Part shown: positions 1 through 64,000 of the stretch, one piece after another
Numbering within the stretch: the stretch's first letter is position 1
How the letters are laid out: the number at the start of each line of letters is the position of its first letter
From: Spinacia oleracea
Taxonomy: Eukaryota; Streptophyta; Magnoliopsida; Caryophyllales; Amaranthaceae
Length of the DNA: 64,000 nucleotides
Reading direction: 5' to 3'
NCBI RefSeq assembly: GCF_020520425.1
Contig: NC_079488.1
Coordinates: forward strand, 29,627,247-29,691,246
Notes under the pieces: model-generated
Database searches by the model: none
What the model was told of the DNA's origin: nothing
The model's input: the letters and a program-made list of their open reading frames with translations, nothing else
Position numbers and translations under genes: made by a program

Positions 1-124
1 GAAAGGGCAGGTTCAGAAATGCAATCCCATATTGATGCAGAGGTTAGTCTTTGAACCCAAATTTCTATCATGTAGTTACGTTTCTAGCTTTATGACTCAC
101 TCTCATTTGTTGTTTGTGTATTAG

Positions 125-177
125 GTTGTCAAAGTCCTTAGAGATGTATACGATCTGACGAAGCCTTGCTTAAGAAG
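125..177 (+). pseudogene. Exon-like fragment of an unidentified gene
   Basis: An open 53-bp segment reading VVKVLRDVYDLTKPCLR is bordered by an acceptor-like TTAG and a donor-like GTTAGT. It recurs in the right arm at 21238-21290. I do not recognise the protein. It may belong to the same captured gene as the first exon at 22403-22552 on the other arm. Confidence 0.4.
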
Positions 178-709
178 GTTAGTTTAAGATTTATTATCCT
201 CGAGCTTTCACACTATTACATTGAAATGATAAGCTCACACCTCACACTTGAACCCATATCTGTGTTGCAAGTACTGGGGTCCAAGGAGCATACCTTGCAC
301 GAAGCTCACGACTGGTTCGACGGTCTTATGTACCATTTTATTCCAATGTGTTTCGATCTGTGAGGCTGTTTGTTAGGCTTTAGCAACATTATATTGAAGA
401 AGCGTGAGTAGCTGACATGCATTGTGGTTATAAGGCATAATGTCCCATAGGTATAGCTGACAAAAACATGATATGAGTTCTGTACCAAAATATTCTAACT
501 CGGGCTAGACTCATTGTTGTAGGATTTATAAAATCTGCATGTTTATATTTAATAAAAGGGATCTCAACTTAAAATTGTTAAATTGTTGTTTATTACCAAG
601 AAATTGCATAAGGCACATCATGATTAAGTGCTGGTAGTAGAGTAGCTATCTCGATTTCCGAGTTGTATTCTGCCTACCTTTAATTGTTAATAAGTTTAAA
701 AATATATTG

Positions 710-783
710 GTCAGGATAGCCTCAGTTGGTAGAGCAGAGAATAAATTTCCCTTGACTCGCCAATTCAATTCTGGTTCCTGATA
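710..783 (+). pseudogene. Relic of a plastid trnF(GAA)-like gene
   Basis: The segment opens GTCAGGATAGC and continues TCAGTTGGTAGAGCAGAG; it ends with a TTCAATTCTGGTTCCTGA stretch. Both ends match the plastid phenylalanine tRNA gene as I know it. The anticodon arm is scrambled and an extra C lies in the A box, so it cannot be a working tRNA. It is best read as old plastid DNA carried inside the Helitron. The reverse copy is at 20622-20695. Confidence 0.6.
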
Positions 784-1075
784 TGTTCATTTTGAGGACA
801 AACTTTTGCTATGATTCTGCTGATTTTGTAAAGTTTTGTGATTGATTTAGATTCTATAGATATCAAACTTGTATTTATTGATTGGGAAGTTTAGTTTGGT
901 TGTGATTGTGTATGTATGTGATCGCTGTGTCCGTATTGCTCGTTTAATTCCGATCTTTCCCACAGTATTGGATATGGTATTTCTGAGAGTATGATGGTTG
1001 GACATAATTTTCTCATTGTTTATTGGTGTTGATCGATTGATATTTTATGTTTGTAGTTTTACTTGAGATGACATC

Positions 1076-1455
1076 ATGGGTAAGGAAAAGATTCATATCA
1101 GTTTGGTGGTCATTGGCCATGTAGATTCTGGAAAGTCAACCGCCACTGATCACTTGATCTACAAGCTTGGAGGTATTGACAAGCATATGATCGAGAGATT
1201 TGAGAAAGAAGCTGCTGAGATGACCAAGAGGTCCTTCAAGTATGCTTGGGTTCTTGACAAACTAAAGGTTGAGCGTGAAGGTATTACCATTGATATTGCC
1301 TTGTGGAAGTTTGAGACCAACAAGTACTACTGTGATCGATGCCCCTGGACACATACTTTATCAAGAACATGATTACTGGTACCTCCCAGGCTGATTGTGT
1401 TATCCTCATTATTGAATCTACCACTGGAGGTTTTAAGGCTGTATCTCAAAGGATA
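1076..1455 (+). pseudogene. eEF1A (translation elongation factor 1-alpha) 5' fragment, broken
   Basis: The frame opens [20 protein letters not shown], the start of plant eEF1A with its P-loop GTPase motif (GHVDSGKS). It continues about 88 residues to FETNKYYC. A frameshift near 1335-1345 then disrupts the next G motif (DAPGH). Matching residues resume in another frame ([15 protein letters not shown]) and stop by about 1455. Compared with the right copy it lacks one codon in the VERE(R)GITID stretch. The roughly 450-residue family length and the tRNA-binding domains are missing. AT-rich sequence before the ATG, ending in a possible acceptor, may be the leader intron usual for eEF1A genes. Non-functional captured fragment. 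Confidence 0.85.
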
Positions 1456-1610
1456 TAGTCACGGGATGGATATCATGAGCCCAGTGCACAAAGTGTGTAA
1501 TGGCCACTCTAACACTAATGAATCTACTGACAAGCAGGTGCAGTTTGGACCCTTAAATGTAAAGTTGACATATATGGTCTCAATTCAATTGACATACGTC
1601 TGATTTGCAG

Positions 1611-2026
1611 GATAAGGAAGTAAGTCTATTCCAGCCTGCTAGCGAATTTTTACCCATGATCAATGAGGTGGGTTTTTCCTCATTCTTGAGTTTTCCTGTC
1701 ACATGGGTGAACATGTTATAGAATCTGCAACTAATGTTAGTCGTCCATGGTTTCAGGTTTTAGAACCCTTGTCCACAAGACTAAAGGTATTAAAGGCGTG
1801 AATGTTGAGATCTACAAGTTCTTTTCATCTGTACATTACCGTAATGTTGATGAGAAGGTGGGTAAATTACAGTAGTTTTTTTAAAGCTTCAAATAATTCA
1901 GTAGTTGTGATAGTATCTTACTGTAACTGCTTTGTAATTTGACTGCAGAATTGGCCTACTATTGCTCAGCTTGTTCATCAAGTTCTTAAAAGTTTCTCTC
2001 GCTTACGTTTAACTCACGGGTGTAAG
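1611..2026 (+). pseudogene. Three captured exons of an unidentified gene (left copy, frameshifted)
   Basis: Exon-like blocks at 1611-1667, 1757-1857 and 1949-2026 are bordered by AG acceptors and GT donors. The middle block has lost one T of a T-run, which shifts its frame into a stop. The right-arm copy keeps 79 codons open across the same three blocks. The encoded piece includes [16 protein letters not shown] and NWPTIAQLVHQVL. I do not recognise the family. Confidence 0.5.
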
Positions 2027-2532
2027 GTACTACCATCTATTCTCAGTCTTCGGATGTTTATGGGAACAATTAATTTGAATGTTCGGAGCGACAGTATATC
2101 AAGTATTGTTATGCGTCTAGCTGTGTGGTTTTATCACGTTTAATGGGTTTTGGCCTATTGTTTGATTTGCGAGGCAACTTCAATTCTTGTGGGATGAGTG
2201 ATAAATTGGCCATGTTCATTTCAAAGAAAGGGCAGGTTCAGAAATGCAATCCCATATTGATGCAGAGGAAATTCCAATGACTTTCTGCATGGTCTTTTCC
2301 CAAGTTAATTTCAACTCTTTAATCAACAATAGCAATGTAGCCATTGTTGTCAATAAATACGGAACTCTCTGGTGGTAGGACTTGCAAGAGTTATCACTCT
2401 CTAGACTTCTCATGCTCGCACTGTACACCCTTAGATAATTTTCTACCTTAAGAAATCCATTGACCTTGTTCTTGTCTCTTCTCGTATGTTAAATTATCTT
2501 AAGTTTGATTCCTAAATTAAATCTTCTTGCAG

Positions 2533-2658
2533 ATTGTATGCTACCACTATCAGATTGGGCCAGTACAGGAAGAGTTTAAAATCCCAGTTACCCCTGAGGA
2601 GTATACTCGAAATAATCTTAAGTTTTCTCTTGTTGACGTGGTTTACAAATGGGCAAAG
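2533..2658 (+). pseudogene. Exon of a SKI2/MTR4-like DExH-box RNA helicase (captured)
   Basis: An AG acceptor and a GT donor border an open 42-codon block containing PVTPEEYTRNNLKFSLVDVV followed by YKWAK. This resembles the C-terminal (DSHCT) region of SKI2-type exosome helicases, where an EEY...NLKF...LVEVVYEWAKG block occurs. The identification is from memory of the family and is tentative. The exon lies in a 645-bp stretch (2256-2900) absent from the right arm, so only the left copy carries it. Confidence 0.4.
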
Positions 2659-3723
2659 GTATACATTTTTTTGCTGGACCAACTTCTGTCAGAATCGACA
2701 ACTTTTGGGGAAGATATTGAAAGATCTTGTAGAATTTTGCCGGGACGATAAAGTTGGTCCCATAGGTAATTCCTCATATCCTGGTATCTGATGTTGGAAT
2801 GTTGTCCCATACTTGAGTCTTTTCATGTGTGTGTATATTGTGTATTATATCTGATAAATTCTTCCTTGGTTAGTTATTTGAGAGGAGCATTTATGAGTAT
2901 GTATTGTGCAAACTATACTGTTTTTGTTTTTGTTTCCACGTATAGAAATATTTGATGCTCTTATAAATTACGATTTATGGAGTGTTTTCCTGTACTATAT
3001 TAGGCTACTAGATAATTTCACTTGAAAAGTTAGGAGATAAATTAACGATTCTGAATAACTCTGTAGAATATTCAGGAGATAACGTAAATGATACTCCGTA
3101 TCATTTCCCCAATTTGCATGTTTATACTGGTGCTAAAGTAGGCATATCAACTCATTTTTTAAAATTCAAGCCTTCACTCATCTCTGGTCTTGACTTTGTT
3201 ATTTAGCCTTCTGTCCTATACAGAGACGGTTGTGTATATGTGTTTCGGAGCATCCACTGCCTTGTATATTTCTGTAGTTGATATGGTGGAGGTTATATGA
3301 GAAATGTAATTTTGGACTCCGCTAAAAACTGGTTGAAAAGTATGGTTGCTGCGTTTTCTTGGTGTTCTTGTGAATTAGTTCCATGCTTATTCACGAGAAG
3401 TCTTATAAAAAGAAAATTTCAGTCACCAAGTCACCATTTGAAATTTTGTTGTCGGTGTGTGGATGAATATAAAATGTTAGTCCATAAAGATTCTTCCGGG
3501 AATATAGTTGGATTTTCGGGAGTGCCTTTTGATGTTAAGGTTGGATCTTACTCAATTTAGGTTTTCTTCTCTACTTTACGTTCTTTTGGCTATTGTCTTT
3601 AGGAATTATGTATAAAACTGAAAAGTCCTTCGTAATTCCCTGACCTTATCCGTCTGATTCTTCTTAATTCGTCTGATTATTATGAGTAATCACCTGAATT
3701 CAGATTCTGTTATCTCATATGCA

Positions 3724-3975
3724 GAGGGCTTGAAAAGTTATCCTCGATATAGTTTTGCATCTAAGCTAAAGATGCAAAGGATGCAGGAAATGGAGCAGGT
3801 TGCTGGTGGTCAAGGTCTGCCCACTTACAGGAACACTATCAATAAACTTATGGCAATGCAGCAGCTATGGATGAATAAGCCTAATATGGGCAACAACACT
3901 AATTTGCTTTTCAATAATAAACGCTCGACAAATGGGCAGGCAGCAGCTACCTTAGCATTGACCAACTACCAGGGG
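3724..3975 (+). pseudogene. SEUSS-like transcriptional co-regulator fragment (left copy)
   Basis: An open block follows an acceptor-like ATATGCAG. It reads SKLKMQRMQEMEQVAGGQGL, then PTYRNTINKLMAMQ, and ends QAAATLALTNYQ. This is the C-terminal conserved region of SEUSS/SEUSS-like adaptor proteins, which partner LEUNIG in repressing floral genes. A spacer in the block differs from typical SEUSS, and no LIM-binding domain is present. It is a captured exon piece, not a gene. The reverse copy is at 18077-18325. Confidence 0.7.
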
Positions 3976-4069
3976 AATATATTTTGCTGGAGTGGAAAAT
4001 GTTTAATGTCCGATGCATGATACTATGTTCATTGTCAAGTCTTATTCCTGAAAAATTTAATTTAGTCAG

Positions 4070-4397
4070 GCATCTATGCTTTGGAGGAAAGAAGTTACGG
4101 AAATGGCAGCAGACTACCCTGATGTTGAGCTCTCACATATGTATATTGATAATGCAGCAATGCAACTTATTCGTGATCCCAAACAGGGCATATTCACCTC
4201 CCCAGCCCAAAGTCAACAAACATTTAAACTATTTTCTTTCTTGAGAACTAACGTTGGTCTTTTTTACAAAAATGTGTCCGCTAATTTACTTGTGCAGTTT
4301 GACACTATATTAACCAACAGCATTTTTGGTGATATATTATCTGACGAGGCTTCTATGGTTAGTGGGAGTATTGGTATGCTTCCTTCTGCAAGCATCG
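4070..4397 (+). pseudogene. 3-isopropylmalate dehydrogenase fragment (left copy)
   Basis: Exon a (4070-4186) encodes [20 protein letters not shown] and continues to the [12 protein letters not shown] block. After an intron of about 110 bp, exon b (4298 to about 4397) encodes [20 protein letters not shown] and [12 protein letters not shown]. These are the substrate- and metal-binding segments of isopropylmalate dehydrogenase of leucine biosynthesis. The asparagine and aspartates of the NIFGD...LSDEAS motif are visible (here NSIFGD). N-terminal and C-terminal parts are missing. It sits directly upstream of the Helitron 3' hairpin. Confidence 0.85.
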
Positions 4398-4918
4398 GTC
4401 ATCATTCTAATAAAATTGAGCTGGTCAATCTGGTCTTAGCTGGGTATCACAATTTTGGATTAATCCCGGGAGAACATTGATTAAACTTGATCCACATCTA
4501 TCCAAGTTATTTATGATGTAGGACAACTTAAGTTTGAGTATATCTTTCCAATTTCACTGATGATCTCCTTGAAGTTGCCATTTTAATGTGATGTAGGACA
4601 CCTTAAGTTTGAGTGTATCTTGCAGCTTATGATCGCCAAAGATCTTGCATCACAATTTAGCAGTCCGTTAATTAATACACGTTCATTACGCTTTATTCTT
4701 GTATCTCCCTTCACAAACGTCAACCATAATGATGTAGTTTCATGAGATTATGTGCGACCTTAGCTCGACCACATGCTACAATCTGGATTTATAACTTAGA
4801 TCGGGTCAGTTTTTATTGGAAATTACAAATCAGAACAAAAAATAAATGTCATTTCCTTAGTTTGTATCGTGTTTGATTTAGGAGGCCAAAATTCATCAGT
4901 TTTTCCGGTGGACATACG

Positions 4919-4946
4919 CGCGCGATAGCGCGCGGTTCGATCCTAG
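4919..4946 (+). other. Helitron 3' terminal hairpin and CTAG
   Basis: CGCGCG ATAG CGCGCG forms a perfect stem-loop and is followed within about a dozen bases by CTAG, then T. This is the expected Helitron 3' end structure. The mirrored copy is at 17105-17135. Confidence 0.7.
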
Positions 4947-4992
4947 TTACTACAAAAATCAAATTGTTTATTGTTCAATATTTTTATTTTAA

Positions 4993-6302
4993 CGTTTAAA
5001 CAATACACAGAGTGATTATATTCTGGCTGAAATTTCATACAATCAGTTTATTTTGATTTGGTATTTTGGGTTAATTCCTAGAATTGTGGGATGTCAATTA
5101 CAATGGGAAAGTTCTTTTCATATCCTTTTCTAGATAAAATAAAGAAGGAATACATAACAGTTGTCTAAGGAAATTATTCTCTATAGTAAAGGATTATAGA
5201 ACGGTTATATAAGGTAATAACACGATTTTAGTTTTTTTCCCTCACGCACGCATCCCGTGCATATAAGACTATTATCTTAGAATGGAGGAGAGAGAATTAT
5301 GTGTTTTATAAGATCAAGATTCGTATTAGTCCGACCATATGGAGTTATTTGATTGTATTTGGGAAGTTAAACATCACTTTCTTTTGCAATTTCTATGTTT
5401 TTCTTCATTTTTTAGGAACTGGATTATTGTTTTGTTGAGCGTATATGAATGTTGGAATTTTTATGGAAAGTTAAACTTACCTAGAGAGTCAGATAAACAA
5501 CTTTCTCCATCTTATGAAAAGTAGAACTTTAAATTAAAATTAGGCTAATTTAATTTAATAGTAACTAGGTTAATTTCTTCCCGTGACTAATTTAATCCAT
5601 TTAGTGACTATGTCTACTTTTACAAAAGGTCTTGCGCGCACAAGGTGTACAATAAATTTATTGTACACCAAGATAACTTTTATACAGTTTTTTGTAACTT
5701 TAACCTACTTTTTTGTAACTTTTATATTATAAAAATAAAAAGTTGATAGATAAACATTTTAAAGGGTTAAATGATTAATTTATACATTATTAGTGATTTT
5801 GAAGAAATAATTTTGATTCAAATGAAAAAAAATTATCATTAAAAAATAGATAACTTTTACATATATAAGTGTAACTTTTAAGTATTTTGAGTCAACTTTT
5901 ACTCTGGTGTACGATATTTATTGTACACCCATTGTAAATAAGAATTTGTGCTACGTCTCTTTACTCCATCTTACTACTCCACTTAATAAGTGGCCTTTTT
6001 TTAACTACTCCACTTAATAAGTGGCCACTTAATTGAGTAGAGTAGTAAAAGGCCACTATTTATAATAAGGAATTGAACTACTGTTTTTGTATCTTGCTCA
6101 TTGCATCGCCATGTTAAATAAGGAATTGAACTAGCGTGTTGGTATCTTGCTCAATGTATCGCCCGCTACTTTGTTGTTGAGGGAGTGTATTTTTGTTCAA
6201 TTAAAGTAGGCCAAATTGTCAATTCCAAAAAAAAAAAAAACAAAAAAGTTAGGCCAAACTAATTACAAATTAGGATGGTATCATGTGATGCCTACAAAGT
6301 GT
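4993..6302 (+). repeat. Direct-repeat block B1 upstream of the BURP gene
   Basis: This 1.3-kb block is repeated in the same orientation at 14043-15379 with few differences. It holds no gene. It contains short palindromes (a self-complementary GTGTACAATAAATTTATTG stretch at 5645-5668 and a related one at 5905-5930) and two copies of CTCCACTTAATAAGTGG. A poly(A) run ends the block. It stops about 48 bp before the TATA box at 6350, so it supplies the distal upstream region of the BURP gene. Confidence 0.85.
5645..5934. repeat. Possible MITE-like palindrome pair
   Basis: Two related palindromic motifs (GTGTACAAT...ATTGTACAC) lie about 260 bp apart and bound an AT-rich stretch. The arrangement could be the ends of a small inverted-repeat element, but I cannot define a target duplication. 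The same pair is present in block B2 at about 14700-14990. Confidence 0.3.
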
Positions 6303-6349
6303 GATGGATGAAAGACATGTTTAATACGAAACTCACTCATGTACACCAT

Positions 6350-6357
6350 TATAAATA
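6350..6357 (+). promoter_or_regulatory. TATA box of the BURP gene
   Basis: TATAAATA, followed by a CA-rich leader-like stretch (caccaccaccaccctc), lies about 101 bp upstream of the BURP ATG once the copia element is removed. Transcription would be expected to begin near 6380-6390, upstream of the retrotransposon. Confidence 0.55.
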
Positions 6358-6437
6358 GCGGCCTTTTACTCTCAACAAATTAAACACCACTTTTACACCA
6401 CCACCACCCTCTAGCGTCCAACCTTATTTTTCATAAT

Positions 6438-6599
6438 TGTTAAGATATGTTAAGATATTAGATATTATTCTGTGAATATTCTGTAGAGTCCTAACTATGG
6501 TGAGTTACCTAATGTGTACCTAGGGTTTAGGTAACTGAGTTGTACTATATATACGTATGTTATTAATGAGAATGATACGAGATTACACAATATTTGACA
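6438..6599 (+). repeat. 5' LTR of copia element
   Basis: 162 bp, starting TGTTAAGATATG and ending ATATTTGACA. It contains a tandem TTAAGATATG/TTAAGATATT motif at its start and a TATA-like ACTATATATACG near 6544-6555. It reads the same as the 3' LTR. Confidence 0.95.
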
Positions 6600-6613
6600 T
6601 GGTATCATGAGCC
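6600..6613 (+). other. Primer-binding site (initiator tRNA-Met type)
   Basis: TGGTATCATGAGCC directly follows the 5' LTR. It resembles the usual plant copia site complementary to initiator methionine tRNA, with one inserted base. Confidence 0.75.
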
Positions 6614-6740
6614 TAGGTTAAAAACCCTAGATTTTTTTTCCGCAAGAAATTTGAGAGAGTGTAGCCGAGTATTGAGAACAGCGACTTTCTTCGCTTGTTG
6701 AGTATTGAGATTAGGAGTTAACAATTCCTTAAGTATCACC

Positions 6741-9700
6741 ATGAGTTCCGATGAGGAGGCACCACCAAAGGTCATCGCCGCCGCCGTCGACCTAGACTAC
6801 TATCTCGGGTCAGGCGACGGCCCCGGTATTGTTATCACCCCTGTGAAACTGAGAGGAGCATCGAACTACGATGAATGGGCCAAAGCCGTTCGTCGCTCGA
6901 TGATTTCAAAATTCAAATTTGGTTTTCTTGATGGGTCTGTGAAGGAGCCCATTACGGACGAGACGAAGATGAAACATTGGATTGCGGTCAATTCGATGGT
7001 GGTGTCTTGGATCACAAACACCATTGACGAGAGTTTGCGTTCGAATCTGGAGGACTTTGATATTGCTCACGAGTTGTGGAGTCATTTGAGGACGCGGTAC
7101 TGCGTCGTGTCGGGCACCAGGGTCTGCCATATTAAGATGGCTCTGAGTGGTTGCAAGCAGGGCACGTCTGAGGGCGTCATGGAGTACTATGGCCGCTTGT
7201 CGAAGGTATGGAAGGAGTACGTACAGTATGCACGAGTTCCCAGGTGTGTATGTGCGGGTTGTACGTGTAATATAGCGAAGCAGGTGGGGGACATTCACGA
7301 TGAAGATCGTCTGCACTATTTCCTAATTGGCCTGGATGATCACTATGAAGCCATTCGTGCACAACTGTTAGCACGATCGCCGTTGCCAGGACTCGACGAG
7401 GCGTACCAGACGGTTATGAATACCGAGACCATGCGCGCCAAGGCTGCGAGAGGTCCGGAGAGTGTCATGGCGTTCAAGGTCGAGACTAAGGCTTGGTCGA
7501 GGTCGGGAGATGTTAGTGGCAGATTTTGTGGTCATTGCAATCGTGAGGGTCATGAGGAAGAAACTTGTTATCAGCTGATTGGATTTCCTGAATGGTGGGA
7601 TGAGAAGAAACGAGGTGGACGAGGGCATGGTCGAGGAGGCAGGACGTCGATTAGAGGAGGCAGAGTAGCTCGCGGGGCAGCGTCGTCGACCAGTGGTGTC
7701 GCTCGTGCCAATGCCGTGAGCAATGCCACAGGAGGGGCGACAACCACTGTGACGAGTGGAGACGGATCGCATGGTGCAGTGACGACAACCAATCATGAGC
7801 TTGTTGGGGTGACGAAGGAGCAAGTCCAGCAAATAGTTGACATCTTGTCACGACCTTCAACCAAGTTGCAAGGTAATCTTGATTTACGTTGGATTGTTGA
7901 CAGTGGGGCATCACGTCATGTGACGGGTGATATTTCAATCCTGAGAAATATCAAGACATCAAGAAATCAACAGGTTGTGTTGCCGGACGGTCAACCTGCA
8001 AATTCAAACCAATATGGTTCGGTGGTCTTGGAGGATGGTTTCGTGCTCGATAATGTTCTATTTGTGCCTAAATTGAACTGCAATTTAATTTCTGTAACTC
8101 AATTAAGTGACGAATTACATTGTGCTGCTCAATTTACTAACAAAATGTGTGTTCTTCAGGACCGCTCGACGAGGATGGTGATTGGCGTAGGTGATCGACA
8201 GGAAGGACTATATTTTTTCCGTGGGGCTCCAAAGGTTCGTGTGCTAGCAGTGGAGTGTGTGGTCGACTTGTGGCATCAACGGATGGGGCATCCGTCGGAA
8301 AAAGTGTTGCAGTTACTTCCTCATGTGAGTCATAAGATTAGGAAGAATAAAACAATTTGTGATGTATGTCCGCGGGCGAGACAATGTAGGGAGAGTTTTC
8401 CAGTTAGTGTTAGTCGTGCTAGTCGCACATTTGAATTGGTTCATCTTGATTTATGGGGACCCTACAAGACTCCCTCGTCTTGTGGGGCAAAGTATTTTTT
8501 TACCATTGTTGACGATTATTCTAGAGGTGTGTGGATTTATTTACTGAATAATAAAATGGAAGTTGCATCGACATTTCTTAATTTTGTTGCCATGATTAAG
8601 TGTCAGTTTAATAGATCCCTTCGGGTAGTACGCAGTGATAATGGTACTGAATTCAATTGCTTACAAAATTATTTTCGTCAACATGGGATTCTGTTTGAGT
8701 CGTCGTGTGTTGGGACGCCTCAACAAAATGGGAGAGTCGAGAGAAAACACCAACATATTTTGAATGTTGGGAGGGCGTTACGTTTTCAAGGAAATCTTCC
8801 AATAAAATTTTGGGGGGAATGTATTTTGGCCGCCTGTTACTTGATAAACCGTACACCTACCCCGATCCTTGACAATAAAACACCTTATGAGATGTTGTTT
8901 GGTAAACCACCATCGTATGTGCCTATCCGAGTGTTTGGGTGTCTGTGTTATGCATATAATCTCCGGTGTAAAGGGGATAAGTTTGAGTCTCGGAGTCGCC
9001 GATGTGTGTTTTTGGGTTATCCGTTTGGCAGGAAGGGATGGCAACTTTATGATCTAGAGACACATGAGTTCTTCGTCTCACGGGATGTCAAGTTTCATGA
9101 AGGGACGTTTCCTTTTGCAGATGAATCGGATGTGTTGCCACCGGTGCATGATGGTCATGGGGGGCTTGACCATTGGAGTTTGGATGAGAGTGGGACTACG
9201 GGTCCTGAGACCGTGTCGTCGCCTGCAGGTGATACTGCTGGGGTGTCGCCGCCTACAGGTGATACTGAGGGAGTGTTGTCGCTTCCGGGAGCTGATGAGG
9301 GGGTGTCATTGACCAGTGGTGACGACAGGGGAGTGTCGTCGCCTGTGAGGGAGGAACAACAACATGAAACACCTAGTCGAGTGGATTCAGACGTCGTCTC
9401 CTCACAGACAGGTGTAGAGGAAACGACGGGTAGTGACGAGAGTGAGACAAGGCAGTGTGTGGAGGATACGGAGTTAGGAAGGGGGAAGCGTGTGAAGTTT
9501 CCGTCGACAAAGCTGAAAGACTGTGTGATACATACAATACGGGAAAAATATAGTACTTCCGACAAAACACCTACGGCGTCATCACTCTCAGGTACTCCTT
9601 ATCCTATCACATATTTTGTTAATTATGAGCGTTTTTCGTCAAAGCACAGGCATTATATAGCAGCATTGCAAGAAGGGCAAGTTCCTAAGAGTTTTAAACA

Positions 9701-11216
9701 AGCGATGCAGCATGAGGGGTGGCGTCAGGCAATGGCCGCTGAAATCGACGCGTTGGAGGAACAGGGGACATGGACGTTGGAAAATTTACCGGAAGGGAAG
9801 AAAGCACTGGGGAGTAAATGGGTGTATACTGAGAAGCGTGATGAGGATGGGAATTTGTTGAGACTGAAGGCTCGATTGGTATGTTTAGGGAATCATCAGG
9901 AGGAAGGGTTGGATTATAATGAGACATTTGCTCCCGTCGCGAAGATGGCGACAGTTCGAACTTTCCTAGCTGTCGCAGCTGTCAAACAGTGGGACGTGCA
10001 TCAGATGGACGTCCATAATGCGTTCTTGCACGGTGACTTGGAGGAAGAGATCTATATGAAGATTCCTCCTGGATTCCAGAAGAATCACTCTGACAAAGTG
10101 TGTCGAATGAGAAAGTCGTTGTATGGGTTGAAACAAGCACCTAGATGTTGGTTCCAGAAGTTGTCGACGGCATTGACGCACTATGGATTTCGACAGTCGC
10201 TGTCCGATTATTCGCTCTTTACTCTGTCTAAAGGTACGTTGCAGCTGAGTGTGCTCATTTATGTGGACGACATGATTATCGCGGGCAATAACAAGTTTGC
10301 GCTTGAGAGTTTTAAGGCATACTTGAAGGAGTGTTTTAAAATGAAAGACCTCGGGGCTCTGAAGTACTTCCTTGGGTTAGAGGTGGCACGAAGTAGTCAA
10401 GGGTTCTATGTATGTCAGAGAAAATATGCCCTCGACATCATCTCAGAGGCCGGATTGTTGGGAGCAAAGCCTGTGGACTTTCCCATGGAACAGAATCATA
10501 GGTTGGCATTGGCAGACGGGCCAGACCTGTCGGACGGTGAGCAGTATAGGCGTCTGATCGGACGTCTGGTTTATTTGGCTGTCACGCGACCAGACGTTGC
10601 CTACTCTGTACATGTCCTATCTCAATTTATGAAAGCACCAAAGGAGGCACATTGGGAAGCAGCTTTGCGAGTAGTGAGATATTTGAAGAAGTGTCCGGGT
10701 CAAGGTATACTACTTCGGTCGGACAGTGCGTTGCAGTTGGAGGGGTGGTGCGACTCGGATTGGGCAGGGTGTCCAATGACGCGTCGGTCGGTGACTGGAT
10801 GGTTTGTGTCACTTGGTATGTCGCCAGTTTCTTGGAAGACCAAGAAACAGCATACTGTTTCTCGGTCGTCTGCTGAGGCAGAATATCGGTCGATGGCAGC
10901 TCTGACGTGTGAGTTGAAGTGGTTGAAACAACTACTACGCGACTTGGGGGTGACACACGACCAAGGCATGAGGATGTATTGCGACAGTCAGTCTGCGTTG
11001 CATATTGCACAGAATCCGGTGTTCCATGAAAGGACAAAACACATCGAGTCAGATTGTCATTTCATTCGAGATGCAATCAAGGAAGGGATCATCAGTCCGT
11101 CGTACGTGTCGACGAAGGTTCAGTTAGCAGATATCTTCACCAAAGCGTTGGGGAAGGCGCAATTTGAGTTTTTTTTGAACAAGATGGGCATTCGAGATCT
11201 ACATGCTCCACCTTGA
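6741..11216 (+). CDS. Ty1/copia gag-pol polyprotein, uninterrupted
   Basis: The frame is 1491 codons from the first ATG (6741, good context ACCATGA); it is open a little further upstream but without an earlier ATG. Order is gag, protease, integrase, reverse transcriptase, RNase H, which defines copia. Visible motifs: gag-type N terminus; CX2CX4HX4C zinc knuckle at residues 263-276; protease DSGA at 387-390; integrase HHCC zinc finger (H512, H517, C540, C543); catalytic D570, D633 and E667; RT with YVDD (about residue 1174); RNase H with CDSDWAG and SRSSAEAEY near 1335-1385; and a C-terminal ADIFTKAL. An RG-rich, glycine-rich stretch follows the zinc knuckle. No stops or frameshifts are seen, so it may be competent to transpose. 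Confidence 0.95.
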   Translation: MSSDEEAPPKVIAAAVDLDYYLGSGDGPGIVITPVKLRGASNYDEWAKAVRRSMISKFKFGFLDGSVKEPITDETKMKHWIAVNSMVVSWITNTIDESLRSNLEDFDIAHELWSHLRTRYCVVSGTRVCHIKMALSGCKQGTSEGVMEYYGRLSKVWKEYVQYARVPRCVCAGCTCNIAKQVGDIHDEDRLHYFLIGLDDHYEAIRAQLLARSPLPGLDEAYQTVMNTETMRAKAARGPESVMAFKVETKAWSRSGDVSGRFCGHCNREGHEEETCYQLIGFPEWWDEKKRGGRGHGRGGRTSIRGGRVARGAASSTSGVARANAVSNATGGATTTVTSGDGSHGAVTTTNHELVGVTKEQVQQIVDILSRPSTKLQGNLDLRWIVDSGASRHVTGDISILRNIKTSRNQQVVLPDGQPANSNQYGSVVLEDGFVLDNVLFVPKLNCNLISVTQLSDELHCAAQFTNKMCVLQDRSTRMVIGVGDRQEGLYFFRGAPKVRVLAVECVVDLWHQRMGHPSEKVLQLLPHVSHKIRKNKTICDVCPRARQCRESFPVSVSRASRTFELVHLDLWGPYKTPSSCGAKYFFTIVDDYSRGVWIYLLNNKMEVASTFLNFVAMIKCQFNRSLRVVRSDNGTEFNCLQNYFRQHGILFESSCVGTPQQNGRVERKHQHILNVGRALRFQGNLPIKFWGECILAACYLINRTPTPILDNKTPYEMLFGKPPSYVPIRVFGCLCYAYNLRCKGDKFESRSRRCVFLGYPFGRKGWQLYDLETHEFFVSRDVKFHEGTFPFADESDVLPPVHDGHGGLDHWSLDESGTTGPETVSSPAGDTAGVSPPTGDTEGVLSLPGADEGVSLTSGDDRGVSSPVREEQQHETPSRVDSDVVSSQTGVEETTGSDESETRQCVEDTELGRGKRVKFPSTKLKDCVIHTIREKYSTSDKTPTASSLSGTPYPITYFVNYERFSSKHRHYIAALQEGQVPKSFKQAMQHEGWRQAMAAEIDALEEQGTWTLENLPEGKKALGSKWVYTEKRDEDGNLLRLKARLVCLGNHQEEGLDYNETFAPVAKMATVRTFLAVAAVKQWDVHQMDVHNAFLHGDLEEEIYMKIPPGFQKNHSDKVCRMRKSLYGLKQAPRCWFQKLSTALTHYGFRQSLSDYSLFTLSKGTLQLSVLIYVDDMIIAGNNKFALESFKAYLKECFKMKDLGALKYFLGLEVARSSQGFYVCQRKYALDIISEAGLLGAKPVDFPMEQNHRLALADGPDLSDGEQYRRLIGRLVYLAVTRPDVAYSVHVLSQFMKAPKEAHWEAALRVVRYLKKCPGQGILLRSDSALQLEGWCDSDWAGCPMTRRSVTGWFVSLGMSPVSWKTKKQHTVSRSSAEAEYRSMAALTCELKWLKQLLRDLGVTHDQGMRMYCDSQSALHIAQNPVFHERTKHIESDCHFIRDAIKEGIISPSYVSTKVQLADIFTKALGKAQFEFFLNKMGIRDLHAPP

Positions 11217-11223
11217 GGGGGGA
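11214..11223 (+). other. Polypurine tract of copia element
   Basis: GAGGGGGGA lies immediately before the 3' LTR, right at the gag-pol stop codon. It is the expected primer site for plus-strand DNA synthesis. Confidence 0.8.
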
Positions 11224-11385
11224 TGTTAAGATATGTTAAGATATTAGATATTATTCTGTGAATATTCTGTAGAGTCCTAACTATGGTGAGTTACCTAATG
11301 TGTACCTAGGGTTTAGGTAACTGAGTTGTACTATATATACGTATGTTATTAATGAGAATGATACGAGATTACACAATATTTGACA
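11224..11385 (+). repeat. 3' LTR of copia element
   Basis: 162 bp, reading identical to the 5' LTR. It ends 19 bp before the BURP start codon, so its own TATA-like motif (about 11330-11341) could drive transcription into that gene. Confidence 0.95.
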
Positions 11386-11404
11386 ATAATTAATTTCAAT
11401 CAAC

Positions 11405-13311
11405 ATGAGTTATTACAAGCCATCTTTTGTGCTACTACTAGTTACATTTATCTCTATTGTAAGTTTTCTTCAATCTACTCTTTATTTACTTTGCAATTAG
11501 GATATTAATTATTAATAATAACGATCTTATTTTAAAAAGATTTCATAACTTAATATGATTTGATATTTATACTTATATAAATGCAACTTGTATAGATATA
11601 CCAAAATCAAAGACGACTTCAATTCTTTTACAACACAATATTACCCGATCAAAATGATTAATTACGTTTGATATTGATAATTATTTTACCTTTCAATCGT
11701 CTTTGTGATATACCAAAATTTAACTCGATGCATATCAAGAACTCGCCATGCTACCCCTAATCATATACATGTTATTTTATGCAATTTTTTCATGCTTTTT
11801 ATATTGGAAATTCTCTTATCTTTTCCTACTTAATTCAAATGTATGGCCCAAAAACACTTATCAAGAAGTCGTGAAGTTTAAGTTTTGACCAAGGTCCTCC
11901 TCCAAATTATACGTTCCATTTTAGAGAAATTGTATTAACTTACATACATTTTCGTTCAAGATTTGCAATTTGCAATTATGCTTTGGACTTTAAATTACTT
12001 TGCTACGTTACTATTTAATTACTTACCGCTATTTCTCATAACATATATTTATCATTTATCCGTTTGAATTTTCTTTTTGTAGCAGTTGACTTTCCCACTT
12101 TGCAGTGGAGCTCCGTCGTCACCTGAAGAAATATATTGGAAAACTAAAGTAGGCGATATCCCTATGCCAAAACCTTTGAAGGATAGCTTGCGTCTAGGTA
12201 AACTTTTGAATCAAATTAAACCTATCAAAGTCCAAAGTATCTGACAAAATAACTCATAATTTCACTTCTTGTTATCCTTTTTGTTTATGTACAAGTAGTA
12301 ATTACAAATAAATATTCTTATGAATAATATTGGTGTGATTTTTTTATACTTTATGAAATTTTGACTTTTCGATTTTTGAAATCACCTAAAAAAGGTTTTT
12401 TTGTAAAAATAAAATAAAAATTACTCTAGAATTTATTTCTCTACATCTAATTTTTAGTCAAACTAAACATAGACTATTATGTTCACTGTACTACAAACTC
12501 TTATTTTATTTCCTCTTTTGTAGGACCAAATGAAAGAGTTGTGCAACTCAACTCGAATTACAAACAGGATTTTGGTACACATGAAGCCCTGTTGTATGTT
12601 TGGGGAGGACATGTTGCAAAAACTCAAATTCCGCAAGATGGTCGAGTGATATATTTCAAAGATGATATATTGTCGAAAGTCGGAGTTAAAATGAAGTTGT
12701 ACTTCAAGAAAATCAATAATCAAGCCAAGTTTTTGCCGTTGCATGTTGCGAAAATCCTGCCTACTACATCGAACAAATTTCAAGTGATCCTAAATCTTCT
12801 TTTTGTGAATCCTAAATCCACTTTAGCTCAAGATATTGAGTTGATGATGAAAAAATGTGAAGAAAAAGGTGTCAAAGGTGAGATAAGGAATTGTGTTAAT
12901 TCATTGGAAGATATGGTTGACTATGTTACGTCAGCATTAAATTTTGGAAAAAATAAGTTGGTTGTGGCGTCCACGAAGGAGGATTATGGTATCCTTTTGG
13001 AATACACTATTCAAAAAGTACAACTATTAGGAAGTCACGTTGTGGTGTGTCATAAAATAAGGAATCCATTTGCTGTGTTTCTTTGTCATAGCATACAGAA
13101 TACTTATTTATACAATGTTTCTATGGTTCGCGCTAACGGGAAGCAAACGGAGGCATTTGCAATTTGTCATAAGGACACTTCTTTTTGGAATCCAAGACAT
13201 TATGCCTTTGAGTTTCTTAACACCAAGCCGGGTGGGAAGCCTATATGTCATTTTGTTTGTGCAGAAGCAATAGTTTGGTATAGGCTGCCAAAAAATAATG
13301 GCGAGGAATAA
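11405..13311 (+). CDS. BURP-domain protein, three exons
   Basis: Exons 11405-11458, 12083-12197 and 12524-13311 join in phase (957 bp, 318 residues). Donors are GTAAGT and GTAAAC; acceptors are TTTTTGTAG and CTTTTGTAG. Exon 1 encodes MSYYKPSFVLLLVTFISI, the signal-peptide core. Exon 2 holds the short conserved segment typical of BURP proteins (SPEEIYWKTK...PMPKPLKDS). Exon 3 holds the BURP domain with its spaced CH motifs: CH-X10-CH around 13042-13090, then CHKDTSFWNPRH and ICHFVCAEAIVWY. BURP proteins are plant-specific, secreted or cell-wall associated, with roles in seed, fruit and stress. I cannot assign the subfamily. The coding frame is intact, but a copia element separates the ATG from the TATA box. 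Confidence 0.85.
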
Positions 13312-13381
13312 GAAGTGTGTTTTAAGTATAAACACCAAGCTGGGTGAGAAGCATATGTGTCATTTTGTTTGTGTAGAAGCT
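13219..13381 (+). repeat. 51-bp duplication of BURP 3' coding sequence
   Basis: Bases 13219-13269, coding for the last CH motif, recur with several changes at 13331-13381, just past the stop codon. The second copy is outside the coding frame and looks like a small local duplication. Confidence 0.75.
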
Positions 13382-14042
13382 CTTCATATCATATAATAAA
13401 TATGAATTGTTTATGATCATGAAAGAAGAAAGGGATTTTTTTACCCATTCAAGAGACAAAAGATGGAAAATGAATAAATAAGATTAGCTCATAACTTTCA
13501 GTTCATTTGCAGACTTCATTATACCTTATGTAAAGTGATTAATAATTCAGTTATTACAAGCTTAAATTTTTCTGATTTTCACTTATTTTTTACATATCTA
13601 ATAATCGAAATTTGTAGCCCTATACTTAAGCTATTTAAATCTATATCATCCTCAACTTGTGTCATCAAAAGTTACTTGAACTAATCACAACTTATTGTAG
13701 TTGTATGTAATTAGAACTTGAATAACTTTTATCAGCATTGAATTCATTTGAGCTTAACAATAAATTAAAGAGCTAAAATTATATATGTTTGATGAGTGAA
13801 AGTAAGGCAGGAAAAACAACGCCTTGGTTGGTGTTATAATTATCGTTGTCTTCATTGCTAAATTATGAACAAACTTGATCATCAGAATACGTTTGATGAT
13901 ATGAATGTTGGAATTTTTATGAAAAGTTCAACTTACCTAGAGAGTCAGGTAAACAACTTTCTCCATTTTGTGGGAAGTAGAACTTTAAATTAAAATTAGG
14001 CAATGGTAAGCCCAATATTGAAAAGAGAATAAGCCTAATAGT
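13312..14042. other. AT-rich stretch downstream of BURP gene
   Basis: No gene is seen. It includes the likely 3' untranslated region. At 13897-14003 it has a diverged partial copy of block B (compare 5447-5547), so the B sequence occurs in part a third time here. Confidence 0.6.
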
Positions 14043-15379
14043 ATTTTAACGTTTAAACAATACACAGAGTGATTATATTCTGGCTGAAATTTCATACAAT
14101 CAGTTTATTTTGATTTGGTATTTTGGGTTAATTCCTAGAATTGTGGGATGTCAATTACAATGGGAAAGTTCTTTTCATATCCTTTTCTAGATAAAATAAA
14201 GAAGGAATACATAACAGTTGTCTAAGGAAATTATTCTCTATAATAAAGGATTATAGAACGGTTGTATAAGGTAATAACACGATTTTAGTTTTTTTTCCCT
14301 CACGCACGCATCGCGTGCATATAAGACTACTATCTTAGAATGGAGGAGAGAGAATTATGTGTTTTATAAGATCAAGATTCGTATTAGTCCAACCATAAGG
14401 AGTTATTTGATTGTATTTGGGAAGTTAAACATCACTTTCTTTTGCAATTTCTACGTTTTTCTTCATTTTTTAGGAACTGGATTATTGTTTTGTTGAGCAT
14501 ATATGAATGTTGGAATTTTTATGGAAAGTTAAACTTACCTAGAGAGTCAGATAAACAACTTTCTCCATCTTATGAAAAGTAGAACTTTAAATTAAAATTA
14601 GGCTAATTTAATTTAATAGTAACTAGGTTAATTTCTTCCCGTGACTAATTTAATCCATTTAGTGACTATGTCTACTTTTACAAAAGGTCTTGCGCGCACA
14701 AGTTGTACAATAAATTTATTTTACACCAAGATAACTTTTATATAGTTTTTTGTAACTTTAACCTACTTTTTTGTAACTTTTATATTATAAAAATAAAAAG
14801 TTGATAGATAAACATTTTAAAGGGTTAAATGATTAATTTATACATTATTAGTGATTTTGAAGAAATAATTTTGATTCAAATGAAAAAAAATTATCATTAA
14901 AAAATAGATAACTTTTACATATATAAATGTAACTTTTAAGTATTTTGAGTCAACTTTTACTCTGGTGTACAATATTTATTGTACACCCATTGTAAATAAG
15001 AATTTGTGCTACTTTTATATTAAAAGTAGACCGTCTCTTTACTCCATCTTACTACTCCACTTAATAAGTGGCCTTTTTTTTAACTACTCCACTTAATAAG
15101 TGGCCACTTAATTGAGTAGAGTAGTAAAAGGCCACTATTTATAATAAGGAATTAAACTACTGTTTTGGTATCTTGCTCAATGCATCAACATGTTAAATAA
15201 GGAATTGAACTAGCGTGTTGGTATCTTGCTCAATGTATCGCCAACTACTTTGTTGTTGAGGGAGTGCATTTTTGTTCAATTAAAGTAGGCCAAATTGTCA
15301 ATTCCAAAAAAAAAAAAAAAAAAAGTTAGGCCAAACTATTTACAAATTAGGATGGTATCATGTGATGCCTACAAAGTGT
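14043..15379 (+). repeat. Direct-repeat block B2
   Basis: Second copy of 4993-6302 in the same orientation, with scattered substitutions and a small insertion near 15015. At 15379 it changes abruptly to the inverted arm (a match to the reverse complement of 5148-5168). This marks a rearrangement joint between a direct and an inverted copy. Confidence 0.9.
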
Positions 15380-15796
15380 TATGTATTCCTCCTTTATATA
15401 TATATATACTATATAAAAAAGCCGCACAGCCCCTTCCTTTTTGCCGTAATTTTTGTTTCCATTTTTGTCCCTCCCCTTATATTCTGTGTTTTGTGTAAGA
15501 AATGAGAATAAATCATGTGATTTAAGGCAGGACCAATTGAGGCTAATTGCTTAAATGCTTAAAGGGGAGATATATAAAGCTAGCTTAAACAGACTGTAGT
15601 TTTAAGTGGGGCCACACGTAAATCTTAGCTAACAATTTGTCTAAAACCAATTTGGTTCTCTCTAATCAAACAAAAATATGGGGTTTATTTATTAATATTA
15701 TGAGAATTAAGACATGATGAAGTCCATGCACTTTGGAATTAGTATTAATCAATGGCCAGTTTTCGAGTCTTCATACCAACAATCAATATTTATTTA

Positions 15797-16354
15797 GGCA
15801 AATTTGCCAAAAAGGACCTTTTATAACTCAAATTTTGCGAGAAAGGACCTTATATAATTTTTTTTGTGAAAACACACCTTAAATTATTATTTTTTGCGAG
15901 AAAGGACCTAAGGGAAGTTTCCGGCATTGATTGAGCTTTTCCGGTCATTGATTTGCACGTGAGCAGCACGTGTGGCTTACGTTGGCTAAAGACATTGATT
16001 TTCCCGAGTCTTGAATTTTCAAACTTGACTTTATTTCGATTTTTTTTTTTCAACTTTAGGTTTTAAAGCTTAGAATTTTGGAGGAAAATTGGGCTGTGAT
16101 TAGCAAAATAAAGTCACACGTGCTTCTCACGTGCAAGTCAATGGCCGAAAAAGCTCAGTCAATGCCGGAAATTTACTTTTGGTTGTCTTTCGCAAAAAAA
16201 AATTACATTAAGGTGTGATTTCACAAAAAAAATATTATATAAGGTCCTTTCTCGCAAAAAAATTTACGTTAAGGTGTGATTTCACAAAAAAAATTATATA
16301 AGGTCCTTTCTCGCAAAATTTGGGTTATAAAAGGTCCTTTTTAACAAATTGGCC
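15797..16354. mobile_element. Non-autonomous MULE (Mutator-like) element
   Basis: The 558-bp element has long terminal inverted repeats. The left end reads GGCAAATTTGCCAAAAAGGA and the right end, reversed, reads GGCCAATTTGTTAAAAAGGA; the similarity extends over about 100 bp or more. It is flanked by a perfect 9-bp duplication ATTTATTTA (15788-15796 and 16355-16363), the Mutator signature. Inside, motifs such as TTTCTCGCAAAA and AAGGTGTGATTTCACAAAAA are repeated. There is no transposase, so it would need one in trans. Confidence 0.85.
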
Positions 16355-16558
16355 ATTTATTTATTACCCACTTTAAATTTGTTATATATTAAGCTTATGC
16401 CTTTCAAATTTTGTTCACTAATTAGAGTTTTGCATTCGTGTTTTGGTTTAATGTTCATTTTTTGGAGGCAAGTTAAATAAACGGAGGTTAGTATTTTTTA
16501 CTTTTTCTCTTATAGCCCAAAAATAATGTTGAATGCCATATACTTAGCTTATTCCGGA

Positions 16559-16656
16559 TATTAATTTTTGAAACTTGTTTGATGCAAACATTAATTTTTT
16601 TTTTCACTATTAATTTTCGAAACTTGTTTGATGCAAACATTAATTTTTTTTTTCAC
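16559..16656 (+). repeat. 49-bp tandem duplication
   Basis: Two adjacent copies of a unit containing GAAACTTGTTTGATGCAAAC followed by a T-run lie near the 3' end of the short Helitron-like element. Confidence 0.8.
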
Positions 16657-17573
16657 CATTGCAGGTAAACTCTGTCATCAAAGTTATCGGAGCACTTTAA
16701 AAGATACCAGTAGTTCAATTAAGCTTTTGAAACAAGTTCTACCCTTGAGCTTGATTGTTAACCTTGGATCAACCTTTTAGATACTCTTTTTTCTCGGAAA
16801 TATGTAAATACTCTGTACACGAAAGTATTACGTTTGTGCAGAAAAATATCAATATTATCCAAAAAAATATTTATGCTTAAACCACGTGCAAAGCACGTGC
16901 ACTGCACCTAGTTTTATCTAGAAAAGGATATGAAAAGAACTTTCCCATTGTAATTGACATCCCACAATTCTAGGAATTAACCCAAAATACCAAATCAAAA
17001 TAAACTGATTGTATGAAATTTCAGCCAGAATATAATCACTCTGTGTATTGTTTAAACGTTAAAATACAAATATTGAACAATAAACAATTTGATTTTTTTA
17101 GTAACTAGGATCGAACCGCGCGCTATCGCGCGCGTATGTCCACCGGAAAACCTGATGAATTTTGGCCTCCTAAATCAAACACGATACAAACTAAGGAAAT
17201 GACATTTATTTTTTGTTCTGATTTGTAATTTCCAATAAAAACTGACCCGATCTAAGTTATAAATCCAGATTGTAGCACGTGGTCGAGCTAAGGTCGCACA
17301 TAATCTCATGAAACTACATCATTATGGTTGACGTTTGTGAAGGGAGATACAAGAATAAAGCGTAATGAACGTGTATTAATTAACGGACTGCTAAATTGTG
17401 ATGCAAGATCTTTGGCGATCATAAGCTGCAAGATACACTCAAACTTAAGGTGTCCTACATCACATTAAAATGGCAACTTCAAGGAGATCATCAGTGAAAT
17501 TGGAAAGATATACTCAAACTTAAGTTGTCCTACATCATAAATAACTTGGATAGATGTGGATCAAGTTTAATCA

Positions 17574-17989
<416 letters not shown>

Positions 17990-18076
17990 TTAAATTTTTC
18001 AGGAATAAGACTTGACAATGAACATAGTATCATGCATCGGACATTAAACATTTTCCACTCCAGCAAAATATATTCC

Positions 18077-18325
18077 CCTGGTAGTTGGTCAATGCTAAGG
18101 TAGCTGCTGCCTGCCCATTTGTCGAGCGTTTATTATTGAAAAGCAAATTAGTGTTGTTGCCCATATTAGGCTTATTCATCCATAGCTGCTGCATTGCCAT
18201 AAATTTATTGATAGTGTTCCTGTAAGTGGGCAGACCTTGACCACCAGCAACCTGCTCCATTTCCTGCATCCTTTGCATCTGTAGCTTAGAAGCAGAACTA
18301 TATCGAGGATAACTTTTCAAGCCCT
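18077..18325 (-). pseudogene. SEUSS-like co-regulator fragment (right copy)
   Basis: Reverse copy of 3724-3975, with only a few residue differences (ASKLQMQRMQEMEQ here). The same conserved block and no other SEUSS domain are present. Confidence 0.7.
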
Positions 18326-19374
18326 CTGCATATGAGATAACAGAATCTGAATTCAGGTGATTACTCATAATAATCAGACGAATCAAGAAGAATCAGACGG
18401 ACAAGGTCAGGGAAATTACGAAGGATTTTTCAGTTTTATACAAAATTCCTAAAGACAACAGCCAAAAGAACGTAAAGTAGAGAAGAAAACCTAAATTGAG
18501 TAAGATCCAACCTTAACATCAAAAGGCACTCCCGAAAATCCAACTATATTCCCGGAAGAATCTTTATGGACTAACATTTTATATTCATCCACACACCGAC
18601 AACAAAATTTAAAATGGTGACTTGGTGACTGAAATTTTCTTTTTATAAAACTTCTCGTGAATAAGCATGGAACTAATTCACAGGAACACCAAGAAAACGC
18701 AGCAACCATACTTTTCAACCAGTTTTTAGCGGAGTGCAAAATTATATTTCTCATATAACCTCCACCATATCAACTACAGAAATATACAAGGCAGTGGAAG
18801 CTCTGAAACACATATACACAACCGTCTTTGTATAGGACGGAAGGCTAAATAACAAAGTCAAGACCAGAGATGAGTGAAGGCTTGAATTTTAAAAAATGAG
18901 TTGATATGCCTACTTTAGCACCAGTATAAACATGCAAATTGGGGAAATGATACGGAGTATCATTTACGTTATCTCCTGAATATTCTACAGAGTTATTCAG
19001 AATCGTTAATTTATCTTCTAACTTTTCAAGTGAAATTATCTAGTAGCCTAATATAGTACAGGAAAACACTCCATAAATCGTAATTTATAAGAGCATCAAA
19101 TAATTCTATACGTGGAAACAAAAACAAAAACAGTATAGTTTGCACAATACATGGGATTGCATTTCTGAACCTGCCCTTTCTTTGAAATGAACATGGCCAA
19201 TTTATCACTCATCCCACAAGAAGTTGCCTCGCAAATCAAACAATAGGCCAAAACCCATTAAACGTGATAAAACCACACAGCTAGACGCATAACAATACTT
19301 GATATACTGTCGCTCCGAACATTCAAATTAATTGTTCCTATAAACATCCGAAGACTGAGAATAGATGGTAGTAC

Positions 19375-19791
19375 CTTACACCCGTGAGTTATACGTAAGC
19401 GAGGGAAACTTTTAAGAACTTGATGAACAAGCTGAGCAATAGTAGGCCAATTCTGCAGTCAAATTACAAAGCAGATACAGTAAGATACTATCACAACTAC
19501 TAAATTATTTGAAGCTTTAAAAAAACTACTGTAATTTACCCACCTTCTCATTAACATTACGGTAATGTACAGATGAAAAGAACTTGTAGATCTCAACATT
19601 CACGCCTTTAATACCTTTAGTCTTGTCGACAAGGGTTCTAAAAACCTGAAACCATGGACGACTAACATTAGTTGCAGATTCTATAACATGTTCACCCATG
19701 TGACAGGAAAACTCAAGAATGAGGAAAAACCCACCTCATCGATCATGGGTAAAAATTCGGTAGCAGGCTGGAATAGACTTACTTCCTTATC
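19375..19791 (-). pseudogene. Three captured exons of an unidentified gene (right copy, open frame)
   Basis: Blocks 19735-19791, 19544-19645 and 19375-19452 (57, 102 and 78 bp) are each bordered by AG and GT. All are in phase 0 and join into 79 open codons. The left-arm copy has a 1-base deletion in the middle block. Segments include [33 protein letters not shown] and NWPTIAQLVHQVLKSFPRL. I do not recognise the protein. The preserved frame suggests the source gene is real. Confidence 0.55.
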
Positions 19792-19964
19792 CTGCAAATC
19801 AGACGTATGTCAATTGAATTGAGACCATATATGTCAACTTTACATTTAAGGGTCCAAACTGCACCTACTTGTCAGTAGATTCATTAGTGTTAGAGTGGCC
19901 ATTACACACTTTGTGCACTGGGCTCATGATATCCATCCCGTGACTATATCCTTTGAGATACAGC

Positions 19965-20329
19965 CTTAAAACCTCCAGTGGTAGATTCAATAATGAGGAT
20001 AACACAATCAGCCTGGGAGGTACCAGTAATCATGTTCTTGATAAAGTATGTGTCCAGGGGCATCGATCACAGTAGTACTTGTTGGTCTCAAACTTCCACA
20101 AGGCAATATCAATGGTAATACCGCGTTCACGCTCAACGTTTAGTTTGTCAAGAACCCAAGCATACTTGAAGGACCTCTTGGTCATCTCAGCAGCTTCTTT
20201 CTCAAATCTCTCAATCATATGCTTGTCAATACCTCCAAGCTTGTAGATCAAGTGATCAGTGGCGGTTGACTTTCCAGAATCTACATGGCCAATGACCACC
20301 AAACTGATATGAATCTTTTCCTTACCCAT
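19965..20329 (-). pseudogene. eEF1A 5' fragment, broken (right copy)
   Basis: Reverse copy of 1076-1455. It keeps the [10 protein letters not shown] codons that the left copy has lost one of, but has the same frameshift after KYYC. That break therefore predates the duplication. The P-loop GHVDSGKS is visible. It cannot make eEF1A. Confidence 0.85.
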
Positions 20330-20621
20330 GATTTCATCTCAAGTAAAACTACAAACATAAAATATCAATCGATCATCACCAATAAACAATGAGAAAATTA
20401 TGTCCAACCATCATACTCTCAGAAATACCATATCCAAAACTGTGGGAAAGATCGGAATTAAACGAGCAATACGGACACAGCGATCACATACATACACAAT
20501 CACAACCAAACTAAACTTCCCAATCAATAAATACAAGTTTGATATCTATAGAATCTAAATCAATCACAAAACTTTACAAAATCAGCAGAATCATAGCGAA
20601 AGTTTGTCCTCAAAATGAACA

Positions 20622-20695
20622 TATCAGGAACCAGAATTGAACTGGCGAGTCAAGGGAAATTTATTCTCTGCTCTACCAACTGAGGCTATCCTGAC
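20622..20695 (-). pseudogene. Relic of a plastid trnF(GAA)-like gene (right copy)
   Basis: Reverse copy of 710-783, with the same scrambled anticodon arm. Not a functional tRNA. Confidence 0.6.
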
Positions 20696-21237
20696 CAATA
20701 TATTTTTAAACTTATTAACAATTAAAGGTAGGTAGAATACAACTCGGAAATCGAGATAGCTACTCTACTACCAGCACTTAATCATGATGTGTCTTATGCA
20801 ATTTCTCAGTAATAAACAACAATTTAACAATTTTATGTTGAGATCCATTTTATTAAATATAAACATGCAGATTGTATAAATCCTACAACAATGAGTCTAG
20901 CCCGAGTTAGAATATTTTGGTACAGAACTCATATCATGTTTTTGTCAGCTATACCTGTGGGACATTATGCCTTATCACCACAATCCATGTCAGCTACTCA
21001 CGCTTCTTCAATATAATGTTGCTAAAGCCTAACAAACAGCCTCACAGATCGAAACACATTGGAATAAAATGGTACATAAGACCGTCGAACCAGTCGTGAG
21101 CTTCGTGCAAGGTATGCTCCTCGGACCCCAGTACTTGCAACACAGATATGGGTTCAAGTGTGGGGTGTGAGCTTAGCATTTCAATGTAATAGTGGGAAAG
21201 CTCGAGGATAATAAATCTTAAACTAACCTTCTTAAGC

Positions 21238-21290
21238 AAGGCTTCGCCAGATCGTATACATCTCTAAGGACTTTGACAACCTAATACACA
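21238..21290 (-). pseudogene. Exon-like fragment of an unidentified gene (right copy)
   Basis: Reverse copy of 125-177. It is preceded on the minus strand by TTAG and followed by GTTAGT. Confidence 0.4.
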
Positions 21291-22402
21291 AACAACAAAT
21301 GAGAGTGAGTCATAAAGCTAGAAACTTAACTACATGATAGAAATTTGGGTTCAAAGACTAACCTCTGCATCAATATGGGATTGCATTTCGATCCTGCCCT
21401 TTCTTTGAAATGAACATGGCCAATTTATCACTCATCCATAAGAAGTTCCCTTGCAAATCAAACGATAGGCCAAAAACCATTAAACGTGATGAAAATTGAT
21501 CCTTCACATACAACTTTAGTAAAGTATATTTTTGTAATGAACAATTGTTACTATAAACTTCAAACGACATTGATCACTAATGAACTTGAGCTAAGCACAA
21601 GTGAGACCGAAAATAATAACCCGTACGCTAATATCAGGTCAATAAAACCAAATTCACAGAAAAAATCAGGCCAATAAACAATTATAAAGTTAATTTGAAC
21701 AGAAAATTAAGGGGATAATACCTTAGATAAATTGAGGGAACCAAGTTTACATGGACGCGCTGGTGAGAGTGACTGCAATGGGAAGCACTGACACGCTGTG
21801 TACGGCAGGCAACACAAGTGAGATGACAAAGTATTCATAATTTCAAATTTGTGCAATTGATTTATTAACTCAAGAAAAGCCTTCAAGACCCACAAAAATG
21901 CTAAAGTTATCATTCCATTAACAGCAAAACCCACCTATTGAACACGAAAAGCAACATAAAGAACAAGATAAATTGAATCCCTCAAAATCATAATAAAATC
22001 AATTGAAACTAACAAAAAAAATAATACTGTAATTATCTTCAACCCAAACCCAAGGTAACACATGACAGGAAACGCCAACAACAAGATAATACATGACAGA
22101 AAATGCCAACAAACCATGATTTATTTGCAACATACCAAAACAGCTACAGAAATTTCAAAAACAAGTATGAATCATCAATTAGTAACCCTAATTATACAAG
22201 TAGCACTTTTTTTGACAATGTTACATCAAAATTGGAATAAGTTGCCTCTAAAATAAAATGAACTAATTCGACGCCTTAACCAAGAGTACGACGCAAATTG
22301 AACAACCAAAAGAAATTGAACAAACTATTGAAATGTAATATTTGACAATTTTAACAAAAACAAAGAGAATTAAAATTGAAAAGAAAGCAACGAAAGACGC
22401 AC

Positions 22403-22552
22403 CAATTTGGTGGAAATAGCAATAGGAAGAACTGATCTCACAGCTTTAATGACGAGCTCGTTTGGAGACCTTTCTGAAGATATTTTCCACAAACCTAATT
22501 TACAAATCCAAGCTTCGATCTTCTTCTGCGTTTTCTTCATCTTCGTATTCAT
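22403..22552 (-). pseudogene. First exon of an unidentified captured gene
   Basis: An ATG-started block of 50 codons ends at a donor-like GTGCGT. It begins MNTKMKKTQKKIEAW and includes RSPNELVIKAVRSVLPIAIS. Downstream on the minus strand come introns and the exon-like piece at 21238-21290. I do not recognise the family. The left arm would carry this part outside the window. It may be the transcription start of the chimeric Helitron transcript. Confidence 0.4.
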
Positions 22553-22559
22553 ATAAATT

Positions 22560-23384
22560 GAATCGACTCCATTTGATTCTCGTTGTAGTTTGATGAGTTT
22601 CGTACTTGTGAGCTGAACTCAAAGGATAGGTGTTTTGCTATTGGGGGGAGACTGAAAAAAGAGAGAAGGAAATCCGAGCTATCCTCTGCCTCATTTTTTG
22701 CAATTCAAAAGAAAAAGAAGAGATCCACCCCCCAATCAAAAGATCGATCGCCTTCTCTTGCTTTCGTTTGTTCTTTCTTCTAATTCGAGTCCCATGGCTG
22801 GTTAGTGAGGGGAGGAGAATGAAAGAAGACAGGGGCGAATTCATTTTTGGCTTGGCTGGTGAGTTTTCCTCGGTGCAATTACTGAGGGAGATGAGAAGAT
22901 CGCACTGAGGGAGATGAGAAGATCGCATATGGAAAAGGAAGGAGGTATTTCTGGCCGCCATTACTGAGGGAGAGGAGAGAACAGAGCAAAGATAGTAGGT
23001 TAAATGTGGCAGAGGAAGGAGGACTAACGTGGCAACGAAATAAGGGTAAAATAGGTAGTTTAAACAAAGTTACTGTTCCAAACTCCAACTTCTTGCTTTT
23101 ATAAGGGTTATAGAAAAGGATGAAAAACTATAACTTAAGAAATAGAATCTGCTTGTGTTCTAGAAATTGCACTCTGTTTCGTACATAAATCTGCCAAAAA
23201 CAAACAAGGGAAAAAAATCTTTCAACTTCCAATTCAGTTCTATTTATGATAATATGCAAGAACATACATTTATGAAAAAATTAATATATTAATCTAGTAT
23301 CATTTTGAGTGATTAAAAATTGCAACAGGGGAAATGGTTGATCATCCTAGATCGAGTACAATCAAGCTAAAAAACAACTAGCTC
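22560..23384. other. Presumed 5' flank of the captured gene and Helitron 5' end
   Basis: No convincing gene is seen. A 21-bp unit (ACTGAGGGAGATGAGAAGATCGC-like) is repeated at about 22883-22926. Short open frames on both strands overlap and have no family resemblance. Confidence 0.4.
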
Positions 23385-23891
23385 TGTTCCGGAGTATGGA
23401 ACTGGGAGGACGTTCCGGAGTGCCTTGGCCCTGTCAAGCAGAGCAAACGTGAGCTAACCTCGGGGGTTTAACCGAGGAAACCCCCTCCGATGCCTAAGTC
23501 AGCAAATAGGTAAGAAGTCTTTAGAGAGGGAATATAGAGAGAAGGTGGAGCAAGTACCGTGTGTAAGAATCTGTCCCATCATGAATGATGTGGGTGCTAT
23601 TTATAGGCGTACTATTCTGTACTTTGGCCTACTCAGATGCCGCCACGTGTATGACGGCGATGTACTTTATTCCTTGTCGTTGTCGTTTAGCCTGCAGGTC
23701 CCTTCTTGGACTGATGCAGCTTTGCCTAGCTCTGCTCTGTGTCTTTACACGTGATCTGGGGAGGTTTGATCTGCCTGGGCTGCATATACTTGGCTTGGGG
23801 TTTAGAGTCTTTCTTTGACTTGGGTGTGCCCTGGGTGTCAGGGTTTGCTCTGTCATTTATGTTCTGCCCTCTCTGGATATGATCCCGTACA
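23385..23891 (-). repeat. 3' LTR of Tat element
   Basis: 507 bp, matching 34792-35298. On the minus strand a TATA box (CTATAAATAG, 23598-23607) is visible. The end next to the interior is included in a 78-bp tandem triplication. Confidence 0.93.
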
Positions 23892-24106
23892 ACTAGTCCC
23901 TCAAGAGTAGAGCTGACCTTTTAAGTCAGGTCTGCTCTTCTGTCCTTGATCTGGATATGACCCCGTACAACTAGTCCCTCAAGAGTAGAGCTGACCTTTT
24001 AAGTCAGGTCTGCTCTTCTGTCCTTGATCTGGATATGACCCCGTACAACTAGTCCCTCAAGAGTAGAGTTGACCTTTTAAGTCAGGTCTGCTCTTCTGTC
24101 CTTGAT
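23873..24106 (-). repeat. 78-bp tandem triplication across the LTR/polypurine junction
   Basis: Three copies start at 23873, 23951 and 24029. Each holds the last 19 bases of the LTR edge (CTGGATATGACCCCGTACA) and the adjoining tract CTAGTCCCTCAAGAG. The minus strand therefore shows three candidate polypurine tracts (CTCTTGAGGGACTAGT), each followed by an LTR-like start. Confidence 0.9.
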
Positions 24107-24200
24107 CTGGACTCTTTGGGGCTGCAATGCTTGTTTTGTTGGTTTTTTGCTTTTGTCCTGGCTGTGTATTTTCTTCCTACCAGTCCCTCCAGAGTAGATC

Positions 24201-24258
<58 letters not shown>
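24201..24258 (-). repeat. Long poly(T) tract (poly(A) on the minus strand)
   Basis: About 58 consecutive T, with another run of about 34 T at 26411-26444 inside the antisense gene's first intron. Tract length may be an assembly estimate. Confidence 0.85.
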
Positions 24259-24259
<1 letters not shown>

Positions 24260-24992
24260 GGCGGGCTTTCTGAATGGTAAGAAATTTTGGGGATTTTAAC
24301 CGGCTTTTCCTCGTGCCACGCGTTGCCCATCCGAAGAGTCAATTGGAATCGTCGCTCAATCTGGACCGTCCTTCATCATGATTAAGTTTGGTTGTATTGA
24401 GGTCTACACGTGTCCTTCATCCTGCTTGTGCAACTGTATCGTTGCTCGCATCCTAGCCGTTCTTCTTTGGCTTTTAAAGAGAAAAAAGTAACTTCCTTCC
24501 TTCTTCATCTTCATTTCTTACCTTCTCTCTCCTTGGTGTTTCTGAGAAAAACATTCGAGTGCTCTCATTTTCCGTTGCTTGTTATTTGCAAAAGTCTTCT
24601 CAAAATTCGATCTTTTGCACATTTTGTGTTTGCCGTCACTTTTCCGGTCGATTGCTAGTGTTCTTGTTGCTTGTGGCGGTCATTTGCCCCTCGTGTTTTC
24701 GTTTGCCATTTCGCGAAGGGAGGTTTTCGTTGCTGTGTTTCTTTTGATTCTAACTCTATCTTCTTTTTCCGGTAAGTTTCTATTTTTTGCTGTTTTTTCG
24801 ATTCTTTTGCACGACTTTTGTTTGTTGTTCGCTTGATTTTAGTGTCTTTCTTTGGGGTTTCAATTTCTGGTATTTTTCGCCATTGTTAAGTCGTTTTTGA
24901 ACTTCCGCCATTGTTGAGTAGTTTTTCCCCCTTTTTTTTTTTGTTATTTACTTTTGTGCCCTTTTCCCTTGTCCTGTGACTTTCAGTTCATA

Positions 24993-26410
24993 ATGTCTGA
25001 TGCATCTGATAGCCAAAACCTTAGTAGCTCGGGCGCTAAAAGCGTTTCCTCTGCTTCCTATGTTACCTCTTCTCCCTCCTCTGTCTCTTTATCTTCTGAT
25101 GAGGAGACTCGGGCTTCTGCTGAGCACAGAACCAAATCAATGCATGATGTTTTGTCTCGCTCTGTGCCTGTTGTGATTCCTTTGTCCTCTGACGATGAAT
25201 CCTCTGGGGAGGAGCCGCCCCCCCCAGATGCGGGTGATTCTGGGTGTCCTGACTCTACGGCCGACCTGTCCCCATCTTTACGTCAAACTCTTAGGGAGAT
25301 GCGCCATGATTATCTGTCGCGGATAGTTAGGATAAATCCGCCGTCCAATGTCCCCCCAGGGCTTGATGTTCAGCCTCTGTCTGAACAGGCCTGGTTAGAT
25401 GATTTTGAACAGCTTGCTGGAGCTAATGAGTCTGAACTGTCTTTGCGTGTTTACAGACGCCGGGAATCTATTTTTCGTTCTATGATGGCCAACCATGTCA
25501 CTATTTCCGTGGGTGGGCAAGCTGGTGGGGAGGATATTTTGGCCCAGGTGAATGAGATGAGGCCTTTTCCCAACTACGTGGAAGAGAATGTCGTTCCTGG
25601 GGATTCGACACCCTACCTTTCTGAAGCCTCTGCTTTTGGTCCCTTACACGCGAAGCTGAACACTAAGTGGACTGATGATGCGCGAAAAGAGAATCACGCT
25701 GTTGTTGGTAAAGAGTTTTATGGTCTGCCTGATGGTTATCGACTCATCGTGCCAGACGATGATGCTCGGATTACTCATCCACCAGAGGGGTGCATAGGCG
25801 TTTATGCCTATAGTCTGGATTTTGGTCTGCGCTTTCCTCTGGATCCTACCCTGGTGAAGATTCTTCGTGCCTTCAACGTTTGCTTAGCTCAGCTCCATCC
25901 CTTCGCTGTTCGTACTTTGATCAGCTATATTTGGGTCTGCCGGTTTTTGGAGTTTCCTGAGACCCTTTCTCTCTGCAAGCGAGTCCATCATCTGCGCAAC
26001 AGAGGTACTGGGAACAAGATTGGCTGGTTTTCCATCTATTGCAATCGTGGAAGATTGACCTGCCATGGGATGCCTACTGGCCAAAAGGAGTGGAAGGATA
26101 GGTTTTACTGGCTCGCTGTCCCTGCTGACTTTCCTGTTGCTCGGGGCTTTGTTAGACCTCGGACTCGGCTAGAGGGAGTCGAGATTTTGGATGGTGCTGT
26201 CTTGGAGGAGAGGGCTTTTGAGCATTTTTCATCTGAGCCCAAGTTTAATGCTGCTGGTAAAGAGGTTGGGCGGTTGCCTCGTGTTTGGCTTCCGCATTCA
26301 AGTTATGTTCTGCGGAATGACGTGCTGTCCGCTATGTTTCTTTGTTCTACTCACCCTCAAGGTTAGTTCTGTGTTACTTTTTCACTTCACGTTTTCTTTT
26401 CTCTTTGTGC

Positions 26411-26448
<38 letters not shown>

Positions 26449-28101
26449 TACTCCTTTTTTTTTTGTTTTAGGTCGTCAATTCTTGAATCTTGAGGAATTG
26501 GGTGTTCGGGCTGATGGCTCTTTCATCTGCGCTGCTCCCCCCGATCCTGCTGCGAATGGGTATCAAATTTTGGCTGACCAAATAGAGGGCAGCAGGAGAA
26601 GTTCTACACGCCGTTCTGGTCGGGGTGGCGGTTCTGGGATCGTTCCCCGAGTGTCTCGAGTGGTTTCCTCTACAAACACTGGTTCTGCGAGCACTCCTAT
26701 TCGTCGAGGGCAGACCTCTCGCGGAGCTTCCCATCGTGGTGCTCTGTCAGGCTCTCGTCGTGACCGAGCCGATTTCGAGGCTGGGCTCGCAGCTCCGACA
26801 GAGGATGCAGGCCATGATTTTGGGGAGGTGGCTGGTGAGGTATGTGACCAGCCAGGTTGTTCGGGCTCTGCGTCGGAGCCTGTGGATATCGAAGCTGAGG
26901 AGCCACCTTTTGTTCAGCGTCCTGGGAAACAACCTAGGTTTGATAGCGGAGCTGAGCAACTTCGAGCCTCCCCTTCTGCGGCTGATCCCCATCGTAGCAA
27001 CACTTCTGGTAGCTCTCTTCGACAGTTTTTGGAGCACGAGCTTCAAGGAAGTGATCTGGCTGCTGATGATCTTGACCTGCATATCACGGGTCGGCATAAG
27101 GAGTTTGTTGAGAAAGAATTTCTCGACATTCGTCCCCAGGCCGACCCCGAGCTGGCTGCTATCTTCTCTGGTCCTGCTGCTTTGGATCGTACTTTTGTCC
27201 CGCGCTGGGATGTGTCCGAGTCAGAAAGCTTATATGGGAACTACCCTGAGAAAGGCGGGACGCTTGCCCTGAGGATGTTAAGAGGTCTGCAGTTGCCCAG
27301 CGACCTGCCGAAAGAGCGTTTGTATACTCCTGGGGCGAATGCCTGCCAGAAGGTCATGGAGGTATACTTGGTTTACTTCTCTTCTCCTTTGGTACATTGG
27401 TTCGTTTCTTTTGTTATGCACCAACTTATAATGCTTGTCTCTTTTTCTGTGTTCTTAGTGTGGCAACGCTGTTGTTGACAGAAGTCTTCATAGTCTACCA
27501 GAAACGACTTGCTGCCAACGTTGCTCACATAGAGGCCCAAAAGAAGAGAATTGAGGAGCTCACTGCTGATCTGGAGTTATCTTCGACTTGTCTTACTTCG
27601 GCTAATGATCAATTGAAGCTTGTTACTGAAGAGCGTGATCAGCTGCAGGCTAGCTTTTCTCAGGCCCAAATTGATCTGGTCACCGGACAGCAGAAAATTG
27701 AGGCTCTCCAGCAAGACTTTCTCTCTGTTGAGCAGTCTCATGACAATGAGATGGCCCAACTGCAGAACTCCATCGAAGATCAGCTTGCGGCTGCCGTTCG
27801 CGACTTCCGTCGGTCAGATGAGCAGTATGCTCTGCGCACTCAGAGCTATGATGGCGGGTGGAAGGCTGCTTCGCTAATAGTGCAAGAGAAGCATCCTGAT
27901 CTTGACTGGTCTCCAATCGAAGCTGCTTGGTTGGCTGGGCTCCATGTTGAGCTTTTGAGAAAGAAGAGGGAGGCCGAGCAAGCGTCTCTAGCTGCGGGCG
28001 GTGCGGTGCCAGAAGATGATGGGGTGCCTGATCATTGTGTTGAGAATGTTCACCCTGGGGAATTGCCTCTGTCTGATGCTGAAGATGATGTTGGGCAATA
28101 A
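24993..28101 (+). CDS. Antisense gene of the Tat element (plant 'gypsy-type transposon' domain protein)
   Basis: It runs opposite to gag-pol. Exon 1 is 24993-26361 (ATG after TTCAGTTCATA, donor GTTAGT). Exon 2 is 26472-27361 (acceptor TTTTAG, donor GTATAC), joining in phase. A third part (about 27459-28101) follows an acceptor-like TTCTTAG. Its long open frame does not join exon 2 in phase with the sites I see, so that joint is uncertain or broken. The N terminus is serine-rich and acidic. The middle (LRFPLDPTLVKILRAFNVCL, HPFAVRTLISYIWVCRFL) looks like the domain annotated in Pfam as putative gypsy-type transposon. The C-terminal part is a coiled coil (KKRIEELTADLE...). The function of such proteins is unknown. 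Confidence 0.65.
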
Positions 28102-28423
28102 TGGCACAGGCGGCTGTCCCCATGTTCATCTTGCACTACCTCAGCCAATGCGTAGTTTATTTTCTGGTTGTTTTTGTCCTCCCTGCGTGGAGAGTAAGAA
28201 TTTGTTTCTGGGATAATTTTTATCGTTTTTAGTTTTGATCAACAGTGGCCATTTTTGTAGGGCTGTACATTGCATAAGTTTTTGAGGTATAGCCGCCGGT
28301 CCCGTTGTTTGTTAACTCGTCGTGCTTATGTTGCCTTTTACCTTGTTGCTTTTTGCTTGCAAAATTTTTTTTTTATTGTTTTGTTTCCCCCATATTTCCA
28401 TTTGGCCCACTTTGCATGCTTGA

Positions 28424-28945
28424 TTGTCCTGGCTTTGGCCAGGGCAAAATTCAAAAAGTATTTCTATATTCGTCTCGACCTGTTTTGGACTGTGTATTGT
28501 TGAGTTGTCCTGGCTTTGGCCGGGACAAAAACTGAGAAGTGTTTTCGCATTTGCTTCAGCCTATTTTGGCTGTGCCTTATTGAATTGTCCTGGCTTTGGC
28601 CAGGACAAAACTCGAGAAGTGTTTTTGTATTTACTTCAGCCTTCTTTGGGCTGAGTATGATTGAATTGTCCTGGCTTTGGTCAGGACAAAGCTCACAAGG
28701 TATCTTCATATTTATTCCAGCCTACTTTGGCTGCGTATTATTGGATTGTCCTGGCTTTGGCCAGGACAAAGCTCAAAAAGTATCTTCATATTTATTCCAG
28801 CCTACTTTGGCTGCGTATTATTGAATTGTCCTGGCTTTGGCCAGGACAAAGCTCAAAAATTATCTTCATATTTATTCCAGCCTACTTTGGCTGCGTATTA
28901 TTGAATTGTCCTGGCTTTGGCCAGGACAAAGCTCGAGAAACGTTT
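28424..28945. repeat. 80-bp tandem array with a palindrome in each unit
   Basis: Seven units begin at 28424, 28505, 28585, 28666, 28746, 28826 and 28906, a period of 80-81 bp. Each opens with a hairpin-forming stretch (TTGTCCTGGC, TTTG, GCCAGGACAA). The last three or four units are almost identical, which suggests recent expansion. It lies in the region between the antisense gene and integrase. Through-reading frames in it are by-products of the repeat. Confidence 0.93.
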
Positions 28946-29203
28946 TTGCTTAAATCTCGTTGAGAAAAAACTTACCCAATAACTTGGTTGATCAGACCAA
29001 GTTATTCGTGGGTAGCGTTTCCCCCCTTTTTTTTTTTACGAGTTTTAGCCGTTCACCTTTTACCTTTCCAAGAGACCTGACGCACTTTCTTCTTATCGAA
29101 GGTAGCTGGGCCAATTTTTATTATGCTTGTAAGCGTGGAAAATTACAAAAGTGAAGAACTACTCTGGCTTCTATTGCCTTGTTATAGTATTAACTTCTTG
29201 TGT

Positions 29204-30595
29204 CTATACATAGTATTTCTTTAGCATGTTGGCATTCCAGCTATTCTTCAATTCTCTTCCTTCCATCGTCATTAGATGGTATGAGCCTGGGGCTACCTCT
29301 TTTGTGATCTGGTAAGGTCCTTCCCAATTGGCAGAGAATTTTCCTTCTGCCTTTCCCTTTCCAGTGGCAGCTGTTCTTCTGAGGACCAGATCCCCCACTT
29401 GCATAGGTCTGTGCTTTACCCTCTTGTTGTATGCCCTGCTCATTTTTTCTTTGTTTGCTGCCAACTTGAGTTCTGCTTGCAGCCTGACTTCTGGTAAGAG
29501 ATCTAATGCTTCCCTCATACGCTGCTCATTAGTGCCTTCCTCATAGTACTGCACTCTAAAGCTAGGTAGACCTACTTCGACAGGCAGGACCGCCTCAGCC
29601 CCAAAAGCTAGTTTGTAAGGACTTTCTCCTGTTGCTTCTTTTTCAGTGGTCCTGTTGGACCATAAGATCTCTGGAATAAGGTCGGCCCATGCACCCTTAA
29701 AATCTTCTACCTTCTTTCGCAGTGCTCCCAGGATTTGTTTATTTGCTGCCTCTGCCTGACCATTGCTCTGGGGATGGCACACAGATGCGTATGCGAATTT
29801 TATTCTTAGTTCAGCGCAATAATCCTTTATAGGAGTGCAGTCGAACTGTGTTCCATGATCGAAGAACAAACTTTCTGGGATGCCGAACCTTGTCACAATG
29901 TTCTTCCAGATGAAATCCTTCATCCGCTTGGCTGTTATGCTTTTAGTGGGCTCTGCCTCGATCCACTTAGTAAAATAGTCAACTGCCACGATCAGGAATT
30001 TTCTTCCCCCGCTTGCTGCTGTGAATGGTCCCAGAATATCCATTCCCCACTGGGCGAATGGTATGGGGTTGATGATTGGCTGTAAGTCATTAGAGGGTTG
30101 GTTGATCACTGGGGCGAATTTCTGGCACTTGTCGCACTTTTTAACATATGCTTGAGAATCACTTACCATGGTTGGCCAATAATATCCTGCTCTGAGAGCT
30201 TTCAAGGCTAATGTCCTGCCGCCTATGTGGTTTCCACATATTCCCTCGTGTATTTCTTCAATGACTCGTTGTGACTCCTCTGCTGATATGCATCTCAGCA
30301 GAGGCAACGAAAACGATTTCTTGTACAGCTTACCCTGGTAAATGACGAACCAATGCTCGTTTCGTTTTACTTTTTTCTGCTCTTGCTCTGCTGTGGGAAG
30401 GCCCCTTCCCAGCTTGTATGAGACTATACTGTCATACCACTGTGGCTCAGTGTCAATGAAGTTGACTAAAGGCTTTTTGTCAATGCTCTTTTCTTCCTGG
30501 ACCTCTACCATCACTGTTCTTTCCAAGTCCTGTAGCGTCGAACTTGCTAACTTGGATAGGGCGTCTGCTTGACTGTTCTCTGCCCTGGGAACCAG
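29204..30595 (-). CDS. Tat element integrase part of pol, downstream of an in-frame stop
   Basis: The frame is the same as that of the upstream gag-pol and follows directly after a TAA at 30596-30598; it has no ATG at its own beginning. It opens with the tail of the second RNase H region (PRAENSQADALSKLAS). Then come the integrase zinc finger (HEGICGNHIGG...CDKCQKF), the catalytic core (GMDILGPF, FFDHGTQF, QSNGQAEAAN) and a C-terminal GKFSANWEGPYQI block. With the stop, integrase would need readthrough or must be supplied in trans. The rest of the frame is unbroken. Confidence 0.9.
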   Translation of the reverse strand: MVPRAENSQADALSKLASSTLQDLERTVMVEVQEEKSIDKKPLVNFIDTEPQWYDSIVSYKLGRGLPTAEQEQKKVKRNEHWFVIYQGKLYKKSFSLPLLRCISAEESQRVIEEIHEGICGNHIGGRTLALKALRAGYYWPTMVSDSQAYVKKCDKCQKFAPVINQPSNDLQPIINPIPFAQWGMDILGPFTAASGGRKFLIVAVDYFTKWIEAEPTKSITAKRMKDFIWKNIVTRFGIPESLFFDHGTQFDCTPIKDYCAELRIKFAYASVCHPQSNGQAEAANKQILGALRKKVEDFKGAWADLIPEILWSNRTTEKEATGESPYKLAFGAEAVLPVEVGLPSFRVQYYEEGTNEQRMREALDLLPEVRLQAELKLAANKEKMSRAYNKRVKHRPMQVGDLVLRRTAATGKGKAEGKFSANWEGPYQITKEVAPGSYHLMTMEGRELKNSWNANMLKKYYV

Positions 30596-33500
30596 TTAAA
30601 TCTCAAAGCTTTCTAGCTGGGCTACTGCTTCTTTCATCAAGGCCAAGTACCTCTGCATAGACGGTTCTCTGGCTTCATATTCGCCTCTATATTGGCTGGC
30701 CACCAGCTGTGAATCGGTTTTGAGCACTATTTTCTTAGCATCTGCTGCTTTGCACATCTGGATTCCTGCGATTGCCGCCTCATACTCTGCTTCGTTATTT
30801 GAAGCTTTGAATTTAAATTTTATAGCATATTCGAAAATGTTGCCTTCTGGTGACACCATTATGATACCTGCGCCCGACCCTGTGACTGCGGCGGAGCCGT
30901 CTACTGAGATCTGCCAAGTCCCCAATGGTTCTTCCTCCTCCTCGTATGATGCCTCTGCAATGAAATCTGCCAGTGCCTGTGCTTTTATGGCGGTTCTGGG
31001 TTTGTACTCGATGTCATATTCTGAGAGTTCCACTGCCCATTTCAGGAGTCTACCAGAGGTATCTAGCCTCTGCAATGACTTCTCTAAAGGCTGATTAGTC
31101 AACACTTGCACTTTATGCGCGTCAAAGTATGGTTTCAATTTCCTGGCAGCTATCATGATGGCGAAGGCCATTTTTTCAATCAGGGGGTACCTCTGTTCTG
31201 CTGGGTTGAGGATGTGGCTGACAAAGTAGACTGGCTGCTGGATTTTATCCTTCTCGACTACCAGAGCTGCTGCTACAGTTTTCTTGGAGGCAGAGATGTA
31301 TAGCTGTAATATGTCCCCCACTTCTGGTCTGGCTATGGTTGGGAGGCTTTTCAAATGGTTCTTCACCTCCTTGAATGCTTTCTCTTGCTCCTCTCCCCAC
31401 TTAAATGTTTTGTTTCCTTTTAGCACCTGGAAAAAGGGGAGAGACTTGTCTGCGGACTTGCTGATGAACCTGGTGAGTGCTGCCATTTTCCCAGTCAACC
31501 TCTGGATGTCTCGTATGTTTTTTGGTTCTGGTAGGTTGAGTATGGCCTCTACTTTTTCTGGGTTGGCATCAATTCCTCTTTGACTGACCAGGAATCCCAA
31601 AAACTTTCCAGACTTAACACCGAACACGCATTTTTTTGGGTTTAATTTCATACCAAATTGCCTCAATGTTGCAAAAGTTTCCTTCAGATCCTTAATGTGA
31701 TCACCCTCCTTTTTGCTCTTGACTATGGAATCATCTACATACACCTCCACGTTTCGGCCTTTTTGTCCTGCAAATATTTTGTCTACCAGTTTCTGGTATG
31801 TGGCCCCTGCGTTCTTTAGACCAAATGGCATAGCCCTGTAGTTGTAAACTCCAGCGTCTGTGATGAAGGCGGCTTTTTTCCGGTCTGATTCTAACAAACT
31901 GATCTGGTGATAGCCCGAAAAGGCATCCATGAAACTCAGCAGGGCATGCCCGCTGGTGGAATCCACCAGTTGATCTATTCTGGGTAACGGGTAGCAATCC
32001 TTCGGACAAGCCCTGTTTAGGTCTGTAAAGTCTACGCACATCCTCCATTGACCATTTTCTTTCTTTACCATCACAACGTTAGCCAACCATTCCGGGTAAT
32101 CACACTCTTCTATGAATTTGGCTGCTAATAGTTTGCTGATTTCTTCCTGGATGGCTACATTCTTCTCTGTCGAAAAAGCTCTCTTCTTCTGTTTCACCGG
32201 TCTGACTTCTCTATTAACATTCAACCTGTGGACCATGACGTTGGGATCAATCCCTGGCATTTCGTCGGCAGAGAAGGCAAATATGTCCGCGTGCTCTCGC
32301 AACAGATCGATGATATTTACCCTCAGGGAAAGGTCTATATCTGTGCCAATTCGGACTGTTCTGTCCTCTACTCCTTCCTCCAGCTCTATCTCTTCTGTTT
32401 CTTCTGCTGGGGCTGGTTTTAACAGTCCTTCTTCACGATGCTCAAAATTCTCCATGTCCAGTAGTGCGTCTTTTTTACGCTCTGCTCTCTTTCTCTTTCT
32501 GGACAAGGGAATGTCTGCCTCTGCCAGGGGCGGGGGTCTGGGTGGCTGTTTCAGGGCTGTGTGGTAGCATCTCTTAGCCTGCTCTTGGTTTCCCCTGACC
32601 TTAGCTGATCTGTTATCATTCGTTGTGTACATCATGGTGAGGTGATAAGTAGACACCACTGCTCCTGCATCATGAATAAATGGTCTGCCCAGAATGGCAT
32701 TGTATGCTGCGGGTACCTTGACTATCATGAAATCAACCATGACATCCTTGATATCTTTCCCCTGCCCAATTTGGACAGGTAAGCTAACTATTCCTTCTGG
32801 TATCACCGTTGCTCCTGTGAAACCAATTACTGGGTAGCTAACTGGCTTTACGTGCTTCTCTTCAATCTGCAGCTCTTGGAAAGCTGGCCAGAATAGAATG
32901 TTTGCAGAGCTTCCTCCGTCTATCAGGATTCGATGGATTTTTCTGTTAGCCACATCCAGAGCTAACACCATTGGGTCATCATGGGGATAAATTATGCCCT
33001 TGCAATCATCTTCAGTAAAAGTGCACTGTGGGATTTTTGGAGGAGCAGGCCATTTTCCTGAGTTGTGGTAATTAACCTGGTGTTTGAATTCGTTCACACT
33101 GGCCTTAGCACCGCTGGCTGTAGTACCAGCGTAGACTGGTCCTCCTGTTATGACCAGTATATCATTCGACCTCTTCTGCTCTGCTGGGTGGTTCTGTTTT
33201 TGCTCTGTCTTCCTATTATCAAATCGACCCTCATCATCCCTGTTTTCGTAGGTCCTGCTGTATGAGCTCTTTGCCTTAAATTGTGTTAGGTACCCCCTTC
33301 GGATCAGGTCCTCAATGTTATCTTTCAAGTGAGTGCATTCCTCTGTGAGATGACCATGATCCTTGTGAAAATCACAGTACTTCTTCGTGTCCCTGTATTT
33401 GTTGTACATTTTCGGTGGTCTCTGCCATTTCTCATCCTCCTTGCTGATAGCAAAAATCTGGGTTCTGGATGCAACTAGAGGAGTGTATTCATTGAATTTG

Positions 33501-34729
33501 CCTCGCTTTTCAGTTTTGAACTCACTACCCCTTCCTCTGACCTGCCCGTGCCAATCTTTTCTGGGCTGCTGATTTTCCCTTTTGTCTGGGTATTCTTTTT
33601 TGTATGGCTCTTTTCTGCTCTGACTACCGTAATTGTTCTCACTTGCTACATATCGTCGTGAGGTTGCTCTGCCAATCTCTTCACTTTTTATGAATTCATT
33701 TGCCTTCCCCAGTACCTCTGCCAGGGTTGTGAATGACTTTCTGCCCAGATAACTCTTGAATTCTCCATCCCGCAGACCAGTCATCATAGCCAGGACTGCT
33801 ACCTCTTGCTGTAACTTGGGTATATTCGATGCCTCCATATTGAATCTGGATATGTACTCCCTCAGAGATTCCTGAGGTCCTTGGATGACTGACATCAGCT
33901 CCCCTGTCATCCTTTCTCTGGCAATGTTTGCCACATATTGGGTGCGAAACAAGATGGCTAACTGCCGGAAAGAGGTTATGGTGCCCTTGGGTATTTTACC
34001 GAACCAGCTCTGTGCCATCCCCTCCAGAGTGGAAGGGAAAACCTTACACCACATAGAGTCTGTGTTGGTATATAGCATCATGTGTCCTCCAAAGGCAGAG
34101 AGGTGATTCGTTGGGTCTGACTTTCCGGAATATTTGCAGGTGGGCATTTTTATCTTTTCCATTTTTTCCGAGAGTATCTCATCACAGAAAGGGGAATTAT
34201 CAGGTTTAACTATTGCTCGGGTGGGATTTGGCATACCTGATCCGGAGTGGTGCCTCTGGCTGGGTGCTTGTTCAGTTCTCGCTCTGGGTTGAGCTCTGCT
34301 AGGCGTGATACTTTCTGCCTCATATTCTTGGCTGTCAGCCCCTTCCATCTCCTGCTGCAGATTCCTCCTCCAGACGTTCGGACTGTTTTGGGGTCTGGGA
34401 CGTTTCCTCCTCTGCTCAACCTCAACCTCTGGGGCTGTCCTCATGACCTGGGCTTGCGGTGTTGTCTGGGTAAGGAAGGTCAGGACTTCTATGGCTGTGC
34501 GCATCTGGTCGGGTGAGAACTGTGCCCCCAACCGTGCTAGTGAGGCACTGGTTGGAACTGGGATGCCCTGGCCCTGGCTGGGGGTTGCCATAGCTCTGGG
34601 TTGTGGTGTCTCTCTTGGCGGACCAAGACTCTGAGGCATGCCGAACAAAGGTACGTTTGTGATTCTCTGGTTGTTTCTAGAGGTGGGTGGTTCTATTTGC
34701 TGGATTATTGGTTCGCTTGACTCAGTCAT
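30596..34729 (-). CDS. Tat element gag-protease-RT-RNase H polyprotein
   Basis: First ATG is at 34729 (MTESSEPIIQQ); 1377 codons to TAA at 30596. Order: disordered N terminus; gag (retrotrans_gag type, around residues 190-340, WFGKIPKGTITSF); zinc knuckle CDFHKDHGHLTEEC near residue 451, a CX2HX4HX4C variant; protease LIDGGSSAN near 605; RT with YVDD near 998; first RNase H near 1130-1250; then an archaeal-type second RNase H from about 1270 (SVDGSA, NNEAEYEA, LKTDSQL). The second RNase H is diagnostic of Tat. The frame ends just before integrase at an in-frame stop, probably a single nonsense change. Confidence 0.92.
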   Translation of the reverse strand: MTESSEPIIQQIEPPTSRNNQRITNVPLFGMPQSLGPPRETPQPRAMATPSQGQGIPVPTSASLARLGAQFSPDQMRTAIEVLTFLTQTTPQAQVMRTAPEVEVEQRRKRPRPQNSPNVWRRNLQQEMEGADSQEYEAESITPSRAQPRARTEQAPSQRHHSGSGMPNPTRAIVKPDNSPFCDEILSEKMEKIKMPTCKYSGKSDPTNHLSAFGGHMMLYTNTDSMWCKVFPSTLEGMAQSWFGKIPKGTITSFRQLAILFRTQYVANIARERMTGELMSVIQGPQESLREYISRFNMEASNIPKLQQEVAVLAMMTGLRDGEFKSYLGRKSFTTLAEVLGKANEFIKSEEIGRATSRRYVASENNYGSQSRKEPYKKEYPDKRENQQPRKDWHGQVRGRGSEFKTEKRGKFNEYTPLVASRTQIFAISKEDEKWQRPPKMYNKYRDTKKYCDFHKDHGHLTEECTHLKDNIEDLIRRGYLTQFKAKSSYSRTYENRDDEGRFDNRKTEQKQNHPAEQKRSNDILVITGGPVYAGTTASGAKASVNEFKHQVNYHNSGKWPAPPKIPQCTFTEDDCKGIIYPHDDPMVLALDVANRKIHRILIDGGSSANILFWPAFQELQIEEKHVKPVSYPVIGFTGATVIPEGIVSLPVQIGQGKDIKDVMVDFMIVKVPAAYNAILGRPFIHDAGAVVSTYHLTMMYTTNDNRSAKVRGNQEQAKRCYHTALKQPPRPPPLAEADIPLSRKRKRAERKKDALLDMENFEHREEGLLKPAPAEETEEIELEEGVEDRTVRIGTDIDLSLRVNIIDLLREHADIFAFSADEMPGIDPNVMVHRLNVNREVRPVKQKKRAFSTEKNVAIQEEISKLLAAKFIEECDYPEWLANVVMVKKENGQWRMCVDFTDLNRACPKDCYPLPRIDQLVDSTSGHALLSFMDAFSGYHQISLLESDRKKAAFITDAGVYNYRAMPFGLKNAGATYQKLVDKIFAGQKGRNVEVYVDDSIVKSKKEGDHIKDLKETFATLRQFGMKLNPKKCVFGVKSGKFLGFLVSQRGIDANPEKVEAILNLPEPKNIRDIQRLTGKMAALTRFISKSADKSLPFFQVLKGNKTFKWGEEQEKAFKEVKNHLKSLPTIARPEVGDILQLYISASKKTVAAALVVEKDKIQQPVYFVSHILNPAEQRYPLIEKMAFAIMIAARKLKPYFDAHKVQVLTNQPLEKSLQRLDTSGRLLKWAVELSEYDIEYKPRTAIKAQALADFIAEASYEEEEEPLGTWQISVDGSAAVTGSGAGIIMVSPEGNIFEYAIKFKFKASNNEAEYEAAIAGIQMCKAADAKKIVLKTDSQLVASQYRGEYEAREPSMQRYLALMKEAVAQLESFEI

Positions 34730-34772
34730 TTTGTGGGAGGGTAGGTCTTTTAGAGGCAAGGTCTGGGAAGTC

Positions 34773-34791
34773 CCCTCCTTCTAGCGCCACT
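34773..34791 (-). other. Primer-binding site of Tat element
   Basis: On the minus strand AGTGGCGCTAGAAGGAGGG follows the 5' LTR. A site of the form TGGCGCTAG... at this place is as expected; I cannot assign the tRNA with confidence. Confidence 0.65.
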
Positions 34792-35298
34792 TGTTCCGGA
34801 GTATGGAACTGGGAGGACGTTCCGGAGTGCCTTGGCCCTGTCAAGCAGAGCAAACGTGAGCTAACCTCGGGGGTTTAACCGAGGAAACCCCCTCCGATGC
34901 CTAAGTCAGCAAATAGGTAAGAAGTCTTTAGAGAGGGAATATAGAGAGAAGGTGGAGCAAGTACCGTGTGTAAGAATCTGTCCCATCATGAATGATGTGG
35001 GTGCTATTTATAGGCGTACTATTCTGTACTTTGGCCTACTCAGATGCCGCCACGTGTATGACGGCGATGTACTTTATTCCTTGTCGTTGTCGTTTAGCCT
35101 GCAGGTCCCTTCTTGGACTGATGCAGCTTTGCCTAGCTCTGCTCTGTGTCTTTACACGTGATCTGGGGAGGTTTGATCTGCCTGGGCTGCATATACTTGG
35201 CTTGGGGTTTAGAGTCTTTCTTTGACTTGGGTGTGCCCTGGGTGTCAGGGTTTGCTCTGTCATTTATGTTCTGCCCTCTCTGGATATGATCCCGTACA
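34792..35298 (-). repeat. 5' LTR of Tat element
   Basis: 507 bp, reading the same as 23385-23891. The minus strand carries TATA box CTATAAATAG at 35004-35013, placed to drive gag-pol. Confidence 0.93.
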
Positions 35299-35303
35299 AG
35301 CTC

Positions 35304-35757
35304 CAAAACCGTGTATTAGGATAAGATCAACATCAAAAATCATACTCTACATAAACCAACACCAATTAATCAACTCTAATAAAAATATTTGCGGGTTTGT
35401 TTTATTCATATAAATGCATCATCAATTAGATAGAATAATATACCATCTAATGCCCATCTTAAAGCATCCAAATTCACATCTTCAAAACTTGAACTGGTTT
35501 TTCCAAAATTGCTTATACAACTAAATCCCAAAGAAACTACATTTTCCAAAATATTAAAATCATTATGAAATTACCATCAATTTATGAAAAAAAGGGCAGA
35601 AACCTCATAAAAATCCAGGGAGGTGGTTCACTATGTCACCTCTCTTTACATTGCTATTACTTTTGGATTTCATTGTCTATAAATTGATACAGAGGAATTG
35701 TCAATGCCATGCTATAAATCAGAGAATAGGTCAGGCAAAATCTCTACAAAGTAGATG
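35304..35757. other. AT-rich unannotated stretch
   Basis: Flank of the Tat insertion. No gene or clear repeat is seen. Confidence 0.4.
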
Positions 35758-38654
35758 CACTAGTACAAAAATAGGAATAAGAAACGTTGAATATAAAGCG
35801 GTCAAGTGTGATAAGCGTTTCACGGGATTATATAGAGTGGTTATTTGTGTTGACAGTTTCATGTGAAAAAGAATATAGAGCGCCAAGGAGACTTAACTGT
35901 TATATATATTTTATCCTGAAAAATAAAAAAAAGATGCTAATAACATATAGAGCAGTCACGTGCTACTGTGTGCTACCGTGTAGTATATACCAATTAAAAA
36001 AAAAGTAATAACATATAGAGAAGTCACGTGCTAGTGTGTAGTATATGCCAATTAAAAAATTTTAAAAAAGTAACTAACCAATATTTGGGAAATTAGGCGG
36101 CATATCTAAAAAACTCAAAATTGAGAACTCTGTCTCTCGCAAAACTCTGCAAAACCTTATTAATTAGTCTTATCTACTCCTTATTACTCACAAACTGCAA
36201 TCACCGTTAATTCACCACCACCGCCGACCCCAAGCTGCGCCGACCCCAAACTGCGCCACCACCACTGCCGTCGAGATTGTACGGCAACCGCAAGCAACGT
36301 TCTACCCCTTTGAATTTCGAGGTTAGCATTTTGTTCTACTAATTTATCCTTTCAATATTATTAATTATCAGATTGTAATGCCTAACTATGAAATTCTTGT
36401 TGTAATTCGTATTAGAATAGATTTTCAATGTATTTGAAAGAAATAAGAAAAATTTGATATTACGTTGAAAGAAAAAATTGAAAGAAACAAATTGTGTTAG
36501 CATTTTCTGATATTTGTGGGTTCTGTTACTGGCATTATGCTGGGTTGGTGACAGACTGATAGTGCTGGAGTTCTGGCATTACGTTATTTTTTCTTATTTT
36601 AATCTCCTGTTTAATCTGCCTAATGAATGTTTAATCTCCTTCCTAATGAATGTTTAATCTCCTTCCTAAATTATCATGCTCAAGTGTTTAATCTGCCTAA
36701 TAAATATTTAATCTCCTTCCTAATGAATGTTTAATCCGCCTTATATGCATTTAAACAAATTCTGAAAGATTTGGTATAATTATGGCTTGATTCATACCTT
36801 AAATTATCGTACCTTGTTTCATACCTTAAACTATTTGAACTTTTTTTTTAACATTTGAGTATGTCTGAACTTATTATAAAGGGGGTTCATGTTCGATAAG
36901 GACCCAATGCCCTTAATTGCATTTTATATGGTATTTACAATTATGTGTTTTATTTTTACGGAACTTGCTAGTTTGTAGAAATGGATCGAAGTTGGATAAC
37001 AACAACAAAATTGGGGGACCCAAAATACAAAGCTAGAGTTATGGAATTTCTCAAATTTTCTTTGGATAATAATAGTGAAGGTCGTGATAGGTTGCCTTGT
37101 CCTTGTTATATGTGTCACAATCTTATGCATCACAAAGTTGACGAAATACTCAACCATTTGAGTAAATGGGAATTTGATATACTCATTGGTATCGTCATGG
37201 TGAAAAAAGGGAAGAAACTTCTGCCCATCAAGGCGATAATACGGATGAAGGTGGTACCTTGGAGGAAATGATGGATCAACTTCATGAAATAGTTGATAAT
37301 GATCCTCAGGTGATAGAGGAATTGTTGACTGATTCTGAACTGCCCTTATTCAAAGAGAGTAAGTACACAAAACTATCGACTATAGTTAAGCTTTACAATG
37401 TGAAGGTGGGTCATAGTGTGACGGATCAGTGTTTTACGGCTTTCCTTAAGGTGTTTAAAGACACACTTCCACCCGAAAATGTTTTGCCTAGCCGTACATA
37501 TAAGGTAAAAAAGATGTTGTGCACAACAGACTTGAATTACGAAAAAAATCATGCTTGTCCTAACGATTGCATACTGTATCAAGTTGAATTTGAAGCTTTA
37601 AAGAATTTCCCTGAGTGCAATGACTCGAGGTACAAGAAAAAGGAAGGAGTTTCGACTAAGGTTTTGTGGTACTTTCTAATAATACAAAGGTTCAAACGAA
37701 TGTATGCATATGCAGGAGATGTAGAGAAGTTGACATGGCATAAATTTGGTCGGAAAAAAAATGATGGGTTACTAAGACATCCAGCTGATTCTCCGCAATG
37801 GAAATTTATTGATGGAAAGTTCGATGATTTTGGTAAAAAAGAAAGAAACCTACGCCTTGGATTGTCTACTGATGGTATGAATCCATATAGTTCCCTTAGT
37901 AGCACCTATAGTATTTGGCCGGTCATGTTGGTGACTTACAACTTACCTCCTTCCTTATGTATGAAAAGAAAGTATATTATCCTGTCAATTCTTATATCTG
38001 GGCCAAAACATCCAGAAAACGACATTGATGTGTACTTGGCACCTCTTATTGACGATTTAAAGTTATTGTGGGAAAAAGGGGTTGAAGTGTTTGATGGAAG
38101 TCGGAATGAAATGTTCAATTTAAGAGCCATGTTATTCTGCACTATGCAAGATTATCCAGCATATAGTAATCTTTCTGGTTATAATGTGAAAGGAGAATGT
38201 GTGTGTCCTATATGTGAAGATGGTAATTGGAAGGGAAGGTGGGTAAAAGCATCGGGAAAACAAGTCTACTTTGATCATCGTCTATTTCTTCCTCATGATC
38301 ATCCGTACCGCAAACTAAAAAAGGCTTTTAATGGGGAACAAAATTTGAAAGTCCTCCAAAAGTCTTTACTAGCCAAGAAGTGTTTGAAAAAGTAAAAGAC
38401 ATTAAAATTACATTTGGCAAGTTGAAGAAAAATAAAGTTGCCCTTCCTACACAGGGATACAAGAAGTGTTCCGGTTTTTGGCATCTTCCTTATTGGAGAT
38501 TTCTATTTGTTAGGCATTCTTTAGATGTGATGCATATCGAAAAGAATGTATTTGATAGTCTGATTAGCACGTTATTGAATATTCCTAAGAAGACAAAAGA
38601 CGGTCCTAAGGCTCGGGCTGACTTAAAGGAATTGAATATTAGAAAGGAGCTACA
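35758..38654 (+). mobile_element. CACTA (En/Spm) transposon, 5' part
   Basis: The left terminus reads CACTAGTACAAAAATAGG, a typical CACTA end. Subterminal repeats follow: ATATAGAG(C/A)AGTCACGTGCTA and GTGTAGTATAT(A/G)CCAATTAAAA occur twice at 35944-36057. A leader with CCACCACCGCCG-type repeats and a TNP2-like transposase come next. The element is cut at 38654 by a copia LTR. I found no right end with a matching terminal repeat or a matching 3-bp target duplication (ATG at the left). Confidence 0.7.
36981..38654 (+). pseudogene. TNP2-like CACTA transposase, frameshifted and truncated
   Basis: The ATG at 36981 opens a transposase-associated N-terminal domain (MDRSWI...CPCYMCHN). A frameshift near 37180 moves the reading to the frame of 37259-38395, which holds the transposase core. 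There LGLSTDGMNPY and GPKHPENDIDVYLAPLIDDL carry likely catalytic aspartates, and CPICEDG is a zinc-binding pair. A second shift near 38350 moves to the frame with DVMHIEKNVFDSL. The sequence then stops where a copia LTR begins (38655). At least two shifts plus truncation make it inactive. Confidence 0.85.
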
Positions 38655-39305
38655 TGAAGGAAATAGTGCCCTTGTTCCAAGTATGCATTTAATATTAAGT
38701 CTAATAAATGCGGTTCAGTATTAATTAACAAGTTAAAAATTCATTGAGATCAAGTGAGCTGAATGCCTGGCTAGAGGCCGCTTCAGTTCAAGTGGAATTA
38801 ATGATATTAATCCACACCTTACTCTTGACTGAACCCGTAGGGTCACACAAATGATACGTAAACAGATCAAGTATTTAATGGCATTAAATACTCCATCTAT
38901 GGATATTCGGAATCGACGGATCTTGGTTTCAGTGGGAGCTGAGATCGTCACAAGCAAGAAATGAATACTCCGGAAAACGATGATATTGCCGGAAACGGGA
39001 ATATGGATCGTATCGGAAATATAAATATTATCCAAGTCGTAGATGTTGCCGGAAACGGAAACATGGTACATATCGGAAAATATTATCGGAAATGGAAATA
39101 TTGCCGGAATCGGAAATATTGCCGGAAACGGAAATATTGTCAGAATCGGAAATATTATCGGAATCGAAAAATAATTCCGGAAACGGAAATATTAAATATT
39201 TGTTCGAAACGCAAATTAATTCCGGAATCGAAAATATTAAATATTGTTCGTATCGGAAATAAATTCCGAAATCGGGAATTTAATCGGAAGCGTATCGTAC
39301 GAATT
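38655..39305 (+). repeat. Truncated copia LTR, plus orientation
   Basis: It begins TGAAGGAAATAGTGCC and matches, as reverse complement, the start of the LTR at 45596-46972 for about 650 bp, then ends abruptly at 39305. It contains the GGAAATATTGCCGGAA microrepeat array. Its orientation is opposite to the interior that follows. Confidence 0.88.
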
Positions 39306-42300
39306 TGCATCCATGTTGCCATTTTCAAAACACGATGCTCTATAGCTCGTCCTTGCCAATGGTTAACTCCAAGGGAATCTTGCTTGATCCTTTGCCAGTG
39401 TTTATGCGTGTAGCATCAATATTTAGCATATCTTTATTTCCTTGGATCAAGAACTATTCCTATGTACCTTTTCAAGTACCATAAGTATTCTTGATCTCAA
39501 TCTAGTTGATCTTTACTTAGATCAATAGAGATTGGTATATGTTCGTCATGCCTAGAGTAATACGATACGTTTTTGGCGATCCTCATATTATATCATACAT
39601 GATAAATTCTTTTGCAGAATAATTCCAATTGAATTCTATTCATGTAACTTTAGCTCATCTAGTTTCAGTAGATACTAAATCCAGCTAAATTCTTTGACAT
39701 ATAACATAGGTTAAGAATCTTACTCAGATCCTTTGATGTTTAACTTAGTAAATGCTTATACATAGTTCAAACATTCTTTACTTAGATTTATTCACATGGG
39801 TCGAATATCTCCAATGGAGTATTTCGTGTTTGATTTAGTAAATGCTATTACTTAATCCAAAACAATAATATAAGATCTTTGTAAATAGATCTTAATACCC
39901 AGTATGTACTAAGTTCCGCCATGGTCCATCATTGATGAATAATCTCAAATCTAAGTCATTAGCATTTGAATGTTATTTCTCAATAGAGAGATATGTGTGT
40001 GATACACATAGGACCAATTAAGTTTTACGTACTCCCACTAAACTTCTTATATGTCTATAAGAATCCTGTACATTTTATGAAACTAAAATACTTATTAGCT
40101 TCACTAAAATACTTATTAGCTTCACTAAAATACTTATTAGCTTCACTAAAATACAATTCCAATTCCCAATTGCTTGCTTAAATCTGTACTTAGATTTTAT
40201 AAGCTAGCTTTCCTTTTTCAAGCATTTATTTGGATCCACAAATCCTATGACATACCATGTACATAGTTTATTCCAACATTTGATTGAGGAATACGTTTTT
40301 GTTATCCAATTGCTATATGTACCAATATGCAATCATTGCTTGAATTATAGACTTGAGCATTACGATTATGCATGAGGTTTCAACACAATCCACACCGTGA
40401 ATTTGCTTGTAACCTTTTAGCAACTAATCTAGCTTTGTGTTGTGAACACAATTTCATGTTTGATGGTTTTTATCCTTAAAACAAACTTGCAACCAATAGG
40501 TGTGAAACTATTCTTGCAAATCAACAAAATTTCAATTTTGTCATCAAAACATTGAGTACGTTTTATGGCCTCTAACCATTTAAAACATTTGAGTCTATAT
40601 ATGGCCTCTAACCATTTTAGGGAATCTGGGTTTCGTCATAGCTTTCTTACAAGTCACAAACTCATTAATCTACATGATAATAGTTTGACTGTAAGTTGTA
40701 GGTTTCTTCACTATCTAATAGAGGAATCGCATAGCTTCGGTGACCTGAACTTTATGCCTACTTCGGTATAGAACATCAAACAATAGAATATAAATAGCCA
40801 CTTGAAAGTCCTTTGAATAATCTGTTCTCCTTGAAGCACTTGTAAAGTCTTCTAAGAGATGTCTATTCTTTAAAGCCACTTCTAAAGTCCTTAAAGAATA
40901 AGTTCGGATTTTCTGAAGCACTTCGAAAAGCCTCCGGAATGTCCGTTTATGTTTGTTGTTCGCCTCGAAGACTTTCGAGGTCTATTTTCTCCCACTTGTC
41001 ATTTTGGAAACGAATCTCCAAAAGGACATTATTTCGAGCAAACAAACATTATGTTCTCAAAAATTCGTGGTAGAAACAATACCCTTGTGTCTCATTTGAA
41101 TAAATCACAATGAAACATATATCTATACTTGGGCCTTAGTTTGTCGAATGACAAACACTAAGCTCCCACTGAGTTTTGCAACTCTCTAGATATATTTTAT
41201 GAAAAGTTATTCTGAAATTACTTTTCAATAGCTTTGACGAATTTGGTTTAGTTTGGTGGTAGTTGAGCATTTTGTTTTAGAAATTATAGGAAAAGTCCTT
41301 ATGATTCATCATTAATCGAATCAAGTACTAATTGACTTCGATTATTCCAACTAAGATATGCCATATCTTATGGACCTAGATTGTGAAATTACAACACACA
41401 ACCATTGATGATCATATTTGGTCTCAAGTAATCATCAACATGATCTAACCTAGATCTTTATGATTTCTTGCCAAGTGGATTTTATGCTTCTGAATCTTTG
41501 AACTAGCCAAACAGATTCAACTTATATCACATTTGAGTAAATAAACCTATATTCACTCAAATCCATGTGAAATAATAAAGTCATAAAATCTTTCTTTAGC
41601 TTTGAACTCTATTGTCTAGGCGTTCTAACAATGGTTCATATCTTTTGTTACTTTCAACAAGTAAGACTAGTTGTCTTAAAATGATCTAGAAATCAATCAA
41701 CTTTCAAAAGTCCATCAAAATAGAGCTTTTGAATGTTAACTTGTTGATATGGTCTAAGCAACAATGCCAAAGATTAGCGGAACTCAAATCAAGGGGTTGA
41801 TTTGAACCTAGTAAAGTTCTTTAAAGAGTTGTTTGTTTTAATCAAGCATATTGACTCAACCTGTAATTGACCATTTCATTCAAATAAACAAACAAACATT
41901 GTTTTTGTTTTTCTTGAATGTGAGTCTTTCTGTGTTTGAAAACAGAAATTTAGGTATGTTGATTATGGAACAAAATAGCCATTAAGTTCCAGCCTTTGAA
42001 AGGACTTAAAACAAACTAGATGACCCTACAACTAATGTAGCATTGCCATGCTTCATTTCCCACTTGTAGGTCATTAGTGTATCCTAGCTTCCATTTTTTG
42101 AGTTATTACCGAAGTAAGAACCTCAAGCGGTATATGATACCAAGGAAGTTTGATTGCTAGGTCACTTCTCTTTAAACATAAACTTATAGGTAGAAACGGA
42201 ATCGTAAATTCCTTTCATTTGTTCCTCGTTTTCCTATTTCTTGTACCCTTTCTTATAGTCTTAAGAATTGAATTCTTTAGTGTTGACTTTTATACTTTGT

Positions 42301-43400
42301 TAGACATGTCCAATGTCACCCCAACAAGGTTCTTACCATTTAATTTATGTGGAATATTAAGTTTCAACTAGATGATCTTACCAGAAGCTTCTAAAGTTCT
42401 CTAAGCATCGATCTATTCGAATGTCTAGGGACTAGACTCATTCGAGAATTAAATGGACAAAGATATTAGGTTGTTGACCATTGGTAAAGCTGAGCGTATT
42501 AAACTCAATGCTTTATGATCTCAAAACTACAGTGTATTTTGAATTCACAAGCACCAATTGGTTTGCCATTCGACTTTGATGTTCGAAAACAACCATAAAA
42601 GTCGCTATAAGAAACGTACATTTTAAATTGCTCACTTTCTCTCATTTCCGTGAATCGTTCTTAGATTCACTACCAATCGAGGAAATTTACTGTTACCTTT
42701 CTAAAAGGATTTATTGCAGTGCAAGATATTTAATTATAAACAATAATTAAAACATACATTGAAGCATGCAAAGTCTAAACATTTATCATGAATAATAACT
42801 TGAAAATGAAAGCAATCATGCAATTTAAACAAGTAATTAGCATTTTATTCGAATTATGTGTTCCGGCAGGTGTGAATAAAATGATTCCAAGACCCTAAAA
42901 CCATTGAAGAATTAAGCACAGTTTGTCGACTCAATTCTAAAACATTTTAGGTAAGCAAAAGCCTTTTGCTAATAGTCTAGAAACTATTCTTGGTTGATAG
43001 GTACGTCTAAGAACTTATTAGGTAAACCTATCGATTTTGCCACGACATAAAAGGACTCCTTACTTATATCGTTGAGTTTCACCAAAACTAACATGTACTC
43101 ACAATTATTTGTGTACCTTGCCCCTTTAGGACCAATAAGTAACACCTCGCTGAGCGAAAACTATTACTAGATTGATGTAAAGGATATCCAAGCAAGTGTA
43201 TATTTTGGCATGGCACCTTATAACTCAATTTTTAAGTTTGGAACATAAGGCTCTTACTATGTTGGTTAGATTTTAAGTGAACTAAAATCCTTAATCATGC
43301 AACATAATCAAGCTTTTGATCTCATGCATTTTAAGACATATTTAAAAGCAATAAATAACTTAAAACATGCATAAGATAAATGTGATCTAGTATGGCCCGA
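39306..43400 (-). pseudogene. Decayed copia gag-pol interior (element I)
   Basis: Minus-strand sequence aligns in pieces with the long copia frame at 49121-51761. Examples are 40960-41050 against 49567-49650, 42040-42080 against 50740-50800, and the RT block near 40370-40440. Stops, shifts and deletions are everywhere, so nothing is translatable. A 21-bp unit (CTAAAATACTTATTAGCTTCA) is tandemly repeated three times at 40083-40145. The bulk is also shared, inverted, with 56871-59884. Confidence 0.75.
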
Positions 43401-45580
43401 CTTCATCTTGAAGCTTTAACTTCAAAGTCCGTCTTGAGAATCTCCGTGGGAGGCACCATTTTCTTCAAATAGAATAAGCTATAATTAAAACTAATTACAA
43501 CTATTTGATGGTACGCAGACCATATTTGAATTGAAAAACAACTTTGGTACTTTAGACCAATTACATTCAAATAAATGGTACGCAGACCATATTTTCTATC
43601 CTATTTGGGCAATACTAGTCACTTCATAACCTGCAAAACAGTACATATACAATATATACCATTCACCCATTCATTATCATGAATGGCCCACATAGCTGGT
43701 TAGTAAAACACATTATGCATCACATAAACATTTGCAGCAATTAATCAAGGGCACCAATAATCTACAAATTATTCAGTCCTTATTAATTCTAATCAAGCTG
43801 TTTTAACCTTAAGGATTTGTAGACCTAATCAAGAGTTTATGACTAAAAGGGGCTCCCACTTAAACCAATAAATTCATATGCTTTACTAATTTTAAACATA
43901 AAAATGTATTTCTAGTCTAACCGGAAACATACAAATTTAATTAAAATTTAAAGCTCATATAAATTTATAATTGAATCCAAAAGTTTAATTTAATTTCAGT
44001 CGTATTTAAATTAATTCATGATTTTAATTTTAGTAAAATAATTAGAATAAATAAAATTTATTATAATTACAATATTCAAAATTAAAATGCAAGAAAATAA
44101 TTTAAATTATCAATTTTAAAATTAATTAAAATTACGTAAACTGAAAATTTCAAATTAAAAATTTCAAAACGATCTAATCGCAACGCAACAATCCCACGCA
44201 TCGCTGGCCATGTGCGCGCAGCCCATGCGCTGCCTCGCATCACTGCTGCTCACCATCGCAAGGCATCACGCATGGTGCTCGCTGCGCGCGCCAGCGCTCG
44301 ACGCACGAGCATGCTGCCGCAGCCCATCGCTGGGCGCAGCGCTCGTCGCACGTCGCAACACGCACCCGCACGCCATCGCTGGGCGCAGTGCTCGTCGCAC
44401 GCACAACAAGCACTCGCACGCCATCGCTGGGCGCAGCGCTCGTCGTACGCACAACAAGCACTCGCACGCCATCGCTGGGCGCAGCGCTCGTCGCACGCAC
44501 AACAGCGCTCGCTGCGCGCGAGCGATCGATGCTTGGCGCAGCACTCGTGGCACGCGAGCTTACGCTCGCTGCGCACGAGTCTCCGCACGCTTGCGCGAGG
44601 CGGTGCGCGCTGTGGCGCAGCTCGCTTGCTGCCCACACGCGACTGCTCGTGCCTTGCGCTCGCCCTCGCCCATTCGCCCATTGCACACAACCCACGACAC
44701 AAGGCAGGGCTGCTGCCTTGTGCTCGTGCACCATGGCCTTGCTCATTGCATTCGTACCGCTTGGGCGACGAGCTCCCTTGCTCGTCGTCACATGCCCGCA
44801 CTATACAACACCCCTTAAGGGTAACACGTAGCGTCCATTGCTTTGTGCGTGCAAGTTATATGAGTGAATCGCATAAAAAATTTAAAATTTATATTCAAAA
44901 TTACTGACAAATTAATAAATAATATTAATTTCATAATTTCAGGGCGAAAAATCGAAAATTTATTATTCAATTGATTTCCGATTAACATGGATTCAAGTCT
45001 AGGTCATAAAAATTTAAAATTTAACATAAATTTACAATTTTTATGGTGGTTTTTAATCATAGGTATCTAATTAAATTATAACTAATTATGAAAATCAAAT
45101 TAATTCTAAATTATTCCAATTTACAACAAATTAATCATAATTACAAATTAGATTGCATAATTAACAAGGCTAGGCATTCAAACTTGTTAAACATATACAG
45201 TAGGTCAATCAAAAATTCAAGATTTATCAACAAGAATCGCAAATATTTAATTTAACATCTTAAATTTACGAAATTTTGCATTCGAAAAACTAAAACCTCC
45301 AAAAAATCATAGTTAGGCTTCGAATTTGAGAATTCTAGGTTCGGCCGAAAAATACTGATTTTGTCAAAATTTTAGAATGTCTTTTACATACGGAATTGAC
45401 ACAAAAATCACTCGATTTGGATGAGTAACGAAGAAACTGCCGAAAAACTGCGTACGTATAATTAAATAAACGCAATTTGCAATTAATTAACAATTATGAA
45501 AATTAATCACCCCTTTTAATTCTTGCAAATTTGTAATATTTAACCATGTTCATGCAATTTAGATTATGAAAATAATAAGA
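43401..45580 (-). other. Leader of copia element I with GC-rich minisatellite
   Basis: Untranslated stretch between primer site and gag, homologous to 52370-54480. Most is AT-rich, but 44200-44825 is a sharply bounded GC-rich island. In it a 51-bp unit (GCCATCGCTGGGCGCAGCGC...) is repeated about four times. Long open frames exist here on both strands because the repeat length is a multiple of three. I do not consider them genes. Confidence 0.8.
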
Positions 45581-45595
45581 GGCTCGTGATACCAC
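45581..45595 (-). other. Primer-binding site of copia element I
   Basis: On the minus strand GTGGTATCACGAGCC follows the LTR end. It is an initiator tRNA-Met type site with one extra base. The same sequence is at 54481-54495. Confidence 0.75.
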
Positions 45596-46972
45596 TGTTA
45601 GGTTATGATACATATGACAATTCATAAATCATGCGGAAAAAACCATAAAGCCAGGAAAGCATATTATTTACACATAATCATTTAGCATAGTTTAGATGCA
45701 TACTCTTTGTTGCGTGCCTTCCCTAGCTGCGCCCGAACCGAACAAGAACAATCCTTTAGGACTCCAAGTGTTGTCCCTCCGTAGATAGTCCACAGCACGT
45801 CCGGATCTGCCTTAAGCTTGACCAACTAGGATCGCCCTTAAGGTACTTAGAATTTTCGGCACTTATAGGCAATTGTGTGACTGAATTTTTGCTCTCAAAA
45901 ATCACTTTGAATACTTGAATACTCGATGTAAATATGTGACCCTAGGCATCTATTAATTATGTTATGGAAAAGGATTTGGAATCCTATTAGGATACTAATT
46001 TATTTAATTATAATCCTACTAGGACTCTAATTAAATAAACTAAATCTTTTAGGATTAGATTTAATCATATGACAAATCCCGGTAGCCTTAGGATTCGAGT
46101 AACACACTTCGAGTGATACGCTAGCACCGCACGCAGGCCTTGCGGCCCACGCACAGCGCCAGCCCACTCGTCGCAGCCCCGCGCGCGCGCCAAGGCCATT
46201 GCTGGGCCTGGCCTTGCGCTGGACCGGGCGTGGCTTGGCAGCGTGTTTTTGGGCGCTTGGGCTTGCTGAGCGTAGGCCTGGCTTCGTGCTGGGCCTTCGT
46301 CTAGCAAGTCTCGTCCGATGCTAATTCGTACGACGCGCTTCCGATTAAATTCCTGATTCCTGAATTTATTTCCGATACGAACAATATTTAATATTTCCGA
46401 TTCCGGAATTAAATTCCGTTTCGAACAAATATTTAATATTTCCGTTTCCGGAATTATTTTCCGATTCCGATAATATTTCCGATTCTGACAATATTTCCGT
46501 TTCCGGCAATATTTCCGATTCCGGCAATATTTCCATTTCCGATAATATTTTCCGATACGTACCATGTTTCCGTTTGCGGCAACATCTACGACTTGGATAA
46601 TATTTATATTTCCGATACGATCCATATTTCCGTTTCCGGCAATATCATCGTTTCCGGAGTATTCATTTCTTGCCTGTGACGATCTCAGCTCCCACTGAAA
46701 CCAAGATCCGTCGATTCCGAATATCCATAGATGGAGTATTTAATACCATTAAATACTTGATCCGTTTACGTACTATTTGTGTGACCCTACGGGTTCAGTC
46801 AAGAGTAAGCTGTGGATTAATATCATTAATTCCACTTGAACTGAAGCGGCCTCTAGCTAGGCATTCAGCTCACTTGATCTCACTGAATTATTAACTTGTT
46901 AATTAATACTGAACCGCATTTATTAGACTTAACATTGAATGCATACTTGGACCAAGGGCATTATTTCCTTCA
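45596..46972 (-). repeat. 5' LTR of copia element I
   Basis: 1377 bp on the minus strand, from TGAAGGAAATAATGCC (46972) to CATAACCTAACA (45596). It contains a GC-rich stretch (46120-46310) and an array of 15-18 bp microrepeats built on TTTCCG(A/T)TTCCGG (46330-46640). Close relatives are 54496-55839, 55840-56870 and, inverted, 38655-39305. Confidence 0.9.
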
Positions 46973-47139
46973 CAAAAAATATATATGAGAGTGATTAGCA
47001 CTACATTAGAAAATATCATGCCTTGATATTTATCAGAAGGAAACAATTTTTAAATAGATTTTTGTGAAAATGTAAAAGAAATGGAATCAAAACTAATTAC
47101 CTTGATCTCCAGTGTATTCATTCAATCCCTTGTGGGAAG

Positions 47140-47230
47140 AGCAAGTTCATGATGTTGAGCCGCTTGGTCATCTCCATAGCTGGCAGGCCTGGAACAGAGG
47201 CAATCCCTCTGGCCATTGACAAGTGACATG
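47140..47230 (-). pseudogene. Exon-like fragment, unidentified
   Basis: A minus-strand open stretch includes ARGIASVPGLPAMEMTKRLN and then IMNLLFPQGIE and a stop. The protein-like composition stands out in AT-rich surroundings. I do not recognise the source. Confidence 0.3.
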
Positions 47231-48227
47231 TCATAAATTGGAACTGAATAGAACATGACTCGAAACAAACTGCGAGGCTACTTGCAGATTGAACCTACAA
47301 CTATGATTGCAGAGAACAATATCAGATGAAATAAGGAAATGCGAGAATGAGGTTGCTTTTTGTCTGGGGAGTTTAAGAATCAAACCATGTTATGATATCT
47401 GGAGCATATAGATGATTTTTCAAATCAGTTAAAAGGCTTGAGGACAGACCAAAAATTTCCCCAACGCTGTACGTACCGCGTCGAGCTCATGTCGTCGAGA
47501 ATTAGCGTGTTTTGTTGTAGTGAACACATGAAATCCTCAGATAAAACCCTAAAGATGGAAAAAAATAAATCTGAAAGAAGCTAGTAATAATAATTGAATA
47601 AATCGGTACACATACTGAAAAACTGAAACAAAAATATTCTTCTCATATCTGCAAATTCAGTAACATCGTACAGAGAATATTAAACAATTGTTAAGCCCAG
47701 GCAGCTTAATGAACTCAATTACTGTAGAATATGACCGTAATTTCGCTATTGGGAATCATGTGGTGCTAAGGGCCATAAAATTTAAGCCAAATATGGTCAA
47801 ACTATGAAATTCATTTCATTAAACCAATAAATGAACCCATATTCATTGACAAAATACAAGGAGACAGAAAAATTGCCTTCCACTAAAGCTTCACTTCAAT
47901 CTCACTTGAGTCTCAAGACAACAAATTGCTGTAAATAATGCCCATATGTTACTGTTTTTGGACACCCAAAGAAGATTCAATTCAAGCTTAACAGACCATA
48001 AAGCATCATCCAATCAAATTAAAAGAAGACAATTTGAACATCCCAAATATCTGATTTAACATAAATATAAAAACCAAATTTGCTGAAAACTAGTTCATAT
48101 CATTTAATGGAATGAATTAAGAACAACAAAAGCAAATCCCAGATATAGATCAAAAAGAATATAAATGTTCCTCCTAACACAAATATATAACCAAAATTGT
48201 AATATCTAAAAATAAAGAACACTTAGG

Positions 48228-48447
48228 CAGTGATCGAGAAGCACAACCCCACCGTTCTCCGGCCTTGATCTTCTCTTCAGCAATTTTAGAAATAAAATTA
48301 CCCTAAATAACAACAAGATGAGAATTAGGCAGAACATCCTTACCAAGAACCTTAAAAAAAACCGAACTGAGTGACATCAATGACTGAAGCCTTCTCTTGT
48401 TTGTTGGCCTTCTCCTTGATATCATCAGGAACCATTGACCAGATAAA
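48228..48447 (-). pseudogene. Ribosomal protein L27a (uL15) C-terminal fragment
   Basis: Minus-strand reading shows FIWSMVPDDIKEKANK and VIDVTQFG, then KVLGKDVLPNS. Further on, after in-frame breaks, come ISKIAEEKIKAG and a GGVVLL-like end. This matches the C-terminal third of cytosolic 60S protein L27a. The breaks and missing N terminus show a dead fragment, probably captured by the CACTA element around it. Confidence 0.75.
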
Positions 48448-49120
48448 CTATATATACACAAATCTGAATTAAACTCGAATATTTCATAATAAATTTCATT
48501 ACCTCAACCAAACACGGTTAACGATTTCCTAAGCTACCTTCCAAATCTTCAATCTAGTAACAAAAATAGTTATAAAAAAACCAATAAATTACCCAAATAA
48601 AAAACGAAACCAATCTTGCCAAATAATGAATTAAAATCCCTAGAATTGAACAATAGATCTACGAAGAGGAAGGATTAAAAACGAAGATATAAAACATAAT
48701 TTGATATCGCAAATTAACAGCGGAATACACAAAATTACAAGTTACATCAGCAAGATAAGCTTCAAACGTAGGGAAAACGCGAATAGGAACCAAAGAGCCC
48801 TCGATCTGTGGTTGAAATTAGTTGATGGATCTGTGATTTTTCGAGAATACAAATTGATGAGAGAGAAGTTGATTAGTGGGAGGCTAGGGTTCAGTTAACA
48901 CGGGGTGGGAGTGGGTGTTTTTCCCCCAAAATTTTTGAAGCGGAGTACTATTAGTCTACCACGTGCCTAGCATGTGCCAAGTACTCGACGCCTTTCTGTG
49001 TCCACTTTTAGAGAAGACGACAAACCGCGTCGATAAAATACGCGGACCCAAATTTTCACCAACGCTGTACCTTCGGCGTCGAGCAGATATCGTCGAGAAT
49101 TAGCGGGATTTGTAGTAGTG

Positions 49121-51761
49121 AGGTTTCATCATAATCCACACCGTGGACTTGCCTGTAACCTTTTGCAACCAATCTAGCTTTGAAAACTTCAAGTTTCCCA
49201 TCCTTGCCCTTTTTCAGTTTGAAAACCCATTTGCTTCCAATGGCTTGGTAGCCATCTGGCAAATCGACCAAATCCCATACTTGGTTTTCAGACATGGAGT
49301 CTAATTCAAATAGCATGGCTTCTTGCCATTGCTTGGAGCTAGGGCTCGTCATAGCTTGTTTGTAAGTCGCAGGTTCATCACTTTCAAGTAATAGAACGTC
49401 ATAGCTCTCGTTCGTTAAAATACCTAAGTACCTTTCCGGTTGAGATCTATATCTTTGCAATCTACGCGGGGTAACATTTCTAGATTGACCATGATTCTCA
49501 CCAGATTCTTCTAAAGATCTCTGAGTTTCATCCTGAATGTCATCTTGAGCATTCTCTAGAGTTTGTTGTTCGACTCGAATTCCTTCGAGGTCTACTTTTC
49601 TCCCACTTGTCATTTTGGAAATGTGATTCTTCTCCAAAAAGACACCATCTCGAGCAACAAATACCTTGTTCTCAGATGTATTGTAGAAGTAATACCCCTT
49701 TGTTTCCTTTGGATAGCCCACAAGGATACATTTGTCAGATTTCGGATGAAGTTTGTCTGAAATTAATCGTTTGACGTATACTTCACATCCCCATATCTTA
49801 AGAAAATACACATTTGGAGGCTTTCCAAACCATAACTCATATGGAGTCCTTTCGATAGCTTTAGACGGAGCTCTATTTATAGTGAGTGCAGCTGTATTTA
49901 GTGCATGTCCCCAAAATTCTATTGGAAGTTCGGCCTGACCCATCATTGAACTGACCATGTCTAGCAAGGTTCTGTTCCTCCGTTCCGACACAACATTACA
50001 TTGTGGTGTTATAGGAGGAGTCAATTCTGACAGAATTCCACATTCTTTCAGATGGTCATCAAATTCATAGCTCAGATATTCACCGCCTCTATCAGACCGC
50101 AGTGCCTTAATCTTCTTGCCTAATTGATTCTCCACTTCACTCTGAAATTCCTTGAATTTGTCAAAGGATTCAGACTTATGCTTCATTAGGTAGACATAAC
50201 CATATCTACTGAAGTCATCAGTGAAAGTGATAAAGTAGCTGAAACCAGCTCTAGCATTTGTACTCATTGGTCCACATACATCTGTATGGATTAAACCCAA
50301 TAGTTCAGTTTCTCTTTCTCCAACTTTAGAGAAAGGTTGCTTTGTCATTTTGCCAAGTAAACATGATTCGCATTTACCATAATCCTCTAAGTCAAATGGT
50401 TCTAGAATTCCTTCCTTTTGAAGTCTTTCTAAGCGTTTCAAGTTTATATGGCCTAATCGACAATGCCACAGATAGGTGAGATCTGAATCATCCTTTTTGG
50501 CCTTTTTGGTATTTATGTTATAAACTTGTTTGTCGTGATCTAATAAATAAATTCCATTGACTAATCTAGCAGATCCATAAAACATCTTTTTAAAATAAAA
50601 CGAACAACTATTGTCTTTTATTAAAAAGGAAAATCCCTTAGCATCTAAGCAAGAAACTGAAATGATGTTTTTAGTAAGACTTGGAACATGGAAACATTCT
50701 TCCAGTTCAAAAACTAGCCCAGAGGGCAACGACAAATAATAAGTTCCTACAGCTAATGCAGCAATCCGTGCTCCATTTCCCACTCGTAGGTCGACTTCAC
50801 CCTTGCTTAACTTTCTACTTCTTCTTAGTCCCTGTGGATTGGAACATAAGTGTGAGCCACAACCTGTATCTAATACCCAAGAAGTTGAATTAGCAAGTAT
50901 ACAGTCTATAACGAAAATACCTGAAGATGGAACGACTGTTCCGTTCTTCTGATCTTCCTTTAGCTTCAAGCAATCTCTCTTCCAATGCCCCTTCTTCTTG
51001 CAGTAGAAGCATTCAGATTCAGAAGTGGGTTGACTGACCTTCCTCTTTTCAGACTTGGCGCCAGTTTGCTTAGTTGGGCTGGCCTTGTTGCCACCTTTCT
51101 TAGCATTCCTCTTCTTTCCAGATTTCTTGAACTTGCCCCCACGCACCATAAGCACATCTTGCTTATCACTTTTGAGCGTCTTTTCAGCGGTCTTTAGCAT
51201 ACCGTGAAGCTCAGTGAGCGTTTTGTCCAGACTATTCATACTGTAGTTCAGTTTGAACTGATCATACCCGTTATGAAGAGAATGGAGGATGGTGTCTACA
51301 GCCATTTCCTGAGAGAATTGCTGATCCAGCCGACTCATATTCTCAAAGAGTCCAATAATTTTGAGAACATGTGGACTTACGGGCTCGCCTTTCTTAAGCT
51401 TGGTCTCAAGAATTTGCCTATGAGTCTCGAATCTTTCGACTCGAGCCAGATCTTGGAACATGTTCTTTAACTCACTGATGATCGTGAAAGCATCTGAGTT
51501 GATGAACATTTTCTGCAGATCTGCACTCATGGTGGCGAGCATTAGACATTTCACATCCTTGTTGGCATCAATCCAACGATTGAGGGCTGCCTGAGTGACC
51601 CCGTCGCCTGCGGCTTCGGGCATCACCTCTTCCAGGACATACTCCTTTTCTTCCTGCATAAGAACTATTTGCAAGTGCCTTTGCCAGTCAAGGAAGTTTT
51701 TCCTGCTCAACTTCTCCTTTTCGAGAATTGATCGAATGTTGAATGAATTGTTGTTTGCCAT
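49121..51761 (-). CDS. Copia element II gag-pol, open but truncated in RT
   Basis: Start ATG is at 51761 (MANNNSFNIRSILEKEKLSR); the frame is open further upstream, but that part lies in leader sequence. About 880 codons are homologous, and the frame runs on into CACTA sequence to a stop at 49056. Domains: gag about 70-200; lysine-rich linker; zinc knuckle CFYCKKKGHWKRDC 251-264; protease LDTGCGSH about 297-304; integrase zinc finger (HCRLGHINLKRL...CESC) and DDE core (HTDVCGP, RSDRGGEY, SERRNRTLLD). RT begins (KARLVAKGYRQVHGVDYDET) and is then cut by the CACTA end at 49120. Without most of RT and RNase H it cannot act alone. Confidence 0.9.
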
Positions 51762-51854
51762 TGTTAAAACTACAATTGAAAAGAATAAACAAATAAATAA
51801 CCATTCACAGTTTCTCTTAATAAACTTAAATTCTAGCATACATGCATAATTCAA

Positions 51855-54480
51855 TGTTCATTAAGAATTTTATTCAAGTTATGTGTTCCGGCAGGTGTGA
51901 ACAAAGTGATTCCAAGATCCTAAAATCCATTGAAGAATTAAGCACAGTTTGTCGACTCAATCCTAAAACATCTTAGGTAAGCAAAAACCTTTTCCTAATA
52001 GTCTAGAAACTATTCTTGGTTGATAGGCACGTCTAAGAACTTATTAGGTAAACCTATCGATTTTGCCACGACATAAAAGGACTCCTTACTTATATCGTTG
52101 AGTTTTACCAAAACTAACATGTACTCACAATTATTTGTGTACCTTGCCCCTTTAGGACCAATAAGCAACACCTCGCTGAGCGAAAACTATTACTAGATTG
52201 ATGTAAAGGATATCCAAGCAAGTGTATATTTTGGCATGACACCTTTTAACTCAATTTTTAAGTTTGGAACTTAAGGCTCTTACTATGTTGGTTAGATTTT
52301 AAGTGAACTAAAATCCTTAATCATGCAACATAATCAAGCTTTGATCTCATGCATTTTAAGACATATTTAAAAGCAATAAATAACTTAAAACATGCATAAG
52401 ATAAATGTGATCTAGTATGGCCCGACTTCATCTTGAAGCTTCAACTTCAAAGTCCGTCTTGAAAATCTCCGTGGGAGGCACCATTTTCTTCAAATAGGAT
52501 AAGTTATAATTAAACCTAATTACAACTATTTGATGGTACGCAGACCATATTTGAATTGAAAAACAATTTTGGTACTTTAGACTAATTACATTCAAATTAA
52601 TGGTACGCAGACCATATTTTCTATCCTATTTGGGCCATACTAGTCACTTCATAACATGCAAAACAGTACATATACAATATATACCATTCACCCATTCATT
52701 AACATGAATGGCCCACATAGCTGGTTAGTAAAACACATTATGCATCACATAAACATTTGCAGTAATTAATCAAGGGCACCAATAATCTACAAATTATCCA
52801 GTCCTTATTAATTCTAATCAAGTTGTTTTAACCTTAAGGATTTGTAGACCTAATCAAGAGTTTATGACTAAAAAGGGATCCCACTTAAACCAATAAATTC
52901 ATATGCTTTACTAATTTTAAACATAAAAATGTATTTCTAGTCTAACCGGAAACATACAAATTTAATTAAAATTTAAAGCTCATATTTATAATTGAATCCA
53001 AAAATTCAATTTAATTTCAGTCGTATTTAAATTAATTCATGATTTTAATTTTAGTAAAATAATTAGAATAAATTTTTTTTATTATAATTACAATATTCAA
53101 AATTAAAATCCAAGAAAATAATTTAAATTATAAATTTTAAAATTAATTAAAATTACGTAAACTGAAAATTTCAAATTAAAATCTCGAAACGATCTAATCG
53201 CTACGCAACAACCCCACGCAACGCACGCCCATGGGCCACACGCACACAGCCATCGCTGGCCATGTGCGCGCAGCCCATGCGCTGCGTCGCATCGCTGCTG
53301 CTCCCCATCGCAAGGCGCGCGCCAGCGCTCGTCGCAACAAGCACGCTGCTGACCATCGCTGGGCGCAGAGCTCGTCGCACGTCGCAACAAGCACGCTGCT
53401 CGCCATCGCTGGGCGCATCGCTCGTCGCACGTCACAACAAGCACGCTGCACGCCATCTCTGGGCGCAGCGCTTGTCGCACGCACATTTGCGCTCGCTGCG
53501 CGCGAAGCTCCGCACGCTTGCGCGAGACAGTGCGCGCTGTGGCGCAGCTCGCTTGCTGCCCACACGCGACTGCTCGTGCCTTGCTCTCGCCCTTGCCCAT
53601 GCGCCCATTGCACACAGCTCACGACACAAGGCGGGGCTGCTGCCTTGTGCTCGTGCACCATGCCCTTGCTCGCTGCATTCGTTCCGCATGGGCGACGAGC
53701 TCCCTTGCTCGTCGTCGCATGCCCGCACTATACAACACCCCTTAAGGGTAACACGTAGCGTCCATTGCTTTGTGCATGCAAGTTATATGAGCGAATCGCA
53801 TAAAAATTAAAATTTTATATTCAAAATTAATGAAAAATTAATAAATAATATTAATTTCATAATTTGAGGGCGAAAAATCGAAAATTTATTAATTTATTGA
53901 TTTCCGATTATCATGGATTCAAGTCTAGGTCATAAAAATTTAAAATTTAACATAAATTTACAATTTTTATGGTGGTTTTTAATCATAGGTATCTAATTAA
54001 ATTATAACTAATTATGAAAATCAAATTAATTCTAACTTATTCCAATTTTTAACAAATTAATCATAATTACAAATTAGATTGCATAATTAACAAGGCTAGG
54101 CATTCAAACTTGTTAAACATATGCAGTAGGTCAATCAAAAATTCAAGATTTATCAACAAGAATCGCAAATATTTAATTTAACATCTTAAATTTACGAAGT
54201 TTTGCATTCGAAAAACTAAAACCTCCAAAAAGTCATAGTTAGGCTTCGAATTTGAGAATTCTGGGAAAATTTTAGAATGCCTTTTACATGCGGAATTGAC
54301 ACAAAAATCACTCGATTTGGATGAGTAACGAAGAAACTGCCGAAAAACTGCGTACGTATAATTAAATAAACGCAATTTGCAATTAATTAACAATTACGAA
54401 AATTAATCACCCTTTTTAATTCTTGCAAATTTGTAATATTTAACCATGTTCATGCAATTTAGATTATGAAAATAATAAGA
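51855..54480 (-). other. Leader of copia element II with GC-rich minisatellite
   Basis: Homologous to the leader of element I. The GC-rich island is 53205-53765. Here the CATCGCTGGGCGCAG-containing unit repeats about four times with a period near 57 bp. No gene is accepted here. Confidence 0.8.
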
Positions 54481-54495
54481 GGCTCGTGATACCAC
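54481..54495 (-). other. Primer-binding site of copia element II
   Basis: GTGGTATCACGAGCC on the minus strand next to the LTR, identical to the site of element I. Confidence 0.75.
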
Positions 54496-55839
54496 TGTTA
54501 GGTTATGATACATATGACAATTCATAAATCATGCGGAAAAACCATAAAGCCAGGAAAGCATATTATTTACACATAATCATGTAGCATAGAATAGATGCAT
54601 ACATGTTGTAGCGTGCCTTCCCTAGCTGCGCCCGAACCGAACAAGAACAAGTCTTTAGGACTCCAAATGTCGTCCCTCCGTAGATAGTCCACAGTACGTC
54701 CGGATCCGCCTCAAGTTAGACCAACTAGAATCGCCCTTAAGGTGCTTAGGATTTTCGGCTCTTATTGCAAGTGTATGGCTGATTTATATTTCAAAAACTT
54801 ACCCTTTGAATACTTCAATCGTACCGTAAATTGTGACCCTAGGCACTTATTTATAGGAGTATGGAAAAGGAATTGTAATCCTACTAGGATGTGGATTTGC
54901 TAATTAGAACTTTATTAGGACTCTAAATAACAAAGAAAATATAATAGGATTAGGATTTTAATCTTTGCACAAATCCTAATAGGATTAGGATTTCCCGCAC
55001 ACACATCGTACAAGCCGTGCACCCGCGCAGGCCTTGCGGCCCACGACAGGCGCACAGCTCATGTCGCTGTGCTGCGCGCGCGCGCGCCCTTGGCTGGGCC
55101 TGGTCGAGGCATGCGTTGCTGCGTGCGGATCGCTGGGCGATGGTCTGGCTTCGTGCTGGGCCTTCGTCTAGCGGGCCTCGTCCGATGCTAATTCGTACGA
55201 TACGCTTCCGATTAAATTCCCGATTCCGGAATTCGTTTCCGATACGAACAATATTTAATATTTCCGATTCCGGAATTAATTTCCGTTTCGAACAAATATT
55301 TAATATTTCCGTTTCCGGAATTATTTTACGATTTCGATAATATTTCCGATTCTGACAATATTTCCGTTTCCGGCAATATTTCCGATTCCGGCAATATTTC
55401 CATTTCCGATAATATTTTCCGATACGTACCATGTTTCCGTTTCCGGAAACATCTACGACTTGGATAATATTTATATTTCCGATACGATCCATATTTCCGT
55501 TTCCGGCAATATCATCGTTTCCGGAGTATTCATTTCTTGCTTGTGACGATCTCAGCTCCCACTGAAACCAAGATCCATCGATTCCGAATATCCATTGATA
55601 GAGTATTTAATGCCATTAAATACTTGATCCGTTTACGTACTATTTGTGTGACCCTACGGGTTCAGTCAAGAGTAAGCTGTGGATTAATATCATTAATTCC
55701 ACTTGAACTGAAGCGACCTCTAGCTAGGCATTCAGCTCACTTGATCTCACTGAATTATTAACTTGTTAATTAATACTGAACCGCATTTATTAGACTTAAC
55801 ATTGAATGCATACTTGGACCAAGGGCATTATTTCCTTCA
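54496..55839 (-). repeat. 5' LTR of copia element II
   Basis: 1344 bp on the minus strand, TGAAGGAAATAATGCC to CATAACCTAACA. A TATA-like CTATAAATAAG is at 54846-54856. A GC-rich patch (55010-55180) and the TTTCCGG microrepeats are present. Its outer edge abuts the middle of another LTR copy at 55840, so element II inserted into that LTR. Confidence 0.9.
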
Positions 55840-56870
55840 TTATGACCCTAGGCCCTTATTTATAGAGGTTTGGAAAGGGAATTGGAATCCTAGTAGGATA
55901 CGATTTAATTATAGTTAGAATCCTACAAGGACTCTAATTAAATAATCCTAATAGGAATAGGAATTTAATAACACACCAAATCCTAATAGATTTAGGAATT
56001 GTGCATGGACACAAGCACACACACACACGAAGCCACGAGGGCGCCCGCACGCGTGTGCTCGGCCCACACAGCCCACACTGGGAAGTCTTGCCTTGGCGCG
56101 CTGGGCCTGCCTTGCGGTGGGCCTGGCGCTGCCTTGGGCTGGGCGTGCGTGCGTCCTTGCTTGCTGGGCGATGGCCTGGCTTCGTGCTGGGCCTTCGTCC
56201 GGAAGGCCTCGTCCGATGCTTATTCGTACGATACGCTTCCGATTAAATTCCCGGTTCCGGAATTCATTTCCGATACGAACATTATTTTATATTTCCGATT
56301 CCGGAATTAATTTCCGTTTCGAACAAATATTTAATATTTCCGTTTCCGAAATTATTTTCCGATTACGATAATATTTCCGATTCTGACAATATTTCCGTTT
56401 CCGGCAATATTTCCGATTCCGGCAATATTTCCATTTCCGATAATATTTTCCGATATGTACCATGTTTCCGTTTCCAGCAACATCTACGACTTGGATAATA
56501 TTTATATTTCCGATACAATCCATATTTCCGTTTCCGGCAATATCATCGTTTCCGGAGTATTCATTTCTTGCTTGTGACGATCTCAGCTCCCACTGAAACC
56601 AAGATCCGTCGATTCCGAATATCCATAGATAGAGTATTTAATGCCATTAAATACTTGATCCGTTTACGTACTATTTGTGTGACCCTACGGGTTCAGTCAA
56701 GAGTAATCTGTGGATTAATATCATTAATTCCACTTGAACTGAAGCGGCCTCTAGCTAGGCATTCAGCTCACTTGATCTCACTGAATTATTAACTTGTTAA
56801 TTAATACTGAACCGCATTTATTAGACTTAACATTGAATGCATACTTGGACCAAGGGCATTATTTCCTTCA
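55840..56870 (-). repeat. Truncated copia LTR III
   Basis: Matches the first 1.03 kb of the LTR (from 56870 leftward) and breaks off at the point corresponding to about 54834 in LTR II. A TATA-like CTATAAATAAGG lies at 55853-55864. The interior to its right is in the opposite orientation. Confidence 0.88.
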
Positions 56871-59800
56871 CATGAGATTGTGGCTTGATTATGTTGCATG
56901 ATTAAGGATTTTAGTTCACTTAAAATCTAACCAACATAGTAAGAGCCTTAAGTTCCAAACTTAAAAATTGAGTTAAAAGGTGCCATGCCAAAATAAACAC
57001 TTGCTTGGATATCCTTTACATCAATCTAGTAATAGTTTTCGCTCAGCCATGTGTTACTTATTGGTCCTAAAGGGGTAAGGTACACAAATAATTGTGAGTA
57101 CATGTTAGTTTTGGTGAAACTCGACGATATAAGTAAGGAGTCCTTTTATGTCGTGGCAAAATCGATAGGTTTACCTAATAAGTTCTTAGACGTACCTATC
57201 AACCAAGAGTAGTTCCTAGACTATTAGCAAAAGGTTTTTGCTTACCTAAAATGTTTTAGGATTGAGTCAACATAATGTGCTTAATTCTTCAATGGTTTTA
57301 GGATCTTAGAATCATTTTATTCACACCTGCCGGAACAATAAAATCGAATAAAATGCTAATAACTTGTTTGAATTGAATGATTGCTTTAATTTTCAAGTTA
57401 TTATTCATGGTAAATGTTTAGACTTTGCATGCTTCAATGTATGTTTTAATTATTGTTTATAATTAAATATCTTGCACTGCAGTAAATCCTTTAGAAAGGT
57501 AATAGTAAATTTCCTCGATTGGTAATGAATCCAAGAACGATTCATGGAAATGAGAGAAAACGAGCAATTTAAAATGTACGTTTCTTTTAGCGACTTTTAT
57601 GGTTTTTTTCGATATCAAAGTCGAATGGGAAACCGATTGGTGCTTGTAGATTCAAAATACAATGTAGTTTTGAGATCATAAAGCATTGAGTTTAAACGTT
57701 CATCTTTACCAATGGTTAACAACCTAATATCTTTGTCCATATAATTCTCGAATGAGTCTAGTCCCTAGACATTCGAATAGATCGATGCTTAGAGAACTTT
57801 AGAAGCTTCTAGTAAGATCATCCAGTTGAAACAGAATTTTCAACATAAATTAAATGGTAAGAACTTTGTTGGATTGACATTGGACATGTCTAACCAAAGT
57901 ATAAAAGTCAACACTAAAGAATTCAGTTCTTAAGGCTATACGAAAAGGTACAAGAAATAGGAAAACAAAGGAACAAATGAAAGGAATTTACAATTCCGTT
58001 TCTACCTATAAGTTTATGTTTAAAGAGAAGTGACCTAGCAATCAAAATTACTTGGTATCATATACCGCTTGAGGTTCTTACTTCGGTAATAACTCAAACA
58101 ATGGAAGCTAGGCTACACTAATGACCTGCAAGTGGAAAATGAAGCATGGGAATTCTACATTAGTTGTAGGGTCATCTAGTTTGTTTTAAGTCCTTTCAAG
58201 GCTGGAACTTAATGGATATTTTGTTCCATAATCAGCATACCTAAATTTCTGTTTTCAAACACAGAAAGACTCACATTTAGAAGAACAAAAACAATGTTCG
58301 TTTGTTTATTTGAATGAAATGGTCATTTACGGGTTGAGTCAATATGCTTGATTTAAACAAACAACTCTTTAACAATAAAAAATTTACCAGGTTCAAATCA
58401 ATCTCTTGATTTGAGTTCCACAAATCTTTGGCATTGTTACTTAGACCATATCAACAAGTTAACATTCAAAAGCTCTATTTTAATGGACTTTTGAAAGTTA
58501 GTTGATTTCTAGATCAATTCAAGACAAGCTAGTTGAAAGTAACAAAAGGATATGGACTATTGTTAGAACGCCTAGACAATAGAGTTCAAAGCTAAAGAAA
58601 TATTTTATGAATTCATTATATCACCTGGATTTGAGTGAATATTGGATCATTTACTCAATGTGATATAAGTTTGAATCTGTTTGGCTAGTTCAAAGATTCA
58701 GAAGTATAAAATCCACTTGGGAAGAAATCATAAAGATCTAGGATAAATCATGTTGATGATTACTTGAGACCAAAAATGATCATCAATGATTGTGTGTTGT
58801 AATTTCACGATCCAGCTCCATAAGATATGGCATATCTAAGTTGGAATGATCGAAGTCAATTAGTACTTGATTCGGTCAATGATGATTCATAAAGACTTTT
58901 CCTATAATTTCTAAACAAAATGCTCAACTACCACCAAACTAAACCAAATTCGTCAAAGCTATTGAAAAGTAATTTCAGAATATCTTTTCATAATATATCT
59001 AAAGAGTTCCTAAACTCAGTGGGAGCTTAGTGTTTGTTATTCAACAAACTAAGGCCCAAGTATAGATATATGTTTCATTGTGATTTATTCAAATGAGACA
59101 CAAGGGTATTGTTTCTACCACGAATTTTTGATAACATAATGTTTGTTTGATCGAAATAATGTCCTTTTGGAGATTCGTTTCCAAAATGACAAGTGGGAGA
59201 AAATAGACCTCGAAAGTCTTCGAGGCGAACAACAAACATAAACGGACATTCCGGAGGCTTTTCGAAGTGCTTCGGAAAATCCGAACTTATTCTTTAAGGA
59301 CTTTAGAAGTGGCATAAAAGAATTGACATCTCTTAGAATACTTTACAAGTGCTTCAAGGAGAACAGAATATTCAAAGGACTTTCAAGTGTCTGTTGATAT
59401 TCTATTGTTTGATGTTCTATACCCAAGTAAGCATAGAGTTCATGTCAATGAAACTATGAGATTCTTCTATTAGATAGTGAAGAAACCTACAACTTGCAGT
59501 CAAAGTATTGTCATTAATGAGTTTGTGACTTGCAAGAAAGCTATGACGAAATATAGATTCCCTAAAATGGTTAGAGTCCATATATAGACTCAAATGTTTT
59601 AGATGGTTAGAGGCCATAAAACATACTCAATGTTTTGATGACAAAATTGTTATTTTGTTGATTTGCAAGAATAGTTTCACACCTATTGTGTTCACACACA
59701 AAGCTAGATTAGTTGCTAAAGGTTACAAGCAAATTCATGGCATGGATTGTGTTGAAACCTCATGCATAATCGTAATGCTCAAGTCTATAAATCAAGCAAT

Positions 59801-59884
59801 GATTGCATATTGGTAAATATGGAAATTGGATGACAAGACGTATTCCTCAATCAAATGTTGGAAGAAACTATGTACGTGACATGT
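56871..59884 (+). pseudogene. Decayed copia interior (element III), inverted
   Basis: Plus-strand sequence runs from leader (like the reverse complement of 52353) through decayed gag-pol to an RT piece at 59700-59800 (LVAKGYKQIHGMD). It is closest to element I (39306-43400) in reverse. The LTR, primer site and most of the leader are missing at its start. Its far end is cut at 59884 by the next retrotransposon. Not translatable. Confidence 0.75.
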
Positions 59885-61397
59885 TGTGAGGGGGTCGAAA
59901 AAGCACGAGGCTAATGTGTGACCTCGTCCCTCGTGGGTGTGACGATTCTTTTTATTCAATCAAGTGTAATTGGATTTCCTGTGAGTTTACACCCAATTGA
60001 CTAGTAATATAGGAGTAGCCATTCATTTTTTAACGACAATGAGAAAAACTGACAAAACCCGGTTATCGTGACATAAAAGGAGTGAAATTATGTTTGACCA
60101 CGACGGCCGTAGGTTCCCTTGTGATCCCTGGTGTGGGGATCTCTCAACATACACCCGCAAGGTAGAAACTGAGGGTTCAGGGGACTGTAACTACCGAGAG
60201 GAGTACTCGCTCGTCGATAACTCCAGAGGCAGGATATCCTTACTAGCTCAGCATAAATAATTGAAGGGACATGCGTCAACTATTAAACTAATCTGAGTTG
60301 ATTTTAGCAATATGCAACATATAATACTAGATGGATCGCGGTTATCTGATTTAGATTGCATTAAGGGACCTAGCATGATAATCCAATTTCCCAAAAATAT
60401 TATATTTATTAAGCGTGATAGAACAATCAGATTTAGTTAGTTTAACAGTTCATAAAAAGGGCGAGGAAAGCAATTAAATCATAGAAAAGGGACACATTAC
60501 GACGCGCCCTTGAGAGGTGCGTCACGATTCTCAGAAAACTAACCACTTTGACTTTGCTATTTCTCCTTTTTATTTAACGAATCTCAAATTATGGGACAGG
60601 ATACGTTCTGTTCGATTTATGGATCGATTGCGACAGAACGCGTGAACAATTTCGCAGCGTGAGGCTTAGGCTAGGGGTTGGAGTCAATACTCAGAATATG
60701 AATTGTGTGTTGTTGTTTTCACGTCGAACTTAAGGCCCTATTTATAGAAAAGAGTTAGTGGAAAGATAGAATTGTAGAACTCTAATCCACGAGGAATTAG
60801 GAAAAAACACGTACCAGGTATTTTCAGCGCCCAAGGCTGGGCGTCAAAGATTTCGGCGCCCAGCTCTGGGCGTTGAAAATAGGATCCATGCAATTTCAGC
60901 GCCCAGGGCTGGGCGTTGAAATTGATGTTTGGGCCGTTTCTTTGTCAGATTCGGAACCTTAGAATCCGGAGTGTATGAGACTTAATCGAGTCTTTTAGTG
61001 CGTATCAATTTTATGACGGGATGCGTCTGGGCCCGTTACGAACTCTAGGCTCGTTAGGATTTTAATTAATATCTGACTCTTATTTTCGAATCATATTAGG
61101 AATAGGATTCTCTCATAATTTCTATCTCAATTAGGATTTATGTTGGAGTGCAACACCTAATTCTGACAGGTTTCTATCTTTTATGACTTGCCACTTTTAA
61201 CAACTACCCATTACGGCAGTTACTATTTTTAGCAGGTTTCCATAAATAGCAGGTTTCTATAAATAACAGGTTTTGAGTGAAATGAAAAGGGTGATCGAGA
61301 TTCTTTATTTTATAGGAGATGCATTGTTAAGTGGAGATTTATGTTTTCATCATCGAACCTTCCCTTTCGGGAATGGGGACAAAAGTAGGTGTCTACA
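59885..61397 (-). repeat. 3' LTR of a Tat/Ogre-like Ty3/gypsy element
   Basis: 1513 bp, minus orientation: starts TGTAGACACCTACTTTTGTC at 61397 and ends CCCCCTCACA at 59885. A TATA box (CTATAAATAG, 60738-60747) is visible on the minus strand. Three hairpin units GCGCCCAG...CTGGGCG lie at 60826-60917. The class is inferred from LTR length, ends and the repeat-rich 3' region. The element continues beyond the window. Confidence 0.7.
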
Positions 61398-61416
61398 GTT
61401 AGCCCCCACTTTGACT
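61398..61416 (-). other. Polypurine tract of the Tat/Ogre-like element
   Basis: On the minus strand CAAAGTGGGGGCTAAC directly precedes the LTR start. This fixes the LTR as the 3' one and the element as minus-strand. Confidence 0.65.
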
Positions 61417-61826
61417 GAGTCTTGGAGTAAGACGATGGTATAAGTATTAGACGGAGTGCGTCGCACAAGCCATGGTGACCTGTTTTTTGCGAGGGTCTCA
61501 CGAGCCCCTGAGTGATAACATTTGATTTAAGGGTCATCACTTTGAAGTGTCGACATATCCCTCACGTGTCAATTGGATTTGTCAACTGATAGTATAGAAA
61601 CTTCCTCACTTTGTCATTGGAAGGATCTAAAGGTGCGTAGAAACTCCCTCACTTTGTCATTGGGAGTAGCTACAGATGTTTTCGAAATCAAAGCTATAAA
61701 GTGTAATTGGGCCTGGCCAAGCCCAATCACGAGGTAAAAAATGTTTTTAAAGATTCTCATTTTCAGGGTTAGCTAAACGAGAAAACCCCCTTGTTTGTAT
61801 GAAGGAAAATCCAGCACATTGTTCTT

Positions 61827-62155
61827 TTTGGAAAAACGGAAAACCAATACTTTAATTTTTGGAAAAAAGGAAAAACTACTCACATCGCTCTTTTTTGGAA
61901 AAACGGAAAACCAATAACTACTCACATCGCTCTTTTTTGGAAAAACGGAAAACCAAAAGCTACTCACATCGTTTTTGGGAAAAACGGAAAACCAAAGGCT
62001 ACTCACATCGTTTTTGGGAAAAACGGAAAACCAAACGCTACTCACATCGTTTTTGGGAAAAACGGAAAACCAAAGGCTACTCACATCGTTTTTGGGAAAA
62101 AACAGAAAACCAAAGGCTACTCACATCGTTTTTGGGAAAAACGGAAATCCAAAAA
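61827..62155. repeat. About 40-bp tandem array
   Basis: The unit CTACTCACATCGTTTTTGGG plus AAAAACGGAAAACCAAAGG recurs from 61877, 61918, 61960, 61999, 62038, 62077 and 62117, with periods of 39-42 bp. The later units settle at 39, a multiple of three, which creates spurious repetitive frames. Confidence 0.9.
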
Positions 62156-62174
62156 AGTTATCGCTGCAGCGACT

Positions 62175-62440
62175 AAGGACCTGCGCGGTTAGTGACGCAG
62201 ACCCCGCCGGCCAAAGATGGCGAGCATGTCCGCTAAGGGTGGACACCCCGTCCGATAGAAGTGGGCGAATCTATTTTATGATGTTTTTTTGAAAATAAGG
62301 ACCTACGCGGTTAGTGACGTAGACCCCGCCGGCTAAAGATGGCGAGCCTGTCCACTAAGGGTGGACGTCCCTGAATTCGTTTTTTTTCGACTTGGAACTC
62401 GCGTGGTTGGTGACGCGGTCTTGCCCGCTGAAGATGGGCA
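62175..62440. repeat. GC-rich repeat module, 2-3 copies
   Basis: A 70-bp module (AAGGACCTGCGCGGTTAGTG...AAGGGTGGAC) occurs at 62175-62244 and 62297-62366, spaced 122 bp. A more diverged third copy is near 62393-62440. Confidence 0.85.
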
Positions 62441-64000
62441 AGTTCCTATTGCTTTTGTTCATCGTGATTTCTTTTGAGAATTTCTTTTCTTATTCATTCT
62501 CGTAGGAGCGAATTCTTTCGAGGGATGCTCGGATTTAGTTGTAACCTGAATGTGGGTTGACAACGTGCTTAGACGGACCATTATTTTGTGGTCATCTTCT
62601 TTCGTGGTTTTGAGCTAGTCTGTTCGGCTCAATTTTGCCACTACCTGGGTCCTTGATTGGGGGACCATGTATAAGTATCAACGGCGACCTTTGTCTTGAG
62701 GTCGTAAACCGGTTCTTTTCCTTTTGAGATTATCCAAACACGGGACTTTGTACAGCGTAGTCTGGGAATATTATTTTAACTTTGCATAATATATATTTTC
62801 TTTAGAGCCCCCAAGCATTCGTGCTTGACGGTCATTTCTTGTCAAAGGGGTTCCTTGGGGATACGCAATTTGTGATGTCCTTGATCATGTTTGGGATTGT
62901 ACTCGTAAGTGCGAGCGATCTTTGTAGTGGTGTGCTACTCTTGACAAAGTCGTGAGGTGCGACTTCCAGTAAGGAAATCGGCAATTTTCGAGCCGAATGG
63001 ATGCGGCAGGGCCCACTAGAAGTTACGGCCTTTTTTGAGCCTGGTTCATTTTCGGCGCCCAGGCCTGGGCGTTGAAATAGTTCACGCCCAGGTGGGGCGT
63101 TGGAAGTGTTGTTTGGGCTGGTCTTTTGATGACACAGTTGGCCTCTTGTTCATTCGTTTATTTCACTTTGGAAGATCTATGTATTCTCTTCTCTTTTGTT
63201 TTTTCTTTTTTTTTAGAACGTGATGATTTTCTTGAGAAGCCGTAGCCGATTCGTGGACTACGGTGCTTGTCGCTTTGGGGCGATTATTTTAAGGAACTGT
63301 TGCTCTTTAAGGCGTACAGTTATTGCAACAGTTGGGCGAGTCTATATGGCCCGAGGATAATACCTTGAGGCGTAAGACTTTGATCGCTCTTGTTGTTGTA
63401 TATTTTTTCCTTTTGAACGCGTTCGTGAATGATACTTAGAATGATGATATGTATGTGCGAACGAGCGTTCATAGAATGGCCATTGTGTGCGGTCCATTAA
63501 TCAGTTTGCTTGAATCAATTTTTTTTTGAGCAATGACTGATTTCGAATAGTTTGCTTAGAAGCTTAGTAGGGTTCAGGCCTATTCACGAGGTGGGCTCAA
63601 GCATCGTGCTCTTTCGATCGTTCAAACATTTTCTTCGAGATTTTTTTATTTTGCTATAGTCGTTTCGTAGCTTGGAGCCCCCAAGTATGCATGTTGGGAT
63701 GCTTCCTTTTGGCGTACGATTTTTGTAGGTTCCTTCGAGAAAGGTGCTTTGGGGTTCCGCTCGTGTAGGTGCGAGCTATCCCTTCCGTGGTAGGTAATAT
63801 TTTTCTACCTTTAATCCTTAATGTAGAAGTCGTGTGGCTTGCATTTTGAATTTGGGCGATAAGTAGTTTTTTGCCTCTTTTACACATTCTCTTGGTCGTG
63901 CCTACATTAGTGCAATATGCCTTACTCTCCTTTTTTAGACTTGTACCGTGGGATGGTTGAACTTATGGTGCGACGAAGGCTTGTGTGGCCTAACCGCATG

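Follow-up and report, generated by a model that had tools for sequence, protein, structure and literature searches.

Copia insertions beside genes are common, and it is usually difficult to tell the effect of a gene-adjacent insertion from that of other sequence differences. The element reported here most resembles the plant Ty1/copia retrotransposons of the short-LTR Ale/Retrofit type, with which it shares the domain order, the 5-bp target duplication, the short LTR and the single frame, along with recent insertions, some of them beside genes; the Ale label is tentative, resting on LTR size and integrase wording. Copia lineage names are given as used in PMC6317226 and PMC6696364, and one carrot study describes Ale copies as mostly genic, with all 78 Alex1 and all 99 Alex3 positions polymorphic (PMC9324142). 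In blood orange, the LTR retrotransposon Tcs1 likewise lies before a gene, Ruby, with its 3' LTR positioned as promoter; there, transcription start and regulation of the gene are attributed to the 3' LTR (PMC5056178), whereas the spinach BURP case is known from sequence alone and includes an intact twin of the gene. The spinach protein has the full domain and the CHX10CHX25CHX25CH motif in common with other BURP-domain proteins (PF03181; 8SY2/8SY3); in this subfamily, 7 of the 9 exon-3 copies examined are broken. As judged from their listings, literature searches turned up no account of this insertion. The kind of event is well known, and the added value is a sequence-matched empty twin, with a date and an assay.

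The window, that is, the whole 64,000-nucleotide stretch of spinach DNA analysed (C2:29627247-29691246), contains a three-exon BURP gene whose 5' leader is occupied by a copia element in the sense orientation; a DNA search of the 894,210,420-base genome with exon 3 of this gene gave 15 matches, among them a twin locus. The features are as follows.

1..6437, + strand: duplicated block, left part, extending left beyond the window, its twin block being about 46 kb farther upstream
6350..6357, + strand: native TATAAATA of the BURP gene, shared with the twin (L010) and with a C5 paralog (L015)
6433..6437, + strand: left target duplication ATAAT, single in the twin
6438..11385, + strand: complete Ty1/copia element, 4948 bp
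6438..6599, + strand: 5' LTR, 162 bp
6600..6613, + strand: primer-binding site, presumably of initiator-Met type
6741..11216, + strand: open gag-pol, 1491 codons, with CCHC knuckle at 7527 and protease VDSGA at 7896
within gag-pol, + strand: pol motifs, namely integrase HHCC at 8274 and rve, RT YVDD at 10260, RNase H DSDWAG at 10752
11215..11223, + strand: polypurine tract
11224..11385, + strand: 3' LTR, same as the 5' LTR, with TATATATA at 11332
11386..11390, + strand: right target duplication ATAAT
11386..19483, + strand: duplicated block, right part, 12 mismatches in 8098
11405..11458, + strand: BURP exon 1 (coding), splice sites by eye, GTAAGT donor at 11459
12083..12197, + strand: BURP exon 2, splice sites by eye
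12524..13311, + strand: BURP exon 3, with motif and stop

By its domain order, TG...CA LTR ends, primer-binding site, polypurine tract, 5-bp duplication and motifs, the element belongs to the Ty1/copia superfamily. Exact comparison found the two LTRs (TGTTAA...TTGACA) identical at 162/162 sites, the gag-pol frame runs from the ATG at 6741 to the stop at 11216 with no internal stop, and ATAAT stands on both sides of the element; the identical LTRs, unbroken gag-pol and perfect target duplication of the initial annotation were thus borne out, as was its placing of a sense element between the TATA box at 6350 and the ATG at 11405. Its coordinates (6433..11404) covered a real element and too much sequence, the remainder being target duplication and leader. 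TGGTATCATGAGCC at 6600 adjoins the 5' LTR and fits a primer-binding site, which we take to be that for the initiator-Met tRNA, and the purine tract GAGGGGGGA adjoins the 3' LTR. Pfam, applied to gag-pol in three overlapping pieces, gave in order copia-type gag, pol beta-barrel, GAG-pre-integrase, integrase core, SH3-like and RVT_2, so that integrase precedes RT in a single pol (rve in the piece 8091-9590, RVT_2 in the piece 9441-11216). Regular expressions found the knuckle, protease, HHCC, YVDD and RNase H motifs in the frame, the knuckle depending on the regular expression because Pfam reported no zf-CCHC for the gag piece. The rve core scored above cut-off and its D, D and E can be read, with 33 residues, not 35, separating the second D from the E; the sole match to a D..D35E expression lies outside the integrase core, at 9231. 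The LTR contains a 9-bp inverted repeat, which was discounted because 173 of 2000 shuffles held one equally long. No relative of the RT piece was found in viral_contigs, no exact match to the first 40 LTR bases in genome_contigs (prokaryotes), and no Rfam match at gathering score in positions 1-24000 of the window.

The BURP gene encodes 318 aa, and its ATG lies 19 bp past the end of the element, the distance originally annotated. PF03181 matches at 4.5e-59 (200.1 bits against a cut-off of 27), the motif is present with all four CH pairs, the protein start appears hydrophobic by eye, and 8sy2 is the only solved structure matched (1.6e-26); genome_contigs (prokaryotes) held no relative. With the element removed, TATAAATA stands 102 bp from the ATG, and the native leader, counted from 31 bp past the TATA box, would be 71 nt long with 2 G and no ATG. 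Just past the stop, a 50-bp duplicate of the 3' coding end (13219-13268 / 13331-13380) is present, also in the twin and in C5.

Elsewhere in the window, the gene sits between the arms of a large inverted duplication (1-5139 / 16912-21403; 1.3-1.5% substitutions), and upstream of it are fragments of an elongation-factor gene (PF00009; 1076-1339) and of an isocitrate/isopropylmalate dehydrogenase gene (PF00180; 4076-4480). The distal promoter region (4985-6309) has a direct copy at 14042-15386, 1.8% different, which was rejected as a second BURP promoter: it ends about 41 bp before the TATA box, and no BURP exon follows it in the window. Further elements are a second copia at 49056-51854, with an open frame that stops within RT, a gypsy-type element spread over two frames (29204-34759), and a tnp2 transposase (37259-38395), presumably CACTA-type.

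The twin BURP locus lies 51 kb upstream, and its exon 3 is identical to that of the window at 787/788 sites. Because its leader matches the joined insertion flanks at 196/196 bases, with one ATAAT, the empty state is observed rather than assumed; a complete element, its target duplication and an exact empty site are thus all in hand, presence and absence being seen between two twin copies of one genome. The leaders of three other copies (L015 and L016 on C5, L018 on C2) also cross the insertion point without the element. Between window and twin, 2 of the 2010 bp at 11391-13400 differ, one at 12410 in intron 2 and one at 12772 in exon 3 (A/Asn in the window, G/Asp in the twin); the promoter and leader at 6310-6437 are identical, and the twin keeps the open frame of 318 codons. 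Across the duplicated blocks, whose left edge lies outside the sequence compared, we counted 12 mismatches over 20,176 bp and 12 over 8098 bp (24/28,274). A separate 16.9-kb head-to-tail tandem duplication, distinct from the twin block, lies upstream of the window (C2:29592540-29609445 / 29609448-29626356; L026-L029), its copies being 99.85% identical (20 mismatches) and abutting within 3 bp.

The twin would be an allele instead of a paralog if an assembly error had joined two haplotypes in tandem to give the two blocks. The window and the 60 kb preceding it are free of Ns. For a spinach inbred-line assembly with six pseudomolecules, the absence of a heterozygous k-mer peak and polishing with short reads are described (PMC8668906), and confusion of a haplotype with a duplication becomes less likely if, as we infer, the window stems from that assembly. 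The insertion postdates the split of the blocks in either case, because one copy is occupied and the other empty; this holds for paralogs as for alleles before an unequal exchange, and the order of events, block split and then insertion, is well supported.

Dating from the LTRs was too weak, as 0 differences in 162 sites are compatible (95% bound, rate 7e-9) with any age up to 1.32 My; the duplicated flanks were therefore used; LTRs and open frame together give a bound of 0.46-0.67 My, depending on the assumed indel rate. The blocks differ by 0.085% (95% 0.054-0.126%), which at the substitution rates of 7e-9 and 1.3e-8 per site and year corresponds to 61 kyr (39-90) and 33 kyr (21-49), respectively; the part inside the window, with 13 mismatches, yields 64 kyr (34-109) and 34 kyr (18-59). 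An age below about 0.1 My is thus probable for the insertion, unless the blocks stayed similar through conversion. Gene conversion or short-read polishing could make the block date too young, and conversion from the empty copy could also erase an insertion. The young and structurally intact element of the initial annotation is upheld on this footing, its age being bounded by the duplicated flanks and not by 162-bp LTRs alone.

We consider it probable, at roughly 0.8, that the twin blocks separated first and that a copia element then inserted into the leader of one BURP twin. On this account, a short-LTR Ty1/copia element, one of a very similar genomic group, would have reached the 5' leader of that twin through integrase-mediated retrotransposition of the ordinary kind, the native promoter of the occupied copy would be cut off from a translatable BURP message, and BURP protein from that copy would need a transcript begun in the 3' LTR. 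An insertion older than the twin comparison implies, with the element later lost from the twin or the flanks homogenised by conversion, strikes us as very improbable: near-identical blocks make gene conversion possible in principle, and the LTR identity by itself allows the age given above, but LTR-LTR recombination leaves a solo LTR behind, of which the twin leader has none, three distant paralogs are equally empty, and the element's own LTRs and frame are undamaged. Hardest to credit is that the element is spliced out as a long leader intron, leaving BURP under its native promoter. The 5' LTR does hold a donor-like GTGAGT hexamer at 6500, but this hexamer is unspecific (4 in 5161 bp, where about 1.3 are expected; two are the LTR copies), the ATGs at 6447 and 6497 lie ahead of it, and there is no AG between 11385 and the BURP ATG.

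Under insertion after the split, a transcript from the native TATA box would meet eight ATGs before gag (6447, 6497, 6512, 6557, 6566, 6572, 6599 and 6607); because these and the 1491-codon frame precede BURP, the native promoter's BURP message would be untranslatable here, and translation of BURP from it in the window copy is unlikely. Young LTR elements are usually silenced, which counts against the idea that the 3' LTR now drives this BURP copy as its promoter and that the twins are regulated differently as a result. That outcome we regard as doubtful, if the best placed of the alternatives. It would be favoured by the sense orientation and by the LTR TATA box TATATATA, 73 bp before the BURP ATG, and all 10 starts assumed at 28-37 bp past this box give leaders of 36-45 nt without an ATG; the LTR start site is itself an assumption, however, under which R plus U5 would measure only 19-24 bp, and leaders from slightly upstream starts would include the ATGs 11343, 11352 and 11358, which open frames that close at 11393, short of BURP. 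A precedent is Tcs1, whose 3' LTR is described as starting and regulating Ruby in blood orange (PMC5056178). On the sense strand of 6300-11405, TATA[AT]A[AT] has 3 matches, the native one and one per LTR; TATA boxes alone were set aside as weak evidence, since 48 of the 1133 ATGs in the window have one 60-130 bp upstream. Loss of the plant's BURP function does not follow in any case, because the twin keeps promoter, leader and open frame, and the initial statement that BURP expression would be lost was too strong, applying at most to this copy. The insertion was probably tolerated, since the twin gene can supply what BURP function remains.

Most of the BURP subfamily copies examined are broken. 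Besides window and twin, seven exon-3 copies were judged, a set that excludes the shorter matches and L020, a distant copy on C4; all seven have an early stop in the window's frame, between residues 23 and 86, leaving the window gene and its twin as the only open copies among nine. Both C5 copies have lost the GT of the intron-1 donor. Exon-3 dN/dS of the window against the seven paralogs was 1.31, 1.18, 1.07, 1.35, 1.0, 0.43 and 1.18, the value of 0.43 (C5b) being given no weight because its dS is near 2 and comes from a frameshifted alignment; C5a against C2_3385 gave 0.65. With L020 as outgroup, only 67% identical, the polarised changes on the window lineage were 8 nonsynonymous and 0 synonymous; a further 4 sites (2 of each type) could not be polarised, and 2 (one of each) fall on the paralog side. 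Neither dN/dS nor the polarised changes in exon 3 gave a sign that purifying selection acts on this BURP lineage, which weakens claims about phenotype. In the C5 paralog L015, a TTA-flanked insert of some 215 bp (73-287; by eye), presumably MITE-like, lies in the same leader past the same TATA box, and its right end also occurs, by eye, in the C2:3.38 Mb copy (L018, about 150-194). The BURP leader has thus apparently been hit by insertions more than once.

Close relatives of the element were sought by an LTR search, in which 40 of 522 first-look candidates were scored best-first, a sample biased to the best matches. Among these best 40, 43 matches were listed, 27 of them at 100% over 162 bp including the window's two. 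Twenty stretches were compared: 15 are simple LTR pairs, 3 (L051-L053) have a single LTR with internal sequence, and 2 (L035, L036) have 3-4 LTRs. In the simple pairs, the LTRs show no difference in 13 and one difference in 2, and the 5-bp flanks match in 14/15, L039 being the exception; 13/15 align with the window copy over their full inside (4622-4627 bases) with 6-48 mismatches and at most 2 gaps, while L043 and L047 align over 2612 and 2003 bases only. As the best LTR matches were chosen, a young group exists, but family age and size are not given by this sample. L035 and L036 (C6:97.67-97.69 Mb) stand in opposite orientation; their neighbouring LTRs are separated by 3 bp, and in each such pair one LTR matches along just 153 bp. 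Both loci look like head-to-tail arrays of the copia group. A scan of 1-kb flanks covered 20 open frames at 11 of the 15 simple-pair loci (all except L041, L042, L047 and L048) and at L036, the latter showing RT and gag. Non-transposon domains flank 5/11 of these loci (P450 at L045, actin at L044, dioxygenase on both sides of L043, G-patch at L050, and KIB1-4 just under cut-off at L037); RVT_3 was found at L038, and no domain at the other 5.

An occupied and an empty gene 51 kb apart in one genome make a clean natural experiment, in which the effect of a leader insertion is directly measurable; ordinary RNA reads could distinguish the twins, because position 12772 (A or G) lies in coding exon 3. 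A fuller scenario, in which the twin duplication arose less than about 0.1 My ago and was soon followed by split regulation, one copy on its native promoter and the other re-wired to a retrotransposon LTR, seems to us somewhat less probable still than capture by the 3' LTR as such. If true, it would show duplicate genes at the very beginning of their divergence, brought about by a promoter swap.
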